From Maritimibacter sp. (GTDB taxonomy: Bacteria > Pseudomonadota > Alphaproteobacteria > Rhodobacterales > Rhodobacteraceae), in assembly GCA_017792445.1 (NCBI GenBank), contig CP051232.1:2888001-2952000 (forward strand): a stretch of DNA of 64,000 bases, read 5' to 3'. Shown here one piece after another: positions 1 to 64,000 of this stretch. Under the pieces are notes generated by a model. That model did not search any database. It was not told where the DNA came from and saw nothing but the letters and a program-made list of their open reading frames with translations. Positions within the stretch are counted from its first letter, which is position 1; each line of letters begins with the position of its first letter. Position numbers and translations under genes: made by a program.

Positions 1-654
1 TGCCCCGACTGGCTGTACCTTCTGCGCGAATTCGACACCCTGTACCGCGCGGGCACGGCCGGTGGCAGCAAGCTGATCGGCGGCCACCGGCTTCGCGTGC
101 GTCGGGCGCTTGGGGCGATCCTCGACGCCAACCCCAATGTCGTCGCCCGCGCGCCCGAGGCGAAGCCGGTCACGGCGCACCTGATGCGGGCGCTGGACCT
201 TGGCGAGCGCGGCGCGGTGCATGGGCTGTCGCGCGCGCTGGGCCGGGTGGCGGACCGGCTGACGTGGGAATACGGCTATCAGAAGGTGCCGAAGGCGCTG
301 GCGCAGAAATATGCCTATTGCGAGGTGCTGGGCCCGCGCGGCCCGGTGCAGGCGGACCGGCTGATCCTCGGCTTTGTCCTGTTCGCCCCGCGCACCACCT
401 ATCCGCAGCACTCGCATCACGACATCGAGGAAAGCTATGTCGCCGTCTCGGGCGCGTGGTCCGAGAACGACGTGGCGGTTCACGCGCCGGGATCGCTGGT
501 GCTGAACCGGCCCGGGGCCGAGCACCGGATCACCACCGCCGAGATGGAGCCTTGCCTGTTGGCCTATGCGTGGATCGGTCCCGAGGCGAACCTGTCCGAC
601 CCCGGCATGCGGCTAAGCCGGACCCGCAAGGCGCGGATGGAACAGGGGATCTAG
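1..654 (+). CDS. dddL: DMSP lyase, DddL-type cupin (5' end cut off by window)
   Basis: This enzyme family cleaves dimethylsulfoniopropionate to acrylate and dimethyl sulfide in the cytoplasm of marine bacteria. The frame is open from base 1, so the true start lies upstream; 217 residues are visible against roughly 230 in DddL. The cupin metal-binding core is present: the stretch YPQHSHHDIEESY around base 409 supplies the His, Glu and Tyr ligands, and a further His lies in RPGAEHRITT. The N-terminal WLYLLREFDTLYR segment and the AYAWIGP ending resemble DddL rather than the shorter DddQ or DddW. That family choice is from memory of the family, not from a search. The next gene is convergent. Confidence 0.8.
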   Translation, partial: CPDWLYLLREFDTLYRAGTAGGSKLIGGHRLRVRRALGAILDANPNVVARAPEAKPVTAHLMRALDLGERGAVHGLSRALGRVADRLTWEYGYQKVPKALAQKYAYCEVLGPRGPVQADRLILGFVLFAPRTTYPQHSHHDIEESYVAVSGAWSENDVAVHAPGSLVLNRPGAEHRITTAEMEPCLLAYAWIGPEANLSDPGMRLSRTRKARMEQGI

Positions 655-672
655 GCCGGGCCCCGGGGCCGT

Positions 673-1140
673 TCACCCCAGCGCCAGCCGCATCACATGC
701 TGCGGCCCATATCCGCCGCCGTGATACAGGGCGCCCGTATCCTCGAACCCGCCCTTTTCGTAGACCCGCCGCGCCGCCGGGTTCTTCACGTTGACGGTAA
801 GGTAGCAGGCGCTTCGGCCGGGGTAGACGGTGCCGAGATATCCGCGCAGCAACAGGCAGGCGGCGGTCGCGTATCCCTTGCCCTGCGCGGCGTGGTCGAC
901 CGAGAACATCCGCAGCCCGATCGCATCGTCGGGGGCGAAGTCGTAGGCCGTGCCATAGTCCGGCTGGATCGCGAAGAAGCCCACCGGATGCCCATCCGCC
1001 AGCACGACATGGCCCTCGCGTCCGGGAGTGCCGACCACCTTTGACGGAAGATCGGCAAAGGGCGCCTGATCCGGCGGCAGCGTGAAATGGCGAAGCCGCC
1101 CGACTTCCGTGTCGGGCAGCCTCTCGATGGTGACGCCCAA
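673..1140 (-). CDS. GNAT-family N-acetyltransferase
   Basis: A 155-residue acetyl-CoA-dependent N-acetyltransferase of unknown substrate. The acetyl-CoA-binding motif lies in SVDHAAQGKGYATAA, followed by the usual NPAARRVYEKGGF motif of GNAT enzymes. The start is a TTG codon five bases past the pepF stop codon, preceded by GGAAT; I see no better start, so the N terminus is moderately uncertain. It is downstream of pepF on the same strand and probably co-transcribed with it. Nothing in the sequence points to a specific acceptor. Confidence 0.8.
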   Translation of the reverse strand: MGVTIERLPDTEVGRLRHFTLPPDQAPFADLPSKVVGTPGREGHVVLADGHPVGFFAIQPDYGTAYDFAPDDAIGLRMFSVDHAAQGKGYATAACLLLRGYLGTVYPGRSACYLTVNVKNPAARRVYEKGGFEDTGALYHGGGYGPQHVMRLALG

Positions 1141-1144
1141 GCGC

Positions 1145-2965
1145 TTATTCCAGCGCTTCGAGCTCGTCGATCATGCCCGAGATCATCGACAGGCCCTTGT
1201 CCCAGAATTTGGGATCCGAGGCGTCCAGCCCGAACGGCGCCAGAAGCTCTTTGTGGTGCTTCGACCCGCCCGCCTTCAGCATGTCGAAATACTTCTGCTG
1301 GAAGCCTTCGTCGCCTTCCTCGTAGACCGCGTACAGCGCGTTCACCAGCCCGTCGCCAAAGGCGTAGGCGTAGACGTAGAAGGGCGAATGGACGAAGTGC
1401 GGGATATAGGCCCAGAAGGTCTCGTACCCGTCCATGAAGTTGAACACCGGGCCAAGCGACTCGGCCTGCACCGACATCCACAGCGCGTTGATGTCGTCCG
1501 GCGTCAGTTCGCCATGGCGGCGCGCCTCGTGCAGCTTGCACTCGAAGTCGTAGAACGCGATCTGGCGGACCACCGTGTTGATCATGTCCTCGACCTTGCC
1601 GGCCAGCAGGACCTTCTTCTCGGTGTCGGACTTGGCGTTGGCCAGCAGCTTGCGGAAGGTCAGCATCTCGCCGAACACCGACGCGGTCTCGGCCAGCGTC
1701 AGCGGGGTCGACGACAGCAGCTCGCCCTGACCGGCGGCCAGCACCTGATGCACGCCGTGGCCCAACTCGTGCGCCAGCGTCATCACGTCCCGCGGTTTGC
1801 CAAGGTAGTTCAGCATCACGTAGGGGTGCACGTCGGTGACAGTCGGATGCGCGAAAGCGCCCGGCGCCTTGCCGGGCTTCACGCCGGCGTCGATCCAGCC
1901 CTTGCCGAAGAACGGTTCTGCGATCTCGGCCATGTGCGGGTCGAACCCGGCATAGGCGTCCATGACCAGCGCCTTCGCCTCGTCCCAGCCCACGGTGCGC
2001 TGCTCTTCCATCGGCAGCGGCGCGTTGCGGTCCCAGACCTCCATCGTGTCCAGCCCCAGCCATTTGCGCTTCAGCTCGTAATAGCGGTGCGACAGCTTCG
2101 GATAGGCAGCGACCACGGCGTTGCGCAGCGCCTCGACAACCTCGGGTTCCACGTCGTTGGCAAGGTGGCGGCCGTACTGCGCCGTCGGCATGTGACGCCA
2201 GCGGTCCTCGATCTCCTTCTCCTTCGCCAGCGTGTTGTGGACGCGGGCGAACAGCGGAAGGTGCTTGCCGAACACATGCGCCAGCTCGCGCGCGGCGGCC
2301 TCACGCTTGGCGCGGTCGGGCTCGGACAGGAAGTTCAGCGTTCCCTCGATCCCGTATTCCTCGCCGTCGACCTCGAAGATCAGCCCGGCGATGGTCTCGT
2401 CGAACAGCTTGTTCCACGCCGTCGCGCCCACGACCGAGCTGTCATGCAGGAACTTCTCCAGCTCGTCCGACAACTGGTGCGGCCGCATCTTGCGCAGGCG
2501 GTCGAAGATCGGCTTGTAGCGCGCCAGTTCGGCGTTCTCTGCAAACAGCGCGTCCAGCTTCTCGTCCGGGATGCGGTTCAACTCCAGCGAGAAGAACACC
2601 AGCGGCGTCGAGTAATTGGTGATCCGGTCCTGGCAGTCCGACATGAACTTGGCGCGCTCGGCGTCGGTGGTCTGCTGATAGTACCGCAGACCCGCGTAGG
2701 ACATGATCCGCCCGGTAACCATGTCGATCTTCTCGTTGCGCAGCACGCAGTCCAGCATGCCCTTGCCGTCAAGATCCGCCAGCTTGCCCTCGTAATCGGC
2801 GGCGAACGAGGCGCAGGCCTCTTCCAGCCAGTCGAGGTCGCGCTTCAGTTCCGGCGCGTCGGGCGAGGCATAAAGATCGGTCAGGTCCCATTCGGGAAGG
2901 TTTCCGAGATCCTTGCCGCCGGCGCTGGCGTTGGCGTCGAAAAGCGGGCGGGGAAGCGGTTTCAT
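1145..2965 (-). CDS. pepF: Oligoendopeptidase F, M3 metallopeptidase
   Basis: A cytosolic zinc metallopeptidase that cuts short peptides, 606 residues, the usual length for PepF. The zinc-binding HELGH motif is at about residues 399-403, within a typical M3 context (LAHELGHGVHQ). An upstream in-frame Met would add 11 residues. I chose the ATG at 2965 because it has a good AAGGAG ribosome-binding site six bases upstream and begins with a typical short leader. It is divergent from asd and is the first gene of a likely two-gene unit with the downstream acetyltransferase. Confidence 0.93.
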   Translation of the reverse strand: MKPLPRPLFDANASAGGKDLGNLPEWDLTDLYASPDAPELKRDLDWLEEACASFAADYEGKLADLDGKGMLDCVLRNEKIDMVTGRIMSYAGLRYYQQTTDAERAKFMSDCQDRITNYSTPLVFFSLELNRIPDEKLDALFAENAELARYKPIFDRLRKMRPHQLSDELEKFLHDSSVVGATAWNKLFDETIAGLIFEVDGEEYGIEGTLNFLSEPDRAKREAAARELAHVFGKHLPLFARVHNTLAKEKEIEDRWRHMPTAQYGRHLANDVEPEVVEALRNAVVAAYPKLSHRYYELKRKWLGLDTMEVWDRNAPLPMEEQRTVGWDEAKALVMDAYAGFDPHMAEIAEPFFGKGWIDAGVKPGKAPGAFAHPTVTDVHPYVMLNYLGKPRDVMTLAHELGHGVHQVLAAGQGELLSSTPLTLAETASVFGEMLTFRKLLANAKSDTEKKVLLAGKVEDMINTVVRQIAFYDFECKLHEARRHGELTPDDINALWMSVQAESLGPVFNFMDGYETFWAYIPHFVHSPFYVYAYAFGDGLVNALYAVYEEGDEGFQQKYFDMLKAGGSKHHKELLAPFGLDASDPKFWDKGLSMISGMIDELEALE

Positions 2966-3284
2966 GGGAACTCCTTCGGACATGGTACGCAAGCACATAT
3001 GCTGGCGGGGGCCGGGGATTCAAGCCGCGCGCGCCTCCTCCGGCCCCGCCAATGGCCCCCACAGGCGGCCCCCGGCGGAAAAACCCGCCTCCCGCGCCCC
3101 GCTTCTTCTCTTTCCAAATACCTCGGGGGGGAGCGAAGCGACGGGGGCGGAGCCCCCACCCGACCCCAGTCACGCAGACCACCACCGGGCGGGAACGCCG
3201 ACGGCAATAAAACCTCGACAATTCGCTTTCCACGCTAGGTCGGGTGCGATAAGAACCCCCGTCCTTAGACTCAAGGAGTGAAAA
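2966..3284. other. Divergent intergenic region pepF/asd with repeat copy
   Basis: This 319-base gap separates the divergently transcribed pepF and asd and must hold both promoters. Its centre is occupied by copy A of the dispersed hairpin repeat (3101-3157). The asd ribosome-binding site AAGGAG sits just upstream of 3285. A TCGACA hexamer near 3215 with TAGGTC about 15 bases on is a weak promoter candidate for asd. I see no open frame with coding character. Confidence 0.6.
3101..3157 (+). repeat. Dispersed intergenic hairpin repeat, copy A
   Basis: One of six related copies in this window. The pattern is GCTTCTTCTCTTTCCAAATA, then CCTCGGGGG, a variable AGCGAAGCGAC block, and a terminal GGGGGCGGAGCCCCC hairpin. 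This copy lies between divergent genes, so it is not simply a gene-end terminator. Confidence 0.8.
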
Positions 3285-4313
3285 ATGGGCTACAAGGTCG
3301 TCGTCGCGGGCGCCACGGGCAATGTGGGCCGCGAAATGCTGAACATCCTGGCCGAGCGCCAGTTCCCGGTCGATGAGATCGCGGCTCTGGCGAGCCGGAA
3401 ATCTCTCGGAACCGAAGTCTCGTTCGGCGACAAGACCCTGACCACCAAGGACCTCGACACATTCGACTTCACCGGCTGGGACATCGCGCTGTTCGCCGTC
3501 GGGTCGGAAGCCACGAAGAAATACGCGCCCGTCGCCGCCAAGGCCGGCTGCGTCGTGATCGACAACTCGTCGCTGTACCGCTACGACCCGGACGTTCCGC
3601 TGATCGTGCCCGAGTGCAACGCCGACGCGATCCATGGCTACAAGAAGAAGAACATCATCGCGAACCCGAACTGTTCGACCGCGCAGATGGTGGTGGCGCT
3701 GAAGCCGCTGCACGACCGCGCCAAGATCAAGCGGGTCGTCGTGTCGACCTACCAGTCGGTTTCCGGCTCGGGCAAGGAAGGCATCGACGAGCTGTGGGAC
3801 CAGACCAAGGGCATGTACGTGCCGGGTCAGGAGGTCGCGCCGAACAAGTTCCAGAAGCAGATCGCCTTCAACGTCATTCCGCATATCGACGTCTTCATGG
3901 AAGACGGCTCGACCAAGGAAGAGTGGAAGATGGTCGCCGAGACCAAGAAGATCATCGACCCCTCGATCAAGGTCACCGCGACCTGCGTGCGGGTGCCGGT
4001 CTTCGTCGGTCACTCGGAAGCCGTGAACATCGAGTTCGAGGAACCGCTGGACGAGGATGAGGCCCGCGAGATCCTGCGCACCGCGCCGGGCTGCCTTGTC
4101 GTCGACAAGCGCGAGGATGGCGGCTACGTCACCCCGATCGAATGCGTGGGCGACTTCGCCACCTTCATCAGCCGGATCCGCACCGACTCGACCATCGAGA
4201 ACGGGCTGAACATCTGGGTCGTCTCGGACAACCTTCGCAAGGGCGCCGCGCTGAACGCGGTGCAGATCGCCGAGGTTCTGGGCAACAAGGTGCTTCAGAA
4301 GGCAGACGCCTGA
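3285..4313 (+). CDS. asd: Aspartate-semialdehyde dehydrogenase
   Basis: Reduces aspartyl phosphate to aspartate semialdehyde with NADPH, the branch point to lysine, diaminopimelate, threonine and methionine. It has 342 residues. The N-terminal Rossmann motif is VAGATGNVG. The catalytic Cys is C130 in NPNCSTAQ, and the acid-base His is H243 in VFVGHSE. The start is fixed by AAGGAG ending seven bases upstream. A clear hairpin-plus-T terminator follows the stop codon, so it appears monocistronic. Confidence 0.96.
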   Translation: MGYKVVVAGATGNVGREMLNILAERQFPVDEIAALASRKSLGTEVSFGDKTLTTKDLDTFDFTGWDIALFAVGSEATKKYAPVAAKAGCVVIDNSSLYRYDPDVPLIVPECNADAIHGYKKKNIIANPNCSTAQMVVALKPLHDRAKIKRVVVSTYQSVSGSGKEGIDELWDQTKGMYVPGQEVAPNKFQKQIAFNVIPHIDVFMEDGSTKEEWKMVAETKKIIDPSIKVTATCVRVPVFVGHSEAVNIEFEEPLDEDEAREILRTAPGCLVVDKREDGGYVTPIECVGDFATFISRIRTDSTIENGLNIWVVSDNLRKGAALNAVQIAEVLGNKVLQKADA

Positions 4314-4338
4314 TCGTCAGGTCACAAGGGTACGGAAG

Positions 4339-4362
4339 GGGCGGCCGCTGGCCGCCCTTTCT
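4339..4362 (+). terminator. Rho-independent terminator of asd
   Basis: An 8-bp perfect stem, GGGCGGCC/GGCCGCCC, with a GCT loop, followed by TTTCTGCTTT. It begins 25 bases after the asd stop codon. Confidence 0.85.
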
Positions 4363-4430
4363 GCTTTCGGGGGCGGGACTTTGCCGCCCCGGATGACTAG
4401 GTGTCGGTGGGACGGCGGAAAGGGCGGCGC

Positions 4431-5177
4431 ATGACGATCACGCAGCAGGACGAACTCGACGGGCTGAAAGTCATCGGCCGGATCGTCGCCAATACCATGC
4501 AGGCGATGGGCGCGGCGCTGGAGCCGGGCATGACCACCCGCGAACTTGACGACATCGGCCGCGCCTTTCTCGCGCGTGAGGGGGCGGAACCCGCGCCCGA
4601 GGCGACCTATGGCTTTCCCGGCGCGACCTGTATCAGCGTCAACGAAGAGATCGCCCACGGCATCCCCGGCGACCGCGTCGTCGCGGCGGGGGATCTGGTG
4701 AACATCGACGTCTCCGCGTCGAAAGGCGGCTATTTCGCCGATACCGGCGCGACCTTTCGCGTGGCCCCGGTGCCCGACGCGCTGGACCGCCTGTGCCGCG
4801 ACGGGAAACGCGCGATGCAGATCGGCATCGGTCAGGTCGCCGAGGGCAAGCCGCTGTCGGGGATCGGCGCCGCCATCGGCCGCTTCGCCTCGGCCCGTGG
4901 CTACACGCTGATCCGCAACCTCGCCAGCCACGGGGTGGGCCGGTCGCTGCACGAGTACCCCGAGGAAATCGCCACTTGGCCCAGCCGCGACCGGCGGCGG
5001 ATCGGCAAGGGGCTGGTGCTGACGGTCGAGCCGTTCCTGTCCACCGGCGGCCATTGGGCCGAGCAGGGCGATGACGGCTGGACGCTGTACGCCGAGCCCT
5101 CCGCACCGGCGGTGCAGTACGAACACACGGTCGTCACAACGGCAAAGGGCGCGATCATCGTCACCCGGCCCGGCTGA
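4431..5177 (+). CDS. map: Type I methionine aminopeptidase
   Basis: Removes the initiator methionine from nascent proteins. From the ATG at 4431 it has 248 residues, near the usual 250-264. The metal ligands expected of the family are all visible: Asp93 and Asp104 in NIDVSASKGGYFADTG, His in ASHGVGRSLHE, Glu in VEPF, and Glu in the QYEHTVV ending; substrate-site His76 is in EIAHGIPGD. An upstream ATG at 4401 would add ten basic residues with no family counterpart, and GGAAAGG sits in front of 4431. The downstream gene is convergent, nine bases away. Confidence 0.92.
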   Translation: MTITQQDELDGLKVIGRIVANTMQAMGAALEPGMTTRELDDIGRAFLAREGAEPAPEATYGFPGATCISVNEEIAHGIPGDRVVAAGDLVNIDVSASKGGYFADTGATFRVAPVPDALDRLCRDGKRAMQIGIGQVAEGKPLSGIGAAIGRFASARGYTLIRNLASHGVGRSLHEYPEEIATWPSRDRRRIGKGLVLTVEPFLSTGGHWAEQGDDGWTLYAEPSAPAVQYEHTVVTTAKGAIIVTRPG

Positions 5178-5186
5178 CGTCCGGCC

Positions 5187-6062
5187 TTAGCCCACCAGCC
5201 GCGTTTTCGCGGCGGCGCGCACCGACCGGGTCAAGGGCTCCAGCGCCGCGGCCACGTGGCGGCTGACCTGCCAATACAGCGGCGTGTCGTGCGGCAGGCC
5301 GGGAACCAGCGGCACCAGCCGCCCGGCGGCGATGTGGTCGCGCACCAGCGGTTCCGGGTTCATCCCCCACGCCAGCCCCGCCAGCGCAAGGTCGACGAAA
5401 GCATGGGTCGAGGGCGCCATGTGCGGCACCAGCGGCACGTCCCGCCCGACGGCCATCCGCACCCAGTCGTGCTGCAACCTGTCCTTGGCGTCGAAGGCCA
5501 TCACGGGCGAGGCGGCAAGGGCGTCCGGCGAGACGCCGCCGCCGAACCAGCGCGCGTGGAACGCGGGCGAGCAGGTCGCGATATAGCGCAGCGCCCCAAG
5601 CGGGTGCGCGTTGCAGCCCTGCACCGGACCCGGCTGCGCCGTGACCGCCGCCGCCACGGCGCCACGGCGCAGCCAGTCGTGCGAATGCGCCTGATCGTCG
5701 ATCACGAGGTCGTAGACGAAGCCTTCCGCACCGGCCAGCGCCGCCGGGAACCATGTCGCCAGCGAGTCCGCGTTGACCGCCAGACGCAGCGGCGCGGGGG
5801 CAAGGGCGGCAAGATCCTCGCCCAGCGTGCGCTCCATCAGCCCCACCGCCTCGGCATGGCGTTGCAGGCGGTCGCCGGTTTCGGTCGCGGTGCAGGGTGT
5901 GCCGCGCAGCACCAGCACCGCACCCATCCGTTCCTCCAGCGCGCGGATGCGTTGCGACACGGCGGACGGGGTGACGCCAAGCTGCGCGGCGGCGGCGTCG
6001 AAGCTGCCGGTGCGGATCACCGCCGACAGGGCGGCAAGGGCGGGGTAGTCGAGTTGTGGCAT
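5187..6062 (-). CDS. argP: LysR-family regulator, ArgP/LysG type
   Basis: A transcription activator of 291 residues with an N-terminal winged helix-turn-helix (about residues 4-62, SFDAAAAQLGVTPSAVSQRI) and a periplasmic-binding-like effector domain. ArgP/LysG proteins sense lysine and arginine and switch on a divergently encoded LysE/ArgO exporter. Exactly such an exporter starts 69 bases away in the opposite direction, which is the main support for the subfamily. The effector is inferred, not shown. Confidence 0.85.
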   Translation of the reverse strand: MPQLDYPALAALSAVIRTGSFDAAAAQLGVTPSAVSQRIRALEERMGAVLVLRGTPCTATETGDRLQRHAEAVGLMERTLGEDLAALAPAPLRLAVNADSLATWFPAALAGAEGFVYDLVIDDQAHSHDWLRRGAVAAAVTAQPGPVQGCNAHPLGALRYIATCSPAFHARWFGGGVSPDALAASPVMAFDAKDRLQHDWVRMAVGRDVPLVPHMAPSTHAFVDLALAGLAWGMNPEPLVRDHIAAGRLVPLVPGLPHDTPLYWQVSRHVAAALEPLTRSVRAAAKTRLVG

Positions 6063-6131
6063 TAGTTTGGCTTATCTGGCTTCAGGTAAATTAGTTTGAA
6101 TGATCCGCTGCGCCGGGGCAAGCGGGGCGGC
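6063..6131. promoter_or_regulatory. argP-argO intergenic control region
   Basis: The 69-base gap is AT-rich compared with its neighbours. It carries two direct copies of ATTAGTTTG, at 6061-6069 (overlapping the argP start) and 6090-6098, 29 bases apart centre to centre. This spacing places them on roughly the same DNA face (about three turns), as expected for LysR-type tetramer binding and autoregulation. Binding is inferred from position only. Confidence 0.5.
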
Positions 6132-6749
6132 ATGGAGCACGTCACCTATCTTCCCGCCGCCGCCACCGGGTTCGCCACCGGCTTTTCCCTGATCCTTGCC
6201 ATCGGGGCGCAGAACGCCTTTGTCCTGCGGCAGGGTCTTCGGCGCGAGCATGTGTTCGCCGTGTGCCTGGCCTGCGCCCTCAGCGACGCGGTGCTGATCG
6301 CGCTGGGCGTCGCGGGCTTCGCGGCGGTGCAGGCCGTGCTGCCGGGCATCGAGCCCTTGATGCGATGGGCCGGGGCGGCGTTCCTGCTGGTTTATGGAAC
6401 ACTGTCCTTCCGCCGCGCGCTGGGCCCGGCCGAGGCGCTTTCGCCGGCGGCAGAAGGCGCGGGGTCGCTGCGCCGGGCGCTGCTGACCTGCCTCGCGCTG
6501 ACGTGGCTAAACCCGCATGTCTACCTCGACACGGTGGTCCTGCTGGGCTCGATCTCGGCGGGCTGGGGCGCGGCGCGGTTGGCCTTCGGCATCGGGGCCG
6601 TCGCTGCCTCGTTCACCTTCTTCTTCGGCCTTGGCTATGGCGCGCGGCTGCTGGCGCCGGTTTTCGCCCGACCCGCAAGCTGGCGGGTGCTCGAGGCGGT
6701 GGTCGGCGTGACCATGTGGGCCATCGCGGCAAAGCTGCTGCTGGGCTGA
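6132..6749 (+). CDS. argO: LysE/ArgO-family amino acid exporter
   Basis: An inner-membrane exporter for basic amino acids, 205 residues from the ATG at 6132, the usual size, with about six membrane segments. The family signature GFSLILAIGAQNAFVLRQGL is present near the N terminus and LTWLNPHVYLDTVVLLG in the middle. A longer reading from TTG at 6096 is possible but would enter the control region. It is divergent from the LysR regulator, the standard arrangement for this exporter. Whether lysine, arginine or both are exported cannot be read from the sequence. Confidence 0.87.
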   Translation: MEHVTYLPAAATGFATGFSLILAIGAQNAFVLRQGLRREHVFAVCLACALSDAVLIALGVAGFAAVQAVLPGIEPLMRWAGAAFLLVYGTLSFRRALGPAEALSPAAEGAGSLRRALLTCLALTWLNPHVYLDTVVLLGSISAGWGAARLAFGIGAVAASFTFFFGLGYGARLLAPVFARPASWRVLEAVVGVTMWAIAAKLLLG

Positions 6750-6803
6750 CCACGCGACGTCGGCCCTTGTGGCGACGCGCACGGTGCGGGATAGAGCAGG
6801 GGC

Positions 6804-7715
6804 ATGTCCGACGTCGCTTCCCCTCCGAACCGCCCCGTGACCGGCGTCCTGTGGATGCTGGCGACCGGCGTGCAGTTCGTGGCGGTGACCGCGCTGGTGA
6901 AGCAATTCGGGCAGGGGCTGCCCGCGGCAGAGGCCGCGTTCCTGCGCTATGCGCTGGGGCTGCTGTTCTTTCTGCCGATGCTGCGCCCGGTGTTCGCCGT
7001 CGCAAGAGACCGCCCCCTGCTTCGGCTGTTCGGCATCCGCGGCTTCGTTCACGGGCTGGGCGTGATCCTGTGGTTCTTCGCGATGACCCGCATCTCGATC
7101 GCCGAGGTCACGGCTTTGAACTATCTCTCTCCGGTCTACGTCACCATCGGCGCGGCGATCTTCCTTGGCGAGAAGCTGGCGTTCCGCCGGATCAGCGCCG
7201 TGATCGTGGCGCTTCTTGGCGCGCTGGTGATCCTGCGGCCCGGTGTGCGCGAGCTGTCGCCAGGCCACATCGCGATGCTGGGCACTGGCCTGCTGTTCGC
7301 CTGTTCGTACCTGATCGCCAAAACGCTGTCAGGCCGCGCCGCCCCGGTCGTGGTCGTTGCGTGGATGTCCATTTTCGTGACCGCCACGCTGCTGCCCTTC
7401 GCGCTGGCCGACTGGGTCTGGCCGACGTGGCCACAACTGGGCGGCATGTTCCTGACCGCGGTCTTCGCCACCGGCGGGCACCTGACGATGACGCTCGCCT
7501 TCCGCGCGGCGCCGATGACGGTGACGCAGCCGGTGACGTTCCTACAGCTGATCTGGGCCGTGATCCTTGGCGCGGTGGTGTTCAGCGAACCGCCCGACGC
7601 CTTCGTGATCCTTGGCGGCACCATCGTGCTGGCTGCGGTCAGCTTCATCACGTGGCGCGAGGCGGTGCTGAAGCGGCGCGAGATTACTCCGGTCTCGGTG
7701 GCCACCAAGGTCTGA
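6804..7715 (+). CDS. DMT-superfamily (EamA) transporter
   Basis: A ten-helix inner-membrane permease of 303 residues composed of two EamA repeats (about residues 12-145 and 155-290). The family exports metabolites or amino acids; the substrate is not predictable here. AGGGG precedes the ATG by a short gap. It follows the ArgO-type exporter on the same strand after 54 bases, so the two may be co-transcribed. Confidence 0.85.
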   Translation: MSDVASPPNRPVTGVLWMLATGVQFVAVTALVKQFGQGLPAAEAAFLRYALGLLFFLPMLRPVFAVARDRPLLRLFGIRGFVHGLGVILWFFAMTRISIAEVTALNYLSPVYVTIGAAIFLGEKLAFRRISAVIVALLGALVILRPGVRELSPGHIAMLGTGLLFACSYLIAKTLSGRAAPVVVVAWMSIFVTATLLPFALADWVWPTWPQLGGMFLTAVFATGGHLTMTLAFRAAPMTVTQPVTFLQLIWAVILGAVVFSEPPDAFVILGGTIVLAAVSFITWREAVLKRREITPVSVATKV

Positions 7716-7794
7716 CGCCTTCGCCTTTCCGTGCGGGGCTGGCACCACGGCACCTCCCGGCCTATCTATTCCGGGATCGGGCAAGGAGCATCGC

Positions 7795-9207
7795 TTGGGA
7801 CTGGGAGACATCGCCGACGGCCTGAGCCGCGGCGTCGAAAGCATCGGCAGCACCGTCAGCGGCGCGTTCTTCGAACCGGTCGTCCGGCTGGGCGTCACCG
7901 GTCTTAGCCGTGCGGGCAAGACGGTGTTCATCACCTCGCTGGTCGCCAACCTGCTGGACCGGGCGCGGATGCCGCAACTTGCGGCCGCGTCCGAGGGGCG
8001 CATTCTGACCGCGTACCTTCAGCCGCAGCCCGACGATACCGTTCCGCGGTTCGATTTCGAGACTCACCTTGCCGCGCTGACCGCCGCCCAGCCGCGCTGG
8101 CCGGAAAGCACCCGCGCCGTCAGCCAGCTGCGCCTGTCCCTGCGCGTCCGCCCCGCCGGGTTGCTTGCGGGGATACAGGGGCCGCGGACCATTCATCTCG
8201 ACATCGTGGACTATCCCGGCGAATGGCTTTTGGACCTTGAGCTGCTGGACCTGTCCTACGAGGACTGGGCGTCGAAGGCGCTGCACCGGGCCGAGGGGCG
8301 GTCGCAGGCCGAAGCCTACATGGCGCTGGCCCGCGATATCGACGGCGACGCCAAGTTCGAGGAACCGCAAGCACGGCAACTGGCGGACGGCTATGCCGCC
8401 TACCTGCAAGAGGCGCGCGAGGCGGGCTATTCCGACTGCACGCCGGGCCGCTTCCTGCTGCCGGGCGAGATGGCGGGCAGCCCCGCGCTGACCTTCGCGC
8501 CGATCCCCAAGCCCGCGCGCGGCAAGCGTGGCAGCCTCTGGCGCGAGATGGAACGCCGCTACGATGCCTACACCGCGCGGATCGTGAAGCCGTTCTTCCG
8601 CGATCACTTCTCTCGGATCGACCGGCAGATCGTGCTGGTCGACGCGCTGGGCGCGATCCATGCCGGCCCCGCCGCACTGGACGACCTGCGCCGCGCGATG
8701 ACCGACATCCTGTCGGCCTTCCGCCCGGGACGGAACGCGTGGCTGTCGCGGCTGTTGCTGGGCCAGCGGGTCGAGAAGATCCTGTTCGCCGCCACCAAGG
8801 CCGACCATCTGCACCATCTGCAACACCCGCGCCTGACGCATATCATGGAGGCGCTTGTGCGCGACGCGAAGGACCGCGCCGACTTTGCGGGCGCCAAGAC
8901 CGAGAGCATGGCCATCGCCGCCCTGCGCGCCACGGTGGAGGAAACGCTTGGCCACGGCGGGCGCAATCTTGACTGCGTGCGGGGCACGTTGCTGGACGGG
9001 CGGCAGGCGGCGTTCTATCCGGGCGAGCTGCCAGAGGATCCGCAGCGGCTGCTGGGACCCGCCCGCGAGGGCGCCGAAACGTGGCTGGACGAGGATTACG
9101 CCATCATGAACTTCGCCCCCGCCGCGCTGCGGCTAAAGCCGGGCGAGGGGCCGCCGCACATCCGGCTGGACCGGGCGGCGCAGTTCCTGTTCGGCGACCG
9201 GTTGTGA
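7795..9207 (+). CDS. ycjX: YcjX-family P-loop ATP/GTPase
   Basis: A 470-residue YcjX-like P-loop protein, a family linked in enterobacteria to the phage-shock (Psp) regulon. The Walker A motif is GLSRAGKT at residues 36-43, and a DYPGEWLLDL segment marks the switch region. The start is TTG at 7795, supported by AAGGAG seven bases upstream; no ATG fits. The stop overlaps the possible GTG start of the next gene (GTGA), and ycjF follows, giving the usual ycjX-ycjF pair with an acetyltransferase inserted between them. Confidence 0.9.
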   Translation: MGLGDIADGLSRGVESIGSTVSGAFFEPVVRLGVTGLSRAGKTVFITSLVANLLDRARMPQLAAASEGRILTAYLQPQPDDTVPRFDFETHLAALTAAQPRWPESTRAVSQLRLSLRVRPAGLLAGIQGPRTIHLDIVDYPGEWLLDLELLDLSYEDWASKALHRAEGRSQAEAYMALARDIDGDAKFEEPQARQLADGYAAYLQEAREAGYSDCTPGRFLLPGEMAGSPALTFAPIPKPARGKRGSLWREMERRYDAYTARIVKPFFRDHFSRIDRQIVLVDALGAIHAGPAALDDLRRAMTDILSAFRPGRNAWLSRLLLGQRVEKILFAATKADHLHHLQHPRLTHIMEALVRDAKDRADFAGAKTESMAIAALRATVEETLGHGGRNLDCVRGTLLDGRQAAFYPGELPEDPQRLLGPAREGAETWLDEDYAIMNFAPAALRLKPGEGPPHIRLDRAAQFLFGDRL

Positions 9208-9698
9208 GGCCGCCAGTGAATCTGCCAGTGAATCTGCCAGTGAGACCTGCGGTGAAGATCGAACCCGCGCGCCCCCGCGACGCCGCGCGTCTGGCCCGCA
9301 TCCTTGGCGACTGGGTGCGCGAGACGGATTGGATGCCGCTGCAGCACACCCGCGTCGAGGATCGCGAGCACCTGACCAACCTGATCGGCCGGTTCGAGGT
9401 TCTGGTCGCCCGGACGTGGCGCGGTACGCAGGGGTTTCTGGTGCGCGACGGCGACAAGGTCCACGCCTTCCACGTCGCCCCCAAGGCGCGCGGCGCCGGG
9501 GTCGGGCACAGGCTGCTGGACGCGGCCAAGGCCCGGACATCCCGCATCGAACTGTGGTGCTTCCAGCAGAACACCCGTGCACTCGACTTCTACGCCCGCG
9601 AAGGCTTTGCGGTGGCCGAACGTACCGACGGCGCGGGCAACGATGAGAAACTGCCGGATGTCCGGCTGGTCTGGTCCCGAGAGGAGACAGCCCGATGA
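9204..9698 (+). CDS. GNAT-family N-acetyltransferase between ycjX and ycjF
   Basis: A short GNAT protein; the acetyl-CoA-binding stretch is FHVAPKARGAGVGHRLLDAA and the end has the usual NTRALDFYAREGF. The substrate is unknown. Its start is unclear: in-frame GTG codons occur at 9204, 9216, 9228, 9240 and 9252, several of them inside a 12-bp tandem repeat, with no convincing ribosome-binding site. The GTG at 9204 overlaps the ycjX stop (GTGA), suggesting translational coupling, while the domain itself begins only at about 9252. Its end overlaps ycjF by four bases (ATGA). Confidence 0.75.
   Translation: MRPPVNLPVNLPVRPAVKIEPARPRDAARLARILGDWVRETDWMPLQHTRVEDREHLTNLIGRFEVLVARTWRGTQGFLVRDGDKVHAFHVAPKARGAGVGHRLLDAAKARTSRIELWCFQQNTRALDFYAREGFAVAERTDGAGNDEKLPDVRLVWSREETAR
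9212..9243. repeat. 12-bp tandem repeat at ycjX/GNAT junction
   Basis: Two full copies and one partial copy of GCCAGTGAATCT. Each copy carries a GTG in the frame of the acetyltransferase, so copy number changes the number of possible start codons without shifting frame. Confidence 0.9.
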
Positions 9699-10708
9699 GC
9701 GATCCGAAAGGCCCCGTGCTGATCGAGATGAACGAACCCGCGCCATCGCCCGCCGATGCGCCGCCGGTGCATGACGTGGGCGGGCTGCCGGACGCCGCGG
9801 CGATGCAGAAGGTGGCCGCGCTGGCCGCGCGCCGTCCGTCGCCGCTGGCGCGCTGGTTCTGGCGGCTGCTGGTCGCCATCATCGGCTTCGTCACCTCGCT
9901 GGCCGCGTGGGATTTCATCAACCGTTTGATCGACCGCAGCCCGGTGCTGGGCCTGATCGCCATGGTGCTGATCGGCCTGTTCGTGCTGGTGATGCTGGCC
10001 ATCGCGGTGAAGGAATGGGCCGCCTATGCGCGGCTGAAACGGCTGGACAGCCTGCATCGCGCGGCGGATGCGGCGCTGACCGGGGCGGACCTGGCGCAGG
10101 CGCGCAAGGTGACCGACCGGCTGGTGGCACATTACGCGGCGCGGCCCGAACTGGATTGGGGCCGCACCCGTCTGAAGGAACGGCGCGACGACATGTTCGA
10201 CGCAGACGGGCTGCTTGGACTGGCCGAGGCGGAACTTCTGCAACCGCTCGATGATATGGCCCGGCGCGAGGTCGAGGCGGCGGCGCGGCAGGTGGCGACG
10301 GTGACGGCGGTGGTGCCGCTGGCGCTGGCCGACGTGTTCACCGCCCTGACCTCGAACCTGCGGATGATCCGCCGGATCGCCGAGATCTACGGCGGCCGGG
10401 CAGGGACCCTGGGCAGCTGGCGCCTGACGCGGTCGGTCCTGACGCACCTTGTCGCGACCGGCGCGGTCGCGGTGGGCGACGACCTGATCGGGTCGGTCGC
10501 CGGGGGCAGCGTGTTGTCGAAACTGTCGCGCCGGTTCGGAGAGGGGATCGTCAATGGCGCCCTGACCGCACGGGTTGGCATCGCCGCGATGGAAGTCTGT
10601 CGCCCACTGCCGTTCCGCCGGTTGCGCAAGCCGTCGGTGACACGGCTGGTGCAACGGGCGCTGACGGGACTCTTTTCGGGGTTCGGTGCGTCCGAAAAAT
10701 CCGACTGA
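9695..10708 (+). CDS. ycjF: YcjF-family inner membrane protein (DUF697)
   Basis: A 337-residue membrane protein with two hydrophobic segments near residues 48-68 and 82-106 and a C-terminal DUF697-like helical domain containing TAVVPLALADV and LTHLVATGAVAVGDD. YcjF is the usual genomic partner of YcjX; both are linked to envelope stress in other bacteria, with no biochemical role that I can state. It is coupled by ATGA to the upstream acetyltransferase. The stop is followed by a 6-bp hairpin in an AT-rich stretch. Confidence 0.87.
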   Translation: MSDPKGPVLIEMNEPAPSPADAPPVHDVGGLPDAAAMQKVAALAARRPSPLARWFWRLLVAIIGFVTSLAAWDFINRLIDRSPVLGLIAMVLIGLFVLVMLAIAVKEWAAYARLKRLDSLHRAADAALTGADLAQARKVTDRLVAHYAARPELDWGRTRLKERRDDMFDADGLLGLAEAELLQPLDDMARREVEAAARQVATVTAVVPLALADVFTALTSNLRMIRRIAEIYGGRAGTLGSWRLTRSVLTHLVATGAVAVGDDLIGSVAGGSVLSKLSRRFGEGIVNGALTARVGIAAMEVCRPLPFRRLRKPSVTRLVQRALTGLFSGFGASEKSD

Positions 10709-10713
10709 AAAAA

Positions 10714-10731
10714 TCGGGTTTAAGTACCCGA
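10714..10731 (+). terminator. Hairpin after ycjF
   Basis: A 6-bp perfect stem TCGGGT/ACCCGA with the loop TTAAGT, six bases after the ycjF stop codon, followed by TAAATTC rather than a T run. It is a plausible but weak terminator. Confidence 0.4.
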
Positions 10732-10910
10732 TAAATTCAGTCAACTATTTGAATTTATTGAAAATTATCCTTGCGGATGGCGGCAGGGGGCACTATCTGT
10801 TTCTCAAGTCGCGGGGCCAAGCCACGCAGATCCTACTGCCAGCAAGGCAGCGCCAGTAGCCAGCCAATCGCCAGCAACCGCGCCCGACCCAGCCAGCCTA
10901 GGGACCGCCA

Positions 10911-11060
10911 GCTTCCGCCAGCTTCCGCCAGCTTCCGCCAGCTTCCGCCAGCTTCCGCCAGCTTCCGCCAGCTTCCGCCAGCTTCCGCCAGCTTCCGCCA
11001 GCTTCCGCCAGCTTCCGCCAGCTTCCGCCAGCTTCCGCCAGCTTCCGCCAGCTTCCGCCA
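10911..11060. repeat. Minisatellite, 15 exact copies of a 10-bp unit
   Basis: Fifteen uninterrupted, identical copies of GCTTCCGCCA, with a partial CCGCCA before and GCTT after. Perfect identity points to recent slippage-driven expansion. Because 10 is not a multiple of three, all three frames are read through in turn every 30 bases, giving ten-residue peptide repeats on both strands; I regard these as by-products. Confidence 0.95.
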
Positions 11061-11307
11061 GCTTTCTGGGCAAGCCGGTCCCCGCGACACTTCTAGAACC
11101 ATCGGCCAAGGCATCGGACGCGTGTGCGTATGACCGCTTTACGCTCCGGTCCCCCGCGCCTATAACCCGCCGCATGACGGACCGGTTCGCGATCATCATC
11201 CGAATTACCGGCCCGGCGCTCTGATCCACGAGCCGCCGGGACAAGGCGCATGCACTCCACGCCGAACCTCATCCGATTTCCGCAGACCGACCTGAGGACA
11301 CAGCCTC

Positions 11308-14271
11308 ATGTGCGCTGACACGCCTGACTACAAAGACACGCTGAACCTGCCCGAAACCGATTTCCCGATGCGCGCGGGATTGCCCAACCGCGAGCCCGGC
11401 TGGCTGGACCGCTGGGCCAGGATCGGCGTCTACGACCGCCTGCGAGGTACGGCGGCGAACCGCGAGCCGTTCATCCTGCACGACGGCCCGCCCTATGCGA
11501 ACGGCCACCTGCACATCGGCCACGCGCTGAACAAGACGATCAAGGACATGATCGTCCGCTCGCACCAGATGATGGGCCGCGATGCCCGCTATGTGCCCGG
11601 CTGGGACTGCCACGGACTTCCGATCGAATGGAAGATCGAAGAGCAGTACCGCAAGAAGGGCCGCAACAAGGATGACGTGCCGGTCATCGACTTCCGCCAG
11701 GAATGCCGCAAGTTCGCCGAAGGCTGGGTCGACGTCCAGCGCGAGGAGTTCAAGCGCCTTGGCGTCACCGGCAAGTGGGACGATCCCTACCTGACGATGA
11801 ACTTCCACGCCGAGCGTGTCATCGCCGAGGAATTCATGAAGTTCCTGATGAACGGCACGCTGTATCAGGGCTCGAAGCCCGTGATGTGGTCGCCGATGGA
11901 ACAGACCGCCCTGGCCGAGGCCGAGGTGGAATACCACGACAAGGAGAGCTTCACGATCTGGGTGAAGTTTAAGGTGGCCGAGGCCGAACCGGTGGGCGCC
12001 GTCGGTGCGGTCGAGGCGGCCAGCGCCGCCGTTGCCGCCGATGACCTTAAGGGCGCTTTCGTGGTGATCTGGACCACTACGCCGTGGACCATCCCGTCGA
12101 ACAAGGCCGTCGTCTTCGGCGCGGACTACGATTATGGCCTGTACGAGGTCACCGGCACGCCCGACGAATGCTGGCTGTCGGTGGGCGAGAAATACATCCT
12201 GGCCGACAAACTGGCCGCGCAGACCTTCGCGCGCGCTCGGCTGGAAGAGGGGCAATGGACCCGCGTCCGGGACGTCACGGCCGAGGAACTGGAAGGCGTC
12301 TCGCTGGCGCACCCGCTGGCCGGCGCCGAGGGCGCGAACGGCGAATGGGACGACCTGCGCGACTTCCGCGCCGCCGATTTCGTGACCGACGAGGAAGGCA
12401 CCGGCTTCGTCCATTGCGCCCCGTCGCACGGGATGGAGGAATACGAGCTTTACCGCGATCTGGGCATGCTGGAGCAGGTCATCACCTACAACGTGATGGA
12501 CGACGGCGGCTTCCGCGCCGACCTGCCGTTCTTCGGCGGCAAGTACATCCTTAGCCGCAAGGGCGGCGAGGGCGACGCGAACAAGGCGGTCATCGACAAG
12601 CTTGTCGAGGTCGGCGGCCTGATGGCGCGTGGCAAGATCAAGCACAGCTATCCGCACTCGTGGCGGTCCAAGGCGCCGGTGATCTATCGCAACACGCCGC
12701 AGTGGTTCGCCGCCATCGACCGCAAGGTCGGCGACGGGCAGGACACCCATGGCGAGACGATCCGCGAGCGTGCGCTGACCTCGATCGAGGAACTGGTGAA
12801 GTTCACCCCTCCCTCGGGCCGCAACCGCCTGCACGCGATGATGGAAACCCGCCCCGACTGGGTGCTGTCCCGCCAGCGCGCCTGGGGCGTGCCGCTGACC
12901 TGCTTCACGAAGAAGGGGGCGCTGCCGACCGACCCGGACTTCCTGCTGCGCGACCCGGCCGTCAACGCCCGCATCGCCGAGGCCTTCGAGGCCGAGGGCG
13001 CGGACGCGTGGTACAAGGACGGCGCCAAGGAACGCTTCCTTGGGTCCGACCATGATCCGGCCGAGTGGGAACAGGTGTTCGACATTCTCGACGTGTGGTT
13101 CGACAGCGGCTCGACCCACGCCTTCGTTCTGCGCGACCGCGCCGACGGCGCGCCGGACGGCATCGCCGACGTCTACATGGAAGGCACCGACCAGCACCGC
13201 GGCTGGTTCCACTCGTCCCTGCTGGAAGCCTGCGGCACGCTGGGCCGCGCGCCCTATCGCAACGTGGTCACGCATGGCTTCACGCTGGACGAGAAGGGCA
13301 ACAAGATGTCCAAGTCGCTCGGCAACACCATCGCGCCCGAGGACGTGATCAAGCAATACGGCGCCGACATTCTGCGCCTGTGGGTAGCGCAGACCGACTA
13401 TACCGGCGACCAGCGCATCGGCCCCGAGATCCTGAAGGGCACCGCCGACAGCTATCGCCGTCTGCGCAACACGATGCGCTTCCTGCTGGGCAACCTGTCG
13501 GGCTTCACCGACGCCGAACGCGTCGACCCGTCCGAGATGCCCGAACTGGAACGCTGGGTGCTGCACCGGCTGGCCGAACTGGATGTGCGGGTGCGCGAGG
13601 GCTATTCCTCGTTCGACTTCCAGGGTGTGTTCCGCGCGCTGTTCGAGTTCTGCACCATCGACCTGTCGTCGGTGTATTTCGACATCCGCAAGGACGCGCT
13701 GTACTGCGATGCCGACGACTCCCTGCGCCGCCGGGCGTCGCGCACCGTGCTGGACATCCTGTTCCACCGCCTGACCACCTGGCTGGCGCCGATCCTTGTC
13801 TTCACGATGGAAGAGGTCTGGCTGGAACGGTTCCCGGGCGATGACAGCTCGGTCCACCTTGTCGACATCCCCGAGACCCCGGCTGCGTGGCTGGACGAGG
13901 CGCTGGCGGCGAAGTGGGCGGGCATCCGCAAGGTGCGCCGCGTGGTCACCGCCGCGCTGGAGATCCAGCGCCGCGACAAGGTCATCGGCGCCTCGCTTGA
14001 GGCCGCGCCAGTTGTACATATCCGCGAATCCGACGTGCTCTCGGACGTGAAATCCGTCGATTTCGAGGACATTTGCATCACTTCGGCGATCTCACTGACC
14101 AACGACCCGATCCCGGCCGAGGCCTTCCGCCTGCCCGAGGTCGAGGGCGTCGGCGTGGTGTTCGAGACCGCCGATGGCGAGAAATGCCAGCGCTGCTGGA
14201 AGATCCTGCCGGACGTGGGCGCGCACAAGCATCCGGGCGTCTGCGGCCGCTGCGACGCGGCGCTGGGCTGA
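11308..14271 (+). CDS. ileS: Isoleucyl-tRNA synthetase
   Basis: Charges tRNA-Ile and edits valine. It has 987 residues, in the normal range. The class I signatures are HIGH-type GHLHIGH at residues 66-72 and KMSKS at 666-670. The C-terminal zinc-binding pairs CQRC and CGRC complete the bacterial form. A small Ala/Val/Gly-rich insertion (around residues 225-250, AEPVGAVGAVEAASAA) sits at the edge of the editing domain and looks like a linker expansion. GAGGA precedes the ATG. A hairpin terminator follows. Confidence 0.97.
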   Translation: MCADTPDYKDTLNLPETDFPMRAGLPNREPGWLDRWARIGVYDRLRGTAANREPFILHDGPPYANGHLHIGHALNKTIKDMIVRSHQMMGRDARYVPGWDCHGLPIEWKIEEQYRKKGRNKDDVPVIDFRQECRKFAEGWVDVQREEFKRLGVTGKWDDPYLTMNFHAERVIAEEFMKFLMNGTLYQGSKPVMWSPMEQTALAEAEVEYHDKESFTIWVKFKVAEAEPVGAVGAVEAASAAVAADDLKGAFVVIWTTTPWTIPSNKAVVFGADYDYGLYEVTGTPDECWLSVGEKYILADKLAAQTFARARLEEGQWTRVRDVTAEELEGVSLAHPLAGAEGANGEWDDLRDFRAADFVTDEEGTGFVHCAPSHGMEEYELYRDLGMLEQVITYNVMDDGGFRADLPFFGGKYILSRKGGEGDANKAVIDKLVEVGGLMARGKIKHSYPHSWRSKAPVIYRNTPQWFAAIDRKVGDGQDTHGETIRERALTSIEELVKFTPPSGRNRLHAMMETRPDWVLSRQRAWGVPLTCFTKKGALPTDPDFLLRDPAVNARIAEAFEAEGADAWYKDGAKERFLGSDHDPAEWEQVFDILDVWFDSGSTHAFVLRDRADGAPDGIADVYMEGTDQHRGWFHSSLLEACGTLGRAPYRNVVTHGFTLDEKGNKMSKSLGNTIAPEDVIKQYGADILRLWVAQTDYTGDQRIGPEILKGTADSYRRLRNTMRFLLGNLSGFTDAERVDPSEMPELERWVLHRLAELDVRVREGYSSFDFQGVFRALFEFCTIDLSSVYFDIRKDALYCDADDSLRRRASRTVLDILFHRLTTWLAPILVFTMEEVWLERFPGDDSSVHLVDIPETPAAWLDEALAAKWAGIRKVRRVVTAALEIQRRDKVIGASLEAAPVVHIRESDVLSDVKSVDFEDICITSAISLTNDPIPAEAFRLPEVEGVGVVFETADGEKCQRCWKILPDVGAHKHPGVCGRCDAALG

Positions 14272-14279
14272 CACCTTCC

Positions 14280-14310
14280 GGGGTCGCGACGACAATCGCG
14301 GCCCCGTCTT
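14280..14310 (+). terminator. Terminator-like hairpin after ileS
   Basis: A 10-bp stem, GGGGTCGCGA/TCGCGGCCCC with one T-G pair, followed by GTCTTCCC. It starts nine bases after the ileS stop codon. Confidence 0.6.
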
Positions 14311-14371
14311 CCCTCTGGCCGCGAAAACGGGTTCACTCCGTCCCAAGGCGTCTGACCAGAGGGAGGAGACC

Positions 14372-15304
14372 ATGGCCAAGCCGAGAAAGGCGATCATCAG
14401 TTGCGCGGTGACGGGGGCGATCCACACGCCCACCATGTCGCCGCACCTGCCGGTGACCCACGACCAGATCGCCGAACAGGCCATCGCCGCCGCCGAGGCG
14501 GGCGCGGCCATCCTGCACTTGCACACGCGCGACAACACCGACGGCCGCCCCTCGGTGAAGCTCGACGACTACATGGCCTTCCTGCCGCGGGTGAAGCAGT
14601 CGACAGACGCGGTGGTGAACATCACCACCGGCGGCGCCCCCACCATGCAGATCCGCGAACGGATCGAGGCGTCGCGCACGCTGACGCCCGAGATGTGCTC
14701 GCTGAACATGGGCTCGATGAACTTCGCCTTTCATCCGCTGGCCGAGAAGTACGACAGCTTCCTGCACGACTGGGAGAAGCCCTATATCGAGGGGTCCGAG
14801 GCCAACATCTTCCGCAACACGCTGGCCGACATCCGCGAGGCCGCCGAGGCGCTGTTGCCTCTGGGCGTGAAGTTCGAGCACGAATGCTACGACGTTGGCC
14901 ACCTGTATAACCTGCGCTTCCTGATGGACCGGGGCCTGTTCACGGCGCCGGTGTTCCTGCAGTTCGTGTTCGGCGTGACCGGCGGCATCGGCGCGGACGT
15001 CGACAACCTGCTGTTCATGAAGCGCACCGCCGACCGGCTGTTCGGCGACGACTATCGCTGGTCGGTGCTGGGGGCGGGGGCGGCGCAGATGCCGCTGGCC
15101 GCCACCGCGCTGCAACTGGGCGGCAACGTGCGCGTGGGGCTGGAGGACTCGCTTTATATATCGCGCGGCGAACTGGCGGTGTCGAACGCCCAACAGGTCG
15201 AAAAGATCGTCCGCATCATGGCCGAGCTGGGCATCGAGCCCGCCACCCCCGACGAGGCGCGCGAGATCCTTGGCCTGAAGGGGGGCGACAAGGTCGGGTT
15301 CTGA
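14372..15304 (+). CDS. BKACE-family beta-keto acid cleavage enzyme (DUF849)
   Basis: A 310-residue TIM-barrel enzyme of the family that condenses a beta-keto acid with acetyl-CoA and splits it, as in 3-keto-5-aminohexanoate cleavage. Metal and catalytic residues typical of the family are visible in ILHLHTRDN near residues 46-54 and in HECYDVGHLYNL. The ATG at 14372 has an excellent GGGAGGAG site. The family is substrate-diverse, and neither the sequence nor the neighbours (ileS, ychF) tell the substrate. Confidence 0.87.
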   Translation: MAKPRKAIISCAVTGAIHTPTMSPHLPVTHDQIAEQAIAAAEAGAAILHLHTRDNTDGRPSVKLDDYMAFLPRVKQSTDAVVNITTGGAPTMQIRERIEASRTLTPEMCSLNMGSMNFAFHPLAEKYDSFLHDWEKPYIEGSEANIFRNTLADIREAAEALLPLGVKFEHECYDVGHLYNLRFLMDRGLFTAPVFLQFVFGVTGGIGADVDNLLFMKRTADRLFGDDYRWSVLGAGAAQMPLAATALQLGGNVRVGLEDSLYISRGELAVSNAQQVEKIVRIMAELGIEPATPDEAREILGLKGGDKVGF

Positions 15305-15372
15305 CGCCTCGCCCCCTTGACCCTGACGGCCCCGGCACCCTACATGCGCCCGGCATCACCAGAGGACGTGAA

Positions 15373-16470
15373 ATGGGCTTCAAGACCGGTATCGTGGGGC
15401 TTCCCAACGTGGGCAAGTCGACGCTGTTCAACGCGCTGACGCGGACCGCCGCGGCGCAGGCGGCGAACTTTCCCTTCTGCACCATCGAGCCCAACGTGGG
15501 CGAGGTGGCGGTGCCCGACACGCGCCTTGCCACGCTGGCCGAGATCGCGACTTCGAAACAGGTGATCCCGGCGCGGATGACCTTCGTCGACATCGCGGGT
15601 CTGGTGAAGGGCGCCAGCAAGGGCGAGGGGCTGGGCAACCAGTTCCTGGCCAACATCCGCGAATGCGACGCCATCGCCCACGTGCTGCGCTGCTTCGAGG
15701 ACCCGGATGTCACCCATGTCGACGGCCGCGTCGACCCGCTGGCCGATGCCGAGACCATCGAGACCGAGCTGATGCTGGCCGACATGGAATCGATCGAAAA
15801 GCGGATGCAGGGCCTCGTGCGCAAGGTGCGCGGCGGCGACAAGGAGGCGGTCCAGCAGGAACGCCTGCTGAAGGACGCCATGGCGGCGCTGGAAGCCGGC
15901 CAGCCCGCCCGCACGGTCGATGTCTCGGGTGAGGACATGAAGGCGTGGAAAAGCCTCCAGCTTTTGACCCAGAAGCCGGTGCTTTACGTCTGCAATGTCG
16001 ACGAAAGCGAAGCCGCCGAAGGCAACGCGCTGTCCGCCAAGGTGGCCGAAAAGGCCGCTGCCGAGGGCGCGGTGTCGGTGGTGATCTCCGCCCGGATCGA
16101 GGAAGAGATCAGCCAGCTCGACGACGAGGAAGCCGCGATGTTCCTCGAAGAGATGGGGCTGGAAGAGGCCGGCCTCAGCCGCGTGATCCGCGCGGGCTAT
16201 GAGCTGTTGGGCCTGCAGACCTACTTCACCGTCGGCCCGAAAGAGGCCCGCGCCTGGACGATCCGCAAGGGCACGCTCGCGCCGCAGGCGGCGGGCGTGA
16301 TCCATGGCGATTTCGAACGCGGCTTCATCCGGGCCGAAACCATCGCCTATGACGACTATGTCACGCTGAAGGGCGAGCAGGGCGCCAAGGACGGCGGCAA
16401 GATGCGGGTCGAGGGCAAGAGCTACGAGGTGAAGGACGGCGACGTCCTCCACTTCCTGTTCAACGCCTGA
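15373..16470 (+). CDS. ychF: YchF/Obg-like ATPase
   Basis: A ribosome-associated P-loop ATPase of 365 residues, the normal length. The G1 loop is GLPNVGKST at residues 9-17. G3 is the DIAGLVKGASKGEGLGN stretch. A coiled-coil section and a C-terminal TGS domain (about residues 280-363, ending YEVKDGDVLHFLFNA) follow. The start at 15373 follows GAGGACGTGAA. It is likely monocistronic; the next gene is convergent. Confidence 0.96.
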   Translation: MGFKTGIVGLPNVGKSTLFNALTRTAAAQAANFPFCTIEPNVGEVAVPDTRLATLAEIATSKQVIPARMTFVDIAGLVKGASKGEGLGNQFLANIRECDAIAHVLRCFEDPDVTHVDGRVDPLADAETIETELMLADMESIEKRMQGLVRKVRGGDKEAVQQERLLKDAMAALEAGQPARTVDVSGEDMKAWKSLQLLTQKPVLYVCNVDESEAAEGNALSAKVAEKAAAEGAVSVVISARIEEEISQLDDEEAAMFLEEMGLEEAGLSRVIRAGYELLGLQTYFTVGPKEARAWTIRKGTLAPQAAGVIHGDFERGFIRAETIAYDDYVTLKGEQGAKDGGKMRVEGKSYEVKDGDVLHFLFNA

Positions 16471-16499
16471 TCTGGGCGTGATCCGGGCCTGATCCGGGT

Positions 16500-16928
16500 T
16501 CAGTCGATCCCGGCCATGCGGATATCGGCCGCGCTGGCATAGGCGCGGTACGCGCCCAGCAGTCCCATGCGTCGCGCGATCAGGTACTCGCCGGTCGCCG
16601 AGACGGGGGTCTTCGCGCCCCCGCCGAACACCCGCTTGACGTTCATGCCGACCACCGTCGCCTTGAACGCGGACAGCCGCTCCAGATAGGTCGCGGCCTC
16701 GTCGTCGCTGTCGCTGGCTTCGCTCAGATCGCTCAGCGCGATGGCGCAGCTTTCGGCCAGCGCGGCCAGCAGCGTGGTGTCCACCTCGGACGGAGCCGTC
16801 TCGACCCGGTTTCCGAAATGCGTGCAGGTTGCCGAAAAGACCTCGTGCTGCCGGGCGGTCAGCGGATCCGCCGGTGCGGCGGTGGCGGCGCAGACGGCCA
16901 GCGCCGCGGCGCAAAGAATGCGTGTCAT
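16500..16928 (-). CDS. Small secreted protein of unknown function
   Basis: A 142-residue protein with a clear signal peptide (MTRILCAAALAVCAATAAPA, cleavage near residue 20). I do not recognise the mature domain. It has two cysteines, in FSATCTHF and ESCAIALSDL, which may form a disulfide, and an acidic segment EASDSDDEAA. A longer reading to 17069 exists, but the ATG at 16928 has a GAGGGAC site and starts exactly at the signal peptide. It is convergent with ychF and likely periplasmic. Confidence 0.65.
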   Translation of the reverse strand: MTRILCAAALAVCAATAAPADPLTARQHEVFSATCTHFGNRVETAPSEVDTTLLAALAESCAIALSDLSEASDSDDEAATYLERLSAFKATVVGMNVKRVFGGGAKTPVSATGEYLIARRMGLLGAYRAYASAADIRMAGID

Positions 16929-17111
16929 GCCTGTCCCTCGTCTGTTGATCGACGTCTGTTGGTCGACGTTCGTCACCAGACTGTCACAGTAAGCCACGAG
17001 GAAAAGAGAAAATTCCGCCCCCGTCCCTTGATTTCGAGATTTTCGCGCTAGGCGGTCACATCTGACCACTTGTTAAGCAGCCGGCAAAGGCGCGGCTATC
17101 GCCCCTCGCGG

Positions 17112-17169
17112 GCTTCTTCTCTTCCGAAATACCTCGGGGGAGTCGCGCAGCGACGGGGGCAGAGCCCCC
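17112..17169 (+). repeat. Dispersed intergenic hairpin repeat, copy B
   Basis: Matches copies A and D closely: GCTTCTTCTCTTCCGAAATA, CCTCGGGGG, AGTCGCGCAGCGAC, then GGGGGCAGAGCCCCC. It lies between the 3' end of the phn acetyltransferase gene and the start of the secreted-protein gene, both on the minus strand. Confidence 0.85.
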
Positions 17170-17196
17170 TTCCGGACCTCTCGTCCCGCCCGGTCT

Positions 17197-17805
17197 TCAG
17201 CCGTAGGCCTCGATGAACGCGTCGATCGACAGCCTGCGGATGTCGGGCAGCGCCGCGCGCAGCGCCTCGTGGCTCCAGTCCCACCACGCGATCCGCTGCA
17301 ACGCCTCGGCCTGCGCCTCGGTGAAGCGGCGCTTGATGTGACGGGCGGGCACGCCGCCGACGATCTCGTAAGGCGCCACGTTCTTCGACACCACCGCGCC
17401 CGCGCCGACCACCGCACCGTCGCCGATGCTGACACCGGGCAGCACCGTGACGCCGTGGCCGATCCAGACATCGTTCCCGATGGTGACCCAGTGATCCTTG
17501 CGCCACTGGAAGAACGCCGCGTCGTCCTCGCCCAGATCGAACATCTCGGCGCGGTAGGTGAAATGGTGCTGCGCCGCCCGCCATGTCGCGTGGTTGCCGG
17601 GGTTGATCCTTGCGCCCTGCGCGATCGAGCAGAACTTGCCGATGGTCGCCCAGACCGCCGAACTGTCGCTGACGATGTAGGAATAATCCCCGAAGGTGAC
17701 CTCGCGCAGCGACACGCGGGCCTTGATGTCGGTCCAGCGGCCAAGCTCGCAGTCGATGACGGTGGCGGTCTCGTGGATGGTCGGGGCTTCGGAGAGGCGG
17801 GTCAT
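17197..17805 (-). CDS. Phosphonate-cluster hexapeptide-repeat acetyltransferase
   Basis: A 202-residue left-handed beta-helix acyltransferase of the type found in phosphonate operons (phn Thr/hexapeptide family, distinct from the GNAT PhnO). Hexapeptide repeats run from about residue 12 to 165; GNDVWIGHGVTVLPGVSIGDGAVVGAGAVV is the clearest block. The catalytic His candidate is in WIGHG or in the GNHATW stretch. The ATG at 17803-17805 overlaps the phnE stop codon (ATGA), so it is the last gene of phnC-D-E-E. A role in modifying an aminophosphonate is an inference from context. Confidence 0.85.
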   Translation of the reverse strand: MTRLSEAPTIHETATVIDCELGRWTDIKARVSLREVTFGDYSYIVSDSSAVWATIGKFCSIAQGARINPGNHATWRAAQHHFTYRAEMFDLGEDDAAFFQWRKDHWVTIGNDVWIGHGVTVLPGVSIGDGAVVGAGAVVSKNVAPYEIVGGVPARHIKRRFTEAQAEALQRIAWWDWSHEALRAALPDIRRLSIDAFIEAYG

Positions 17806-18659
17806 AGGGGTCCTTCGGTCTTTCCGATGATCCGGGCGCGGATCAGGCCCGAGCAATAGTCGATGACGTAGACCATGGCGATGATCAGGAAGATGATCGA
17901 CCATGCCTCGTTCCAGCGATAGGCGGCGATGCGGTCCGACAGCAGAAAGCCGATGCCGCCCGCGCCGACGATCCCGAGGATGGTGCCGGACCGCACGTTG
18001 GATTCGAAGTTGTACAGCAGCACCGACCAGATCACCGGCATCACCTGCGGAAGGGTTCCGAACCGGATCTGCTGCAGCCGCGATCCGCCCGAGGCCTTCA
18101 CCCCGTCGACCGGCCGGTCCGAGGTGTTCTCGATGGCTTCCGAGAACAGCTTGGCGAAGGTGCCGATCTCGCTGACGGCGATGGCAAGGATGCCGGGCAG
18201 GGGGCCAAGGCCGAAGGCGCGGATGAAGATCAGCGCAAGGATCAGCGTCTCGAAGGCGCGGATCACGTCATAGCCTCGCCGCACGCCCAGCCTTAGAAAC
18301 CCCAGCCGGTTGATGTTCTTCGCGCCGAGGAACGAGACCGGAAACGCGACCACCGCGCCCAGCAGGGTGCCGAGGAAGGCCATCGCGAGGGTCTCGCCCA
18401 GCCCTTCGAGGATCGGCCAGAACTCTTCCCACGTGGTCCAGACATAGGGCGGGAACATGAAGCTCAGCACGTCGCCGAACCGCTGGATGCCGGTCCAGAT
18501 GCGGGCTGGCGAGAAGTCGAAGGCCCACAGGCAATAGGCGAACAGGGCAATGAACACGGTCCATGCGGCGGCGCGGCGCAGGCGCACCGGCAGCGGCGCG
18601 CGGAAGGCGCCGGGGTGGGCGGCGCGCGCGGCGGCGATGCGGTCCTCGGTCAGGCTCAT
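17802..18659 (-). CDS. phnE: Phosphonate ABC transporter permease PhnE (second copy)
   Basis: An inner-membrane permease of 285 residues with about six membrane spans. The EAA loop that docks the ATPase is around SEAIENTSDRPVDGVKASGG. VGAGGIGFLLSDRI near the C terminus is typical of PhnE. It overlaps the upstream phnE and the downstream acetyltransferase gene by ATGA on both sides, so all are tightly coupled. Two PhnE proteins probably form a heterodimeric channel for PhnC and PhnD, as is common for this transporter family. Confidence 0.93.
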   Translation of the reverse strand: MSLTEDRIAAARAAHPGAFRAPLPVRLRRAAAWTVFIALFAYCLWAFDFSPARIWTGIQRFGDVLSFMFPPYVWTTWEEFWPILEGLGETLAMAFLGTLLGAVVAFPVSFLGAKNINRLGFLRLGVRRGYDVIRAFETLILALIFIRAFGLGPLPGILAIAVSEIGTFAKLFSEAIENTSDRPVDGVKASGGSRLQQIRFGTLPQVMPVIWSVLLYNFESNVRSGTILGIVGAGGIGFLLSDRIAAYRWNEAWSIIFLIIAMVYVIDYCSGLIRARIIGKTEGPL

Positions 18660-19591
18660 GTCCGGTCTCCCATGCCGATGATGCGGTGGCGCAGCTTTTC
18701 CGAGGCGTAGTCGATGACCACCACGGTCACGAAAATGATCACGAACAGCGCCGAAAGGTCGGTGTATTCCTGAAACGACATGGCGGTGCGGATCTCCTGG
18801 CCCAGCCCGCCCGCGCCGACATAGCCGATGATCGAGGACGAGCGGACGTTGATCTCGAACCGAAGCAGGGTGTAGCTGATCACGTTCGGCAGCACCTGCG
18901 GCACCGCACCGTAACGGATCTGGTCGAACCAGCCGCCGCCCGAGGCCTTCACGCCCTCCAGGGGCTTCATGTCGATGTTCTCGACCGCTTCCGAGTAAAG
19001 CTTGCCAAGCGCCCCGGTGGCGTGCAGCCCCACGGCCATCACGCCCGCCATCGGCCCGACCGAGAAGCAGAAAACGAAGATCAGCGCCCAGACCAGTTCC
19101 GGCACCGTCCGCGCGATCTCGAGATAGCGGCGGCAGACCCACAGCATCGCCCGGTTGGGCGACAGGTTGCGGGCGGCCGGGAAGGCGAGAAGGAAGCCGC
19201 CGATCACGCCGAAGGTAGTGGCCATGAAGGCGATCAGGATGGTCTCGATCAGCAGGCGCAGCCAGGTGCGCCAGCGCCAGAACCATTCGGCGAAGTCGGC
19301 GCCAAGGCTGTCCCAGCGCAGCGTCGGGAAGGTCTGGACGATGTATTCGCCCAGCCGGGGCAGGCCCGCCGGGATGATCCAGCGCCAATCGCGCGATCCG
19401 TCCGGCAGCGTCACCTGCGTGACGCGGAAGAAATCGCCGAACCATGCAGAGGCGAGGAAAGCGATGAAAAACAGGGTGCTGCCGATGGCCCAGGTTCGCC
19501 GGGCGCGGCGGCGGCGGGCGGCATAGTCGCGCTCGAAGGCGCTGACGGCGTCCCCGGCGGGCACGGCGGCGAAATCTGCGGTCAGGGTCAT
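18656..19591 (-). CDS. phnE: Phosphonate ABC transporter permease PhnE (first copy)
   Basis: Permease of 311 residues. A cytoplasmic N-terminal region is followed by a membrane span near residues 35-52 and further spans in the C-terminal two thirds. The ATPase-docking loop is SEAVENIDMKPLEGVKASGG, and VGAGGLGQEI gives the PhnE signature. Compared with the second copy it has a longer periplasmic loop (residues 55-105). It follows phnD after 85 bases and overlaps the second phnE by ATGA. Confidence 0.93.
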   Translation of the reverse strand: MTLTADFAAVPAGDAVSAFERDYAARRRRARRTWAIGSTLFFIAFLASAWFGDFFRVTQVTLPDGSRDWRWIIPAGLPRLGEYIVQTFPTLRWDSLGADFAEWFWRWRTWLRLLIETILIAFMATTFGVIGGFLLAFPAARNLSPNRAMLWVCRRYLEIARTVPELVWALIFVFCFSVGPMAGVMAVGLHATGALGKLYSEAVENIDMKPLEGVKASGGGWFDQIRYGAVPQVLPNVISYTLLRFEINVRSSSIIGYVGAGGLGQEIRTAMSFQEYTDLSALFVIIFVTVVVIDYASEKLRHRIIGMGDRT

Positions 19592-19676
19592 GGCGGGGCC
19601 CTTTGTGGGCCGGGACGGGCGCGATCTGTCGTCGAAAGATCGGGGCGTCCGTCCCGGCGGTCGTCAGGTCAGGCGC

Positions 19677-20597
19677 TTACGAGCCGCGGCGCTGGTTCTT
19701 CAGCCACTCGCGCATGTCGACGATCCACTGGTAGCGGTCGTGATCGACGCGGGTGAAGCCCACTTCCGGGTTCTCGTCGTCCGGGTTGAAGGACGAGTAC
19801 AGCGCATAGCCTTCCGGATCGGCGGTCGGGAATTCCTCGATCGCGGCGGTGATCTCTTCGATCATCTCTTCCGGCAGGTTGTTGCGGAAGGTCCAGGGGC
19901 CCGAGGTGATTTCCGGCGATTCCCAGATCTTGCAGACCACGCCTTCCTCGATCATCCCCTTGATTTCCATGCGCTGGTAGACGCCGTTGATATCGTTGTC
20001 CTGGTAGGTCGACGCGGTGTCGAAGGTGCCGTTGACGACGCCCTGCACACCCGCCTCGTGGCTGCCCGAGAACGGAACGGCGGCGAAGAAGTCTTCCGGC
20101 TTGAAGCCTTCGCGTTCCACCATGTTGAAATAGGGAACCGCATAGCCAGAGGTCGAATCCGGGTCGGCAAAGGCATGAACCTTGCCCTTGGCGTCTTCGA
20201 GCGTCTCGATGCCGCTGTCGCAGCGCGCGACGACGATCGAGTAATAGCCGGTCGAGCCATCCTTGTTGATCGAGGTCAGCGTGGGGACGACGCCGCCGTC
20301 GGTGGCGGTGTAGACGGCCGCGTAAGAGGACGAACCGAAGCGGGCGACCTCGATCTGGTCGGCGGCGATGGCCTGAACGACGCCGTCGTAATTGCCGGCG
20401 GTGAAGATCTCGACCTCGACGCCAAGCTTTTCTTCAAGGAAGACGCGCAGCGGTTCGTTGCGCATCAGGCGGTCCTGCTCGTTCTCGCCCGAGAGGATGC
20501 CGAACTTGACGACCTGATAGTCGTCGCGCCAGCCCTCGGCGAACAGGGGACCGGCAGCGGTAAGCGCCACGAGGGCGGCGGTGGTGAACAGTTTCAT
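19677..20597 (-). CDS. phnD: Phosphonate-binding periplasmic protein
   Basis: A 306-residue substrate-binding protein with an N-terminal signal peptide (MKLFTTAALVALTAAGPLFA). The fold begins VVKFGILSGENEQD. The phosphonate-pocket stretches of the family are recognisable as RFGSSSYAAVY and DPDSTSGYAVPYF, the latter close to the DPNSTSG motif of E. coli PhnD. The ATG at 20597 follows GGGAGAGA. It lies between phnC and the two phnE genes. The exact ligand cannot be told from the sequence. Confidence 0.93.
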   Translation of the reverse strand: MKLFTTAALVALTAAGPLFAEGWRDDYQVVKFGILSGENEQDRLMRNEPLRVFLEEKLGVEVEIFTAGNYDGVVQAIAADQIEVARFGSSSYAAVYTATDGGVVPTLTSINKDGSTGYYSIVVARCDSGIETLEDAKGKVHAFADPDSTSGYAVPYFNMVEREGFKPEDFFAAVPFSGSHEAGVQGVVNGTFDTASTYQDNDINGVYQRMEIKGMIEEGVVCKIWESPEITSGPWTFRNNLPEEMIEEITAAIEEFPTADPEGYALYSSFNPDDENPEVGFTRVDHDRYQWIVDMREWLKNQRRGS

Positions 20598-20644
20598 TGG
20601 TGTCTCTCCCGTGGTTGCCAATGAAGGGGTCGTTGGGGGTCGGC

Positions 20645-21460
20645 TCAGGCGGGGATCTTTTCCGCCTGTGGCCGGATCGAGGTCGAGGTGACGGCCGCGT
20701 CGAACTCGGCCAGCCCCTCGGAGCCGTAGATGTCGCGCACGACGTCGTCGGTCAGCTGCGCCGCAGAGCCGTCGAACATCACCGTGCCCTCGCGCATGGC
20801 GATGATCCGGTCGCAATAGGCTCGGGCGGTGTCGAGTGTGTGGAGGTTGACCAGAACGGTCAGCCCGTCCTCGCGGTTGATGCGGGCCAGCGCATCCATC
20901 ACGCGGGTGGCGTTGCCGGGGTCGAGCGAGGCGATGGGTTCGTCCGCCAGCATGATGCGCGGGTTCTGTACCAGCGCACGGGCGATGGCGACGCGCTGTT
21001 GCTGGCCGCCCGACAGGGTGCCGGCCCGCTGAAGCGCCTTGGGCGCCATGTCCAGCCGGTCCAGCGCCTCGATCGCCATCGCGCGCTCGGCATCCGAGAA
21101 ACGCATGGTCATCGAGGACAGAAAGCCATGGTCGGCCAGCCGGCCCACCAGCACATTGGTCAGGACGTCCAGCCGTTCCACGAGGTTGAACTGCTGGAAG
21201 ATCATCGCGCAATCGCGCCGCCAGTCGCGCAGGGCGCTGCCGCGCAGCTTCGTGACGTCCCGGTCGCCAAAGGCGATCTCGCCGGCGGTGGGCTCGATCA
21301 GGCGGTTGATCAGGCGCAGAAGCGTCGACTTGCCCGCGCCGGAGCGGCCGATGACGCCGACGAACTGGCCGGGCGGAATGGTGAGGGTGACATCGCGCAC
21401 GGCGGTGGTCTCACCGAAGCGGCGGGTCAGGCGGGTGAGGCTGAGGCTTGCGTGTTCCAT
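20645..21460 (-). CDS. phnC: Phosphonate ABC transporter ATPase
   Basis: The ATPase of the phosphonate importer, 271 residues. Walker A is GRSGAGKST (about 38-46), the signature is [15 protein letters not shown], and Walker B with the D-loop is [12 protein letters not shown]. It is the first gene of phnC-D-E-E-acetyltransferase. The short extra C-terminal piece ([21 protein letters not shown]) has no known role. Upstream lies an 11-bp element shared with the phnF upstream region, pointing to common control. Confidence 0.94.
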
Positions 21461-21498
21461 GCCCCCGATGCTGCGTGCGCATCGTAAAGGCCCGCTAT

Positions 21499-21509
21499 CA
21501 TCCGAATGA
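21499..21509 (-). promoter_or_regulatory. Candidate PhnF operator upstream of phnC
   Basis: CATCCGAATGA, of which CATCCGAATG is a near-palindrome. It is identical to the site at 30371-30381 in front of phnF and has the same orientation relative to its gene. Assignment to PhnF is inferred from the shared position in front of two phn units. Confidence 0.45.
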
Positions 21510-21610
21510 ATTTTTCACGCATGTTGGACAACGGAATTGTGACCCCCGGCGGGGTCCGTCCGCCCCGATGGGGCGTTTGCGCGCGTATCCGGTCGGGCCG
21601 TGGGGAGCCG

Positions 21611-21628
21611 ATGTCATGCGGGCGTCAC
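21611..21628 (+). promoter_or_regulatory. Degenerate Pho-box-like element
   Basis: ATGTCAT, four bases, GCGTCAC: the first heptamer differs from the Pho-box unit CTGTCAT at one position, the second at three. Spacing is correct, but the match is weak. Confidence 0.3.
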
Positions 21629-21760
21629 AAAGGGCGGCGGCGGGGTTTCGGGAGAGCGGCCGGTTGTCCTATTCCTGTGATGCGGATCGTGCAGGGAAGG
21701 GGGCGCGGGGGAATCATCCGGATCACCTGAACGGGACCGGCGGGCAAAGGAGCGGACAGG

Positions 21761-22990
21761 ATGGAAAGCTATGTGATCGAGGGCGCGCGGGCGGTGCTGC
21801 CCGGCGGCACCGAGACCGTGTCGCTGCGCATCGAGGGCGACCGGATCGCCGCGCTGGACGGCGCGCGCGGCGGCGCGCCGGTGGTGGACGCGCGCGGACT
21901 GGTGCTGGCCCCGGCGCTGGTCGACGTGCACGGCGACGCCTTCGAGCGTCAACTGATGCCGCGCCCTGGCGTGTTCTTCCCGCTGGACGTCGCAGTGATG
22001 GAGACCGACCGGCAGCTTGCGGGCAACGGCATCGCCACCGCCTATCACGCGCTGACGCTGGGCTGGGAGCCGGGCCTGCGCTCGGTCGCGCGCGGCACCG
22101 AACTGGTGCGGCTTTGGCAGGCGATGGCCGCGCGGCTGACGGTCGAGAACCGGGTGCAACTGCGGTGGGAGACCTTCTGTTTCGAGGCCGAGGACCTGAT
22201 CGCCGAGGCGCTGGCCGGACCGCTGACGCCTTCGGTCGCGTTCAACGACCACACGACGATGGCGATGCTGTCGCCCACCGTGCGGCTTCAGGACCGCCCC
22301 TTCGACCACGCGCCGGACTTCCCGGTGGTCGACACTTCGGCGCCGGAGTTCCTGCGCAAGATGTCGGCCCGCGCCGCACGGTCGGATATCCCGGCAGAGG
22401 ATTACGTGGCGCTGCTGCGCGAGATCTGGGACCGACGGGCGCAGGTGCCCGACGCCATCGCTCGCGTCGGCGCGGCGGCGGGCAAGGTGGGCGCGGCGAT
22501 GTTCAGCCACGACGACACGCAGGCCGAGACGCGGGCCTTCTACCGGTCGCACGGCGCGCGGGTGTCCGAGTTCCCGATGAACGACGCGGTCGCAACGGCG
22601 GCGCGCGAGGCGGGCGACCTGATCGTCTTCGGCGCGCCCAACGTGCTGCGCGGCGGCAGCCACCTTGGCTCGCCCGGCGCGGCGGACATGATCGCGCGCG
22701 GGCTCTGCGACGTGCTGGCGTCGGATTACTACTATCCCGCGATGCTGGCGGCGGTGGCGCGGCTGCACGCCGAGCGGCTGAAACCGCTGCACGAATTGTG
22801 GAAACTGGTCTCGGCCAACGCGGCGGCGGCGTCGAACCTGACCGACCGGGGCGAACTTGCCGTGGGCAAGCGGGCCGATCTTGTACTGCTGGACTGGCCC
22901 GAGGGCGCATTCCCGCAGGTGCGGGCCACGATCAGCGGCGGGCGGGTGAGCTATGACACCGGGCTGATGCGGGAAGCGGTGATGGCTTGA
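21761..22990 (+). CDS. PhnM-like metal-dependent hydrolase (second PhnM paralogue)
   Basis: A 409-residue amidohydrolase of the PhnM family, which releases pyrophosphate from ribose 1-methylphosphonate 5-triphosphate. The first metal motif is VDVHGDAFERQ, where E. coli PhnM has HTDN. Later metal stretches are NDHTTM, FSHDDT and LASDYYYPAML, and the C terminus has the usual ELAVGKRADLVLLD. AAAGGAG sits nine bases upstream of the ATG. It is transcribed alone, opposite phnC. A second, different PhnM (at 23920-25125) lies in the main operon. HGD-type PhnM-like proteins may use another substrate, so I do not give the phnM symbol. Confidence 0.85.
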   Translation: MESYVIEGARAVLPGGTETVSLRIEGDRIAALDGARGGAPVVDARGLVLAPALVDVHGDAFERQLMPRPGVFFPLDVAVMETDRQLAGNGIATAYHALTLGWEPGLRSVARGTELVRLWQAMAARLTVENRVQLRWETFCFEAEDLIAEALAGPLTPSVAFNDHTTMAMLSPTVRLQDRPFDHAPDFPVVDTSAPEFLRKMSARAARSDIPAEDYVALLREIWDRRAQVPDAIARVGAAAGKVGAAMFSHDDTQAETRAFYRSHGARVSEFPMNDAVATAAREAGDLIVFGAPNVLRGGSHLGSPGAADMIARGLCDVLASDYYYPAMLAAVARLHAERLKPLHELWKLVSANAAAASNLTDRGELAVGKRADLVLLDWPEGAFPQVRATISGGRVSYDTGLMREAVMA

Positions 22991-23011
22991 GGGGCGCACC
23001 TTCGGTGCGAC

Positions 23012-23070
23012 GGGGGCTCTGCCCCCGCCGCTGCGCGGCTCCCCCGAGGTATTTCGAAAGAGAAGAAGAA
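23012..23070 (-). repeat. Dispersed intergenic hairpin repeat, copy C
   Basis: Reverse-strand copy: GGGGGCTCTGCCCCC, then CGCCGCTGCGCGGCT, CCCCCGAGGTATTTCG and AAAGAGAAGAAGAAG. It fills most of the gap between the convergent phnM-like gene and the TIM-barrel gene. Confidence 0.85.
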
Positions 23071-23083
23071 GGGCAGGGGCCGG

Positions 23084-23902
23084 TTACTGGCCCAGACCTT
23101 CGGCTTCGAGCCATGCCATGCTGGCAGGGATCTCGGCGCGGTTCTTCAGTTCCAGGATCAGACGCGGGTTGGCGTCGAGTTTGCCGAGCGCTTCGAACAC
23201 CGCGTGCCAGTGGATCGAGCCGCGCCCGATCGACCAGTGGCGGTCGGCGTGGGCGTCGGCGTCCTGCAGGTGGACATGCGCCAACAGGTTGCCTGCGGAT
23301 TTGACGTAATAATCCACCGGCGGCGCGTTGCAGATGCCGTGGGCATAGTGGGCGTGACCGGTGTCGATGGAGAGTTTCAGCGCGTCCGAGCCGAAGCTTT
23401 CGACCAGCGCCTTGCGGTCGGCGGGATTGCCGTCTTCGATGTTCTCCAGCACGATCTCGACGCCCGCGCCCTCGGCGCGCTTCACCGCTGGCCCAAGCGT
23501 TTCGTGGGTGGTCTCGAAGATACGCGAGCGGCCATCGTCGTACATATCGAGATTGTAGTGATCCCAGGACGAGAAGGGCGAATGCACCACCATCTGCGTC
23601 GCGCCGAGCGCCTCGCACACGTCGAGACCCTGCATCATGCGCTTTGCGACGATGGCGCGGATGTCGATGTCGAAACTGGCGAAGTCGAGGCCCCAGAAGG
23701 GTCCATGGATGCCAAGACGGCCGTTCCAGCCGTCGAGCTGCTTCTTCGCCCCGGCGACCGGGTCTTTCCAGCTTTCGGCATTCAGCATCTCGGCGGACCA
23801 GAAGCTTTGCAGTTCGAGGTCGCGGTCTTTCTCGAACAGCCAGTCGCGGTAGGCGGGCAGGTCGCCCACGCCAAGGGCCGCGCCGATCACGGGAAGGGTC
23901 AT
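23084..23902 (-). CDS. TIM-barrel sugar-isomerase-like protein in the phn operon
   Basis: A 272-residue protein of the xylose-isomerase-like / AP-endonuclease-2 TIM-barrel superfamily. Likely divalent-metal ligands are spread over the barrel as expected: MVVHSPFS, IVLENIEDG, LSIDTGHAHY, HVHLQDADA, SIHWHAVFE and LILELKNR. It is the last gene of the phnF-M operon, 17 bases after phnM, where canonical operons carry phnN or phnP. An isomerase or epimerase acting on a ribose-phosphate intermediate of the pathway is a reasonable guess only; I do not recognise a characterised orthologue. Confidence 0.7.
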   Translation of the reverse strand: MTLPVIGAALGVGDLPAYRDWLFEKDRDLELQSFWSAEMLNAESWKDPVAGAKKQLDGWNGRLGIHGPFWGLDFASFDIDIRAIVAKRMMQGLDVCEALGATQMVVHSPFSSWDHYNLDMYDDGRSRIFETTHETLGPAVKRAEGAGVEIVLENIEDGNPADRKALVESFGSDALKLSIDTGHAHYAHGICNAPPVDYYVKSAGNLLAHVHLQDADAHADRHWSIGRGSIHWHAVFEALGKLDANPRLILELKNRAEIPASMAWLEAEGLGQ

Positions 23903-23919
23903 GTCTTTGTCCTTTTCGG

Positions 23920-25125
23920 TCAGGCGGCGGCACGCAGGGTAAGCGAGCCGTCGGAGAAGATCTTTCGCCCGCCCCGCAGGGTCGCCCGGACATGGCCCAC
24001 GCCCTCGTCGTCGGCGATGACGAGGTCGGCGCGCTTGCCCGGGACGATCTCGCCCCGGTCGGCAAGCCCCAGCGCGCGGGCCGGGTTCAGCGTGGCGAGC
24101 CGCGCCGCGCCGGCGAGGCCGTGGGGATCGGTCCGGCCGAGGATCAGCACGGCAGGCAGGATGGCCGAAGGGTGGTAGTCGGCGGCGAGAATGTCCAGCA
24201 GTCCCGCAGCGTGACAGGCGCGGGCCGAAAGGTTGCCGGAATAGCTTTCGCCCCGAAGTGCGTTCGGCGCGCCCATCGCGGTCAGCAACCCGCGCGCGCG
24301 GGCGGCGCGGGCGGCGTCCTCGGTCACCGGGAATTCCGAGATCGCGGCGCCCAGCGACTGCATCAGCGCGACTTTCTCGGGCGTGTCGTCGTCGTGGCTG
24401 GCCAGCGCGATGCCGTGCAGCGCACAGGTGGCCGAGATCGCCGCCAGCGTCGCGGCCACATCGCCCGCCGCCTGCTGTTTCTCGTCGATGCGGGCCTGAA
24501 CGGCGGCCATCGCCTCTGCCTCGGTGACACCTTTCTCGACCTGCGTGCGGCGGGTCAGGCGTTCGAGGTCGCGGTACTGGCCCTGTCCCGGCGTGTGGTC
24601 GGTCAGGGACACGAGATCGACGGTGCCGTCGGCGATCAGTTCCTCGACCACGGCCAGCGCGTTGGGATAGTTGATCTCGAACCGGGCGTGGACGCGGTGG
24701 TCGACCTTCAGGATCGACCGCATGGATTTCAGCGCGCGCAGCATTTCTTTCGAGTGTTCGTAGCTGCGCAGGTGGCCATAGGCGGACTTCGGGTTGAAGG
24801 ACACGGCGGCGTAGCCGGTGGTGACGCCCGCCGTCTTCAGCCTGCGGTCGAGGTCGCGCAGGCCCAGCTCCATCGGCATTTTCACGTTCGGGCGGGGTTC
24901 CACCTCGCGCTCGATCATGTCGCCGTGCATGTCGATGAAGCCGGGCATCAGCAGCAGCCCGCCGCCGTCGATCCCGCCGTTGATCCCGCCGTTGATCCCG
25001 CTGTCCAGCTCGGCGCCGGCGACCGGGGTGTCGCGGATCTCGGCGATGCGGTCGCCCTCGATCCGCAGCGCGCCACGGTCCAGCACGGCCTCGGGCAGAA
25101 CGATGCGGAAGTTACTCAGCCACAT
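23920..25125 (-). CDS. phnM: PhnM, alpha-D-ribose 1-methylphosphonate 5-triphosphate diphosphatase
   Basis: An amidohydrolase of 401 residues encoded in the C-P lyase operon. Metal-site stretches are FIDMHGDMIERE (HGD in place of the E. coli HTDN), SLTDHTPGQ, ASHDDDT and ILAADYHPSA, and the end has the family motif EIVPGKRADLVIADD. A short insertion near residue 42 contains the peptide INGGINGGIDGG, encoded by a 12-bp tandem repeat. It overlaps phnL by 14 bases, so the two are coupled. Confidence 0.88.
   Translation of the reverse strand: MWLSNFRIVLPEAVLDRGALRIEGDRIAEIRDTPVAGAELDSGINGGINGGIDGGGLLLMPGFIDMHGDMIEREVEPRPNVKMPMELGLRDLDRRLKTAGVTTGYAAVSFNPKSAYGHLRSYEHSKEMLRALKSMRSILKVDHRVHARFEINYPNALAVVEELIADGTVDLVSLTDHTPGQGQYRDLERLTRRTQVEKGVTEAEAMAAVQARIDEKQQAAGDVAATLAAISATCALHGIALASHDDDTPEKVALMQSLGAAISEFPVTEDAARAARARGLLTAMGAPNALRGESYSGNLSARACHAAGLLDILAADYHPSAILPAVLILGRTDPHGLAGAARLATLNPARALGLADRGEIVPGKRADLVIADDEGVGHVRATLRGGRKIFSDGSLTLRAAA
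24961..25002. repeat. 12-bp in-frame tandem repeat inside phnM
   Basis: About three and a half copies of GATCCCGCCGTT on the plus strand, read on the minus strand as Ile-Asn-Gly-Gly units in PhnM. Copy-number change would keep the frame. It lies in a loop before the first metal-binding motif. Confidence 0.85.
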
Positions 25126-25816
25126 CGGCCATCTCCTTTGTCTTCAACGGAATTTCGCGGTCGATCAGGGCGGCCACGTCGCCGGGGTGGTGGAACACTC
25201 CGATCATCGCGACGCCCTCGTCCTTCAGTTCCGCCAGCCGGCGGACCAGCGCCGCGCGGGCGCCCGCGTCAAGCGAGGCGGTGGGTTCGTCCAGCAGCAA
25301 CAGACGCCGGGGCCGGATCAGCGCGCGGGCAAGATTCACCTTCTGTTGCTCGCCGCCCGAGAAGGTCGTCGGATAGGCGCGCCACAGGTCGGGCTTCACG
25401 CCGAAGGTCGCCAGCCAGTGCCGGGCGGCGTCCAGCGCCGTCTCGCGCGGGGTGCCGGCAAGGCGCAGAGGCTCGGCCACGATTTCCTCGGCGGCGACGC
25501 GGGGGCGTGCGGTCAGGAACTGGGTGACGAAGCCGATCTCGGCCCGGCGCAGGTGGGCGATATCGACGTCGGCGGCGGTCGCAAGGTCGATGGGCCCCTG
25601 TTCGCTTTGGTAGATCAGCCGCCCGCCGGTGGGCAGGTAGCTACGGTACAGCGTTCGCAGCAGCGTCGACTTGCCCGCGCCGTTCGGCCCCGACAGCAGC
25701 AGGAACTCGCCCGCCGACAGGGTGAAGGACAGCCGCTCGAACGCGGGTAGCGCCTGTCCGAGGTGGTGCATCCGGAAGGTCTTGGACAGGTCGTCCACGG
25801 TGAGAAGAGGGGTCAT
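25112..25816 (-). CDS. phnL: C-P lyase ABC-type subunit PhnL
   Basis: An ABC ATPase-like protein of 234 residues without a membrane partner; PhnL is essential for C-P lyase function in E. coli and works with PhnK. Walker A is GPNGAGKST, the signature FSGGEQQKVNLARAL and Walker B LLLLDEPTASLD. An insertion between strands (LIYQSEQGPIDLATAADVD) is typical of PhnL. The ATG at 25816 matches the family start; the longer reading is a different gene's region. It lies 22 bases after phnK. Confidence 0.93.
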   Translation of the reverse strand: MTPLLTVDDLSKTFRMHHLGQALPAFERLSFTLSAGEFLLLSGPNGAGKSTLLRTLYRSYLPTGGRLIYQSEQGPIDLATAADVDIAHLRRAEIGFVTQFLTARPRVAAEEIVAEPLRLAGTPRETALDAARHWLATFGVKPDLWRAYPTTFSGGEQQKVNLARALIRPRRLLLLDEPTASLDAGARAALVRRLAELKDEGVAMIGVFHHPGDVAALIDREIPLKTKEMADVAE

Positions 25817-25838
25817 GCGGCGGTGTCCTGTCCGGGTG

Positions 25839-26639
25839 TCACAGTTTCGCGTGGACGAGTTGCTGGGTGTAGGCGTGCTGCGGATCCTGAAAGACCTGAT
25901 CGGCAAGACCCTCTTCGACCACCTTGCCTTGGCGCATCACCATGACGCGGTCGGCCATGGTGCGGATCACGCCAAGGTCGTGGCTGACCAGTACCATCGT
26001 CATGCGACGGTCCTGTTGCAGCCGTTTCAACGTGTCGAGCACCAGCGCCTGCACGCTGACGTCGAGCCCGGTGGTCGGCTCGTCCAGCAACAGCAGCGCC
26101 GGTTCCAGCGCGATGGCCTTGGCCAGTTGCACCCGTTGCTGCATGCCGCCCGACAGTTCCACCGGCGGGGCGTCCATCCGGTCCAGCGGGAATTCGGACG
26201 CATCCAGCGCGCCGCGCGCCTTTTCCCGCAGCACGTGGAACCGGCGTTCGCCCGCGATCAGCAGGCGCTCGGCGACGTTGCCCGAGGACGAGTTCTTCAT
26301 CAGCAGGCCCTGATGCGGGTTCTGGTAGACGATGCCGATGCGGCGGGCGCAGAGCATCCGGCGTTCGAACCTGTCGAGGTCGAACAGGTTCGGCGGAAGG
26401 TCCGGCAGGTCCAGCGCATAGGTGCCCGCGTCGGGGCTTTCCTGCAGGTTCATCATCCGCAGCAGGGTGGACTTGCCCGAACCGCTTTCGCCGACGATGC
26501 CCAGCACCTCGCCGGGGTAGACATGGGCCGACACGTCGTCCAGCGCCACCACCGGGCCATAGCGTTTCGACAGGCTGTCAAACCGCATCAGCGGTTCTGC
26601 CGTCACCAGCTGCGGCATCGCTTTCGCCAAAGCGGTCAT
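25839..26639 (-). CDS. phnK: C-P lyase ABC-type subunit PhnK
   Basis: An ABC ATPase of 266 residues that in E. coli docks on the PhnJ subunits of the C-P lyase core complex. Walker A is GESGSGKST, the signature LSGGMQQRVQLAKAI, and Walker B LLLLDEPTTGLDV. Sequence is close to canonical PhnK, including YQNPHQGLLM. The ATG overlaps the phnJ stop codon (ATGA). Preservation of an intact PhnK next to an unusual PhnJ argues that the complex still assembles. Confidence 0.94.
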   Translation of the reverse strand: MTALAKAMPQLVTAEPLMRFDSLSKRYGPVVALDDVSAHVYPGEVLGIVGESGSGKSTLLRMMNLQESPDAGTYALDLPDLPPNLFDLDRFERRMLCARRIGIVYQNPHQGLLMKNSSSGNVAERLLIAGERRFHVLREKARGALDASEFPLDRMDAPPVELSGGMQQRVQLAKAIALEPALLLLDEPTTGLDVSVQALVLDTLKRLQQDRRMTMVLVSHDLGVIRTMADRVMVMRQGKVVEEGLADQVFQDPQHAYTQQLVHAKL

Positions 26640-27550
26640 CGCTGCATCTCTCCGTCCACGTACCACGTCGCGCCGATTTCCGGGTCTTCGCCCTCGGCGC
26701 GGCGGATCGCCTTCACGCCAAGTTCGCTGTCCGACACCTCGTGCGCCGAGCCGCCGCCGTCCTGCGGGATCTCGTTCATGAAATAGCCCGTCAGGCCCGA
26801 GCGGGCGCAGGTGAGCCCCGCGTGATCCTCGACCCGATAGGGCACGTCGTCGAAGACCAGCGGCTCGACCCGCGTATGGGGCGGCACCGCGAAGATGCGT
26901 TTCTCGCGCCCCGCCGACAGGATCGTCAGGTGGTCGGCCATGTGCAGCTTTGGCACGTCCCAGCGCGGGATGGGCGAGGGCGACATGACGTGCCGCCCAT
27001 TGACCATCGACGGATAGGACGCGCCCTGCATCACCCGGCCCGACCGGACGATCTGCTCGTACAGCGTCAGCCACAGCCGGCCATAGTCGGCATCGGCGTG
27101 CATCTGGCGCGCGGCGGACATGTTCGGTTCGACCGGGCGCAGGGGTTCGGGGTTCGGGACCTGCAGGATCAGGATCTGGTCGGCGCGCAGTTTCTCTTCC
27201 GGGATGCGGTGGCGCGACTGGATCAGCGAGGCGGCCAGCGTGTCGTTGGTGGCCCCGGCGCCCGACACGCGGGTCAGGAAGCGGCGGATCGACGCGGCGT
27301 TGACGCTGTCGTCGGCGCCCTGGTCGATCACCTTCACCACCGACTTCGGGTTGACCAGCGTCAGCGTGACCTGAAGCCCGCCGGTCCCCCAGCCGCGCGC
27401 GATGGGCACCTCGCGGCTGGCATAGGGCATCTGGCAGCCGGGCACGGCCACCGCCTTGATCATCTTGCGGCGCATCTCGCGCTTCGCCGAGGCGTCGAGG
27501 AAGCCATAAGAGAAGGCGCGCCACGGGCGGGTAAGGCTGGCGAGGGTCAT
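26636..27550 (-). CDS. phnJ: Divergent PhnJ lacking most radical-SAM cysteines
   Basis: Homologous over its whole length (304 residues) to PhnJ, the radical SAM subunit that cleaves the C-P bond. Conserved blocks include AVPGCQMPY, RGWGTGG, VIDQGADD, QSRHRIPE and AGREKRIFAVPP. The E. coli protein has Cys241, Cys244, Cys266 and Cys272 in CAIC ... CSDTDYC. Here the matching segments read CARS (C248 kept, Ser at the second Cys) and EVSDSELG (no Cys). Gly38 matches glycyl residue Gly32. Only two Cys remain in the protein, C39 and C248. The reading is continuous with normal codon use, so it is not a frameshift. phnI and phnK overlap it by ATGA. The usual chemistry looks impossible without replacement ligands. 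Confidence 0.9.
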   Translation of the reverse strand: MTLASLTRPWRAFSYGFLDASAKREMRRKMIKAVAVPGCQMPYASREVPIARGWGTGGLQVTLTLVNPKSVVKVIDQGADDSVNAASIRRFLTRVSGAGATNDTLAASLIQSRHRIPEEKLRADQILILQVPNPEPLRPVEPNMSAARQMHADADYGRLWLTLYEQIVRSGRVMQGASYPSMVNGRHVMSPSPIPRWDVPKLHMADHLTILSAGREKRIFAVPPHTRVEPLVFDDVPYRVEDHAGLTCARSGLTGYFMNEIPQDGGGSAHEVSDSELGVKAIRRAEGEDPEIGATWYVDGEMQR

Positions 27551-28617
27551 GCGGTTTCCTCGGTCTTCGCAGGCGTGGGGGCTTCCTTTTTCGCCTGCGC
27601 GCCGCGCAATGCGTCGAGCGAGGACTGGAAGGTCACGTAATGCGGCAGCTTGAAGTGGATGCAGAAGCCCGAGCTTTCGACCGGCTCGGTGTGGTACAGG
27701 AAGAACTCCTCGTTCACCGGGGAATTCTTCGGCGCGCCGGGGCTGTTGAGATCCAGCGTGGCGGCAGAGATCACCTTGACCTCGTTCCAGCCCAGCGTCG
27801 CCGCGAAGCCAAGCCGCAGCCTGTCCTTGCCCTTGGTGGTCACCACCTCGGCCTGACTGGTCTTCACCCGGCCCGCCGAGAAGGTGACGCCCCTTGGATG
27901 CCGCACGCGGACCTCGACCTCGGACAGGCGCAGTTCGTTCACCGTGGGGTGGGCGGTGCCATAGCCCCGCATTGCCGAGTATCCCAGCGCCAGCGTGCCG
28001 CCGGTGTCGGCGCGGGCAAGGCTTTGCAGCGTGTGCGCGCGTTTCGCCGGGAATAGCAGCGGTTCGCGGGTCAGGTCGGGGATCGCGTCGCGGTCCACCG
28101 GATCGGCCATCGGCGGCTCGACCAGCCCCTGCGCCACCTGCCACGCGGCCAGCGAGGGGTGCCGCGCGGGCGCGGGCGTGGCGGCGGGGGTGACGGCGGC
28201 AGGCTTGTAGGCCTCGCCCTCCAGAACCTGCGTCGCCAGCAGGCGATGCGCATAGTCCAGCGTCGGCCCGAGGATCTGGCCGCCGGGGATGTCCTTGAAC
28301 GCGGCCGAGATGCGGCGGTGGGTGAAGCCCTCGTCCGCCGCCACCGGCTCGGCCACCTGAAGGCGCGGCTGCGTGGTGCGCCATGCGCGCAGCAGCAGCA
28401 ACGCCTCGTACAGGTCGCCACCGGATTGCGCCAGCGCCAGCGCGGCAAGGTCGGGGGCGTAAAGCGACGCCTCGCCCATCACCCGGTCGACAAGGGCGGG
28501 CAAGGCGGCCCCGATCTCTTTCACGCGGGACGGGGTGATGCGGCCCGTCTGGGCGCGGTACATCCGTTCCGCCTGCTCGATGGCGCGTTCGCCGCCTCGG
28601 GTGGCTACATAGGCCAT
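27547..28617 (-). CDS. phnI: C-P lyase subunit PhnI
   Basis: A 356-residue subunit; with PhnG, PhnH and PhnL it makes alpha-D-ribose 1-methylphosphonate 5-triphosphate from ATP and the phosphonate, and alone it is a nucleosidase. Conserved blocks seen are ISAAFKDIPGGQILGPTLDY, ALGYSAMRGYGTAHP and FCIHFKLPHYVTFQ. The last keeps H321 and H326, which correspond to the zinc-binding His pair of E. coli PhnI. A Pro/Ala/Thr-rich insert lies near residues 138-152. It starts three bases after phnH and overlaps phnJ by ATGA. Confidence 0.94.
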   Translation of the reverse strand: MAYVATRGGERAIEQAERMYRAQTGRITPSRVKEIGAALPALVDRVMGEASLYAPDLAALALAQSGGDLYEALLLLRAWRTTQPRLQVAEPVAADEGFTHRRISAAFKDIPGGQILGPTLDYAHRLLATQVLEGEAYKPAAVTPAATPAPARHPSLAAWQVAQGLVEPPMADPVDRDAIPDLTREPLLFPAKRAHTLQSLARADTGGTLALGYSAMRGYGTAHPTVNELRLSEVEVRVRHPRGVTFSAGRVKTSQAEVVTTKGKDRLRLGFAATLGWNEVKVISAATLDLNSPGAPKNSPVNEEFFLYHTEPVESSGFCIHFKLPHYVTFQSSLDALRGAQAKKEAPTPAKTEETA

Positions 28618-28620
28618 GGC

Positions 28621-29181
28621 TCAGACCTCCGTCACGGTGGTGGACCGGGGCAGCGCCACCAGCGCGGCGCCGTCGTGGAACAACATCTCGATGCCTTGCG
28701 GGTAACGGTTCAGCCGGGCGCGGACGCGCCAGATATCGGCATGCAGCCCGCCAAGGCACAGCCGCGCGGCGCCCGCGATGCCGGGACCGGCCAGGTCCAG
28801 CGCCGGGCCCTGGCTGATACGGGCGGGGGCGACGACGGTCGCGCCCTGATCGGGGTACAGCCGGCTGCCGGTCCGGACCCGCAACAGGCGGTCCATCGCC
28901 TCGGCGCTGGCGAGCGACAGGAACAGATGGTCCGCCAGTTCGGGCGCGACCATGGCCGCGCCGGTCATCGCCAGCACCTCGGCCAGATGCCGGTCATCGG
29001 TCCAGACGCGGCACTCTCGGTCCACCAAGGCCTGCGCGACCGGGCAGGCGCCCGCGCCCGGCAGGCCGTGTACGGTGCCGGGGCGGGACAGGGCCTGCAA
29101 CACCGCATGAAAGGTCGCATTGTCGCGCGCCTCGGCGGCGTCGGGTTCGGGAAGCTGCGGATCGGCGGTCAGGGTCGGCAT
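28621..29181 (-). CDS. phnH: C-P lyase subunit PhnH
   Basis: A 186-residue core subunit of the C-P lyase complex, PLP-transferase-like in fold but without PLP function. Recognisable family stretches are FHAVLQALSRPGTVHGLP near residues 24-41 and YPQGIEMLFHDGAALVALPRST at the C terminus. It follows phnG with its ATG directly adjoining the TGA stop, and phnI begins three bases later. Confidence 0.92.
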   Translation of the reverse strand: MPTLTADPQLPEPDAAEARDNATFHAVLQALSRPGTVHGLPGAGACPVAQALVDRECRVWTDDRHLAEVLAMTGAAMVAPELADHLFLSLASAEAMDRLLRVRTGSRLYPDQGATVVAPARISQGPALDLAGPGIAGAARLCLGGLHADIWRVRARLNRYPQGIEMLFHDGAALVALPRSTTVTEV

Positions 29182-29619
29182 TCAGAACGTCTCCATATCG
29201 ACACGGGTCGCTTCGATCCGGCGCAGGGTCTCGTGATCCTCGGCCTGTTGCGCCGCGCGCTGGGCGTCGGCGAAGGCGCGGATGCGGGCGGCTTCGACAC
29301 CGGCCTGCAACCCCGCGTCCAGCACCGCCATCGCCATCGCGCGTTCCAGATCGCGGCCGGTCACCATGCCGTAGCCCTCGACGCCGTGCTCGGGCAGGCG
29401 CACATGCGCCTCGGCCACCAGCACCTCGCCCAGATGGAACTCGGTGCCCTGCACCGGGTCGCGCATCGGCAACATCACCAGACCGGTGCGGCTGCGGATC
29501 ACCTCGACCTCGCCCAGCTGCGGCAGCACCGCCTCGGCCTCGGCGCGGATCGCCTCTGCCCCGGCGCGGGCGAGCACCGACAGCAGCGCGTCGTCGGGGT
29601 CTGTCGTGCGGTCAAACAT
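29182..29619 (-). CDS. phnG: C-P lyase subunit PhnG
   Basis: A 145-residue core subunit of the C-P lyase complex. The family pattern is present: LSVLARAG at the N terminus, a central VIRSRTGLVMLPMRD, GEVLVAEAHVRL, GYGMVTGRDLERAMAMAVLDA, and the ending IEATRVDMETF. The ATG at 29619 lies inside the last codons of phnF (8-base overlap). A longer reading to 29694 would overlap phnF far more and lacks family support. Confidence 0.92.
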   Translation of the reverse strand: MFDRTTDPDDALLSVLARAGAEAIRAEAEAVLPQLGEVEVIRSRTGLVMLPMRDPVQGTEFHLGEVLVAEAHVRLPEHGVEGYGMVTGRDLERAMAMAVLDAGLQAGVEAARIRAFADAQRAAQQAEDHETLRRIEATRVDMETF

Positions 29620-30355
29620 GGCGCGTTCTCCCTGTGGGTTCTGCATGATCGAGCGAGAACCGCACCCGCCCGGCGGACCAGATCGATTCCGCATGGCCGA
29701 TGGGGAAACCCTCGGGGTCGGCGTCGATCTTCGAGATCACGACCACCGGCTGATCGGCGGGCTGTTCCAGCATCCGCGCCTCCCATTTCTGCGGCAGGCG
29801 CGAATGCAGCGCGGTTTCCTTCCGGGCGTAGTCCGTGACCCCGTGCGCGGCATAAATGTCGGTCACCGACTCGCGGCTCAGGCGGCGGCGGGCAAGGTCG
29901 GGGAAGCGGTCATAGGGATGAAAGCTGCAGGTCAGCAGGATCGGCCGCCCGTCGGCGCGGCCCCGGGTGATCACCCGCGTCACGTCCGCGCCCTCGGCCA
30001 GCCCAAGCACGCCCGCGATCTCGCAATCGGCAGGCACCACCTCGGCCGAGATCGTGTCGCCGCCCGGCTCGACCCCCTGCCGCAGCAGGTTCTCGCGGAA
30101 GCGGGTGCGGCTGCCGATGCGATAGGTGATCCGCGCGGGTTCACGTACGAAGGTGCCGCGGCCCTGCTCGACGCTCAGCACGCCCTCGGCGGCCAGCGCC
30201 GCCACCGCGCGGCGCAACGAGTGGCGCCCGACACCGATCTCGCGCTGCATGTCCGATTCCGGCGGCAGCTGGTCGCCCTCCGCCAGTTCGTTGCTGGCGA
30301 TCGCCGAACGGATCCATTCCCGCGCACGTTCCCAGTTGCTCGTGTCCACCGTCAT
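29612..30355 (-). CDS. phnF: GntR/HutC-family regulator PhnF
   Basis: A regulator of 247 residues with an N-terminal GntR winged helix (about 5-70, LPPESDMQREIGVGRHSLRRAVAAL) and a C-terminal UTRA effector domain. It heads the C-P lyase operon and probably represses it, as PhnF does elsewhere. Two starts are possible: ATG at 30373 or 30355. I prefer 30355 because the upstream one lies inside the CATCCGAATGA element, which would then be an operator in the leader. The stop codon lies inside phnG. Confidence 0.88.
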   Translation of the reverse strand: MTVDTSNWERAREWIRSAIASNELAEGDQLPPESDMQREIGVGRHSLRRAVAALAAEGVLSVEQGRGTFVREPARITYRIGSRTRFRENLLRQGVEPGGDTISAEVVPADCEIAGVLGLAEGADVTRVITRGRADGRPILLTCSFHPYDRFPDLARRRLSRESVTDIYAAHGVTDYARKETALHSRLPQKWEARMLEQPADQPVVVISKIDADPEGFPIGHAESIWSAGRVRFSLDHAEPTGRTRHV

Positions 30356-30370
30356 CGCCCCAGCTCGAAA

Positions 30371-30381
30371 CATCCGAATGA
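30371..30381 (-). promoter_or_regulatory. Candidate PhnF operator upstream of phnF
   Basis: CATCCGAATGA, 15 bases upstream of the preferred phnF start and identical to the site at 21499-21509. CATCCGAATG is a near-palindrome, as expected for a dimeric GntR-family regulator. Binding is inferred. Confidence 0.45.
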
Positions 30382-30412
30382 CTCCGCTCTAGGCGGCCAA
30401 CCTTGCGGAGGA

Positions 30413-30430
30413 ATGACAGGCGCATGACAG
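30413..30430 (-). promoter_or_regulatory. Perfect Pho box (PhoB site) for the phn operon
   Basis: On the minus strand it reads CTGTCAT, GCGC, CTGTCAT: two exact heptamers with the required four-base spacing. It lies 57 bases upstream of the preferred phnF start. This predicts activation of phnF-G-H-I-J-K-L-M and the TIM-barrel gene by PhoB when phosphate is scarce. Confidence 0.85.
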
Positions 30431-30489
30431 GCAGACGACAATGCAAGGACCGGCACGGCTCGCGATGCACCGCCTCTCGGCCAAGCCCT

Positions 30490-30547
30490 GCTTCTTCTCT
30501 TGCCCAATACCTCGGGGGAGTCGCGCAGCGACGGGGGCAGAGCCCCC
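30490..30547 (+). repeat. Dispersed intergenic hairpin repeat, copy D
   Basis: GCTTCTTCTCTTGCCCAATA, CCTCGGGGG, AGTCGCGCAGCGAC, GGGGGCAGAGCCCCC. Its second half is identical to copy B. It lies between divergent genes. Confidence 0.85.
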
Positions 30548-30715
30548 TTGCACGTCGCACCGACACGGCGGAACGCCTGAAAGCATGGCGCAGCCCGTAT
30601 TTTCGGAAGGGATGTCAGGGCCTTGCGTCAAGCTCGACGGGTTGCATCGGCTTGCCCCTCGTCAGAACAGGATCGGCGTCCTAGATTACGCGAGGCCCCG
30701 ATACAGGACATCTTC

Positions 30716-31666
30716 ATGCAGGTCTTTCACTGCCCCGAATGCAACGCGCAGGTCTGGTTCGACAACCTTGCCTGCCCGAACGGGCACCCGCTTCATTTCG
30801 ACCCCGACACGCAGGCGATGGTGCCCGCGACCGATTGCAACTGGCGCGCTCAGATCGGTTGCAACTGGGCCGCCGATCCTGCGGGTGACGGCTATTGCCG
30901 GTCGTGCTCGATGACCCGCACGGTGCCGGACCTCGGGCTGGACGACAACATACGCGACCTTGCCGCGACCGAGGCGGCGAAGCGCTGGGTTCTGGCTGGG
31001 CTGCACCGCTGGGGCTGGTTCGGCTTTGCCGACACGGGCGCGCGGCCGGTGTTCGACCTTGTGGCCGAGAAGACCTCGGACGGCCCGGCGCAGATCACCA
31101 TGGGCCATGCCGACGGGGTGGTGACGATCAACGTGGCCGAAGCCAGCCGCGCGGTGCGCGAGGCCCGCCGCGAAGACCTGGCCGAGCCCTACCGCACCAT
31201 GATCGGCCACATGCGGCACGAACTGGCGCATTTCCTGTTCGTGCGGCTTGCCGAGGATCCGCAGTTTCTTCAGGACTTCCGGGCGCTGTTCGGAGACGAG
31301 ACGCAGGATTACGGCGCCGCGCTTCAGGCGCATTACGAGAATCCGGGGCAGGCGGGGCCGGACTTCATCACCAGCTACGCCACCGCGCATCCGCACGAGG
31401 ACTGGGCCGAGACGGTGGCGCATCTGCTGCACCTCACGGACCTTGCCGACAGCGGTTGCGCCGTCGGGCTGCTGGACGGGCAGGACCCCTATGCCGAGCC
31501 ATCGACCAAGGAACTGATCCACCGCGCGGCGGATTTCGCCATGCGGGTCAACCACGTGAACCGGGCGCTGGACCTGCCGGACCTGTACCCGTTCGTTCTG
31601 GGCGAAGGCGTCCGCGAGAAGCTGACCCTCGCGCACAAGTCCCTGCGTCGGGTCGGCCCGGTCTAG
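30716..31666 (+). CDS. Zinc-ribbon putative metallopeptidase
   Basis: A 316-residue protein with an N-terminal zinc ribbon (CPEC and CPNG, then further Cys in TDCNW, IGCNW and CRSC around residues 42-66) and a gluzincin-like domain. The zinc motif HELAH is in MRHELAHFLF near residue 166, with a downstream HEDWAETVAHLLH that may carry the third ligand. It resembles the uncharacterised putative zinc-binding metallopeptidase family (DUF2248-like). The ATG at 30716 puts the first Cys pair at the very N terminus. It is convergent with a small lipoprotein gene and overlaps its stop codon. Confidence 0.8.
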   Translation: MQVFHCPECNAQVWFDNLACPNGHPLHFDPDTQAMVPATDCNWRAQIGCNWAADPAGDGYCRSCSMTRTVPDLGLDDNIRDLAATEAAKRWVLAGLHRWGWFGFADTGARPVFDLVAEKTSDGPAQITMGHADGVVTINVAEASRAVREARREDLAEPYRTMIGHMRHELAHFLFVRLAEDPQFLQDFRALFGDETQDYGAALQAHYENPGQAGPDFITSYATAHPHEDWAETVAHLLHLTDLADSGCAVGLLDGQDPYAEPSTKELIHRAADFAMRVNHVNRALDLPDLYPFVLGEGVREKLTLAHKSLRRVGPV

Positions 31667-31974
31667 CGGCGCGGGATCGAGAACAGGATCCAGCCGCCCA
31701 GCCGCGCCACTTCGCGCCCGCCCGTCGTATAGGCGAACAGGCCGGGGTCGGTGCCCGGCGGGCAGGCCACCAGATCCGCCGCATCGTCGAGATAGTCCGC
31801 GGTAAAGGCGCTTTCGCCGGATCGCAGGCAGGGATCGCCCGCATTCGGATAGCCGTCTCCGAACAAAGCTAGCTCTGGCGGGCGCGGCGGGCCTGCCGGC
31901 TCTTCCGTCTCAAGGCAGCCCGTCAGTGTCAGGCTTGCCGCCGACACCAGTGCGATGGTGGAATATCTGGCCAT
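31663..31974 (-). CDS. Small lipoprotein of unknown function
   Basis: A 103-residue protein with a lipoprotein signal (SAASLTLTGCLE, lipidated Cys at residue 20), a Pro-rich linker, and a short domain with two Cys (DPCLRSG and LVACPPG) that may be disulfide-bonded. I recognise no family. Its stop codon overlaps that of the convergent metallopeptidase gene. Confidence 0.65.
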   Translation of the reverse strand: MARYSTIALVSAASLTLTGCLETEEPAGPPRPPELALFGDGYPNAGDPCLRSGESAFTADYLDDAADLVACPPGTDPGLFAYTTGGREVARLGGWILFSIPRR

Positions 31975-32062
31975 TCTCTTAACCCCCGGTTGTCTCCACC
32001 CGCACAGGCTTGCGCGGAACGTGGGTCGAGGGAAGCAGAAATTGACCCGAGGTAAGTTTTGC

Positions 32063-32107
32063 GCGGGAAATCCCGCTGCGTTCCCCGGCGCAGGGCGCGC
32101 CGGGGAA
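32063..32107 (-). terminator. Tandem hairpins downstream of icd
   Basis: Two perfect hairpins follow the icd stop codon: an 11-bp stem TTCCCCGGCGC/GCGCCGGGGAA (32081-32107, loop of five) and then GCGGGA-AA-TCCCGC (32063-32076), followed on the minus strand by GCAAAAC. There is no long T run, so termination strength is uncertain. Confidence 0.65.
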
Positions 32108-32117
32108 GCGGGGCGTA

Positions 32118-34322
<2,205 letters not shown>

Positions 34323-34466
34323 TGTCGAAAGAGCCCTTCCTGTCAGATTGAAAGCAGAGGCCTGCGTGCGCCGCGCCCATCATGGGCGGGGCCGCGGCCC
34401 GGTGATCCCCGAGATAATCGTTGGCTTTCGCCTAGACGATGACGGGCCTCTGATCAACCGGGCAAA

Positions 34467-34489
34467 GGCGCGCGGGGGTCCCGCGCGCC
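34467..34489 (-). terminator. Hairpin downstream of Gfo/Idh/MocA gene
   Basis: A perfect 10-bp stem, GGCGCGCGGG/CCCGCGCGCC, with a three-base loop, 14 bases after the stop codon, followed on the minus strand by TTTGCCC. Confidence 0.7.
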
Positions 34490-34503
34490 GGGATTTGCCG
34501 GGC

Positions 34504-35550
34504 TCAGCCCAGATCGGCGAGCGCCACCGCGCTGCCCGAGGCCGCCGAGCGCTTGATCGCCTCGACCACCCGCATGGTGCCCAGACCGTCCTCGGCGCTG
34601 TTGATCGGGTCGATCTCGCCCCGTGCGACCGCGCCGAAATGTTCCAACTGGCCGATATAGGCGTCGCCTGTTTCGTGCGGCAGGGTGGTGCGGGCCATCT
34701 CGGTGGTCCAGTCCGGGATGCCGGGGTGCCGCCAAAGCGACAGGTCCGGCAGCGACAGGGCGGCCTTGGTGCCGGAATAGGCGTGGCAGATCGTGTCATG
34801 CGCCGGGAAGCGGGCGAGGTTCTCGCCCGCGGTCACGTCCCACGCCCAAGGACCCGCGCCTGCGTCGGTCTGGGTGATCGTGGCGATCCCGCCCCGCTCG
34901 AACGTCAGGATGGCGGCGGCGGTGTCCTCGACCGGGCGCCCGCCGCGCAGGTCCGAGGTCACCGCCGAGACGCTGGAGACCTCGCCGAAGAAGTGCCGCA
35001 ACAGGTCGATCTCGTGCGTCGCGTTGATCAGCAGCGGACCGCCGTGGCCGGGCTTTACGCGCCACGCGACGAAATAGGGGTCGGGCTTGGTCAGGGTGCT
35101 GATCACGGTGGCGGTCACCAGATCGCCGATCTCGCCCTGATCGATGGCGGCCTTGGCGGTCTGGATGATCGGGTTGTGGCGGCGGTGGTGACCGACCAGC
35201 ACCGGCACGCCGGTGTCCTTGACGGCCTGCGCCAGTTCCGCGCCCTCGGCCAGCGTCCCCGCGACGGGCTTCTCCATCAGCACGGGCAGGCCGGCGTTCA
35301 GGAACAGCAGGCCCAGCGGCAGGTGGCTGTCGTTCGGTGTCGCCACCACGACCGCATCGGCGGCCCCGGCCTCAAGCGCGGCCTCGGCGTTTTCGTAGAA
35401 CGGAACGCCCTTCGTCGCAGCCAAAGCCTTCGCCTCGGGGGCGGTGTCCACGATGGCCGACAGGGCCACGCCCTGCGCTTTGCCCAGCGTTTCGATGTGG
35501 GTGCGTCCGATCACGCCGGCGCCCACGACCATGATCCTGAGATCGGTCAT
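34504..35550 (-). CDS. Gfo/Idh/MocA-family oxidoreductase
   Basis: An NAD(P)-dependent oxidoreductase of 348 residues acting on a sugar, inositol or similar polyol. The Rossmann motif is VVGAGVIGRTH at the N terminus. EKPVAGT carries the family Lys. The catalytic His candidate is in NATHEIDLLRHFFG. The ATG at 35550 has AGGAG ten bases upstream; the longer reading to 35715 would run through the intergenic region. No neighbours suggest the substrate. Confidence 0.87.
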   Translation of the reverse strand: MTDLRIMVVGAGVIGRTHIETLGKAQGVALSAIVDTAPEAKALAATKGVPFYENAEAALEAGAADAVVVATPNDSHLPLGLLFLNAGLPVLMEKPVAGTLAEGAELAQAVKDTGVPVLVGHHRRHNPIIQTAKAAIDQGEIGDLVTATVISTLTKPDPYFVAWRVKPGHGGPLLINATHEIDLLRHFFGEVSSVSAVTSDLRGGRPVEDTAAAILTFERGGIATITQTDAGAGPWAWDVTAGENLARFPAHDTICHAYSGTKAALSLPDLSLWRHPGIPDWTTEMARTTLPHETGDAYIGQLEHFGAVARGEIDPINSAEDGLGTMRVVEAIKRSAASGSAVALADLG

Positions 35551-35681
35551 TTTCGGGAAGTCTCCTGTCTGAATTCCCGCGCAGCCTAACGAACGGGCGG
35601 CGAAAGGAAAGCGGTCGACGAAAACCGCCGTGATTACCCGCAAAATCGTGCGTTGAGACGCCTTGTATGCATTTCCCGTAT

Positions 35682-35766
35682 TGATGTTTTCGCAGTTGCG
35701 GTTACCTTTACACAAAAGGTGCGAAAGGCGCGGTACCCGTATCGACGGGGCCGCGCCGATCTTTTT
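35682..35766 (+). ncRNA. Candidate small RNA ending in an intrinsic terminator
   Basis: On the plus strand a structured segment precedes a terminator: TTTCGC (35688-35693) can pair with GCGAAA (35721-35726), enclosing ACCTTT-ACACA-AAAGGT (35704-35720). The terminator is GGCGCGG/CCGCGCC with an inner CCCGT/ACGGG stem, then GATCTTTTTC. A TTGAGA hexamer at 35653 could be a -35 box, but the -10 is poor. No plus-strand gene upstream needs this terminator. It could equally serve the minus-strand kinase operon. Confidence 0.35.
35727..35766. terminator. Strong hairpin with T5 tail on plus strand
   Basis: A two-part stem of 7 and 5 bp with an ATCG loop, followed by CTTTTTC on the plus strand. Read on the minus strand it follows the TIM-MGS gene by about 115 bases and is followed by TTTCGCACCTTTT, so it may act in both directions. 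Confidence 0.75.
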
Positions 35767-35880
35767 CTGGGACCGCGTTGTCCGGTCTGCCGCGCTTATC
35801 CTGATCTTCGTTCGGTTTCAGGCAGACGCCCCAGGGGTCGACACCTGTCTGACGTAGGGTGATTTTCGGCGGTTTGGGCC

Positions 35881-36954
35881 TCAGGCGTCCCGCACCAGAA
35901 GCGAGGCCGCCAGCAGGTCCGCCGCGCCCGGTGACAGGGCCAGCGGCGTGTCGTGCAACATCGCCAGCCGGGTCAGCGCCTGAAGGTCCGCATCGCCGCC
36001 ATGAGCGACGGTCGGGTCGGCGAAGAAGATCACCGCATCCAGTTCTCCGGTAGCCACCAGAGCGCCAAGCTGCTGGTCGCCCCCGCGCGAGCCGCGTTGC
36101 AGGCGGCGCACCGTCAGGTCGGGCGCGACCTCGGCCACCATCCGGCCGGTGCCGCCGGTGCAGACCAGCCGATGCCCGGCCAGCGCCTTCGCGTGGCGGC
36201 GGACCCATGCCTTCAGATGCGACTTCCGCGTGTCGTGCGCCACCAGCGCCAGCCGTCGCGGCGCGGTGGACCGCATGCGCGCGCGCTGGGTGATTTCGAG
36301 GATCGCGCGGACCTGCGCGACGAAGCCACGATCTTCTGCCGGGAAGGCCTCGGCCAGCGCGGCGGTGCCGACAGTGAACCCGGCAGCGCCCGCCTGCGCG
36401 GCGGCGAAGACGCGTTCGGCGCTGTCGATGCTGCCTGCCATGATCACCGGCTTGTCGATGCCGCCGCAGACCTGCGTCATCAGCCCCGGCACGTCGCCGT
36501 CGAAGCGGTAGGCCAGCAGGTCCAGCCCGTGCACATGCTCCAGCGCCGCAAGCGCGCGGGCGCTGTCCGCGATGCCGTCGGCCGGTCCCTCCAGCACGCT
36601 GGGGTGGCCGACGATGCGTCCGGGGAAGGGATAGTACCGCAGCGGGTGGTCACGGGTCAGCGCGGTCACCGCCTCGGCCCGCGTGCCGCCCAGCAGGCAG
36701 TCGACGTCCAGCCCCACCGCCGCGCGGGCAGAGGCGAGTTCGCTGTCCTCGTCAAGGCTGACCACCTCGAGATAGCTGCGCCCGCCCGCCGCGCGGATGC
36801 GGTCGGCAAGGTCCTGCAACTCGGCCAGCGGCAGGCCCACGTCCTTGAACCCGATGTGTCGCGCGCCGCCTTCCAGCGCCTCGTCCAGCCGCCGCTTGGC
36901 GTCGGGGATCGTCCGGTCGCTCTCGGTCAGCATCAGGATGAAGTCGAACGCCAT
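35881..36954 (-). CDS. Fusion: TIM-barrel domain plus methylglyoxal-synthase-like domain
   Basis: A 357-residue two-domain protein. Residues 1-225 look like a phosphate-binding TIM barrel (IGFKDVG, YLEVVSLDED, YPFPGRIVGHP, VIMAGSIDSAERV, FTVGTAAL), which I cannot assign. Residues 233-355 match methylglyoxal synthase: H240 in VAHD (E. coli His19), TGGTG, D293 in GGDQQ (catalytic Asp71), D313 (Asp91) and D323 (Asp101). The residue at the His98 position is Gly320, with a His two places earlier. It starts four bases after the kinase gene. Activity as a true methylglyoxal synthase is uncertain. Confidence 0.75.
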   Translation of the reverse strand: MAFDFILMLTESDRTIPDAKRRLDEALEGGARHIGFKDVGLPLAELQDLADRIRAAGGRSYLEVVSLDEDSELASARAAVGLDVDCLLGGTRAEAVTALTRDHPLRYYPFPGRIVGHPSVLEGPADGIADSARALAALEHVHGLDLLAYRFDGDVPGLMTQVCGGIDKPVIMAGSIDSAERVFAAAQAGAAGFTVGTAALAEAFPAEDRGFVAQVRAILEITQRARMRSTAPRRLALVAHDTRKSHLKAWVRRHAKALAGHRLVCTGGTGRMVAEVAPDLTVRRLQRGSRGGDQQLGALVATGELDAVIFFADPTVAHGGDADLQALTRLAMLHDTPLALSPGAADLLAASLLVRDA

Positions 36955-36958
36955 GGGC

Positions 36959-37753
36959 CTAGCTCTTGGTTGCGGTGGCGGAAGTATGGGGCAGGGGGGC
37001 GGCGGTGGTCCAGTCCGCCGCAGCCTCGGCAATGCGCAAATGCTCTGCTCCTAGGCTGGCGTCGATCAGCGCCTGCAGGTGGCCCATCGCCTGCGGCAAG
37101 GGCAGGCCAGCCGCGGTCAGCCCCGCAAAGACGTCGCCCACGCCGTTCGGCACAACTTTCTGGCGCGGGGTCGCGACCAGCATGCCGTCACCGCAGTCCA
37201 GCACGCCGGTCAGCCCGTCGCCCGTGGGCGCAGAGGTGACAAGGACGCGTGGTCCCAGACCCAGCGCCGCGGACATTGCCGCCTCTGGCGTGTCCGGCGC
37301 GCGCCCGGTCAGCCACGACAACTCGAAGGCGTTGGGCGTTATGATATCGGCGCGGGGCAGCAGGTCGTCGCGGATCGCCACGGCGGCCTCTGCCGCGATG
37401 TACAGGCCCTTCGGCGTGTCGCCCAGCACCGGGTCGACCACCTTGCGCGCGCCAGCAAGCGCGTCCAGCAGGCGGCATGCCAGCGCAACGTGATCCGCCG
37501 AGGGCAGATAGCCGGTCAGGACCGCATCGACGCCGGCCAGCCAGCCGTTCGCGTCCAGCGCGTCGATCATCGCCTGCAGCTGGTCGACCGGCACCCGCGC
37601 GCCGGCCACGTGCGGCCATGCCGCGTGGTTCGACAGCACGATGGTCGGCAGTTGTGTCACCGTGTGTCCCAGCGCCTGCAACGCCGGCGCGGCGGCGGAC
37701 AGTCCGACGTGGCCATGCGCCACCCAGCTTGACAGAATCAGGACATGCGCCAT
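36959..37753 (-). CDS. Pyridoxal-kinase-like (PdxY/ThiD) kinase
   Basis: A 264-residue ribokinase-fold kinase of the pyridoxal/HMP kinase branch. Markers are VLSNHAAW, VVDPVLGD (the DPV motif of PdxY/PdxK), ITPNAFELSWLTG, and the anion-hole motif NGVGDVFAG with the catalytic Asp. It is upstream of, and four bases from, the TIM-MGS fusion gene, so they form one unit. Vitamin B6 salvage is the default guess, but the partner gene suggests a dedicated catabolic kinase. Confidence 0.75.
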   Translation of the reverse strand: MAHVLILSSWVAHGHVGLSAAAPALQALGHTVTQLPTIVLSNHAAWPHVAGARVPVDQLQAMIDALDANGWLAGVDAVLTGYLPSADHVALACRLLDALAGARKVVDPVLGDTPKGLYIAAEAAVAIRDDLLPRADIITPNAFELSWLTGRAPDTPEAAMSAALGLGPRVLVTSAPTGDGLTGVLDCGDGMLVATPRQKVVPNGVGDVFAGLTAAGLPLPQAMGHLQALIDASLGAEHLRIAEAAADWTTAAPLPHTSATATKS

Positions 37754-38170
37754 GGGCGGCTCCGCTTGGATGTCGACGGGCTTTCGCGACAGATATCAGG
37801 CCGTGCGGGGATTGCCAGCGGCGCGCGGTCCGGCAGGCGACCGGCGGTTTCCCGCACTTTGGCCCGCGCCGTGACGCCACGTCCCGAAGCGGCTCGATTC
37901 GCGGCGGAGTTGTTTATGGGTAAATTAAGGGCCTTTCGCGAATGTCATTATTTTCAGGCGTTTGCCTAAGGATTGACCTTTCGTCAGACCTGCCGCTGCG
38001 GCACGGGCGGCCCGCTGCGCAGCTTGCCCATTCTCGCGGATCCGTGAGGTGCGGCGCGGGAGGACGGGTTGCCGGTCATTTGGACTTCGGTAAGATCGGT
38101 CCATCCAAAAACCGTGCGTCGGATCTGGGTAAAATTATGGGCCGCGCACGAAACAGGGGAGACCAATTTC
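37754..38170. promoter_or_regulatory. 417-base control region upstream of oppA
   Basis: Divergent gap between the kinase gene and oppA. AT-rich patches at 37911-37980 (with AGGC-GTTT-GCCT hairpin) probably hold promoters. Near 38080-38110 the leader can fold TTTGGA...TCCAAA. AGGGGAGACC is the oppA ribosome-binding site. I see no convincing small gene. Confidence 0.5.
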
Positions 38171-39799
38171 ATGAGAACCTTCACCCGGGCAACGCTTTCG
38201 GCGCTGCTTTCTACTTCGATTCTTGCCGGCGCCGCGCTGGCGCAGGACACCCACCCGGAAACCGGCGAGCCGCTGGCCGCCGACCAGACCTTTACCTATC
38301 GCGTTCTGGACGAGCACAGCTCGGTCGACCCGCAGGTGGTCGAGGACGTGTCGGGCTCGGAAATCGTGCGCGACCTGTTCGAGGGCCTGATGAACCAGGA
38401 TGAGGACGGTGAACTCGTGCCCGGCGTCGCCACCGGCTACGAAGTGTCGGACGACAAGCTGACCTACACCTTCACCCTGCGCCCCGAGGCCGTGTGGTCG
38501 AACGGTGACCCGGTCACCGCGAACGACTTCGTCTTCGCGTGGCGCCGCGCCGCCGACCCGGCGCTGGCCTCGCCCTACCAGTGGTTCATCGAGCTGATGT
38601 CGCTTGAGAACGCATCCGAGATCGTCGCGGGCGACATGGCCCCCGAAGAACTGGGCGTGACCGCGATCGACGACCACACGCTTGAGGTCAGGCTGACTTC
38701 GCCGCTGCCGTACTTTCCGTTCATGACCACGCACGCGACGACCTTCCCGGCGCCGCAAAGCGTTGTCGAGGAATTCGGCGCCAACTGGACCAAGCCCGAG
38801 AACATCGTGTCGAACGGCGCCTACGTGCTGACCGAGCATCTGCCGAACGAGCGTTCGGTGCGCGAGCGCAACGAGATGTACTGGGACAACGACAACACGA
38901 TCATCGACAAGGTCGTGGCGCTGGTCATCAACGACGAGAACGTCGCGCTGACCCGCTACATGGCGGGCGAGCTTGACCGCACCGAGGTCCCGGCCGGCCA
39001 GTTCCCGCGTCTGTCCGAGGAATACCCGGACGAGGCGATCTCGTTCCCGCGCCTGTGCAACTACTATTACACGTTCAACCTGTCCGACAGCGGTCCCGAA
39101 GCCTTCAAGGACGTGAACGTCCGCAAGGCGCTGGCGCTGGCCGTGGATCGCAAGATCATCGTCGAGAACATCCTCGCCGGCGGCCAGCCGGAAGCCTACA
39201 CCTTCACCCCGGCCGCCGTCGCAGGCTTCGAGCCCCCGGCGACCGAAATGGCCGGCATGTCGCAGGCCGACCGTGACGCGATGGCGCTGGAACTGCTGGC
39301 CGAGGCCGGTTACGGCCCCGACAACCCGCTGAGCTTCGAGATGGTCTACAACACCTCGGAAGCGCACCAGAAGGTCGCCGTGGCGCTAAGCCAGATGTGG
39401 AAGCAGAAGCTGGGCGTCGACGCGCAGCTGGCCAACATGGAATGGAAGGTCTTCCTTGAAGAGCGCGGCAACCAGAACTTCGAACTGGCCCGTGGCGCCT
39501 GGTGCGGCGACTACAACGAGGCGTCCACCTTCCTCGACCTGCTCGACAGCGCGTCGGGCTACAACGACGGCAAATACGCCAACGAGGCGTATGACAAGCT
39601 TCTGGAAGACGCGAAGACGGCTGACGACACGACGCCGCTTTACACCGAAGCCGAACAGATCCTCGCCGCTGAAATGCCGGTGATCCCGATCTACCACTAC
39701 GCCGGTGTCTACATGATGGACAGCGACGTGGGGAACTGGCCGGTGAACAACGTCGAACAGAACTGGTACTCGAAGAACCTGTACAAGATCGCCGAGTAA
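38171..39799 (+). CDS. oppA: Oligopeptide ABC transporter substrate-binding protein
   Basis: A periplasmic peptide-binding protein of 542 residues (SBP family 5). The signal peptide is the first 25 residues (ending GAALAQ). The mature part begins with the family pattern QTFTYRVLDEHSSVDPQ, followed by GLMNQDEDGELVPGVATGYEVS and later DVNVRKALALAVDRK. The ATG has AGGGGAG upstream. It is first of oppA-oppB-oppC-oppDF, and a hairpin-rich spacer after it probably keeps its mRNA level above that of the membrane genes. Confidence 0.93.
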   Translation: MRTFTRATLSALLSTSILAGAALAQDTHPETGEPLAADQTFTYRVLDEHSSVDPQVVEDVSGSEIVRDLFEGLMNQDEDGELVPGVATGYEVSDDKLTYTFTLRPEAVWSNGDPVTANDFVFAWRRAADPALASPYQWFIELMSLENASEIVAGDMAPEELGVTAIDDHTLEVRLTSPLPYFPFMTTHATTFPAPQSVVEEFGANWTKPENIVSNGAYVLTEHLPNERSVRERNEMYWDNDNTIIDKVVALVINDENVALTRYMAGELDRTEVPAGQFPRLSEEYPDEAISFPRLCNYYYTFNLSDSGPEAFKDVNVRKALALAVDRKIIVENILAGGQPEAYTFTPAAVAGFEPPATEMAGMSQADRDAMALELLAEAGYGPDNPLSFEMVYNTSEAHQKVAVALSQMWKQKLGVDAQLANMEWKVFLEERGNQNFELARGAWCGDYNEASTFLDLLDSASGYNDGKYANEAYDKLLEDAKTADDTTPLYTEAEQILAAEMPVIPIYHYAGVYMMDSDVGNWPVNNVEQNWYSKNLYKIAE

Positions 39800-39812
39800 C
39801 CAAGCGATCTTG

Positions 39813-39838
39813 GATGCGGCGCCTGCGGGCGCCGCATC
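39813..39838 (+). terminator. Intercistronic hairpin after oppA
   Basis: A perfect 11-bp stem, GATGCGGCGCC/GGCGCCGCATC, with a TGCG loop, followed by GTCTTTCC. It is 13 bases after the oppA stop, the usual place for a partial terminator or mRNA-stabilising stem between binding-protein and permease genes. Confidence 0.75.
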
Positions 39839-39844
39839 GTCTTT

Positions 39845-39929
39845 CCGTCCCGGACCTGACCCGGAACCTCGCGCCGAACCCGCCTTGCAAGGCCAGCCGC
39901 GCAGAGGTCCCGGCTCAGGGCCGGGACGG
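39845..39929. repeat. REP-like inverted repeat pair between oppA and oppB
   Basis: Two 26-base arms, 39845-39870 and 39904-39929, are imperfect inverted copies of each other (about 22 of 26 positions). The right arm itself forms GTCCCGGC/GCCGGGAC (39907-39927). The spacer contains the palindrome GCCTTGCAAGGC. The arrangement resembles a BIME-type pair. Confidence 0.7.
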
Positions 39930-39964
39930 GTCCTTCCGCAAGTACCGCTGACACGAAAACCCAC

Positions 39965-40888
39965 ATGACCGCTTACATCATCCGCCGTCTTCTGATTGCG
40001 ATCCCCACGCTGTTGTTGCTGGTCGTCGCATCGTTCTTCCTGATGCACACCGCGCCGGGCGGCCCGTTCACGTCTGAACGCCCGCTGCCGCCCGAAGTGC
40101 TGGCCAACATCGAGGCGCGCTATGGCCTTGACCAGCCGCTGTGGAAACAGCTTTGGGACTACCTGACCAACATCGTCCTGCATTTCGACTTTGGTCCGTC
40201 GTTCCGGTTCAAGGACCGTGACGTGAACGACATCATCGCGCAGGGCTTCCCGATTTCGCTGACCTACGGCTCGCTGGCCTTCATCGCCGCCTCTGTCGTC
40301 GGCATCAGCCTTGGCGTCGCCGCCGCCATCCGCCACAACACGTGGATCGACTATTTCGCCGTGTCGCTGGGGATCGCCGCGCAGGCGCTGCCGAACTTCA
40401 TCATGGGCCCGATCCTGATCCTGACCTTCACCCTGTGGCTGGGCTGGCTGCCCGGCGGCGGCTGGAACGGCGGCCAGTGGCAGTATCTCGTGATGCCGGT
40501 GATCGCGCTGTCGACCAGCTACATGGGCAATATCGCCCGGATCACGCGGTCGTCGATGCTGGAAGTGATGAACTCGAACTTCATCCGCACCGCCCGCGCC
40601 AAGGGCCTGCCGGCCCGCACCGTGATCTGGCGCCACGCGCTGAAACCCACGCTTCTGCCCGTGATCTCGTATCTCGGCCCCGTCTTCGTCTACGTGCTGA
40701 CCGGCTCGGTCTTCGTGGACCTGTATTTCTCCACCGGCGGTCTCGGGCAGTCCTATGTCAGTTCGGCGCTGACGCGGGACTACGCGGTGCTTCTGGGGGT
40801 CACGATCCTGTACGGCGGTCTGACCGTCGTCGTGAACCTCGCCACCGACCTCGCTTACGCGTGGTTCGACCCGAAAATCCGGTACTGA
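39965..40888 (+). CDS. oppB: Oligopeptide ABC transporter permease OppB
   Basis: An inner-membrane permease of 307 residues with six predicted spans. It closely follows OppB: PGGPFTSERPLPPEVLANIEARYGL after the first span, the docking loop RTARAKGLPARTVIWRHALKPTLLP, and the ending YAWFDPKIRY. It forms the channel with OppC. oppC begins ten bases after the stop codon. Confidence 0.95.
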   Translation: MTAYIIRRLLIAIPTLLLLVVASFFLMHTAPGGPFTSERPLPPEVLANIEARYGLDQPLWKQLWDYLTNIVLHFDFGPSFRFKDRDVNDIIAQGFPISLTYGSLAFIAASVVGISLGVAAAIRHNTWIDYFAVSLGIAAQALPNFIMGPILILTFTLWLGWLPGGGWNGGQWQYLVMPVIALSTSYMGNIARITRSSMLEVMNSNFIRTARAKGLPARTVIWRHALKPTLLPVISYLGPVFVYVLTGSVFVDLYFSTGGLGQSYVSSALTRDYAVLLGVTILYGGLTVVVNLATDLAYAWFDPKIRY

Positions 40889-40898
40889 GGAGCCGCGC

Positions 40899-41828
40899 AT
40901 GTTTGGCAAATCCGAAAGGGCCGAGGAACTCGCGGCCGACATCACCGATTTCACCGCCGTCCGCGGCCGGTCGCTGTGGCGCGATGCGATGGACCGCTTC
41001 CTGCGCAACAAGGCGGCGATGGCGTCCGTCGTCGTGCTGGGGCTGATCGTACTGTTCGTGCTGATCGGACCGCTGTTCGCGCAATGGTCCAACGAAGAGA
41101 TCGACTGGAACCGGATGGGCGATATCCGGGGGCAAGGCATGCCCTCAATCGAGACCGGGCACTACTTCGGCCTCGATGACCTTGGCCGCGACCTTTACAG
41201 CCGGGTCATTCAGGCGACGCGGACATCGCTGCTGGTGGGCCTGATCGGCGCCGCGATGGCGCTGGTCGTGGGCACCGCCTATGGCGTGATCGCCGGGTTC
41301 TACGGCGGCAGGCTGGACAGCATCATGATGCGTTTCGTCGACATCCTGCTGGCGATCCCGCTGACGCTGGTGCTGATCCTGATCCTCGTGATCGCCGGGC
41401 GGTCCTTCACCACGCTGTTCATCGCGCTGGGCGCGGTGTCGTGGCTGACCATGAGCCGCATCGTGCGCGGCCAGACCCTGACCCTGAAAACGCGCGAGTT
41501 CATCGAGGCCGCCCGCGCCGGCGGCGTCAGCGAGCCGGGCATCATCTTCCGCCACATCCTGCCCAACCTGATGGGCGTGGTGATCGTCTATGCCTCGCTG
41601 CTGGTGCCCGAGATGATCCTTGCGGAGAGCTTCATCTCGTTCCTCGGTCTCGGCATCTCGGAGCCGATGACCTCGCTGGGGCGGCTGATTGCCGAGGGGG
41701 CGGGCACGATGGCCTATGGCACCCTGTGGCAACTGCTGTTCCCCCTGTTCTTCTACGTCACCATCATCATCACGATGTTCTTCATCGGCGATGGCCTGCG
41801 TGACGCGCTCGACCCGAAGGATCGCTGA
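40899..41828 (+). CDS. oppC: Oligopeptide ABC transporter permease OppC
   Basis: A permease of 309 residues with a cytoplasmic N terminus ([18 protein letters not shown]) and six spans. The typical [17 protein letters not shown] precedes the transport domain; the docking loop is [24 protein letters not shown], and the end is [15 protein letters not shown] as in E. coli OppC. It is separated from oppDF by one base. Confidence 0.95.
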
Positions 41829-41829
41829 T

Positions 41830-43653
41830 ATGTCGGTACTGAATGTCGAAAACCTGAAAGTCAGCTTCGACACGCCGGACGGCGTCGTCGAGGCGGTGAA
41901 AGGCGTGTCCTTCCACATCGAGGCGGGCGAATGCCTTGGCATCGTGGGCGAAAGCGGTTCCGGCAAAAGCCAGTCGTTCATGGCCGCGATGGGGCTGCTG
42001 CCGCCGAACGGCAAGGCCACGGGCTCTGTCACGCTGGGCGGCAAAGAGATCCTGAACCTGCCGCCGGCGCGTCTGAACAAGGTGCGCGGCGCCGACGTGG
42101 GGATGATCTTCCAGGACCCGCTGACCGCCCTGACGCCGCACCTGCGGGTGGGCGAGCAGATGGCCGAGGTGCTGAAGGTCCACAAGGGCATGTCCGGCTC
42201 GGAAGCGCGGCGGCACTGTCTGGACTGGCTGGAGCGGGTGCGCATCCCCGAAGCCGCGCGGCGGTTGAAGCAATACCCGCACGAGCTGTCGGGCGGCATG
42301 CGTCAGCGCGTGATGATCGCGCAGGCGATGCTGTGCGACCCCAAGCTGCTGATCGCCGACGAGCCGACCACGGCGTTGGACGTGACCGTGCAGGCCGAGG
42401 TTCTGGACCTGATCGCGGCGCTTCAGAAAGAACACGGCACCGCCATCGCGCTGATTACGCACGACATGGGCGTTGTGGCGCGGATGTGCGACCGGATCGA
42501 CGTGATGCGGCTGGGCGCTTTCGTGGAAGAGGGGACGGTCGAGGACATCTTCGCCAACCCGACCCATGACTACACCCGCCGCCTGCTGGACGCGATGCCC
42601 CGGATCGACGCCGGCGATGCGCCGGGCACCAAGGACGGAAAGACCATCCTGTCCGTCGACGACATGAAGGTTCACTTCCCCATTCGCGTCGAGGGCGGCA
42701 TCTTCGGCCGGACGATACCTTTGAAGGCCGTCAACGGGGTCAGCTTCGACCTTGCCGAGGGCGAAACGCTGGGCATCGTGGGTGAATCCGGCTGCGGCAA
42801 GTCCACGCTGGCGCGCGGCGTGCTGCGTCTGGTCGAGCCGACCGACGGTGCCGTCGCGTGGCTTGGCACCGACCTGACCGACCTTGACCGCAAGCAGATG
42901 CTGAACGCCCGCAAGGACCTTCAGATCGTGTTCCAGGACCCGCTGGCCTCGCTTGACCCGCGGATGACCATCTCGGCCTCGATCGCAGAGCCGCTGAAGA
43001 CCTTCCGCCCCGACATGACCTCGCGCGAGCGGAAAGAGGCGGTGCTGGAGATGATGGACCGCGTCGGGCTCGACCGGAACATGTTTAACCGCTATCCGCA
43101 CGAACTGTCGGGCGGTCAGAACCAGCGTGTCGGTATCGCGCGGGCGATGATCAACAAGCCCAAGCTGATCATCTGCGACGAAGCTGTGTCGGCGCTGGAC
43201 GTGTCGATTCAGGCGCAGATCGTGCAGCTTCTGAAAGAGCTGCAGGCCGAGTTCGGCATGTCGATGCTGTTCATCAGCCACGATCTGTCGGTGGTCCGCG
43301 CGATCTCGAACCGGATCATGGTGCTGTACCTTGGCCGGATCGTGGAACTGGGCGATGGCGAGACGATCTGCGGCCATCCGCAGCATCCCTACACACGGTC
43401 GCTGATCTCTGCGGTGCCGATCCCGGACCCGAAGGTCGAGCGCTCGCGCGAACGCATCCGGCTGCCGGGGGAATTGCCCTCGCCGCTGGACCCAAGGGCG
43501 TCGCTGCGGTTCCTGCCCAGCCGGCTGTCTGCGGGGCAGGTGGATTACGTGCCCGAACTGACCGAGGTGGAGCCGGGGCATTTCGTGGCCGAGCATGACC
43601 CGCTTGAAGTGATCATGGCGCAAAAGCCGACCTCTGCGGAACAGGTGGCCTGA
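41830..43653 (+). CDS. oppDF: Fused oligopeptide ABC transporter ATPase OppD-OppF
   Basis: A 607-residue protein with two complete ABC ATPase domains in tandem, equal to OppD then OppF. Domain 1: Walker A GESGSGKS at residues 40-47, signature LSGGMRQR, Walker [13 protein letters not shown]. Domain 2: Walker [10 protein letters not shown] from residue 318, signature LSGGQNQR, Walker [13 protein letters not shown]. Each is followed by the oligopeptide-family C-terminal extension. The fusion guarantees a 1:1 ratio of the two ATPases. It ends the opp operon. Confidence 0.95.
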
Positions 43654-43748
43654 GCCGCGAAAAGCGGGGAAATCCGCCGCTGGGTCGGTCGACGCTGCGT
43701 CAGACGCATCTCGGCCCTCCCGCCGCGCCGGGGCGGTGCCTATATCTG

Positions 43749-43782
43749 TCAGGGCCGGTCGCGGGTTTCGCGCCGGCCCTGA
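43749..43782 (+). terminator. Hairpin between oppDF and META-domain gene
   Basis: A perfect 10-bp stem, TCAGGGCCGG/CCGGCCCTGA, with an inner CGCG/CGCG stem. There is no T run. It lies about 95 bases after the oppDF stop and 25 before the next start, so it could be either a terminator or a leader structure. Confidence 0.5.
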
Positions 43783-43807
43783 TGCCATCGACCGAAAGGG
43801 TTTGCCC

Positions 43808-44242
43808 GTGAACCGCAACCTCACACGCCTCACCGCCCTTTTCGCCGCCATCGCGTTGCCCGCCAGCGCTGCCGAGTGGCGTATCCAGTCCGTGAACGGC
43901 CTGCCCGCCACCGGCGACGCGCAGATCGGCTTCACCGTCGCCGGCGAGATCGTCGGCAACACCGGCTGCAACGGATTTCAGGGCAGCGGACGCTTCGAGG
44001 ACGACAAGCTGGTGATCGACCGGCCCATGGCGGTGACCCGCATGTTCTGCGATGGCGACGCGATCAACGCGCAGGAAAACGCGATTGAAGCGCTGCTGAC
44101 GGGCGAAATTCTCGTTTCGTTCGACCCGTTCACCGATGCTGTTGTTCTGTCCAAGGGCGAGAACGTGATGACGCTCGTTCTGGCCGACAACGGACCCGAG
44201 GAACAGGCCGCCCCCGAAACCGCGCCCCCGGCGGACAACTAG
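43808..44242 (+). CDS. Secreted META-domain (HslJ-like) protein
   Basis: A 144-residue exported protein. A signal peptide (ending LPASAAEW, cleavage near residue 20) is followed by a META domain with the usual GNTGCNGFQGSGRF and MAVTRMFCDGDAINAQE motifs, then an acidic Pro/Ala-rich tail. HslJ-type proteins are linked to heat and antibiotic stress in E. coli, with no known biochemistry. The start is GTG at 43808, behind AAAGGG; the longer ATG reading would begin inside the hairpin and break the signal peptide. Confidence 0.85.
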   Translation: MNRNLTRLTALFAAIALPASAAEWRIQSVNGLPATGDAQIGFTVAGEIVGNTGCNGFQGSGRFEDDKLVIDRPMAVTRMFCDGDAINAQENAIEALLTGEILVSFDPFTDAVVLSKGENVMTLVLADNGPEEQAAPETAPPADN

Positions 44243-44285
44243 ACCTGTTTTTCCGGGCCCGGTTAAACGGGCGCTGCGACGTGTT

Positions 44286-44321
44286 AACTGTCAATGCACC
44301 AGTTTTGACAGGAGGCCCGTC
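44286..44321 (+). promoter_or_regulatory. cysK leader with alternative hairpins over the ribosome-binding site
   Basis: Directly before cysK, CTGTCAA (44288-44294) can pair with TTGACAG (44305-44311), whose last bases run into the AGGAGG ribosome-binding site. Alternatively AACTG (44286-44290) can pair with CAGTT (44300-44304), which excludes the first stem. The same inverted repeat could instead be a protein operator. Confidence 0.45.
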
Positions 44322-45401
44322 ATGGACGGAAACATCACCTTCACCACCGAAGGCCGCGGCCGCGTCTACGACAACATCGTTCAGACCGTCGGAAACACGC
44401 CGGTCGTGCGGATCAACAACCTCGCGCCCGAGGGGGTCGAGCTTTACGTCAAGGCCGAGTTCTTCAACCCCGCCGCCTCGGTCAAGGACCGGCTGGCGCT
44501 GGGCATCATCGAGGCGGCCGAGCGCTCGGGCAAGCTGAAGCCGGGCCAGACCGTTGTCGAGGCGACCTCGGGCAACACCGGCATCGGGCTGGCGATGGTC
44601 TGCGCCGCGAAGGGCTATCCGCTGGTCATCACGATGGCCGAAAGCTTCTCGGTCGAGCGCCGCCGCCTGATGCGGATGCTGGGCGCTCAGGTGATCCTGA
44701 CGCCCAAGGCCGAAAAAGGCTTTGGCATGTACCGCAAGGCGGTCGAACTGGCCGAGGCGAACGGCTGGTTCCTTGCCAGCCAGTTCGAGACCGAGGCCAA
44801 CGCCGACATCCACGAGGCGACCACGGGCCGTGAGATCATTGCCGATTTCGCCGGCAAGCGGCTGGACTATTTCGTCACCGGCTACGGCACCGGCGGCACC
44901 GTGACCGGCGTGTCGCGGGTGCTGCGGCGCGAACGGCCCGAGACGAAGATCGTCCTGTCCGAGCCCGCGAACGCCCAGCTTGTCGGGTCCGGCATCGCGC
45001 AGGAACGCACCGAAAGCGGCCAGCCCGCCGCCAGCCACGGCGCGTTCGAGCCGCACCCGATTCAGGGCTGGACGCCTGATTTCATCCCTCTGGTGCTGCA
45101 AGAGACCCTGGATGCCGGCAACTACGATCAACTGGTGCCCGTCGCGGGAACCGAAGGCATCGAGTGGGCGCGAAAGCTGGCCGCGAAGGAAGGCATCCTG
45201 ACCGGCGTATCGGGCGGGTCGTCCTTCGCGGTGGCGATGCAGGTGGCGCAAAAGGCCGAGCCGGGCTCGGTGATCCTCGCGATGCTGCCCGACACCGGCG
45301 AGCGCTATCTTTCGACCCCGCTGTTCGAGGAAATCCCTGCCGAAATGTCCGAGGCAGAGCTGGAAATCTCGCGCTCGACGCCGGGCTACCAGATGCCGTG
45401 A
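44322..45401 (+). CDS. cysK: Cysteine synthase A
   Basis: A PLP enzyme making cysteine from O-acetylserine and sulfide, 359 residues (slightly longer than the 310-325 of CysK because of a C-terminal extension). The PLP Lys is K55 in NPAASVKDR. The substrate loop is TSGNTG at 82-87. The PLP phosphate loop is GYGTGGTVTG. AGGAGG precedes the ATG. It is followed by a GC-rich hairpin. Neighbouring genes are not sulfur-assimilation genes. Confidence 0.94.
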   Translation: MDGNITFTTEGRGRVYDNIVQTVGNTPVVRINNLAPEGVELYVKAEFFNPAASVKDRLALGIIEAAERSGKLKPGQTVVEATSGNTGIGLAMVCAAKGYPLVITMAESFSVERRRLMRMLGAQVILTPKAEKGFGMYRKAVELAEANGWFLASQFETEANADIHEATTGREIIADFAGKRLDYFVTGYGTGGTVTGVSRVLRRERPETKIVLSEPANAQLVGSGIAQERTESGQPAASHGAFEPHPIQGWTPDFIPLVLQETLDAGNYDQLVPVAGTEGIEWARKLAAKEGILTGVSGGSSFAVAMQVAQKAEPGSVILAMLPDTGERYLSTPLFEEIPAEMSEAELEISRSTPGYQMP

Positions 45402-45410
45402 ACTTGCGGC

Positions 45411-45437
45411 GCGGGCGGGGCGTTTCGCCTCGCCCGC
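45411..45437 (+). terminator. Hairpin after cysK
   Basis: A 12-bp stem with one G-T pair, GCGGGCGGGGCG/CGCCTCGCCCGC, with a TTT loop, beginning nine bases after the cysK stop. It lacks a T run. A second, smaller hairpin (GGGCGCA/TGCGCCC, 45445-45470) follows. Confidence 0.55.
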
Positions 45438-45479
45438 CCGCAGCGGGCGCAAGGCATCCGGGATGCGCCCGAGGTGCAA

Positions 45480-45507
45480 TTGACACCGCCCCGCCCAAGG
45501 GTACAGT
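45480..45507 (+). promoter_or_regulatory. Promoter candidate for TPR-sulfotransferase gene
   Basis: TTGACA (45480-45485), 16 bases, TACAGT (45502-45507): a near-consensus housekeeping promoter ending 36 bases before the start codon. Confidence 0.65.
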
Positions 45508-45542
45508 CGCCCGGATCATTGCGACCGCGGGGCACTTCGAGA

Positions 45543-47396
45543 ATGACTGACTTTTCCAATCTGGCCGAATCCGAGCAGCAAACCGAGACGCCGGAGCAGC
45601 GTGCGGCGGAGACCCTGCGCCGGATCAAGCAGCACCAGACCGCGGGCCGCTACGACGCGGCGATGTCCTTGCTGGACAGCCTGATGGAAGAGCATCCCGG
45701 CAACGTCAAACTTGAACACTACAAGGCGATGAACCTGATCCTCATGGGCCGCAAGGACGAGGGCCGCGCCATGATGGAAGCGGCGCTTGCCAAGGCGCCC
45801 GAGGACCCGGTGCAGCTGTGCGACTTTGCCAGCCACCTTGCCGAGAACGGCGAACTGGAACGGGCGACCGAGTATTTTCAGGCCGCGGTCGAGGTGGCGC
45901 CGGATTATGCCATCGCCCGGTCGAACCTTGGTGGCGCACTGGTGCTTCAGGAAAAGCTGCAACCGGCAATCCGGCATCTGGAGCGCGCCATCGCGCTGGA
46001 CAGCTCGCTGATCGACGCCCACACCAACCTCGCCACCGCCTACATGCGGACGCATCAGTACGACAAGGCGATCGACGTGCTGTTCCGCGCGCTTGCGATC
46101 AACCCGCAGGCGGTGGGCGCCCATGTCTCGCTGGCCGCCGCGCTGTTGCGCCGCGAACGCTATGAAAGCGCCGAGCACCACGCCCGCCGCGCGCTGGAAC
46201 TGGCGCCCAACTCGGCCGAGGCGGCGCTGCACCTGGGCAACGCGCTGGCGTCGTCGGGCAAGATGGAAGAGGCGTCCGAGGTACTGCTGAACGTGGCGCG
46301 CGGGCCGGTCATGCCGCTGCTGGCGCTGTCGCGGCTGATCCACCTGCGCAAGACCACCGCCGATTCATCGGAACGCAAGCTGCTGGAAAGCGCGCTGCGG
46401 CAGGAACACAAGCTGGGCAAGGAGCAGCGGGCGACACTGCACTATGCCGCCGGCAAGGCGTTCGACGACCTTGGCGAGTATGCGACCGCCTTCGACCACT
46501 TCCGCAAGGCGAACGACATCAACAAGGAACTCCATACCTATGATCCGGTCGCCGGCACCGAGCGCGCCGACCGCCTGATCGAGTTCTGCTCGCCCGAACT
46601 GCTGACCCGCTGCGCCGGGGGTGGCCTGTCGGAAACCGCGCCGATCTTCATCTGCGGCATGCCCCGGTCGGGCACCACGCTGATGGACCAGATGTTCTCG
46701 CGCCATCCGAAGGTGCAGGCGGGCGGCGAACTGCGGTCCGCCGTGATGGCGATGGCCCGCAACAAGCGGATCCGCGACGCGCTGGAGGAAAAGCTTCCCG
46801 AAGCCGAGATCACAAGCGACGACCTAAGCCGGCTGGGCGAGGAATACGTCGCCTCGGTCCATCAGGAGGGCATCAAGTCCGAGTTCCACACCGACAAGAT
46901 GCCGTCCAACTATCTTTACATCGGGCTTTTGTCGCTGGCGCTGCCGCGGGCGAAGTTCCTGATCATGCGCCGGCATCCGCTGGACAACCTGCTCTCGAAC
47001 TACATGCAGCACTTCGGTCGCAACCAGCCGTTCTCGGCGGATTTCGCGCATCTCGCCTCGGTCTACGCGTCGTTCGACAAGGCGGCGACGCACTGGGCCA
47101 CGGCGCTGCCGGACAAGGTGCGCGAGGTGCATTACGAGGATGTCACCGCCGATCCCGAAGCGAAGATGCGCGAGGTGCTGGACTTCGTGGGGCTGGAATG
47201 GACGCCGGACGTGCTGGACTACAAGTCCTCGCTGCGGCAGGTGAACACCGCTTCGGTCAGTCAGGTGCGCGAGCCGATCTACCGCCGCGCGGTAGAGCGC
47301 TGGCGCCGCTACGGCACCTCGATGGAGCCGATGGCGCGCGAACTGCGCGATTTCCTCACCGAAGAAGAGCTGGCCGCCTGCGGTGTGACGGACTGA
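45543..47396 (+). CDS. TPR-repeat sulfotransferase
   Basis: A 617-residue protein. The N-terminal half holds about seven tetratricopeptide repeats (residues 30-270). The C-terminal half is a PAPS-dependent sulfotransferase: the 5'-phosphosulfate loop GMPRSGTT at residues 372-379 and the 3'-phosphate motif RRHPLDNLLSNY. Such proteins probably sulfate proteins or glycans. No signal peptide is seen. It has its own promoter candidate and shares a bidirectional terminator with the convergent dtd. Confidence 0.87.
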   Translation: MTDFSNLAESEQQTETPEQRAAETLRRIKQHQTAGRYDAAMSLLDSLMEEHPGNVKLEHYKAMNLILMGRKDEGRAMMEAALAKAPEDPVQLCDFASHLAENGELERATEYFQAAVEVAPDYAIARSNLGGALVLQEKLQPAIRHLERAIALDSSLIDAHTNLATAYMRTHQYDKAIDVLFRALAINPQAVGAHVSLAAALLRRERYESAEHHARRALELAPNSAEAALHLGNALASSGKMEEASEVLLNVARGPVMPLLALSRLIHLRKTTADSSERKLLESALRQEHKLGKEQRATLHYAAGKAFDDLGEYATAFDHFRKANDINKELHTYDPVAGTERADRLIEFCSPELLTRCAGGGLSETAPIFICGMPRSGTTLMDQMFSRHPKVQAGGELRSAVMAMARNKRIRDALEEKLPEAEITSDDLSRLGEEYVASVHQEGIKSEFHTDKMPSNYLYIGLLSLALPRAKFLIMRRHPLDNLLSNYMQHFGRNQPFSADFAHLASVYASFDKAATHWATALPDKVREVHYEDVTADPEAKMREVLDFVGLEWTPDVLDYKSSLRQVNTASVSQVREPIYRRAVERWRRYGTSMEPMARELRDFLTEEELAACGVTD

Positions 47397-47404
47397 TCGC
47401 TTCA

Positions 47405-47448
47405 GCTTGAACAGGCAGGTTTCCCCAGGAAACCCTGCCTGTTCAAGC
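47405..47448. terminator. Bidirectional terminator between TPR-sulfotransferase and dtd
   Basis: A 20-bp near-perfect inverted repeat (GCTTGAACAGGCAGGTTTCC, 47405-47424, against 47428-47448 with one bulged base) with a three-base loop. The dtd stop codon lies inside the right arm. Its length is unusual for this genome's terminators. Confidence 0.85.
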
Positions 47449-47886
47449 CTCTGTATCCATCCAGATGGTGATCGGCCCGTCGTTGACGAGGCTCACCTTC
47501 ATGTCCGCGCCGAACCGGCCCGTCGCCACCGGCACGCCCTGCGCCTGAACCTGCGCCGCGAAGTACTCGTACAGCCGCTCTCCGTCCGCCGGAGGCGCGG
47601 CGGTCGAAAAGCCGGGGCGGTTCCCGCGCGACGTGTCGGCGGCCAGTGTGAACTGGCTGACCACCAAAGCCGCGCCCTGCGTATCAAGGACCGAGCGGTT
47701 CATCTTGCCCGCGTCATCCTCGAAGATGCGCAGCTTGGCGATCTTGGCGGCCAGCTTGTCGGCCTGCGCCTCGGTATCGCCCTGCATGGCGCAGATCAGG
47801 ATCAGCAGGCCGGGTCCGATCTCTCCGATCACCGCACCCTCGACGCGCACGGCGGCGCCGGTCACCCTTTGGATCAGCGCGCGCAT
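47443..47886 (-). CDS. dtd: D-aminoacyl-tRNA deacylase
   Basis: Removes D-amino acids and glycine mischarged on tRNA. It has 147 residues, normal for Dtd. The SQFTL motif is at 77-81, and the C-terminal Gly-cisPro motif region reads [12 protein letters not shown] (134-145). Its ATG is one base past the stop codon of the upstream PfkB kinase gene, so they are co-transcribed. The 3' end is in a bidirectional terminator. Confidence 0.95.
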
Positions 47887-47887
47887 C

Positions 47888-48808
47888 TTACAGTTCGGTC
47901 TCCCACGGCGGGTTTGCCCCCGCGCGGCTGACGGTCACGGCGGCGGCCTTCACGCCCAGCGTCAGCGCCTCGGTCAGCACCCGGTCATCGAGGTCGGCCA
48001 GCGCGTCCTTGGTCAGCACGCCCGCCTTGGACAGCGCCGCCAGCACACCCGCGTTGAACGTATCGCCCGCGCCGACGGTGTCGCCCACCTCGACCTTGGG
48101 GGCGGGCACGCGGACCTCGCCGGACGCGGTGATGCCGCGCCCGCCTTTCGAGCCCTCGGTGATGCAAACCACCTTTGGCCCCATCTCCAGCACCTTGCGA
48201 GCCAGCATGCCGGTGTCGCCGTCACCCATGATCCAGTGCAGGTCCTCGTCCGAGACCTTCACGATGTCCGACAGCGCGATCATCCGCTCGACCCGGCCGC
48301 GATAGGCGGCCTCGTCGGTGATGAAGCTGGTGCGGATGTTGGGGTCGATCATCACGACGCGTCCGCCGGCCTCGCGGGTGGCCAGCGCCTCGAACGCGCT
48401 GCCGCAGGGCTCGCTGACAAGGCTGATGCCGCCAAAGAACAGCGCGGTCACGTCTTCGCCCACTTCGGGCAGATCGTCGGCGGTCATCATCCGCATCGCG
48501 GTGCCCTCGTCGTAGAAGGCATAGGTTGCCTGACCGTCGACCAGCCGCACGAAGGCCAGCGTACAGGGGCGGTCGACCAGCGGCAGATAGGCGGTGTCGA
48601 CGCGGCTTTCGGTCAGCGCGTCCTGAAGCATCTCGCCGAAGAGGTCCTTGCTGACCCCGCAATAGAAGCCCGCGGGCGCGCCCAGCCGTCCCAGCGCGAT
48701 GGCGGTGTTGAACACCGCGCCGCCGGGGTAGGGCGCAAAGGCCTCTTCGCCCTGTTCAGAGGTCCGGGGCAGCATGTCGATGAGAGCTTCGCCGCAACAG
48801 AGGATCAT
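47888..48808 (-). CDS. PfkB-family carbohydrate kinase (fructokinase-like)
   Basis: A sugar kinase of 306 residues. The N-terminal sugar-binding motif is [15 protein letters not shown], and the PfkB signature GAGDTFNAG is at 246-254 with catalytic D249. A Cys-rich start [12 protein letters not shown] is typical of the fructokinase branch. The sugar is not certain. It is first of a two-gene unit with dtd. Confidence 0.87.
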
Positions 48809-48908
48809 CCTGGTCGCTCCTGTGTCTTGCGCCGGGCAGGGCCGGCGGTCTTGGGTCTTTCCGGTCTAGCCGGGCTAGCGCCGGGCCGCAATCGGCGCGG
48901 TGTTATCG

Positions 48909-50318
48909 CTACCACAACGCCGCGAAGATCAGCGACCATGCCGACAAGATCACGCCGGCAAGCGCAATATAAAGCCCGTTCCACACAAGGCCCACATGGC
49001 GCGGACTCACATCTCCGAAAGCGCCGATCAGCAGGGTGGTTGCGGTGTAGGGCGAACTTGCGCCCGAGATCGCCCAGCCGGCGGTGATCGCGACGATCAG
49101 CTCGGGCGCGGTCAGGCCCAGAGCCTCGGGCGCGGGCAGCACGGGGGCCACCAGAGAGACGGCAAGGATCGGGTTCATGCCAAGCTGGCCGGTCAGCGGA
49201 ATGCCCCAGACGAAGGCCAGCAGGATCACCCAAGACGGCACCACGGTCAGGTCCAGACCCGACGCCTCCATCACCGGGGCCAGCAGTCGGCTGCCGACGG
49301 TGCCGATGAAGCCGGCCATCATCAGCAGCACCATTTCGCCCCGGTAGCGCGCAAGGTCGCCGGTCAGGTAATGCGCCGCGCGCCGGCCCAGTTCGGCGAC
49401 CCGGTTGCCGCGCGACTGGATCAGGATCCAGCCCGCCGACAGGATCGGCACCACCACGATCACGACGCCAACCGCCCGGATGCCGGTCAGCATGGCCAGC
49501 GTGCCGACTGACAGCATCAGGATCGCCAGCAGCAGGATCAGCGGCGTCATCGCGGACCAGTTGTCCGCCGAGGGTTTGCGCGGCGGCGGCGTGGTGGTCA
49601 GCCGGGGCTTGAAGATCGTGTCCAGCGCCCAGCCCAGCGTCACAAGGATCAGCGCCGTGACGACGCAGGGCAGCACCGAGTTGCCCCAGCTTGCGCCGGG
49701 GATAAGCGAGGTCGAGATCGCGACCGCGAAGGACAGCGGCGACCACGGCAGGGACGAGATGAAGCCGCGCTGGATCGCCAACAGCATCCGCCGGATGCGG
49801 TGCAGGCGGATCTCCTCGTTTGGTTCCTTGCTGGCGCTGGCCAGCGACAGCCCGCCCAAAAGCGCGATGCCGCCATAGCTCAGCGGCAGGGCGAACAGGT
49901 GTCCCCCGGTGGTCAGTGCAAGATAGCGGCGGCCGGGCGGCTGTTCGGCCAGAAACCGGCCGCAACGCGCGATCGAGGGCGAGGTGTCGGCGGCGTGGCG
50001 CAGGGTTGTCAGCGCGGTGAAGAAGGCGCCGATGAAGGCGGCCTTCGCCAGCCCCTCGGCGATCTCGGTGCGCCAATCGCCGTGAACCACGGCGGCGGCG
50101 GCGGTCAGGGCAAGGCCCACCGCCACGAAGATCTTGCCGGTGCGCCCCACGCGCGGGACGATCAGCGCCACGGCGGCGCCCGCCAGCAGCACGGCGATGC
50201 CGCCCGCAAGGTCCGAGCCGCCCCATTCGACACCGATCACCGCCAGCGTCAGGCAGGCCATGACCGCGCCGGTCAGCGCGTCTGTCAGCGGATGGGGTCG
50301 GGTGTCGTCGCCACGCAA
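48909..50318 (-). CDS. Polytopic membrane protein, ion-transporter-like
   Basis: A 469-residue integral membrane protein with roughly twelve hydrophobic segments. I do not recognise a specific family; the alternation of helices with the loops LPLSYGGIALLGG, PGASWGNSVLPC and GWAISGASSPYTATTLL is reminiscent of the ion-transporter superfamily. The start is doubtful: the frame opens with TTG at 50318 without a ribosome-binding site, and the first ATG is at 50261. It stands upstream of the PfkB kinase gene on the same strand. Confidence 0.6.
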   Translation of the reverse strand: MRGDDTRPHPLTDALTGAVMACLTLAVIGVEWGGSDLAGGIAVLLAGAAVALIVPRVGRTGKIFVAVGLALTAAAAVVHGDWRTEIAEGLAKAAFIGAFFTALTTLRHAADTSPSIARCGRFLAEQPPGRRYLALTTGGHLFALPLSYGGIALLGGLSLASASKEPNEEIRLHRIRRMLLAIQRGFISSLPWSPLSFAVAISTSLIPGASWGNSVLPCVVTALILVTLGWALDTIFKPRLTTTPPPRKPSADNWSAMTPLILLLAILMLSVGTLAMLTGIRAVGVVIVVVPILSAGWILIQSRGNRVAELGRRAAHYLTGDLARYRGEMVLLMMAGFIGTVGSRLLAPVMEASGLDLTVVPSWVILLAFVWGIPLTGQLGMNPILAVSLVAPVLPAPEALGLTAPELIVAITAGWAISGASSPYTATTLLIGAFGDVSPRHVGLVWNGLYIALAGVILSAWSLIFAALW

Positions 50319-50415
50319 AGGGATCGGTCCGGCTATGCGCGTCCGAAGGGCCTCGGGCGCAGGATTCCCAGCGCTCCTATCGCAAAGCGGCGGCGGGTGC
50401 CAGCGCGGCGGCCCG

Positions 50416-51498
50416 TTACTGGTTCTGCGCCACGAAGTAGCCCAGCACGCCCGCCACGATCAGGCCAAGGACCACCGCGATGGCGATTTTCACCGCCGAC
50501 CATGGCCGTTCGCCCTGCACCCGCCCGGTGCGCCCGTTGACCACGAAGCGATAGGTCTTGCCTCGGTACTTGTAGGCGGCAAGCCAGACCGGCAGCAGGA
50601 CATGCTTGAAGGTGATGTCGCGGATGTCGGTGTCGATCCCGTGGATGCGCTGGCGGTCGCCACCGATGTCGAAGCGCACGTCGCGCTCGATCTGGCGGTC
50701 CATCCGGACCCGCGCCTCGTGGAAGCCTTCGTCCAGTTCGACCTGATAGCCCTCGGCCCGAAACCCGGCAAGGTATTCGGGGCTGTAGGGCACCAGCGCG
50801 GTCAGGTCCCACGGCTCCAGCCCGTCGGTGTATTTCTTCGGCAGCGACTTCGAGGCCAGCACCAGCACGTCGTCGAAGAACCGCGCGACGCGGCCCGACT
50901 TCGGCGACCAGCGCACGCGCGCCTCGCGCACCTGCTGGGTCTTGCCGTTCCGGGTGACGGTGCGGGTGACGTAATAGACCGTGCCGCGCTCGCCGCGGTA
51001 CGAGGACTTGGTGTCGGCGTCGAAGGTCCAGTAGGGCACGTAAATGCCCTGCATCTTGCGTCCCTTCCGCGCGTATTCCTGCAAGCCGTTCGGCGCGAAC
51101 CACAGACGGCCCAGCCAGTCGGTCATCGCGGTGCGTGCGGCGCGTTCCTCCAGCGCGAAAGGCAACAGGCCGCGCGGCTTGATGTGACGGTGCGTGCCGG
51201 TGCCAGTGACCACGGGAGTGGCGCAGAACGGGCATTCCTTGGCGTGCACGGTGTCGTCGAATTCCACCTGAGCGCCGCAGTTCGGGCACTGCAGAACGCG
51301 GGTTTCCTCGATTTCGGCCTCGGGCAGTTTCTCGTCCAGCGCCGCGCGGAAATCCAGTTCGCGGATCGCGGGGCCGGTGTAGTGGTCTTCCAGCGGCTGC
51401 TCGTTGCCGCAATGGTCGCACTTCAAATTGCCTGCCACCGGGTCAAAGCGCAAATCGGCGCCACACTGGTCGCAGGGGAAACGGTGCTCTTCGGTCAT
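50416..51498 (-). CDS. Double zinc-ribbon membrane-anchored protein (YdjG-like)
   Basis: A 360-residue protein. The N terminus has two zinc ribbons (CDQC with CDHC, residues 9-30; CPNC with CPFC, about 71-94). A central beta-rich region follows, and a single C-terminal membrane segment (IAIAVVLGLIVAGVLGYF). This layout resembles B. subtilis YdjG-type TFIIB-zinc-ribbon proteins, which partner with an SPFH protein in a membrane-stress system. An SPFH gene lies 1.3 kb away on the same strand. The ATG at 51498 has GGAG upstream. Function unknown. Confidence 0.72.
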   Translation of the reverse strand: MTEEHRFPCDQCGADLRFDPVAGNLKCDHCGNEQPLEDHYTGPAIRELDFRAALDEKLPEAEIEETRVLQCPNCGAQVEFDDTVHAKECPFCATPVVTGTGTHRHIKPRGLLPFALEERAARTAMTDWLGRLWFAPNGLQEYARKGRKMQGIYVPYWTFDADTKSSYRGERGTVYYVTRTVTRNGKTQQVREARVRWSPKSGRVARFFDDVLVLASKSLPKKYTDGLEPWDLTALVPYSPEYLAGFRAEGYQVELDEGFHEARVRMDRQIERDVRFDIGGDRQRIHGIDTDIRDITFKHVLLPVWLAAYKYRGKTYRFVVNGRTGRVQGERPWSAVKIAIAVVLGLIVAGVLGYFVAQNQ

Positions 51499-51637
51499 TG
51501 AAATCTCCGCGCTGGGCCGCGGCGCGACCCTAGCCTGCAAGTCGCGGGGTGGGAACCGGGATTTCCCCTGGGCGGCGGGTTGCACGGCGGGATGCGCGGC
51601 CTATGGTTCGGAGCGACCGAAACCGACGGATGATCCG

Positions 51638-52195
51638 ATGACCGACCTGTTCCGCACCGCCTGCGCCGCGGGCCTGCTGGCGCTGGGCCTCGCGCCCTCC
51701 GCCAAGGCGCAAAGCGTGACCTACAGCTTCGAATGGGTCGGTGGCGGCGGCTTCTCGATGCGCGGCGCGGTGTCCTTCGACGCCGGCCTGATGGCCGAAC
51801 AGCTAGTGACCGAGGACGAGGTCGAGTGTTTCGTGGTCGAAGGCTATCAGGACGACACGCCGATCGGGCGCTGGGCGCTGGGCATGCTGACCGAGACGAC
51901 GACGTGGACGATGACCTTCGACCCGGTGCTGGAACAGTTCGTCGTGTTCGGCCCCGGCGCGCCGATGCCGCAGGCGTGGAACATGAACGGCATCGGCACC
52001 GATTGCGGCGAGGACGGATTCGGCTTTAACATCGGCAACGCGGCGCAGGACCTGTGTCTTGGCGGCACCTTGCTGGTCGACAGCCAGGTCAACCCGACGC
52101 GGCCCTTTCCGGCGGTCCGCAACGACGGTTTCGTCTTTCCGGGCGATGCCTGCCACGGCACCATGATCCTCAGCGCGTTGCCGCCGACCCAGTGA
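51638..52195 (+). CDS. Secreted protein of unknown function
   Basis: A 185-residue exported protein with a signal peptide (ending APSAKAQS, cleavage near residue 24). The mature part is rich in Gly, Trp, Thr and aromatic residues (TYSFEWVGGGGFSMRGAVSFD) and contains four Cys (VECFV, TDCGED, DLCLGG, DACHG), likely two disulfides. I recognise no domain. It is divergent from the zinc-ribbon gene and convergent with the cytochrome b gene. Confidence 0.7.
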   Translation: MTDLFRTACAAGLLALGLAPSAKAQSVTYSFEWVGGGGFSMRGAVSFDAGLMAEQLVTEDEVECFVVEGYQDDTPIGRWALGMLTETTTWTMTFDPVLEQFVVFGPGAPMPQAWNMNGIGTDCGEDGFGFNIGNAAQDLCLGGTLLVDSQVNPTRPFPAVRNDGFVFPGDACHGTMILSALPPTQ

Positions 52196-52215
52196 CTGGC
52201 CCAGCGGCGCCGCCC

Positions 52216-52251
52216 GCTTCTTTGGTCTTCAAATATCCCCGCCGGAGGCGG
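52216..52251 (+). repeat. Dispersed intergenic repeat, truncated copy E
   Basis: GCTTCTTTGGTCTTCAAATA then TCCCCGCCGGAGGCGG. It shares the 5' block with copy F but lacks the GGGGGC...GCCCCC hairpin. It lies between convergent genes. Confidence 0.65.
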
Positions 52252-52268
52252 AAAGTTCCTGCGGGCCG

Positions 52269-52748
52269 TCAGCTCCGCGCGCGCGTCATCCGCAGCAGCG
52301 TTCCGTCCCGCAGCAGCAGCTGATGGGCGATGGCGATCACCGCATGGGCCAGCGCCACCAGCATCAGCGCATTGGCGATCAGCCCGTGAACGTCCGCCGC
52401 CGCCGTAACGCCAAGATACCAGGCGGCGGCGCCGGCGGCGGGGGCGGCGATCATCAGGACATACAGCAGCCGGTGGCCCCACGCGGCGGCAAGGGCCATC
52501 CATGCGGGGCCATGGGCCTTCGGCGCGCCCCGGATCGCGCGGACCGCGACGCGCAGCACGATGAGGATCAACGCGGCGCTGCCCAGCCAGACGTGCAGCG
52601 GCATGGCGGCTGTGCCCGAGTTCAGCCGCTCGTGCAGCACGCGGCCCATGCCGCCGTCGGTGAAATAGGCGCCGACGATCAATGCCGCGACAAGCCAGTG
52701 CAGGGCGATTTGCAGGCGCGAATAGCCTGATGCGATATGTGCGGCCAT
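52269..52748 (-). CDS. Cytochrome b561-family diheme membrane protein
   Basis: A four-helix membrane cytochrome of 159 residues. Candidate heme-ligand histidines are in ALHWLVAAL (helix 1), MPLHVWLGS (helix 2), GHRLLYVLM, and VHGLIANALMLVALAHAVIAIAHQ (helices 3-4). It carries electrons in the inner membrane; the donor and acceptor are unknown. The ATG at 52748 has AAAGGGGG upstream. The 144-base longer reading is not supported. Confidence 0.85.
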   Translation of the reverse strand: MAAHIASGYSRLQIALHWLVAALIVGAYFTDGGMGRVLHERLNSGTAAMPLHVWLGSAALILIVLRVAVRAIRGAPKAHGPAWMALAAAWGHRLLYVLMIAAPAAGAAAWYLGVTAAADVHGLIANALMLVALAHAVIAIAHQLLLRDGTLLRMTRARS

Positions 52749-52771
52749 GAAGGGCCCCCTTTCCAAGACGG

Positions 52772-52795
52772 GGCCGCCCGAAGGGGCGGCCTTTT
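52772..52795. terminator. Hairpin between SPFH and cytochrome b genes
   Basis: An 8-bp perfect stem, GGCCGCCC/GGGCGGCC, with a GAAG loop. The T run (TTTT) is on the plus-strand side, but the flanking genes are on the minus strand, where it follows the SPFH gene by about 45 bases. Direction is unclear. Confidence 0.45.
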
Positions 52796-52836
52796 CCTTG
52801 GTACGAGGGGCGCGGCGGTTTCCGTCGCGGGCCGGG

Positions 52837-53961
52837 TCAGATGCCCGGCGGGGGCGGCGGCGGCAGGATGGTGAACAGCTGCGCCAGTTCACGCACGTCC
52901 TCGGCCTTCATCCAGCCGTCCTGTCCCGCGGTCCAGACATAGCTTTCCCGCGTCAGTTCGCCAGCGGCGGCCATGCGGCCCAGCGAGGCCTTCGAGAACG
53001 GGCCGGTCGTCTCGCCGTTCACGGCGATGTGCCAGACCTTCTCGGCCGGGGGCGGCGGCGGGGCCGGGGCGGCCTGCGGCGCGGGCTGGGCCTGACCGGC
53101 GGGGCGGGCGCCCCACGGTCCCATGTTCTGCGCCATCGCCAGCCCCATGCCGGCGCCCATGCCAGCGGCCATGCCGCCGCCTGCCGGGTTCTGCGCGGCG
53201 TGGGTCATCGCCTCGGCTGCCGAGAACTGGGTGAACTTGCCCAGATCGCCCACCAGTCCCATCGAGGTCCGCTTGTCCAGCACCTCTTCGACCGCCGGCG
53301 GCAGCGAGATGTTCTCGATATAGAACTCGGGGATCGTCAGGCCGTATTCCGAGATGATCGGAGAGATTTCCGCCGCGATCATCTTGCCGAGGTCGGCGGT
53401 GTTCGCCGCCATGTCTAGCACCGGGATGCCCGAGCCCGCGATGGTGCGCGAGAATTCCTGCACGATGATGTTGCGGACCTGGAAGCCGATTTCGTCCATC
53501 GTGAACTCGCCATCGGTGCCGACGATCTCGGTCATGAACTTGGCGGGGTCGGTGACGCGGACGGCATAGGTGCCGAAGGCGCGGATGCGGGTCGGCCCGA
53601 ATTCCGGGTCGCGCAGCATGATCGGGTTCTTGGTGCCCCACTTCAGATCGGTGAAGCGGGTCGTGTTGACGAAATAGATCTCGGACTTGAACGGCGATTT
53701 GAAGCCGTGGTCCCAGTGCTGCAGCGTCGTCATGATCGGCATGTTGTTGGTCTCGAGCATATAGAGACCGGGGGTGAACACGTCGGCCAGCTGGCCCTCG
53801 TGGACGAACACCGCCGCCTGACCCTCGCGCACCGTCAGCTTCGCGCCGTACTTGATTTCATGCCCATGGCGTTCGAACCGCCAGACCATCGTGTCGCGGG
53901 TGTCGTCCACCCAGTGAATAACGTCGATGAATTCGCCGCTGAGAAAATCGAAGATGCCCAT
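52837..53961 (-). CDS. SPFH-domain protein with C-terminal GYF-like domain
   Basis: A 374-residue protein. Residues 1-230 form an SPFH (band 7) domain of the YdjI/virion-core type: FIDVIHWVDD, AAVFVHEGQLAD, GTYAVRVTDPAKF and ISLPPAVEEVLDKRT. A Gly/Ala/Met-rich and Pro-rich linker leads to a GYF_2-like domain (residues 310-365, WHIAVNGETTGPFS... YVWTAGQDGW) and a polyproline end. GGAGG lies six bases before the ATG at 53961. SPFH proteins organise membrane microdomains; here it probably works with the zinc-ribbon, TelA and XpaC-like proteins nearby. Confidence 0.85.
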   Translation of the reverse strand: MGIFDFLSGEFIDVIHWVDDTRDTMVWRFERHGHEIKYGAKLTVREGQAAVFVHEGQLADVFTPGLYMLETNNMPIMTTLQHWDHGFKSPFKSEIYFVNTTRFTDLKWGTKNPIMLRDPEFGPTRIRAFGTYAVRVTDPAKFMTEIVGTDGEFTMDEIGFQVRNIIVQEFSRTIAGSGIPVLDMAANTADLGKMIAAEISPIISEYGLTIPEFYIENISLPPAVEEVLDKRTSMGLVGDLGKFTQFSAAEAMTHAAQNPAGGGMAAGMGAGMGLAMAQNMGPWGARPAGQAQPAPQAAPAPPPPPAEKVWHIAVNGETTGPFSKASLGRMAAAGELTRESYVWTAGQDGWMKAEDVRELAQLFTILPPPPPPGI

Positions 53962-54075
53962 GCAAACCTCCAAGGCCCTGTTGCCAGCGGTGTAGCAAAT
54001 GGGACCGGGTGCGGGAAGCGTGTTGCGGTGTGGCCGATGCGCCGGGGGGATGTTCGGCAGGGAAGGCGGCCCGCG

Positions 54076-54498
54076 TCAGCCCGTGCCGCGCGCCTGTTCT
54101 GCGCCTTCAAGGGCGGCGGCGGTGGCCAGGCCGTACAGCGCCGTCCAGGCGCGCCGGTCGGCGTCGGTCCAGCCGGGAATGTGGGCGGCCAGCGTTTCGA
54201 TCAGAACCTCGCCCACGACGGGATAATGCGTGTCGGCAGCGCCGTAACCGACATGGCGCGCCCCGAGGGCCCGGATTTCCGGGATCAGCGTGTCGAGATC
54301 GTCAAGCGTCTGGACCACCAGCACCAGCATCTTCTGAAGCTTGCCTGCCTGCTTGCGGATGTCGTCGGGAAAGAGCGGGCGCACGGCGGGCGCGGCCCGG
54401 AACAGCCGGCCGTAGAAATCCCGCGTCAGTTCGTCGGGCGCGCATTTCAGCCGGGCAAACCCGGTGCGGATGCGTTTGATGTCGTTCGGATCTAGCAT
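54076..54498 (-). CDS. Single-domain bacterial globin (Vgb-like)
   Basis: A 140-residue globin resembling Vitreoscilla hemoglobin and the globin domain of flavohemoglobin. Phe43 is at CD1 (VRPLFPDD) and His81 is the proximal heme ligand (ARHVGYGAADTHYPVVG). There is no reductase domain. It likely binds oxygen or nitric oxide in the cytoplasm. It sits within the SPFH/TelA neighbourhood but is separated from the flanking genes by about 50 and 115 bases, so operon membership is uncertain. Confidence 0.85.
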   Translation of the reverse strand: MLDPNDIKRIRTGFARLKCAPDELTRDFYGRLFRAAPAVRPLFPDDIRKQAGKLQKMLVLVVQTLDDLDTLIPEIRALGARHVGYGAADTHYPVVGEVLIETLAAHIPGWTDADRRAWTALYGLATAAALEGAEQARGTG

Positions 54499-54550
54499 GG
54501 GCGTCTTCGCTGGGCGGGCTTCAGTATCGCCCGGAAAACCTAACGAAGGC

Positions 54551-55492
54551 TTAGGAGTCGCCGCCCAGAAGTTCCGCCGCGATGACTTCGGCGATGGGCC
54601 GGGCCTCGCGCTCGGACATGCCGTTGCGCATGCGCGGGTCGTACAGCATCCGCAGCAGAAGCTCGTCGTGCTTCGTCAGCAGCGCGAATTCCTCGTCGTC
54701 GTTGAAGATCGACGGGCGCGCCATCGGGCTGTCATTCGACAGGCCAAGGCCCTGCGCCAGTTCCTCGTGGATGCAGGACCGGCGCAGCAGGTCGGGATGC
54801 TCGCCCCGGATCACCGCCACCGCCTGCGTATAGGCGCCGTCGTCGCGCGGGTCGCGGGCGAAGACAAGGCAGAACGTGGTGCGCCGCATCGTCTCGACCG
54901 TGGTGATCGCGCTTTGGCTGATGTCGGGGATGATCTTGCGCAGTTCCGGGCCGATGACGCGCCGCTCGTCCTCGTTCACGATGAACACGTGATAATTCGG
55001 ATTGCGGTCGGTCAGCAGCACCGGAAGCCCGGTCACCCGCGACAGGCGCGCGGTGTAAAGCGCGATCTCGTCGCGGTCGTTCTTGCGCTGCTCTTCCGGG
55101 ACGGTGTCGCCGAAATGAACCTTCATCCGGATCGGCTGGTTCCAGCGGTGCAGGCGGCTTTCGGTCTGCTGCGCCACAAGGCGCCCGCCGATCGAGGCGA
55201 ATTCCTCGTACAGCGCGATGCGCACGAAGTTCTCGACCAGTTGCCGGGTGCTGTAGGGCGTATCAGGCCCGCCGCCGTCCATCCGCAGAAGGCCCTGCGC
55301 GCGCAGATCGTTCTCGACCCGCGCATAGTAGGCGGCCAGTTCGCGGCTGGCGGCGGAGGGTTCCGACGGTGTTTCCGTCTCGGGCACGTCGGGACGGGCC
55401 GCGGGCGGGGGCGAAAAGCGCACCGGTTCGTCGCAGGCCGCGAGGGCCAGAAGCAGCCCCGCGACCGCCGATATGCGAATACGCCCCGTCAC
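54551..55492 (-). CDS. DUF2927 lipoprotein, metallopeptidase-like
   Basis: A 313-residue lipoprotein with a lipobox ending LALAACDE (Cys at residue 20) and a Pro-rich linker. The C-terminal domain of the DUF2927 type contains SCIHEELAQGLGLSND, which looks like a zinc-metallopeptidase helix (HEELAQ...LGL). Activity is inferred only. It starts nine bases after the telA stop and is likely co-transcribed with telA and the XpaC-like gene. Confidence 0.8.
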   Translation of the reverse strand: MTGRIRISAVAGLLLALAACDEPVRFSPPPAARPDVPETETPSEPSAASRELAAYYARVENDLRAQGLLRMDGGGPDTPYSTRQLVENFVRIALYEEFASIGGRLVAQQTESRLHRWNQPIRMKVHFGDTVPEEQRKNDRDEIALYTARLSRVTGLPVLLTDRNPNYHVFIVNEDERRVIGPELRKIIPDISQSAITTVETMRRTTFCLVFARDPRDDGAYTQAVAVIRGEHPDLLRRSCIHEELAQGLGLSNDSPMARPSIFNDDEEFALLTKHDELLLRMLYDPRMRNGMSEREARPIAEVIAAELLGGDS

Positions 55493-55501
55493 GATCCCCC
55501 G

Positions 55502-56695
55502 TCAGACCCCGGGAACCGCCGTACCGGCGGTGTCGCCGGTCCGGTCGCCGCGCGCCTTGGCCGAGGCCAGCGTCTCGCGCAGTTCCTGTTCCATCTTCTG
55601 CAGCTCTTCCTCGGCGGCGGCGCGCTTGGCCTTGCCCTCGTCGGCGATCTGCAGGCTTTCCTGAATCGTGGCGATCAGGTCGGCATTGGCCTTCTTCACC
55701 GCCTCGATGTCGAACACGCCGCGTTCCATCTCTTCGCGCACGGTGCGGTTCGCCTCGCGCAGGTTCTCGGCGTTCGAGGTCAGCAGTTCGTTGGTCAGGT
55801 CGTTCGCCTCGCGCACGGCCTTGGCCGCCTCGGCGCTGCGCTGGATCGTCACCGCCTGCGCCAGCTGCGTCTCCCACAGGGGCACCGTGTTGACGAGGGT
55901 CGAGTTGATCTTCGTCACCAGCGACTTGTCGTTTTCCTGCACCAGCCGGATCGACGGCAGCGACTGCATCGTCACCTGCCGGGTCAGCTTGAGGTCATGT
56001 ACACGGCGTTCCAGATCGTCGCGGGCCGAGCGGATGTCGCGCAATTCCTGCGCCTTCATCACGCCTTGGTCCTCGGGGGCGGCCTCGACCTCTTTTTCCT
56101 TGGCGGGGATGGTCACCGCGTCAAGCTCTTCCAGCTTCTCTTCGCCGGCGGCGATGTACAGCGCCAGTTCGTCGTAGAAGGCCAGCGTCTTCTCGTACAG
56201 CACGTCGAGCGACTTGATGTCTTTCAGCAGCTTGTGCTCGTGACCCAGCAGGTTGTCGGTGATTTTGTCGATCTGGCCCTGCACGGTCTCATAGCGGGCG
56301 ACGAACTTGGCCATCGGGGCCATCTTGCCGGTCAGCTTCTCCCACCACGACCGCTTGCGGCGCACGTCGAGTTCAGAGACCGCGAAGCCGCGGATCGTGG
56401 TGACGATGTCGCGCAGCGAGTCGCCGGCGGGCCCCACGTCCTTGTTGCGGACGTCGGCCAGCATCGACTGACTGATTTCCTGCAATTCGGCCTGAGCCGC
56501 GGACCCGAACGAGATGATCGAGTTCGCGTCCGACATATCGATCTCTTCCATCCGCTTGCGGATGGCTTCGGCGGTGGGCGCGTCGGCCTTCTTCAGCGGC
56601 ACGAGCTCGGTCTTCGGCTCGGGCAGCAGAACGGCGGTGACTTCCTCGACTTCTTTCAACGTTTCAGCGGCTTTCTGACGTACGGCCTCGGTCAT
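55502..56695 (-). CDS. telA: TelA-family toxic anion resistance protein
   Basis: A 397-residue, largely alpha-helical and coiled-coil cytoplasmic protein of the TelA (tellurite resistance) family. Recognisable stretches are SIISFGSAAQAELQEISQSML near residue 60, KRSWWEKLTGKM, YETVQGQIDKITDNL, and a central LPSIRLVQENDKSLVTKINSTLVNTVPLWETQLAQA. It usually pairs with an XpaC-type protein, which here lies 45 bases upstream. The role is envelope or toxic-anion stress; the mechanism is unknown. Confidence 0.92.
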   Translation of the reverse strand: MTEAVRQKAAETLKEVEEVTAVLLPEPKTELVPLKKADAPTAEAIRKRMEEIDMSDANSIISFGSAAQAELQEISQSMLADVRNKDVGPAGDSLRDIVTTIRGFAVSELDVRRKRSWWEKLTGKMAPMAKFVARYETVQGQIDKITDNLLGHEHKLLKDIKSLDVLYEKTLAFYDELALYIAAGEEKLEELDAVTIPAKEKEVEAAPEDQGVMKAQELRDIRSARDDLERRVHDLKLTRQVTMQSLPSIRLVQENDKSLVTKINSTLVNTVPLWETQLAQAVTIQRSAEAAKAVREANDLTNELLTSNAENLREANRTVREEMERGVFDIEAVKKANADLIATIQESLQIADEGKAKRAAAEEELQKMEQELRETLASAKARGDRTGDTAGTAVPGV

Positions 56696-56740
56696 GGTGC
56701 TAACCCCCTAATTGTCCCCGAAATATGCCAATTCAATACC

Positions 56741-57631
56741 CTACTCCGGCCGGACCCCTTCACGGGCAAGCCTGTCACGCAAAACTTCTATCTCGATATC
56801 GAGGTCAGTGCGATTGTCGCCGAGCAGCTTCTCGGTCTGTGCGCTGAAATTCGCCTCTAGATCGTCGAGCAGGGATTCGTAGTCCGACCGCGCGCCCTCG
56901 TCCCGGGTGCGGGAATAGAGGTCGGCGAACTTCACCGTCGCGTCCTTCGCGCCCAGCAGGTAGACGCTGAGATACTTGCGGGCGCCGGTCAGGTCGCGCG
57001 GATCGTCCTCGATGGTGCGGAACATGGTCTTCACGGTGGCCTGAAACTTCTCGACCCGCCGTTCAAGACTGCGGTCGCCGGCGCGCAGGATGGCGTCGGA
57101 CATGGCGGCAAGGTGCTTTTCCGCTTCGTCCACCGCCCGCGCAACGCGGTCGGACTGGAACTGGTCGATCCCCTCGGCACCCTTGTCGGTCAACGGGTCG
57201 GGGCCAAAGGACAGGAAGTGCAGGACCACGCCCAGCACCCCGAAAATCAGCGGGTTCAGCAGCTCTGCGCCGCTGGTCCATCCGGCCAGCGCAAGGCCCA
57301 GACCGGTCAGGACGGACCCGAAGATCTTGCGCGGCACGGCAGGGCGACGGGCGATCTTGCGGGCGTCATAGGCGGCCTCGGCCTTCAACCCCTCGCGGGT
57401 AAGGAAGGCGGCGGCCATGAGGATGCCGAACGCCACGAGGTCCAGCGCCAGACCCACGGGTTCCTTGAAGAACGCGGTGAAGACAAGGGGCAGGGGAGCG
57501 ATGAACAGCAGGTTCGCGCGTCCGCCGGACCGGGGACGTCGCCCCGCCCAGCCGCGTGCCTGCGGTGCGCCCTGCGGACCCGGCTGACTGCTGCCGTCCG
57601 GGCTGAACCGCCCGCCATAGCGTTGCGCCAT
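56741..57631 (-). CDS. XpaC-like protein (5-bromo-4-chloroindolyl phosphate hydrolysis family)
   Basis: A 296-residue protein. A Gly/Arg-rich N terminus is followed by two membrane spans (about residues 40-76), a linker, further hydrophobic segments (about 108-145), and a C-terminal helical cytoplasmic domain with RVEKFQATVKTMFRTIEDDP, typical of XpaC. XpaC and TelA proteins are genomic partners. Despite the family name, no phosphatase motif is visible. It lies two bases after the small membrane protein gene. Confidence 0.82.
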   Translation of the reverse strand: MAQRYGGRFSPDGSSQPGPQGAPQARGWAGRRPRSGGRANLLFIAPLPLVFTAFFKEPVGLALDLVAFGILMAAAFLTREGLKAEAAYDARKIARRPAVPRKIFGSVLTGLGLALAGWTSGAELLNPLIFGVLGVVLHFLSFGPDPLTDKGAEGIDQFQSDRVARAVDEAEKHLAAMSDAILRAGDRSLERRVEKFQATVKTMFRTIEDDPRDLTGARKYLSVYLLGAKDATVKFADLYSRTRDEGARSDYESLLDDLEANFSAQTEKLLGDNRTDLDIEIEVLRDRLAREGVRPE

Positions 57632-57633
57632 CG

Positions 57634-57834
57634 TCAGCTCCCCCAGAGAACGACGTAGAGGATGAGAGCGATCAGAAGAACGTAGGCGATCTTCGGAAGC
57701 ATCCCGTTCTCGGCCATATCCAGTCCCCTTCCTTGGTCCATGGCGGCAAAGCTGCCGCGCACGGTGCGAACCACGACGAGGCCGGCAAGAACCAGAATGC
57801 CGACGAACAGAACGGCAAGTACCAGCCGTGCCAA
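57634..57834 (-). CDS. Small two-span membrane protein
   Basis: A 66-residue protein with two hydrophobic segments (residues 3-24 and 48-64) joined by a short loop with FAAMDQGRGLDMAENG. I recognise no family. It is two bases upstream of the XpaC-like gene, so almost certainly part of that operon and a candidate small subunit of the complex. Confidence 0.75.
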   Translation of the reverse strand: MARLVLAVLFVGILVLAGLVVVRTVRGSFAAMDQGRGLDMAENGMLPKIAYVLLIALILYVVLWGS

Positions 57835-57920
57835 GGGCGAACCCTCCTTCTAGTCACCCGCAGCCTAGGCCATTTGCCGGGCCCGGACCAGCGAGCAATG
57901 TGTCCGAAATCGAATGTTCT

Positions 57921-58751
57921 TCAGTGACCTGCCATCTGGCGCGTCGTGGCCTGCCGTTCGGCCGCCAGTTTGCGCGAATAGCGCGCCTGAATCGCCTCGA
58001 CCGCGAACAGCACGATGACCGAGAAATAGAAGGTGGTCTTGGACATCGGGATGATCTCGTAGCCGAACACGTGCAGCGCCAGCGACTCGTCATGGGCGGC
58101 ATGTGCGGCGGCCTGACCGGCTTCGCCCAGCAGAACGACGCCGACGATCAGCAGGATGAACAGGCCCAGCACCTCGAACATGCGGTTTTTCGACAGGAAG
58201 GTCGTGACGCCGTCGGCCAGCACCAGCATCGCCACGCCCGACAGGACGATCGCGATGGCAAGGATCGGGAACACGTCGGTGATGGCCAGCGCCGAAAGGA
58301 TGGAATCGAACGAAAAGATCAGGTTCATCATGACGATCAGCGCCACGACTTTCGCCGCCGACATGCCCGCGCCACCTTCGACATCCGTTTCGAGATGGGT
58401 CACCGACAGCATGTGCGCGATTTCCTTCACCGCCGTGTACATGATGAAGATCCCGCCGAAGATGAACACGCAGGTCGCGAAGTTGACACCGCCTTCAAGC
58501 ACGCCTTCCCAGTTCATCACGAAGAACGGCTCTGCCAGCAGGTCGATCAGGTGGACCATCGCGAACAGCAGGATCACGCGCAGCGCCACGGCGATGATGA
58601 TGCCCCAGAACCGCACCGCCTTCTGCTGCGCCACCGGCGCGCGCTGCGACTGGATCGAAATGTAAAGCAGGTTGTCGAACCCAAGAACCGCCTGAAGAAA
58701 GCAAAGCATCAGCAGGTTGCCGAGGTTCTGGAGCGTAAGAAGATCGGCCAT
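57921..58751 (-). CDS. TerC-family integral membrane protein
   Basis: A 276-residue membrane protein with seven or more spans. The family's acidic membrane motifs are present: VLGFDNLLYISI in helix 1, MNLIFSFDSILSALAIT in the middle, and LVLADGVTTFLSKNR. TerC proteins are linked to tellurite resistance and to metal (Mn) export. It is upstream of the small membrane protein, XpaC-like and TelA genes on the same strand. No yybP-ykoY riboswitch is visible in its leader. Confidence 0.9.
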   Translation of the reverse strand: MADLLTLQNLGNLLMLCFLQAVLGFDNLLYISIQSQRAPVAQQKAVRFWGIIIAVALRVILLFAMVHLIDLLAEPFFVMNWEGVLEGGVNFATCVFIFGGIFIMYTAVKEIAHMLSVTHLETDVEGGAGMSAAKVVALIVMMNLIFSFDSILSALAITDVFPILAIAIVLSGVAMLVLADGVTTFLSKNRMFEVLGLFILLIVGVVLLGEAGQAAAHAAHDESLALHVFGYEIIPMSKTTFYFSVIVLFAVEAIQARYSRKLAAERQATTRQMAGH

Positions 58752-58885
58752 GTATCCGTCCCGTTCGGTAAAATTCCTGTGAGAAGAGATACAGCAGGAA
58801 GGCCGCCAAGCAAGGGCGGGGCCCGGAAACCCCGTGCGTCATGAAGGACCGGGGGGCTTTGCAGACGGGATGTGCGGCGCGTGGA

Positions 58886-59947
58886 CTAGCCGCGCGGTTT
58901 GGGGCCACGACCCGGGCCGCGCCTGTCGTCCGAGGGGCGCTTGCCCGTGGGGCGGGGCTTGGCGCCGGGCTTGCCTCGCGCCTTGTCGCCGGGCTTGCCG
59001 GCACCCCGGCCGCCCGGTTTCCCGGCCTGCCACTCGCCCGGTTCGGACGCGGCCGAACGCGAACGGCCCGGTTTGCCGGGGCCGGGTTTGCCCGGCGCGG
59101 ATTTTCCGGCCCCCGGCTTTCCTCCCCGCGTCCCGCGCTCGGGGCGTTCGGGTCGTTCGGGGCGATCCGGGCGCGGCTTGCCCTTCTGAGGCCGGCGGGT
59201 GCCCTGCACCTCTTCGGGCTCCAGCCCAAGCTGGTCGCGCAGGATGCGGCCCTTGATCTCGCTCACCTCACCCGTGCCGAGGTTGCCAAGCTGGAACGGG
59301 CCATAGCTGACCCGGATCAGCCGGTTGACGGTCAGGCCCACGGCCTCCATCGCGCGGCGGATCTCGCGGTTCTTGCCTTCGCGCAGGCCGACCGTCAGCC
59401 ACGCATTCGCGCCCTGCTGGCGGTCAAGCACGACCTCCATCGCCTGAAACCGCTCGCCCTCGATCTCGATGCCCTTGCGCAGCGGCTCCAGCATCGCGTC
59501 GTCCGGCTTGCCGTTCACCCGCACGCGGTAGCGCCGCAGCCACCCGGTCGAGGGCAGTTCCAGCTTGCGCTTGATGCCGCCGTCGTTGGTCAGCAGCAAA
59601 AGCCCCTCGGAGTTCAGGTCGAGCCGCCCCACGCTCATGACGCGCGGCATGTCCCCCGGCAGCGCGTCGAACACCGTCTCGCGGCCCTGTTCGTCCTTCG
59701 CGGTGGTCACCAGCCCGACGGGCTTGTTGTACAGCCACAGGCGCGGCGGCTCGGGCGGCGCCAGCGGTGCGCCGTCGACAGTGACGCGGTCCTTCGCGGT
59801 GACGTTCAGCGCGGGCGAGTCGATGACCTTGCCGTTCACCGCGACACGGCCGGCTTCGATCATCCGCTCGGCCTCGCGGCGGCTGGCGACGCCGGCGCGG
59901 GCAAGCACCTTGGCGATCCGGTCGCCGGGAGGAGGGGTCTCGGTCAT
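58886..59947 (-). CDS. rluB: 23S rRNA pseudouridine synthase RluB, with basic tail
   Basis: Makes pseudouridine in helix 89 of 23S rRNA. The S4 RNA-binding domain is at residues 8-55 ([15 protein letters not shown]). The catalytic Asp is D110 in [29 protein letters not shown] follows in the C-terminal part. From about residue 245 the 353-residue protein carries a roughly 110-residue Arg/Lys/Gly/Pro tail ([10 protein letters not shown]-like units), probably disordered and RNA-binding. Confidence 0.93.
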
Positions 59948-59990
59948 GCGCCCGCCTTAGCGCGCCGCGCATGACAAGGGAAGAGCGGGC

Positions 59991-61103
59991 TCAGGTCGCG
60001 GGGGGCTCGTGCGGTGCGGCGGTGGGCGCGTGCGCCGCCGCCACCGCAGGGTCCGGGTCGATCCGTTCCGCCGCCAGAACCGCGAGAAACCGGGTAGAGC
60101 TGAACTGGTTCAGCACGATGATCAGGATCGAGGTCATCGGGATCGCGAGGATCGCGCCCGGAATGCCCCACAACGCCCCCCAGAAGGCCAAGGCGATCAG
60201 CACGACGAAGGGGCTGAGGTTCAACTGGCGTCCGATCATGCGCGGCTCGACGATATTGCCGACGATGAACTGCGCGCCGGTCAGAAGCACGGTGACGAGG
60301 ATCGTCCACCAAAGCGAGCCGAACTGCGCCAGCGACAGGATCGCCGGGAAGGCGACGCCGAGGTACGAGCCGAAGTAAGGGATGTAGTTCAGCATTCCGA
60401 TCACGATGGCCCAGAACAAGGCGAAATCGACGTCGAGAAACCACAGGATCGCAAAGCAGATGGTGGCGAGGATAATGTTGATCAGCGTCTTGACGCTTAG
60501 ATAGGTCGTGATCTGCGCGTTGACCTCCTGCACCACGGTCATCACCCGCTGGGCGTCGCCGGCCTGCGGCAGCGCGCGCGCCACCTTGGCGGGAAAGCCG
60601 ATCCGCTCGCCGGTCAGGAAGGCGGCGTAGATCAGGATCAGGAAGATCATGCCGCCGAGGCTGGTGAAATTGCCCAGAAGCGCGATGGTCACCGCTTCGA
60701 TGTCGATCCGGTCGATGGTGGCCGCGCGCAGGCTTTCCCACATGTCATTGGCGTCAAGGTTCAGGCGGTCGGCGAGGTTGACGATGAACCGGTCGAGATT
60801 GGCCTCGTAGACCGGGATCACCTCGATGATGCTGCGCACGGTGGCGGCGACCACCGCGGCGAACAGCGCCACGGCCAGCGAAAAGACCAGCACGACGAGA
60901 AAGCTGAGCACCCCGCCCGGCAGCAGCTTCAGACCGGGCAGGCGGGCCAACGCGGCGGTGGCGGCGCTCATCAGGTAGACGAGGATCGTGGCGGCTACGA
61001 CGGGCAGGATGATGCCGCGCCCGAGATACAGGATCGTCGTCACGGTGACCGCAAGCACCATCGACAGGACGAGATTGACGAACGGGGTCGGCTTCATGGA
61101 CAT
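59991..61103 (-). CDS. AI-2E family (PerM-like) membrane transporter
   Basis: An inner-membrane protein of about 370 residues with seven to eight spans, of the AI-2 exporter-like / PerM family. Family stretches include GMLNYIPYFGSYLGVAFPAILSL and IVEPRMIGRQLNLSPFVVLIAL. The substrate is unknown in most members. Start is uncertain: ATG at 61133, 61103 or 61097 are all possible with weak ribosome-binding sites; I list 61103. The Ala/Pro-rich C terminus (VAAAHAPTAAPHEPPAT) is cytoplasmic. Confidence 0.87.
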   Translation of the reverse strand: MSMKPTPFVNLVLSMVLAVTVTTILYLGRGIILPVVAATILVYLMSAATAALARLPGLKLLPGGVLSFLVVLVFSLAVALFAAVVAATVRSIIEVIPVYEANLDRFIVNLADRLNLDANDMWESLRAATIDRIDIEAVTIALLGNFTSLGGMIFLILIYAAFLTGERIGFPAKVARALPQAGDAQRVMTVVQEVNAQITTYLSVKTLINIILATICFAILWFLDVDFALFWAIVIGMLNYIPYFGSYLGVAFPAILSLAQFGSLWWTILVTVLLTGAQFIVGNIVEPRMIGRQLNLSPFVVLIALAFWGALWGIPGAILAIPMTSILIIVLNQFSSTRFLAVLAAERIDPDPAVAAAHAPTAAPHEPPAT

Positions 61104-61220
61104 CTCGGCTTTCTGCGGCGGCGGTCGGGCCAATCCTTTCCGGGAGCGGGGCGGGGGTCAAGACGGCACCGCCGCGCGATTGCCGCTGGCAAAGCGGCCG
61201 CGATTGCGCGAAGAGACCGC

Positions 61221-61673
61221 ATGACCCGGTTCGCAAGCCAGATGGACGCCGCGCTGGCCGAGGCGCGCGCCGCCGCCCTGCGCGGCGAGGTGCCGGTGGG
61301 CGCGGTGATCACCGACCCCGCCGGGCATATCGTCGCCCGCGCCGGCAACCGCACCCGCGAACTGTCAGACCCCACCGCCCACGCCGAGATCCTCGCGCTG
61401 CGCGCCGCCTGCGCCGCAGCAGGGTCCGAGCGCCTGCCGGGCCACGTTCTGTACGTGACGCTGGAGCCATGCCCGATGTGCGCCGCCGCCATCGGCTTCG
61501 CCCGGATCGCGCGGCTGTGCTACGGCGCGTCGGACCCGAAATCCGGCGGCGTCGCACATGGTCCCCGCGTCTATGCGCACCCGCAGATGCACCACGCGCC
61601 GGAAGTGATCGACGGCATCGCCGCCGCGGAATGCGAGGCGCTGCTGAAGAACTTCTTCGCCGCGAAGCGGTGA
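61221..61673 (+). CDS. tadA: tRNA adenosine(34) deaminase
   Basis: Converts A34 to inosine in tRNA-Arg(ACG). It has 150 residues, normal for TadA. The zinc site is H54 with catalytic Glu56 (HAE), C84 and C87 (PCPMC). The C-terminal helix ends ECEALLKNFFAAKR as usual. It is divergent from the AI-2E-family gene and convergent with the DUF2267-like gene. Confidence 0.96.
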   Translation: MTRFASQMDAALAEARAAALRGEVPVGAVITDPAGHIVARAGNRTRELSDPTAHAEILALRAACAAAGSERLPGHVLYVTLEPCPMCAAAIGFARIARLCYGASDPKSGGVAHGPRVYAHPQMHHAPEVIDGIAAAECEALLKNFFAAKR

Positions 61674-61722
61674 TTCCGAAAAGCGTCGGCGGCGCGCGCG
61701 TTGCCGCACGCCCTTTGGTTTT

Positions 61723-61789
61723 GGGGGCGCTGCCCCCTCTGCGTGCTGCGCACGCATTCACCCCCGGGATATTTGAGGACCAAAGAAGG
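61723..61789 (-). repeat. Dispersed intergenic hairpin repeat, copy F
   Basis: GGGGGCGCTGCCCCC hairpin, TGCGTGCTGCGCACGCA, CCCCCGGGATATTTG, then AGGACCAAAGAAGG. The variable block here is itself an inverted repeat (GCGTGCTGCGCACGC). It separates two convergent genes. Confidence 0.8.
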
Positions 61790-61820
61790 GGCAGGTTATG
61801 CCCTGGTGGAAAGGGGCCCG

Positions 61821-62276
61821 TCAGGGGAAGCGCCGTTCCAGTTCGTGAGGATCTTGCACGTCGACCGCCCAGAATGCCTGCGCCTCGGGGCCGATGCCGG
61901 CCAGCACCCGGTCGAGGTCGATCTGCCGCACCGCGCGGCGCAGCGCCCAGGCGGTGTCCTCGATACAGCTGTCGGGCGTCAGGTTGTGGTCCTTGCGGAC
62001 GGCCTGCGCCTCGGCCGCGAGGCTGGCGCGATCGGCCCACGGTTCGCAGGGACCGGGCCGCCAGCGGTACACAAACAACGCCCGCAGCACCGCCGGCAGG
62101 ATGTCGGCGAACGCCAGTGCCTGTTCGACGCTCAGCCTGCGCCGGAACGTCTGCAACACGCCGTCCACCGCCGTGTAGGTCATGTTGTCCGAGGCCAGCC
62201 CCATCCGGTCCTTCGCATCGGCGAGAAAGGCCTGCCAGTCCTTGCTGGCGGTTCGGTAGGCGTGGGGCATCGGCAT
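61821..62276 (-). CDS. DUF2267-like protein
   Basis: A 151-residue soluble protein, probably DUF2267: DWQAFLADAKDRMGL at the N terminus, TAVDGVLQTFRRRLSVEQALAFADILPAVLRALFVYRW, then a second, weaker helical unit. The function of the family is unknown. Start is at 62276 (MPMPHAYRT), with an alternative two codons later; the longer reading to 62342 would begin within the promoter region of the divergent transporter gene. Confidence 0.72.
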   Translation of the reverse strand: MPMPHAYRTASKDWQAFLADAKDRMGLASDNMTYTAVDGVLQTFRRRLSVEQALAFADILPAVLRALFVYRWRPGPCEPWADRASLAAEAQAVRKDHNLTPDSCIEDTAWALRRAVRQIDLDRVLAGIGPEAQAFWAVDVQDPHELERRFP

Positions 62277-62353
62277 GGGGGAAGCCTGCCACCCGGACGG
62301 GGGGCGTGCAACGGATGGTTCAGCTTGCCGGCAAACCGGCATAGGGTCGCGCC

Positions 62354-64000
62354 ATGACCCAGGACCAGATCATCCTTTTCGCCCTGTTCATCGCCGTCTT
62401 CGGGCTGCTGCTTTGGGGGCGGTTTCGCTATGACCTCGTGGCCTTCGGGGCGCTGATGCTGGGTGTGGTGCTGGGCGTGGTGCCGACCGAGGCCGCGTTC
62501 TCGGGGTTCGGGCATCCGGCGACGCTGATCGTGGCGCTGGTGCTGGTGGTCTCGGCCGGGCTGGTGCGGTCGGGCGCGGTCTACCTGATCACCCGGACGC
62601 TGGTCGACAGCAGCCGGGCGCTGGGCGCGCATATCGCTATCATGGGCGGCGTGGGCGGCGTGCTGTCGGCGTTCATGAACAACGTGGCGGCGCTGGCGCT
62701 GCTGATGCCGGTGGACATCCAGACCGCGCGCAAGGCGGGCCGGGCGCCGGGGCTGACGCTGATGCCGCTGTCCTTCGCCACCATCCTTGGCGGCATGGCG
62801 ACGCTGATCGGCACGCCGCCCAACATCATCATCGCTTCGATCCGCGCCGAGTCGCTGGGCGAGAGCTTCCGGATGTTCGACTTCGCCCCCGTGGGCGGCA
62901 TCACCGCGCTGGTGGGCCTGGCGTTCGTCGCGCTGGTGGGCTGGCGGCTGATCCCGCAGGCGGCGGCCAGCACCTCGGACAGCGCGATGGACGATGCGGC
63001 CTACGTGGCCGAACTGACGGTGCCCGCGGATGCGAAGCAGGTGGGTCAGCGGCTGGATCAGCTGGCGGACGAGGCAGAGAAGGCCGGTGTCGTGATCCTT
63101 GGGCTGGTGCGCGGCGGCGAGCGTTTGCAGGGCAAGCGGCGGGACATGGTGATCGAGCCGCTGGACGCGCTGGTGCTGCAGGCGACGCCGCAGGCGCTGG
63201 ACGAATTCCGTGCGGCGCTGTCGCTGCGGTTCGCCGAGCCCAAGCGCGAGAAATACCTGTTCGACGAAAGCGAGGGCGTGTCGAAGATCGAGGTGGTGGT
63301 GCCGCAGGACGCCCGCATCGCCGGCAGCAGCGCGCGGGCCGTCGGGCTGAACTGGCGGCGGCGCTCGATCCTGCTGGGCATCTCGCGCAAGGGCGGCACG
63401 GTCGAGGGGCAGGTCCGGCGAGAACGGATCCGGGCGGGCGACATCCTGCTGTTGCTGGTCCCCGAGGGCGAGGAGGCCGAGGTCGTGGAATGGCTGGGCT
63501 GCCTGCCGTTGGCCGAACGCGGCCTGTCGGTGACGCAGGACAGCAAGACATGGCTTGCCATCGGCATGTTCGGGGCGGCGGTGGCGGCGGCATCTTTCGG
63601 GCTGATCTACCTTCCGGTGGCGCTGGGGCTGGTCGTCGTGGGCTATGTGCTGACGCGCATCGTGCCGATCTCGGAGGTCTACACCCATATCGAGTGGCCG
63701 GTGGTGGTGCTGCTTGGCTCGATGATCCCCCTGGGCTCGGCGCTGGAGACCTCGGGCGGGACCGAGCTGATCGCGGGCGCGCTGGTGGGATTGACCGAGG
63801 GGCTGCCGGCCTGGGCGATCCTGACGGTGCTGATGGTGGTGACGATGACCTTGTCGGACGTGCTGAACAACACCGCGACCGCCATCGTCGCGGCGCCGGT
63901 GGGCATCCGCATGGCGCAGTCGCTGGACGTGAACCCGGACCCGTTCCTGATGGCCGTCGCGGTCGCGGCGTCCTGCGCCTTCCTCACGCCCATCGGGCAC
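62354..64000 (+). CDS. SLC13-type anion transporter with TrkA-C domains (3' end cut off)
   Basis: The ATG at 62354 opens a frame that runs to the end of the window without a stop (549 residues visible). N-terminal helices contain GVLSAFMNNVAALALLMPV and TLIGTPPNIIIA, the substrate and sodium site motifs of the divalent-anion:Na+ symporter family. A soluble insert (about residues 215-395) looks like two TrkA-C domains (RAGDILLLLVPEG ends the second). The C-terminal transport half has MTLSDVLNNTATAIVAAPVG. Sulfate or dicarboxylate is the likely substrate, not determinable here. Confidence 0.88.
   Translation, partial: MTQDQIILFALFIAVFGLLLWGRFRYDLVAFGALMLGVVLGVVPTEAAFSGFGHPATLIVALVLVVSAGLVRSGAVYLITRTLVDSSRALGAHIAIMGGVGGVLSAFMNNVAALALLMPVDIQTARKAGRAPGLTLMPLSFATILGGMATLIGTPPNIIIASIRAESLGESFRMFDFAPVGGITALVGLAFVALVGWRLIPQAAASTSDSAMDDAAYVAELTVPADAKQVGQRLDQLADEAEKAGVVILGLVRGGERLQGKRRDMVIEPLDALVLQATPQALDEFRAALSLRFAEPKREKYLFDESEGVSKIEVVVPQDARIAGSSARAVGLNWRRRSILLGISRKGGTVEGQVRRERIRAGDILLLLVPEGEEAEVVEWLGCLPLAERGLSVTQDSKTWLAIGMFGAAVAAASFGLIYLPVALGLVVVGYVLTRIVPISEVYTHIEWPVVVLLGSMIPLGSALETSGGTELIAGALVGLTEGLPAWAILTVLMVVTMTLSDVLNNTATAIVAAPVGIRMAQSLDVNPDPFLMAVAVAASCAFLTPIGH

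Follow-up and report, generated by a model that had tools for sequence, protein, structure and literature searches.

The locus described here raises the question of what a C-P lyase operon may do when its PhnJ has lost most of the Fe-S/thiyl cysteines known from the E. coli enzyme. The window, by which we mean the whole stretch of 64,000 nucleotides of Maritimibacter sp. that was analysed, had received an initial annotation according to which this PhnJ contains two cysteines only, its first cysteine site reads CARS with Ser in place of the second Cys, and both cysteines are gone from the second site (EVSDSELG). Reading of the minus strand from 27550 to 26636 confirms the three points: Cys39 and Cys248 are the sole cysteines and, of the four Fe-S/thiyl positions (E. 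coli 241, 244, 266 and 272, numbers that like Gly32 are given in the available parts of PMC9947105 and PMC11978286), the equivalent of Cys241 alone is kept as Cys248, Cys244 being replaced by Ser251 and the columns of Cys266 and Cys272 being occupied by Val272 and Gly278. This latter placement is that of a MAFFT alignment, the local alignment to E. coli PhnJ stopping at E. coli residue 263. The protein is readily recognised as PhnJ: it aligns with the E. coli protein (7z15_D, 4xb6_D) at an E value of about 1e-80, reaches 385.7 bits with the PF06007 profile (cut-off 25) and is predicted to keep the PhnJ fold, the AlphaFold model (mean pLDDT 82.9) having TM values of 0.84/0.92 to 7z19_D. The operon and its surroundings comprise the following features, the operon genes being all on the minus strand.

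30424-30441: third, weaker repeat overlapping the Pho box
30413..30430, minus strand: predicted Pho box CTGTCATGCGCCTGTCAT, with 14/14 consensus bases, starting 57 nt upstream of the phnF start codon
29612..30373, minus strand: phnF, GntR-type regulator (TIGR02325, 181 bits, cut-off 156.8)
29182..29619, minus strand: phnG (TIGR03293, 96.5 bits, cut-off 89)
28621..29181, minus strand: phnH (TIGR03292, 104.8 bits, cut-off 91.5)
27547..28617, minus strand: phnI (PF05861, 352 bits), with the Zn ligands kept and the clade-specific Cys319 and Glu311
27661..27663, minus strand: codon TGC of PhnI Cys319, which precedes Zn-ligand His321 (27655-27657) by two residues
26636..27550, minus strand: phnJ, 304 aa plus stop, without equivalents of E. 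coli Cys244, Cys266 and Cys272
26798-26800, 26735-26737 and 26717-26719, minus strand: phnJ codons of Ser251, Val272 and Gly278, respectively
25839..26639, minus strand: phnK, non-transporter ABC ATPase with conserved nucleotide-binding motifs
25112..25816, minus strand: phnL, non-transporter ABC ATPase with conserved nucleotide-binding motifs
23920..25125, minus strand: phnM, ribosyl-phosphonate triphosphate diphosphatase family (NF011988, 497.7 bits, cut-off 369; TIGR02318, 412.7 bits, cut-off 390.55)
23084..23902, minus strand: xylose-isomerase-like TIM barrel (PF01261)
21761..22990, plus strand: second PhnM-like amidohydrolase (NF011987, 353 bits, cut-off 253)
20645..21460, minus strand: phnC, transporter ATPase (TIGR02315, 322 bits, cut-off 266.1)
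19677..20597, minus strand: phnD, PhnD/PtxB-family binding protein
18656..19591, minus strand: phnE permease (TIGR01097, 258 bits, cut-off 216.7)
17197..17904, minus strand: hexapeptide-repeat transferase of phosphonate operons, in the same cluster as L043:18169-18795 (TIGR03308, 265.6 bits, cut-off 201.65)

Another PhnE-type stretch comes after phnE. The motifs of PhnK are given under their usual names. The genes are coupled and in frame as originally described, the ATGA overlaps of phnI/phnJ and phnJ/phnK amounting to 4 nt each. The proposal that the operon is regulated by phosphate finds support in the sequence, since a perfect predicted Pho box precedes phnF; the usual consensus was used for scoring, and at up to 2 mismatches 0.22 matches are expected in the window. 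Boxes with at least 11/14 bases lie within 150 nt upstream of phnF at 20/37 alphaproteobacterial loci of the clade defined below, as compared to 1.2% of random stretches.

We have then analysed whether the cysteine pattern is shared by other PhnJ proteins, and the results evidence a clade of at least 46 members, made up of 16 same-family genomes out of 295 (the own one included), whose PhnJ are 79–100% identical to that of the window, and of at least 30 loci found on scanning GTDB species genomes, taken from the best 80 GTDB matches. Other same-family PhnJ are at most 54% identical among the matches listed. Among the GTDB members are Paracoccus, Devosia, Hoeflea, Rhizobium, Mesorhizobium and Anaerolineae MAGs, and the clade spans Alphaproteobacteria and Chloroflexota. 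Cysteine is found in 0/46 members at each of the three altered columns, which hold Ser/Thr (Ser251), Val/Leu/Ile/Ala/Met/Thr (Val272) and Gly/Ala/Met/Trp/Ile (Gly278), while all four positions are Cys in 67/67 comparison rows, one gene having been entered three times. Likewise, 37 of 400 drawn Chloroflexota genomes have a PhnJ match, and cysteines were read for 30 of the 38 matches: 12 proteins are 70–100% identical to that of locus L057 and carry the variant pattern in 12/12 cases (one being the genome of L057 itself, repeated as L129), and the 18 others are all four-cysteine proteins.

The operon layout is shared as well. The retention of PhnG, PhnH, PhnI, PhnK and PhnL next to the variant phnJ, noted at the outset, is upheld by the profile matches in the window and by synteny, the G-H-I-J-K-L block being present in 46/46 clade loci wherever the contigs allow it to be followed; L060 is a doubtful case, as no phnL is seen there and the contig ends about 1 kb past phnK. 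The gene phnM follows the block except in L120 and L060, where contigs end, and in L054, L055 and L069 (3/46), where the contigs continue but the gene does not adjoin the block. The nucleotide motifs of PhnK and PhnL and many PhnM residues are conserved in the clade, as are, in the sequence alignment, PhnJ R113, H114, Q130, G53, G55 and T56, the PRcP contacts; in E. coli PhnJ these are made by R107, H108, Q124 and the loop 47-50 (PMC9947105, available part). The equivalent of Gly32, said to be retained as Gly38, is indeed found in 46/46 clade PhnJ.

Could this nevertheless be a decaying and functionless duplicate? A second canonical phnJ, of which the window gene would be a decaying copy, had been named as the finding that would speak for this. 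Such a phnJ does exist: a canonical operon (L003) lies at 1.264-1.283 Mb of the same genome (phnF, G, H, I, J, K, L, N, DUF1045 and M), and its PhnJ (1.27 Mb) has the four cysteines (CGLC...C...C). However, the window gene is no decaying copy, because the two proteins are 45% identical, it stands in its own phnGHIJKLM block and there are genomes in which the variant is the only PhnJ; the genome thus holds one canonical and one variant machine. Further against decay, a long internal branch separates one clade across phyla, with 61–84% identity to the window PhnJ; a single branch is recovered at 100 in the PhnJ and PhnI trees and at 89 in the PhnK tree (53, 52 and 52 rows, with 27 variants each and L115, L120 and L128 omitted), and the clade is again single in PhnJ and PhnI trees built without the cysteine columns from 79 chosen rows with 33 variants, all trees being quick ones with long-branch warnings. 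Comparison of the 46 clade with 65 canonical PhnJ rows gives residues that are fixed or almost fixed in the clade but seldom seen in canonical proteins (D103, E119, S145, D153, W197, H207, S212, N259, P262, E271 and K280), and clade-specific invariants are found in PhnI and PhnK also.

The analysis of dN/dS, which had been suggested as a check, favours purifying selection, with values of 0.03–0.10 in five near-relative pairs. The 397 pairs with dS 0.1–1.2 have a median of 0.19 and reach 0.42 at most. A good number of pairs near dS 0.5, with 12–18% amino-acid-changing divergence, give 0.2–0.36, among them the window versus L114 (0.31), and count against a conserved function; in our judgement the synonymous sites of such GC-rich genes are probably saturated, and we have not built on these pairs. 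With an intact operon, Pho boxes and variant-only genomes in addition, decay has hardly any likelihood left. The idea of changed chemistry rather than decay thus gains support, since pattern and layout are common to a clade in which purifying selection acts and Pho boxes occur.

The coexistence of two machines opens another scenario, in which the variant complex is a helper: it would ribosylate a substrate, PhnM would act next and the canonical PhnJ of the cell would make the cut, the variant PhnJ being a structural pseudo-enzyme that holds PhnK. In agreement, another PhnJ match, lying outside the clade, is present in 15/16 same-family variant genomes, and 21/30 GTDB variant genomes contain one or more additional matches (in G301, two fragments only), the cysteines of second copies having been read in the window's genome and in L069. 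In the same direction, phnN and DUF1045 are mostly at other loci: in the neighbour counts, which cover loci of at least 15 kb with L069 omitted (34/39 alphaproteobacterial, 4/6 other and 42/51 canonical), each is found in 4/34 variant loci versus 19 and 21 of 42 canonical ones, respectively. However, the variant is the sole PhnJ in about 21 genomes, namely 10/46 clade genomes and 12/12 Chloroflexota carriers, G318 being in both counts. This set includes G074, which is 99% complete, the isolate genome of Haematobacter massiliensis (G311/L050) and 8 MAGs. Since the clade-specific invariants of PhnI, PhnJ and PhnK also mark a separate, co-evolved complex, we regard a helper role as quite unlikely.

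The initial annotation had proposed to look for alternative metal ligands near Cys39, Cys248 and nearby His of PhnJ. Cys39 does follow Gly38 in the window, but it is no feature of the clade (33 Cys, 12 Tyr, 1 His), and Cys248 is retained in 44/46 members; because neither is invariant and the PhnJ of L059 and L061 have no cysteine at all, the two cysteines as new metal ligands have to be abandoned. The changed ligand candidate sits instead in PhnI, where it had been missed. The zinc of E. coli PhnI is bound by His328 and His333, plus His219 in the open state (PMC9947105, in the part available). The histidine pair had correctly been described as retained (His321 and His326), and together with His223, equivalent to His219, it is kept in every readable clade row. 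Two residues before His321, in the motif GFCIHxKLPH, stands Cys319 (E. coli position 326), which is invariant in 58/58 variant loci from 57 genomes (16 of the family, 12 Chloroflexota with L129 repeating the L057 genome, and 30 GTDB), and which on the basis of its sequence position is a candidate zinc ligand or nucleophile. The change at this position thus goes along with the cysteine loss in PhnJ. Also, position 311 is Glu in 45/45 readable variants versus Asp in 50/50 canonical proteins. An attempt to derive the Cys319-zinc geometry from the AlphaFold PhnI monomer was dropped, the model being of low confidence over residues 311-330 (pLDDT 50–64).

The PhnI cysteine is rare among four-cysteine loci (1/83, of which 81 readable, plus one tandem locus). 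The exceptions, L020 and the second L069 cluster, combine it with a four-cysteine PhnJ and fall with L074/L076, apart from the variant clade, which indicates a repeated origin or an exchange of the PhnI Cys. Its value as an exclusive marker of the variant is thereby weakened and, by itself, it is no mark of lost radical chemistry. These two loci, the invariance of Gly38 and the appearance of a cysteine at the other active site would fit a mechanism in which radical chemistry is kept by means of another cofactor or activating protein, Gly38 and PhnI Cys319 taking the place of PhnJ Cys272. Against this, there is no radical-SAM or activase-like gene among the annotated recurrent neighbour clusters, which are part of those listed, and we consider the mechanism very improbable.

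Since PhnJ has lost needed cysteines and this state is conserved across phyla, a phosphorus bond is probably broken by other chemistry, and the simplest account is that the zinc site of PhnI/PhnJ carries out a polar reaction. Whether the clade is a radical-SAM-free, phosphate-starvation-controlled C-P lyase subfamily, which ribosylates a phosphorus compound and breaks its P-X bond non-radically at this zinc site, is for us an even call. The chemical steps would be as follows: PhnG, PhnH and PhnI would exchange the adenine of ATP for the phosphorus compound, yielding a ribose-1-(P-X) 5-triphosphate, with PhnK and PhnL as putative ATP-driven openers; PhnM would remove pyrophosphate; PhnJ would hold the ribose 5-phosphate end at the zinc site; and the P-X bond would be broken by polar attack, either of the ribose 2-OH or of the invariant Cys319 of PhnI, which would lie close to the zinc. 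The product, ribose 1,2-cyclic phosphate 5-phosphate, would be converted to PRPP via DUF1045, which we take to be a 2H-phosphoesterase-type protein, and PhnN. The substrate would have a leaving group better than an alkyl carbanion, sugar or polyol phosphate esters or diesters being one candidate; cleavage of unactivated alkylphosphonates by the variant complex is chemically unlikely. A narrower and rather doubtful version has a Zn/thiol site (PhnI C-x-H-x4-H) and PhnJ as substrate holder turn sugar or polyol phosphate (di)esters into PRPP by ribosylation and 2-OH transesterification, which would represent a second, oxygen-robust chemistry. Counting against the main reading, we know of no reason for an ATP outlay of this kind on a simple phosphate ester.

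The distribution of the downstream genes, analysed with PhnN, DUF1045 and PhnP profiles in 20 chosen genomes, is not the same inside and outside Alphaproteobacteria. The four alphaproteobacterial variant-only genomes (G074, G306, G311 and G316) all have PhnN over cut-off and DUF1045, and in three of them phnN lies inside the variant locus (L114, L045 and L050) as compared to one (L053) of the 30 remaining alphaproteobacterial loci that reach 15 kb. The variant pathway would accordingly appear to lead to the same ribose phosphates, with the canonical operon serving it in other genomes. Outside Alphaproteobacteria the PRcP-to-PRPP ending is unsupported, as the variant-only genomes tested there have PhnN over cut-off in 0/6 and DUF1045 in 1/6 (G321, 31.3 bits, cut-off 24.3). 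PhnP over cut-off was found in 0/20 genomes tested. The canonical route, as outlined in the available part of PMC10574752, consists of ribosylation by PhnI with PhnGHL, followed by PhnM, PhnJ, PhnP and PhnN.

With respect to the substrate, for which the initial annotation had suggested another phosphonate, a phosphate ester or a phosphite-type compound as examples, neighbour hints point to esters as well as phosphonates. Near the 34 alphaproteobacterial clade loci we observed the xylose-isomerase-like TIM barrel in 10 (versus 0/42 canonical), the second PhnM-like amidohydrolase in 9 (versus 3/42), SpdA-like phosphodiesterases in 5 (versus 0/42), carbohydrate/glycerol-phosphate-type binding proteins in 8 (versus 0/42) and family-5 binding proteins in 2 (versus 2/42). 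The family-1 binding proteins are of a generic carbohydrate/glycerol-phosphate type; an assignment as true UgpB was rejected, as those of L038, L043, L046 and L052 reach only 59–65 bits (cut-off 411) and that of L055 has no match at the threshold used. A family-5 binding protein in the window (38069-39799) was also rejected as part of the system, being of the OppA type.

Other neighbours would rather agree with an ionic, radical-free C-P cleavage of activated phosphonates (beta-oxo, beta-carboxy or similar). The importer of the window is of the PhnCDE type with a PhnD/PtxB-family binding protein, and PhnX and an HpnW-type FAD oxidase adjoin the variant in L052, L057 and L062, as opposed to 0/42 canonical loci. 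The hexapeptide transferase occurs in 18/34 alphaproteobacterial and 4/4 other loci, yet in 19/42 canonical ones too. On the other hand, some Rhizobiales members have importers of the carbohydrate type (L046, L052, L056) or of family 5 (L053, L054), with no PhnCDE in the stretch of these loci examined, and activated phosphonates are already served by dedicated simple hydrolases; we thus find this cleavage unlikely. The binding protein of Mesorhizobium escarrei L054 has as closest solved relative AccA (agrocinopine/pyranose-2-phosphate binding protein, 4RA1), with 196 bits versus 120 for the next non-AccA protein. This sequence likeness concerns a protein that adjoins the L054 variant operon and not that of the window. 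AccA itself binds pyranose-2-phosphate compounds (PMC4526662, available part).

Nothing on a cysteine-less PhnJ or on a variant C-P lyase complex turned up in the literature searched, subscription papers being mostly outside reach, and the invariant clade PhnI Cys before the Zn-ligand His is new here. The nearest published observation, in the accessible part of PMC11978286, is that the four PhnJ cysteines were checked as present in Methylotenera. According to the portion of PMC9947105 available, the Fe-S cluster site is ~30 Å from Gly32, which is itself 31 Å from the zinc ion. How C-P lyase works with sites so far apart is unresolved in the field, and a natural clade without the Fe-S site, in which the zinc site is kept and altered, makes the division of labour directly testable. 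There is also a practical side: phnJ is the C-P lyase marker gene in ocean surveys (PMC8316502 and PMC11066067, as far as available) and has been connected with the aerobic formation of methane (PMC11978286, same part). As the variant PhnJ passes the PF06007 cut-off and, if our main reading is true, makes no methane, phnJ-based counts may be inflated.

Compared with E. coli C-P lyase (PhnGHIJ with PhnK/PhnL; 4XB6, 7Z15-7Z19), the variant is alike in predicted PhnJ fold, partner genes, Zn-site histidines, ribose-phosphate contacts and ABC motifs, and it differs by the absence of three of the four Fe-S/thiyl cysteines from PhnJ, the PhnI Cys two residues before Zn-ligand His328, the change of PhnI 311 from Asp to Glu and the other clade-specific invariants. 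The canonical operon of the same genome has phnF, G, H, I, J, K, L and M in common with the window, and differs in Leu at the PhnI Cys position, in its phnN and DUF1045 genes and in an extra gene between phnI and phnJ. Two C-P lyase operons were reportedly described in Pseudomonas stutzeri by White and Metcalf in 2004, the likeness to the window genome being that of two phn-type operons per genome.

The phn operons of the variant type, whose PhnJ lacks the equivalents of E. coli Cys244, Cys266 and Cys272, are repeatedly adjoined by one module, either complete or partial, which is observed in the window and at five further loci (L117, L119, L122, L123 and L048). Counting neighbourhoods in loci of at least 15 kb, the TIM barrel of this module is found nearby in 10 of the 34 alphaproteobacterial clade loci (L069 not included) versus none of the 42 canonical ones, which encode a four-cysteine PhnJ. 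The window also carries transporter genes that are not linked to the phn cluster.

Window 21761-23902: neighbour module, complete or partial (components across the six loci: TIM barrel, second PhnM-like protein, methyltransferase, second PhnCDE set)
Window 38069-41828: OppA-type oligopeptide transporter genes
L054:1323-2975: predicted AccA-like (agrocinopine-type) binding protein, close to the variant phn operon of Mesorhizobium escarrei
L003:6455-7300: additional gene between phnI and phnJ, canonical operon of the window's own genome

The product of this additional gene looks, as judged by eye from its sequence, like a DMT/EamA permease.

A Rhodobacteraceae MAG contig (L069:1-12785) contains two phn clusters in tandem, one of them variant; the second encodes a four-cysteine PhnJ (9 Cys in total), alongside which the clade-typical PhnI cysteine, two residues ahead of the zinc-ligand His, is also present. 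The Rhizobium miluonense genome carrying L052 has five full-length PhnJ matches, a sixth being weak, partial and interrupted by a stop.
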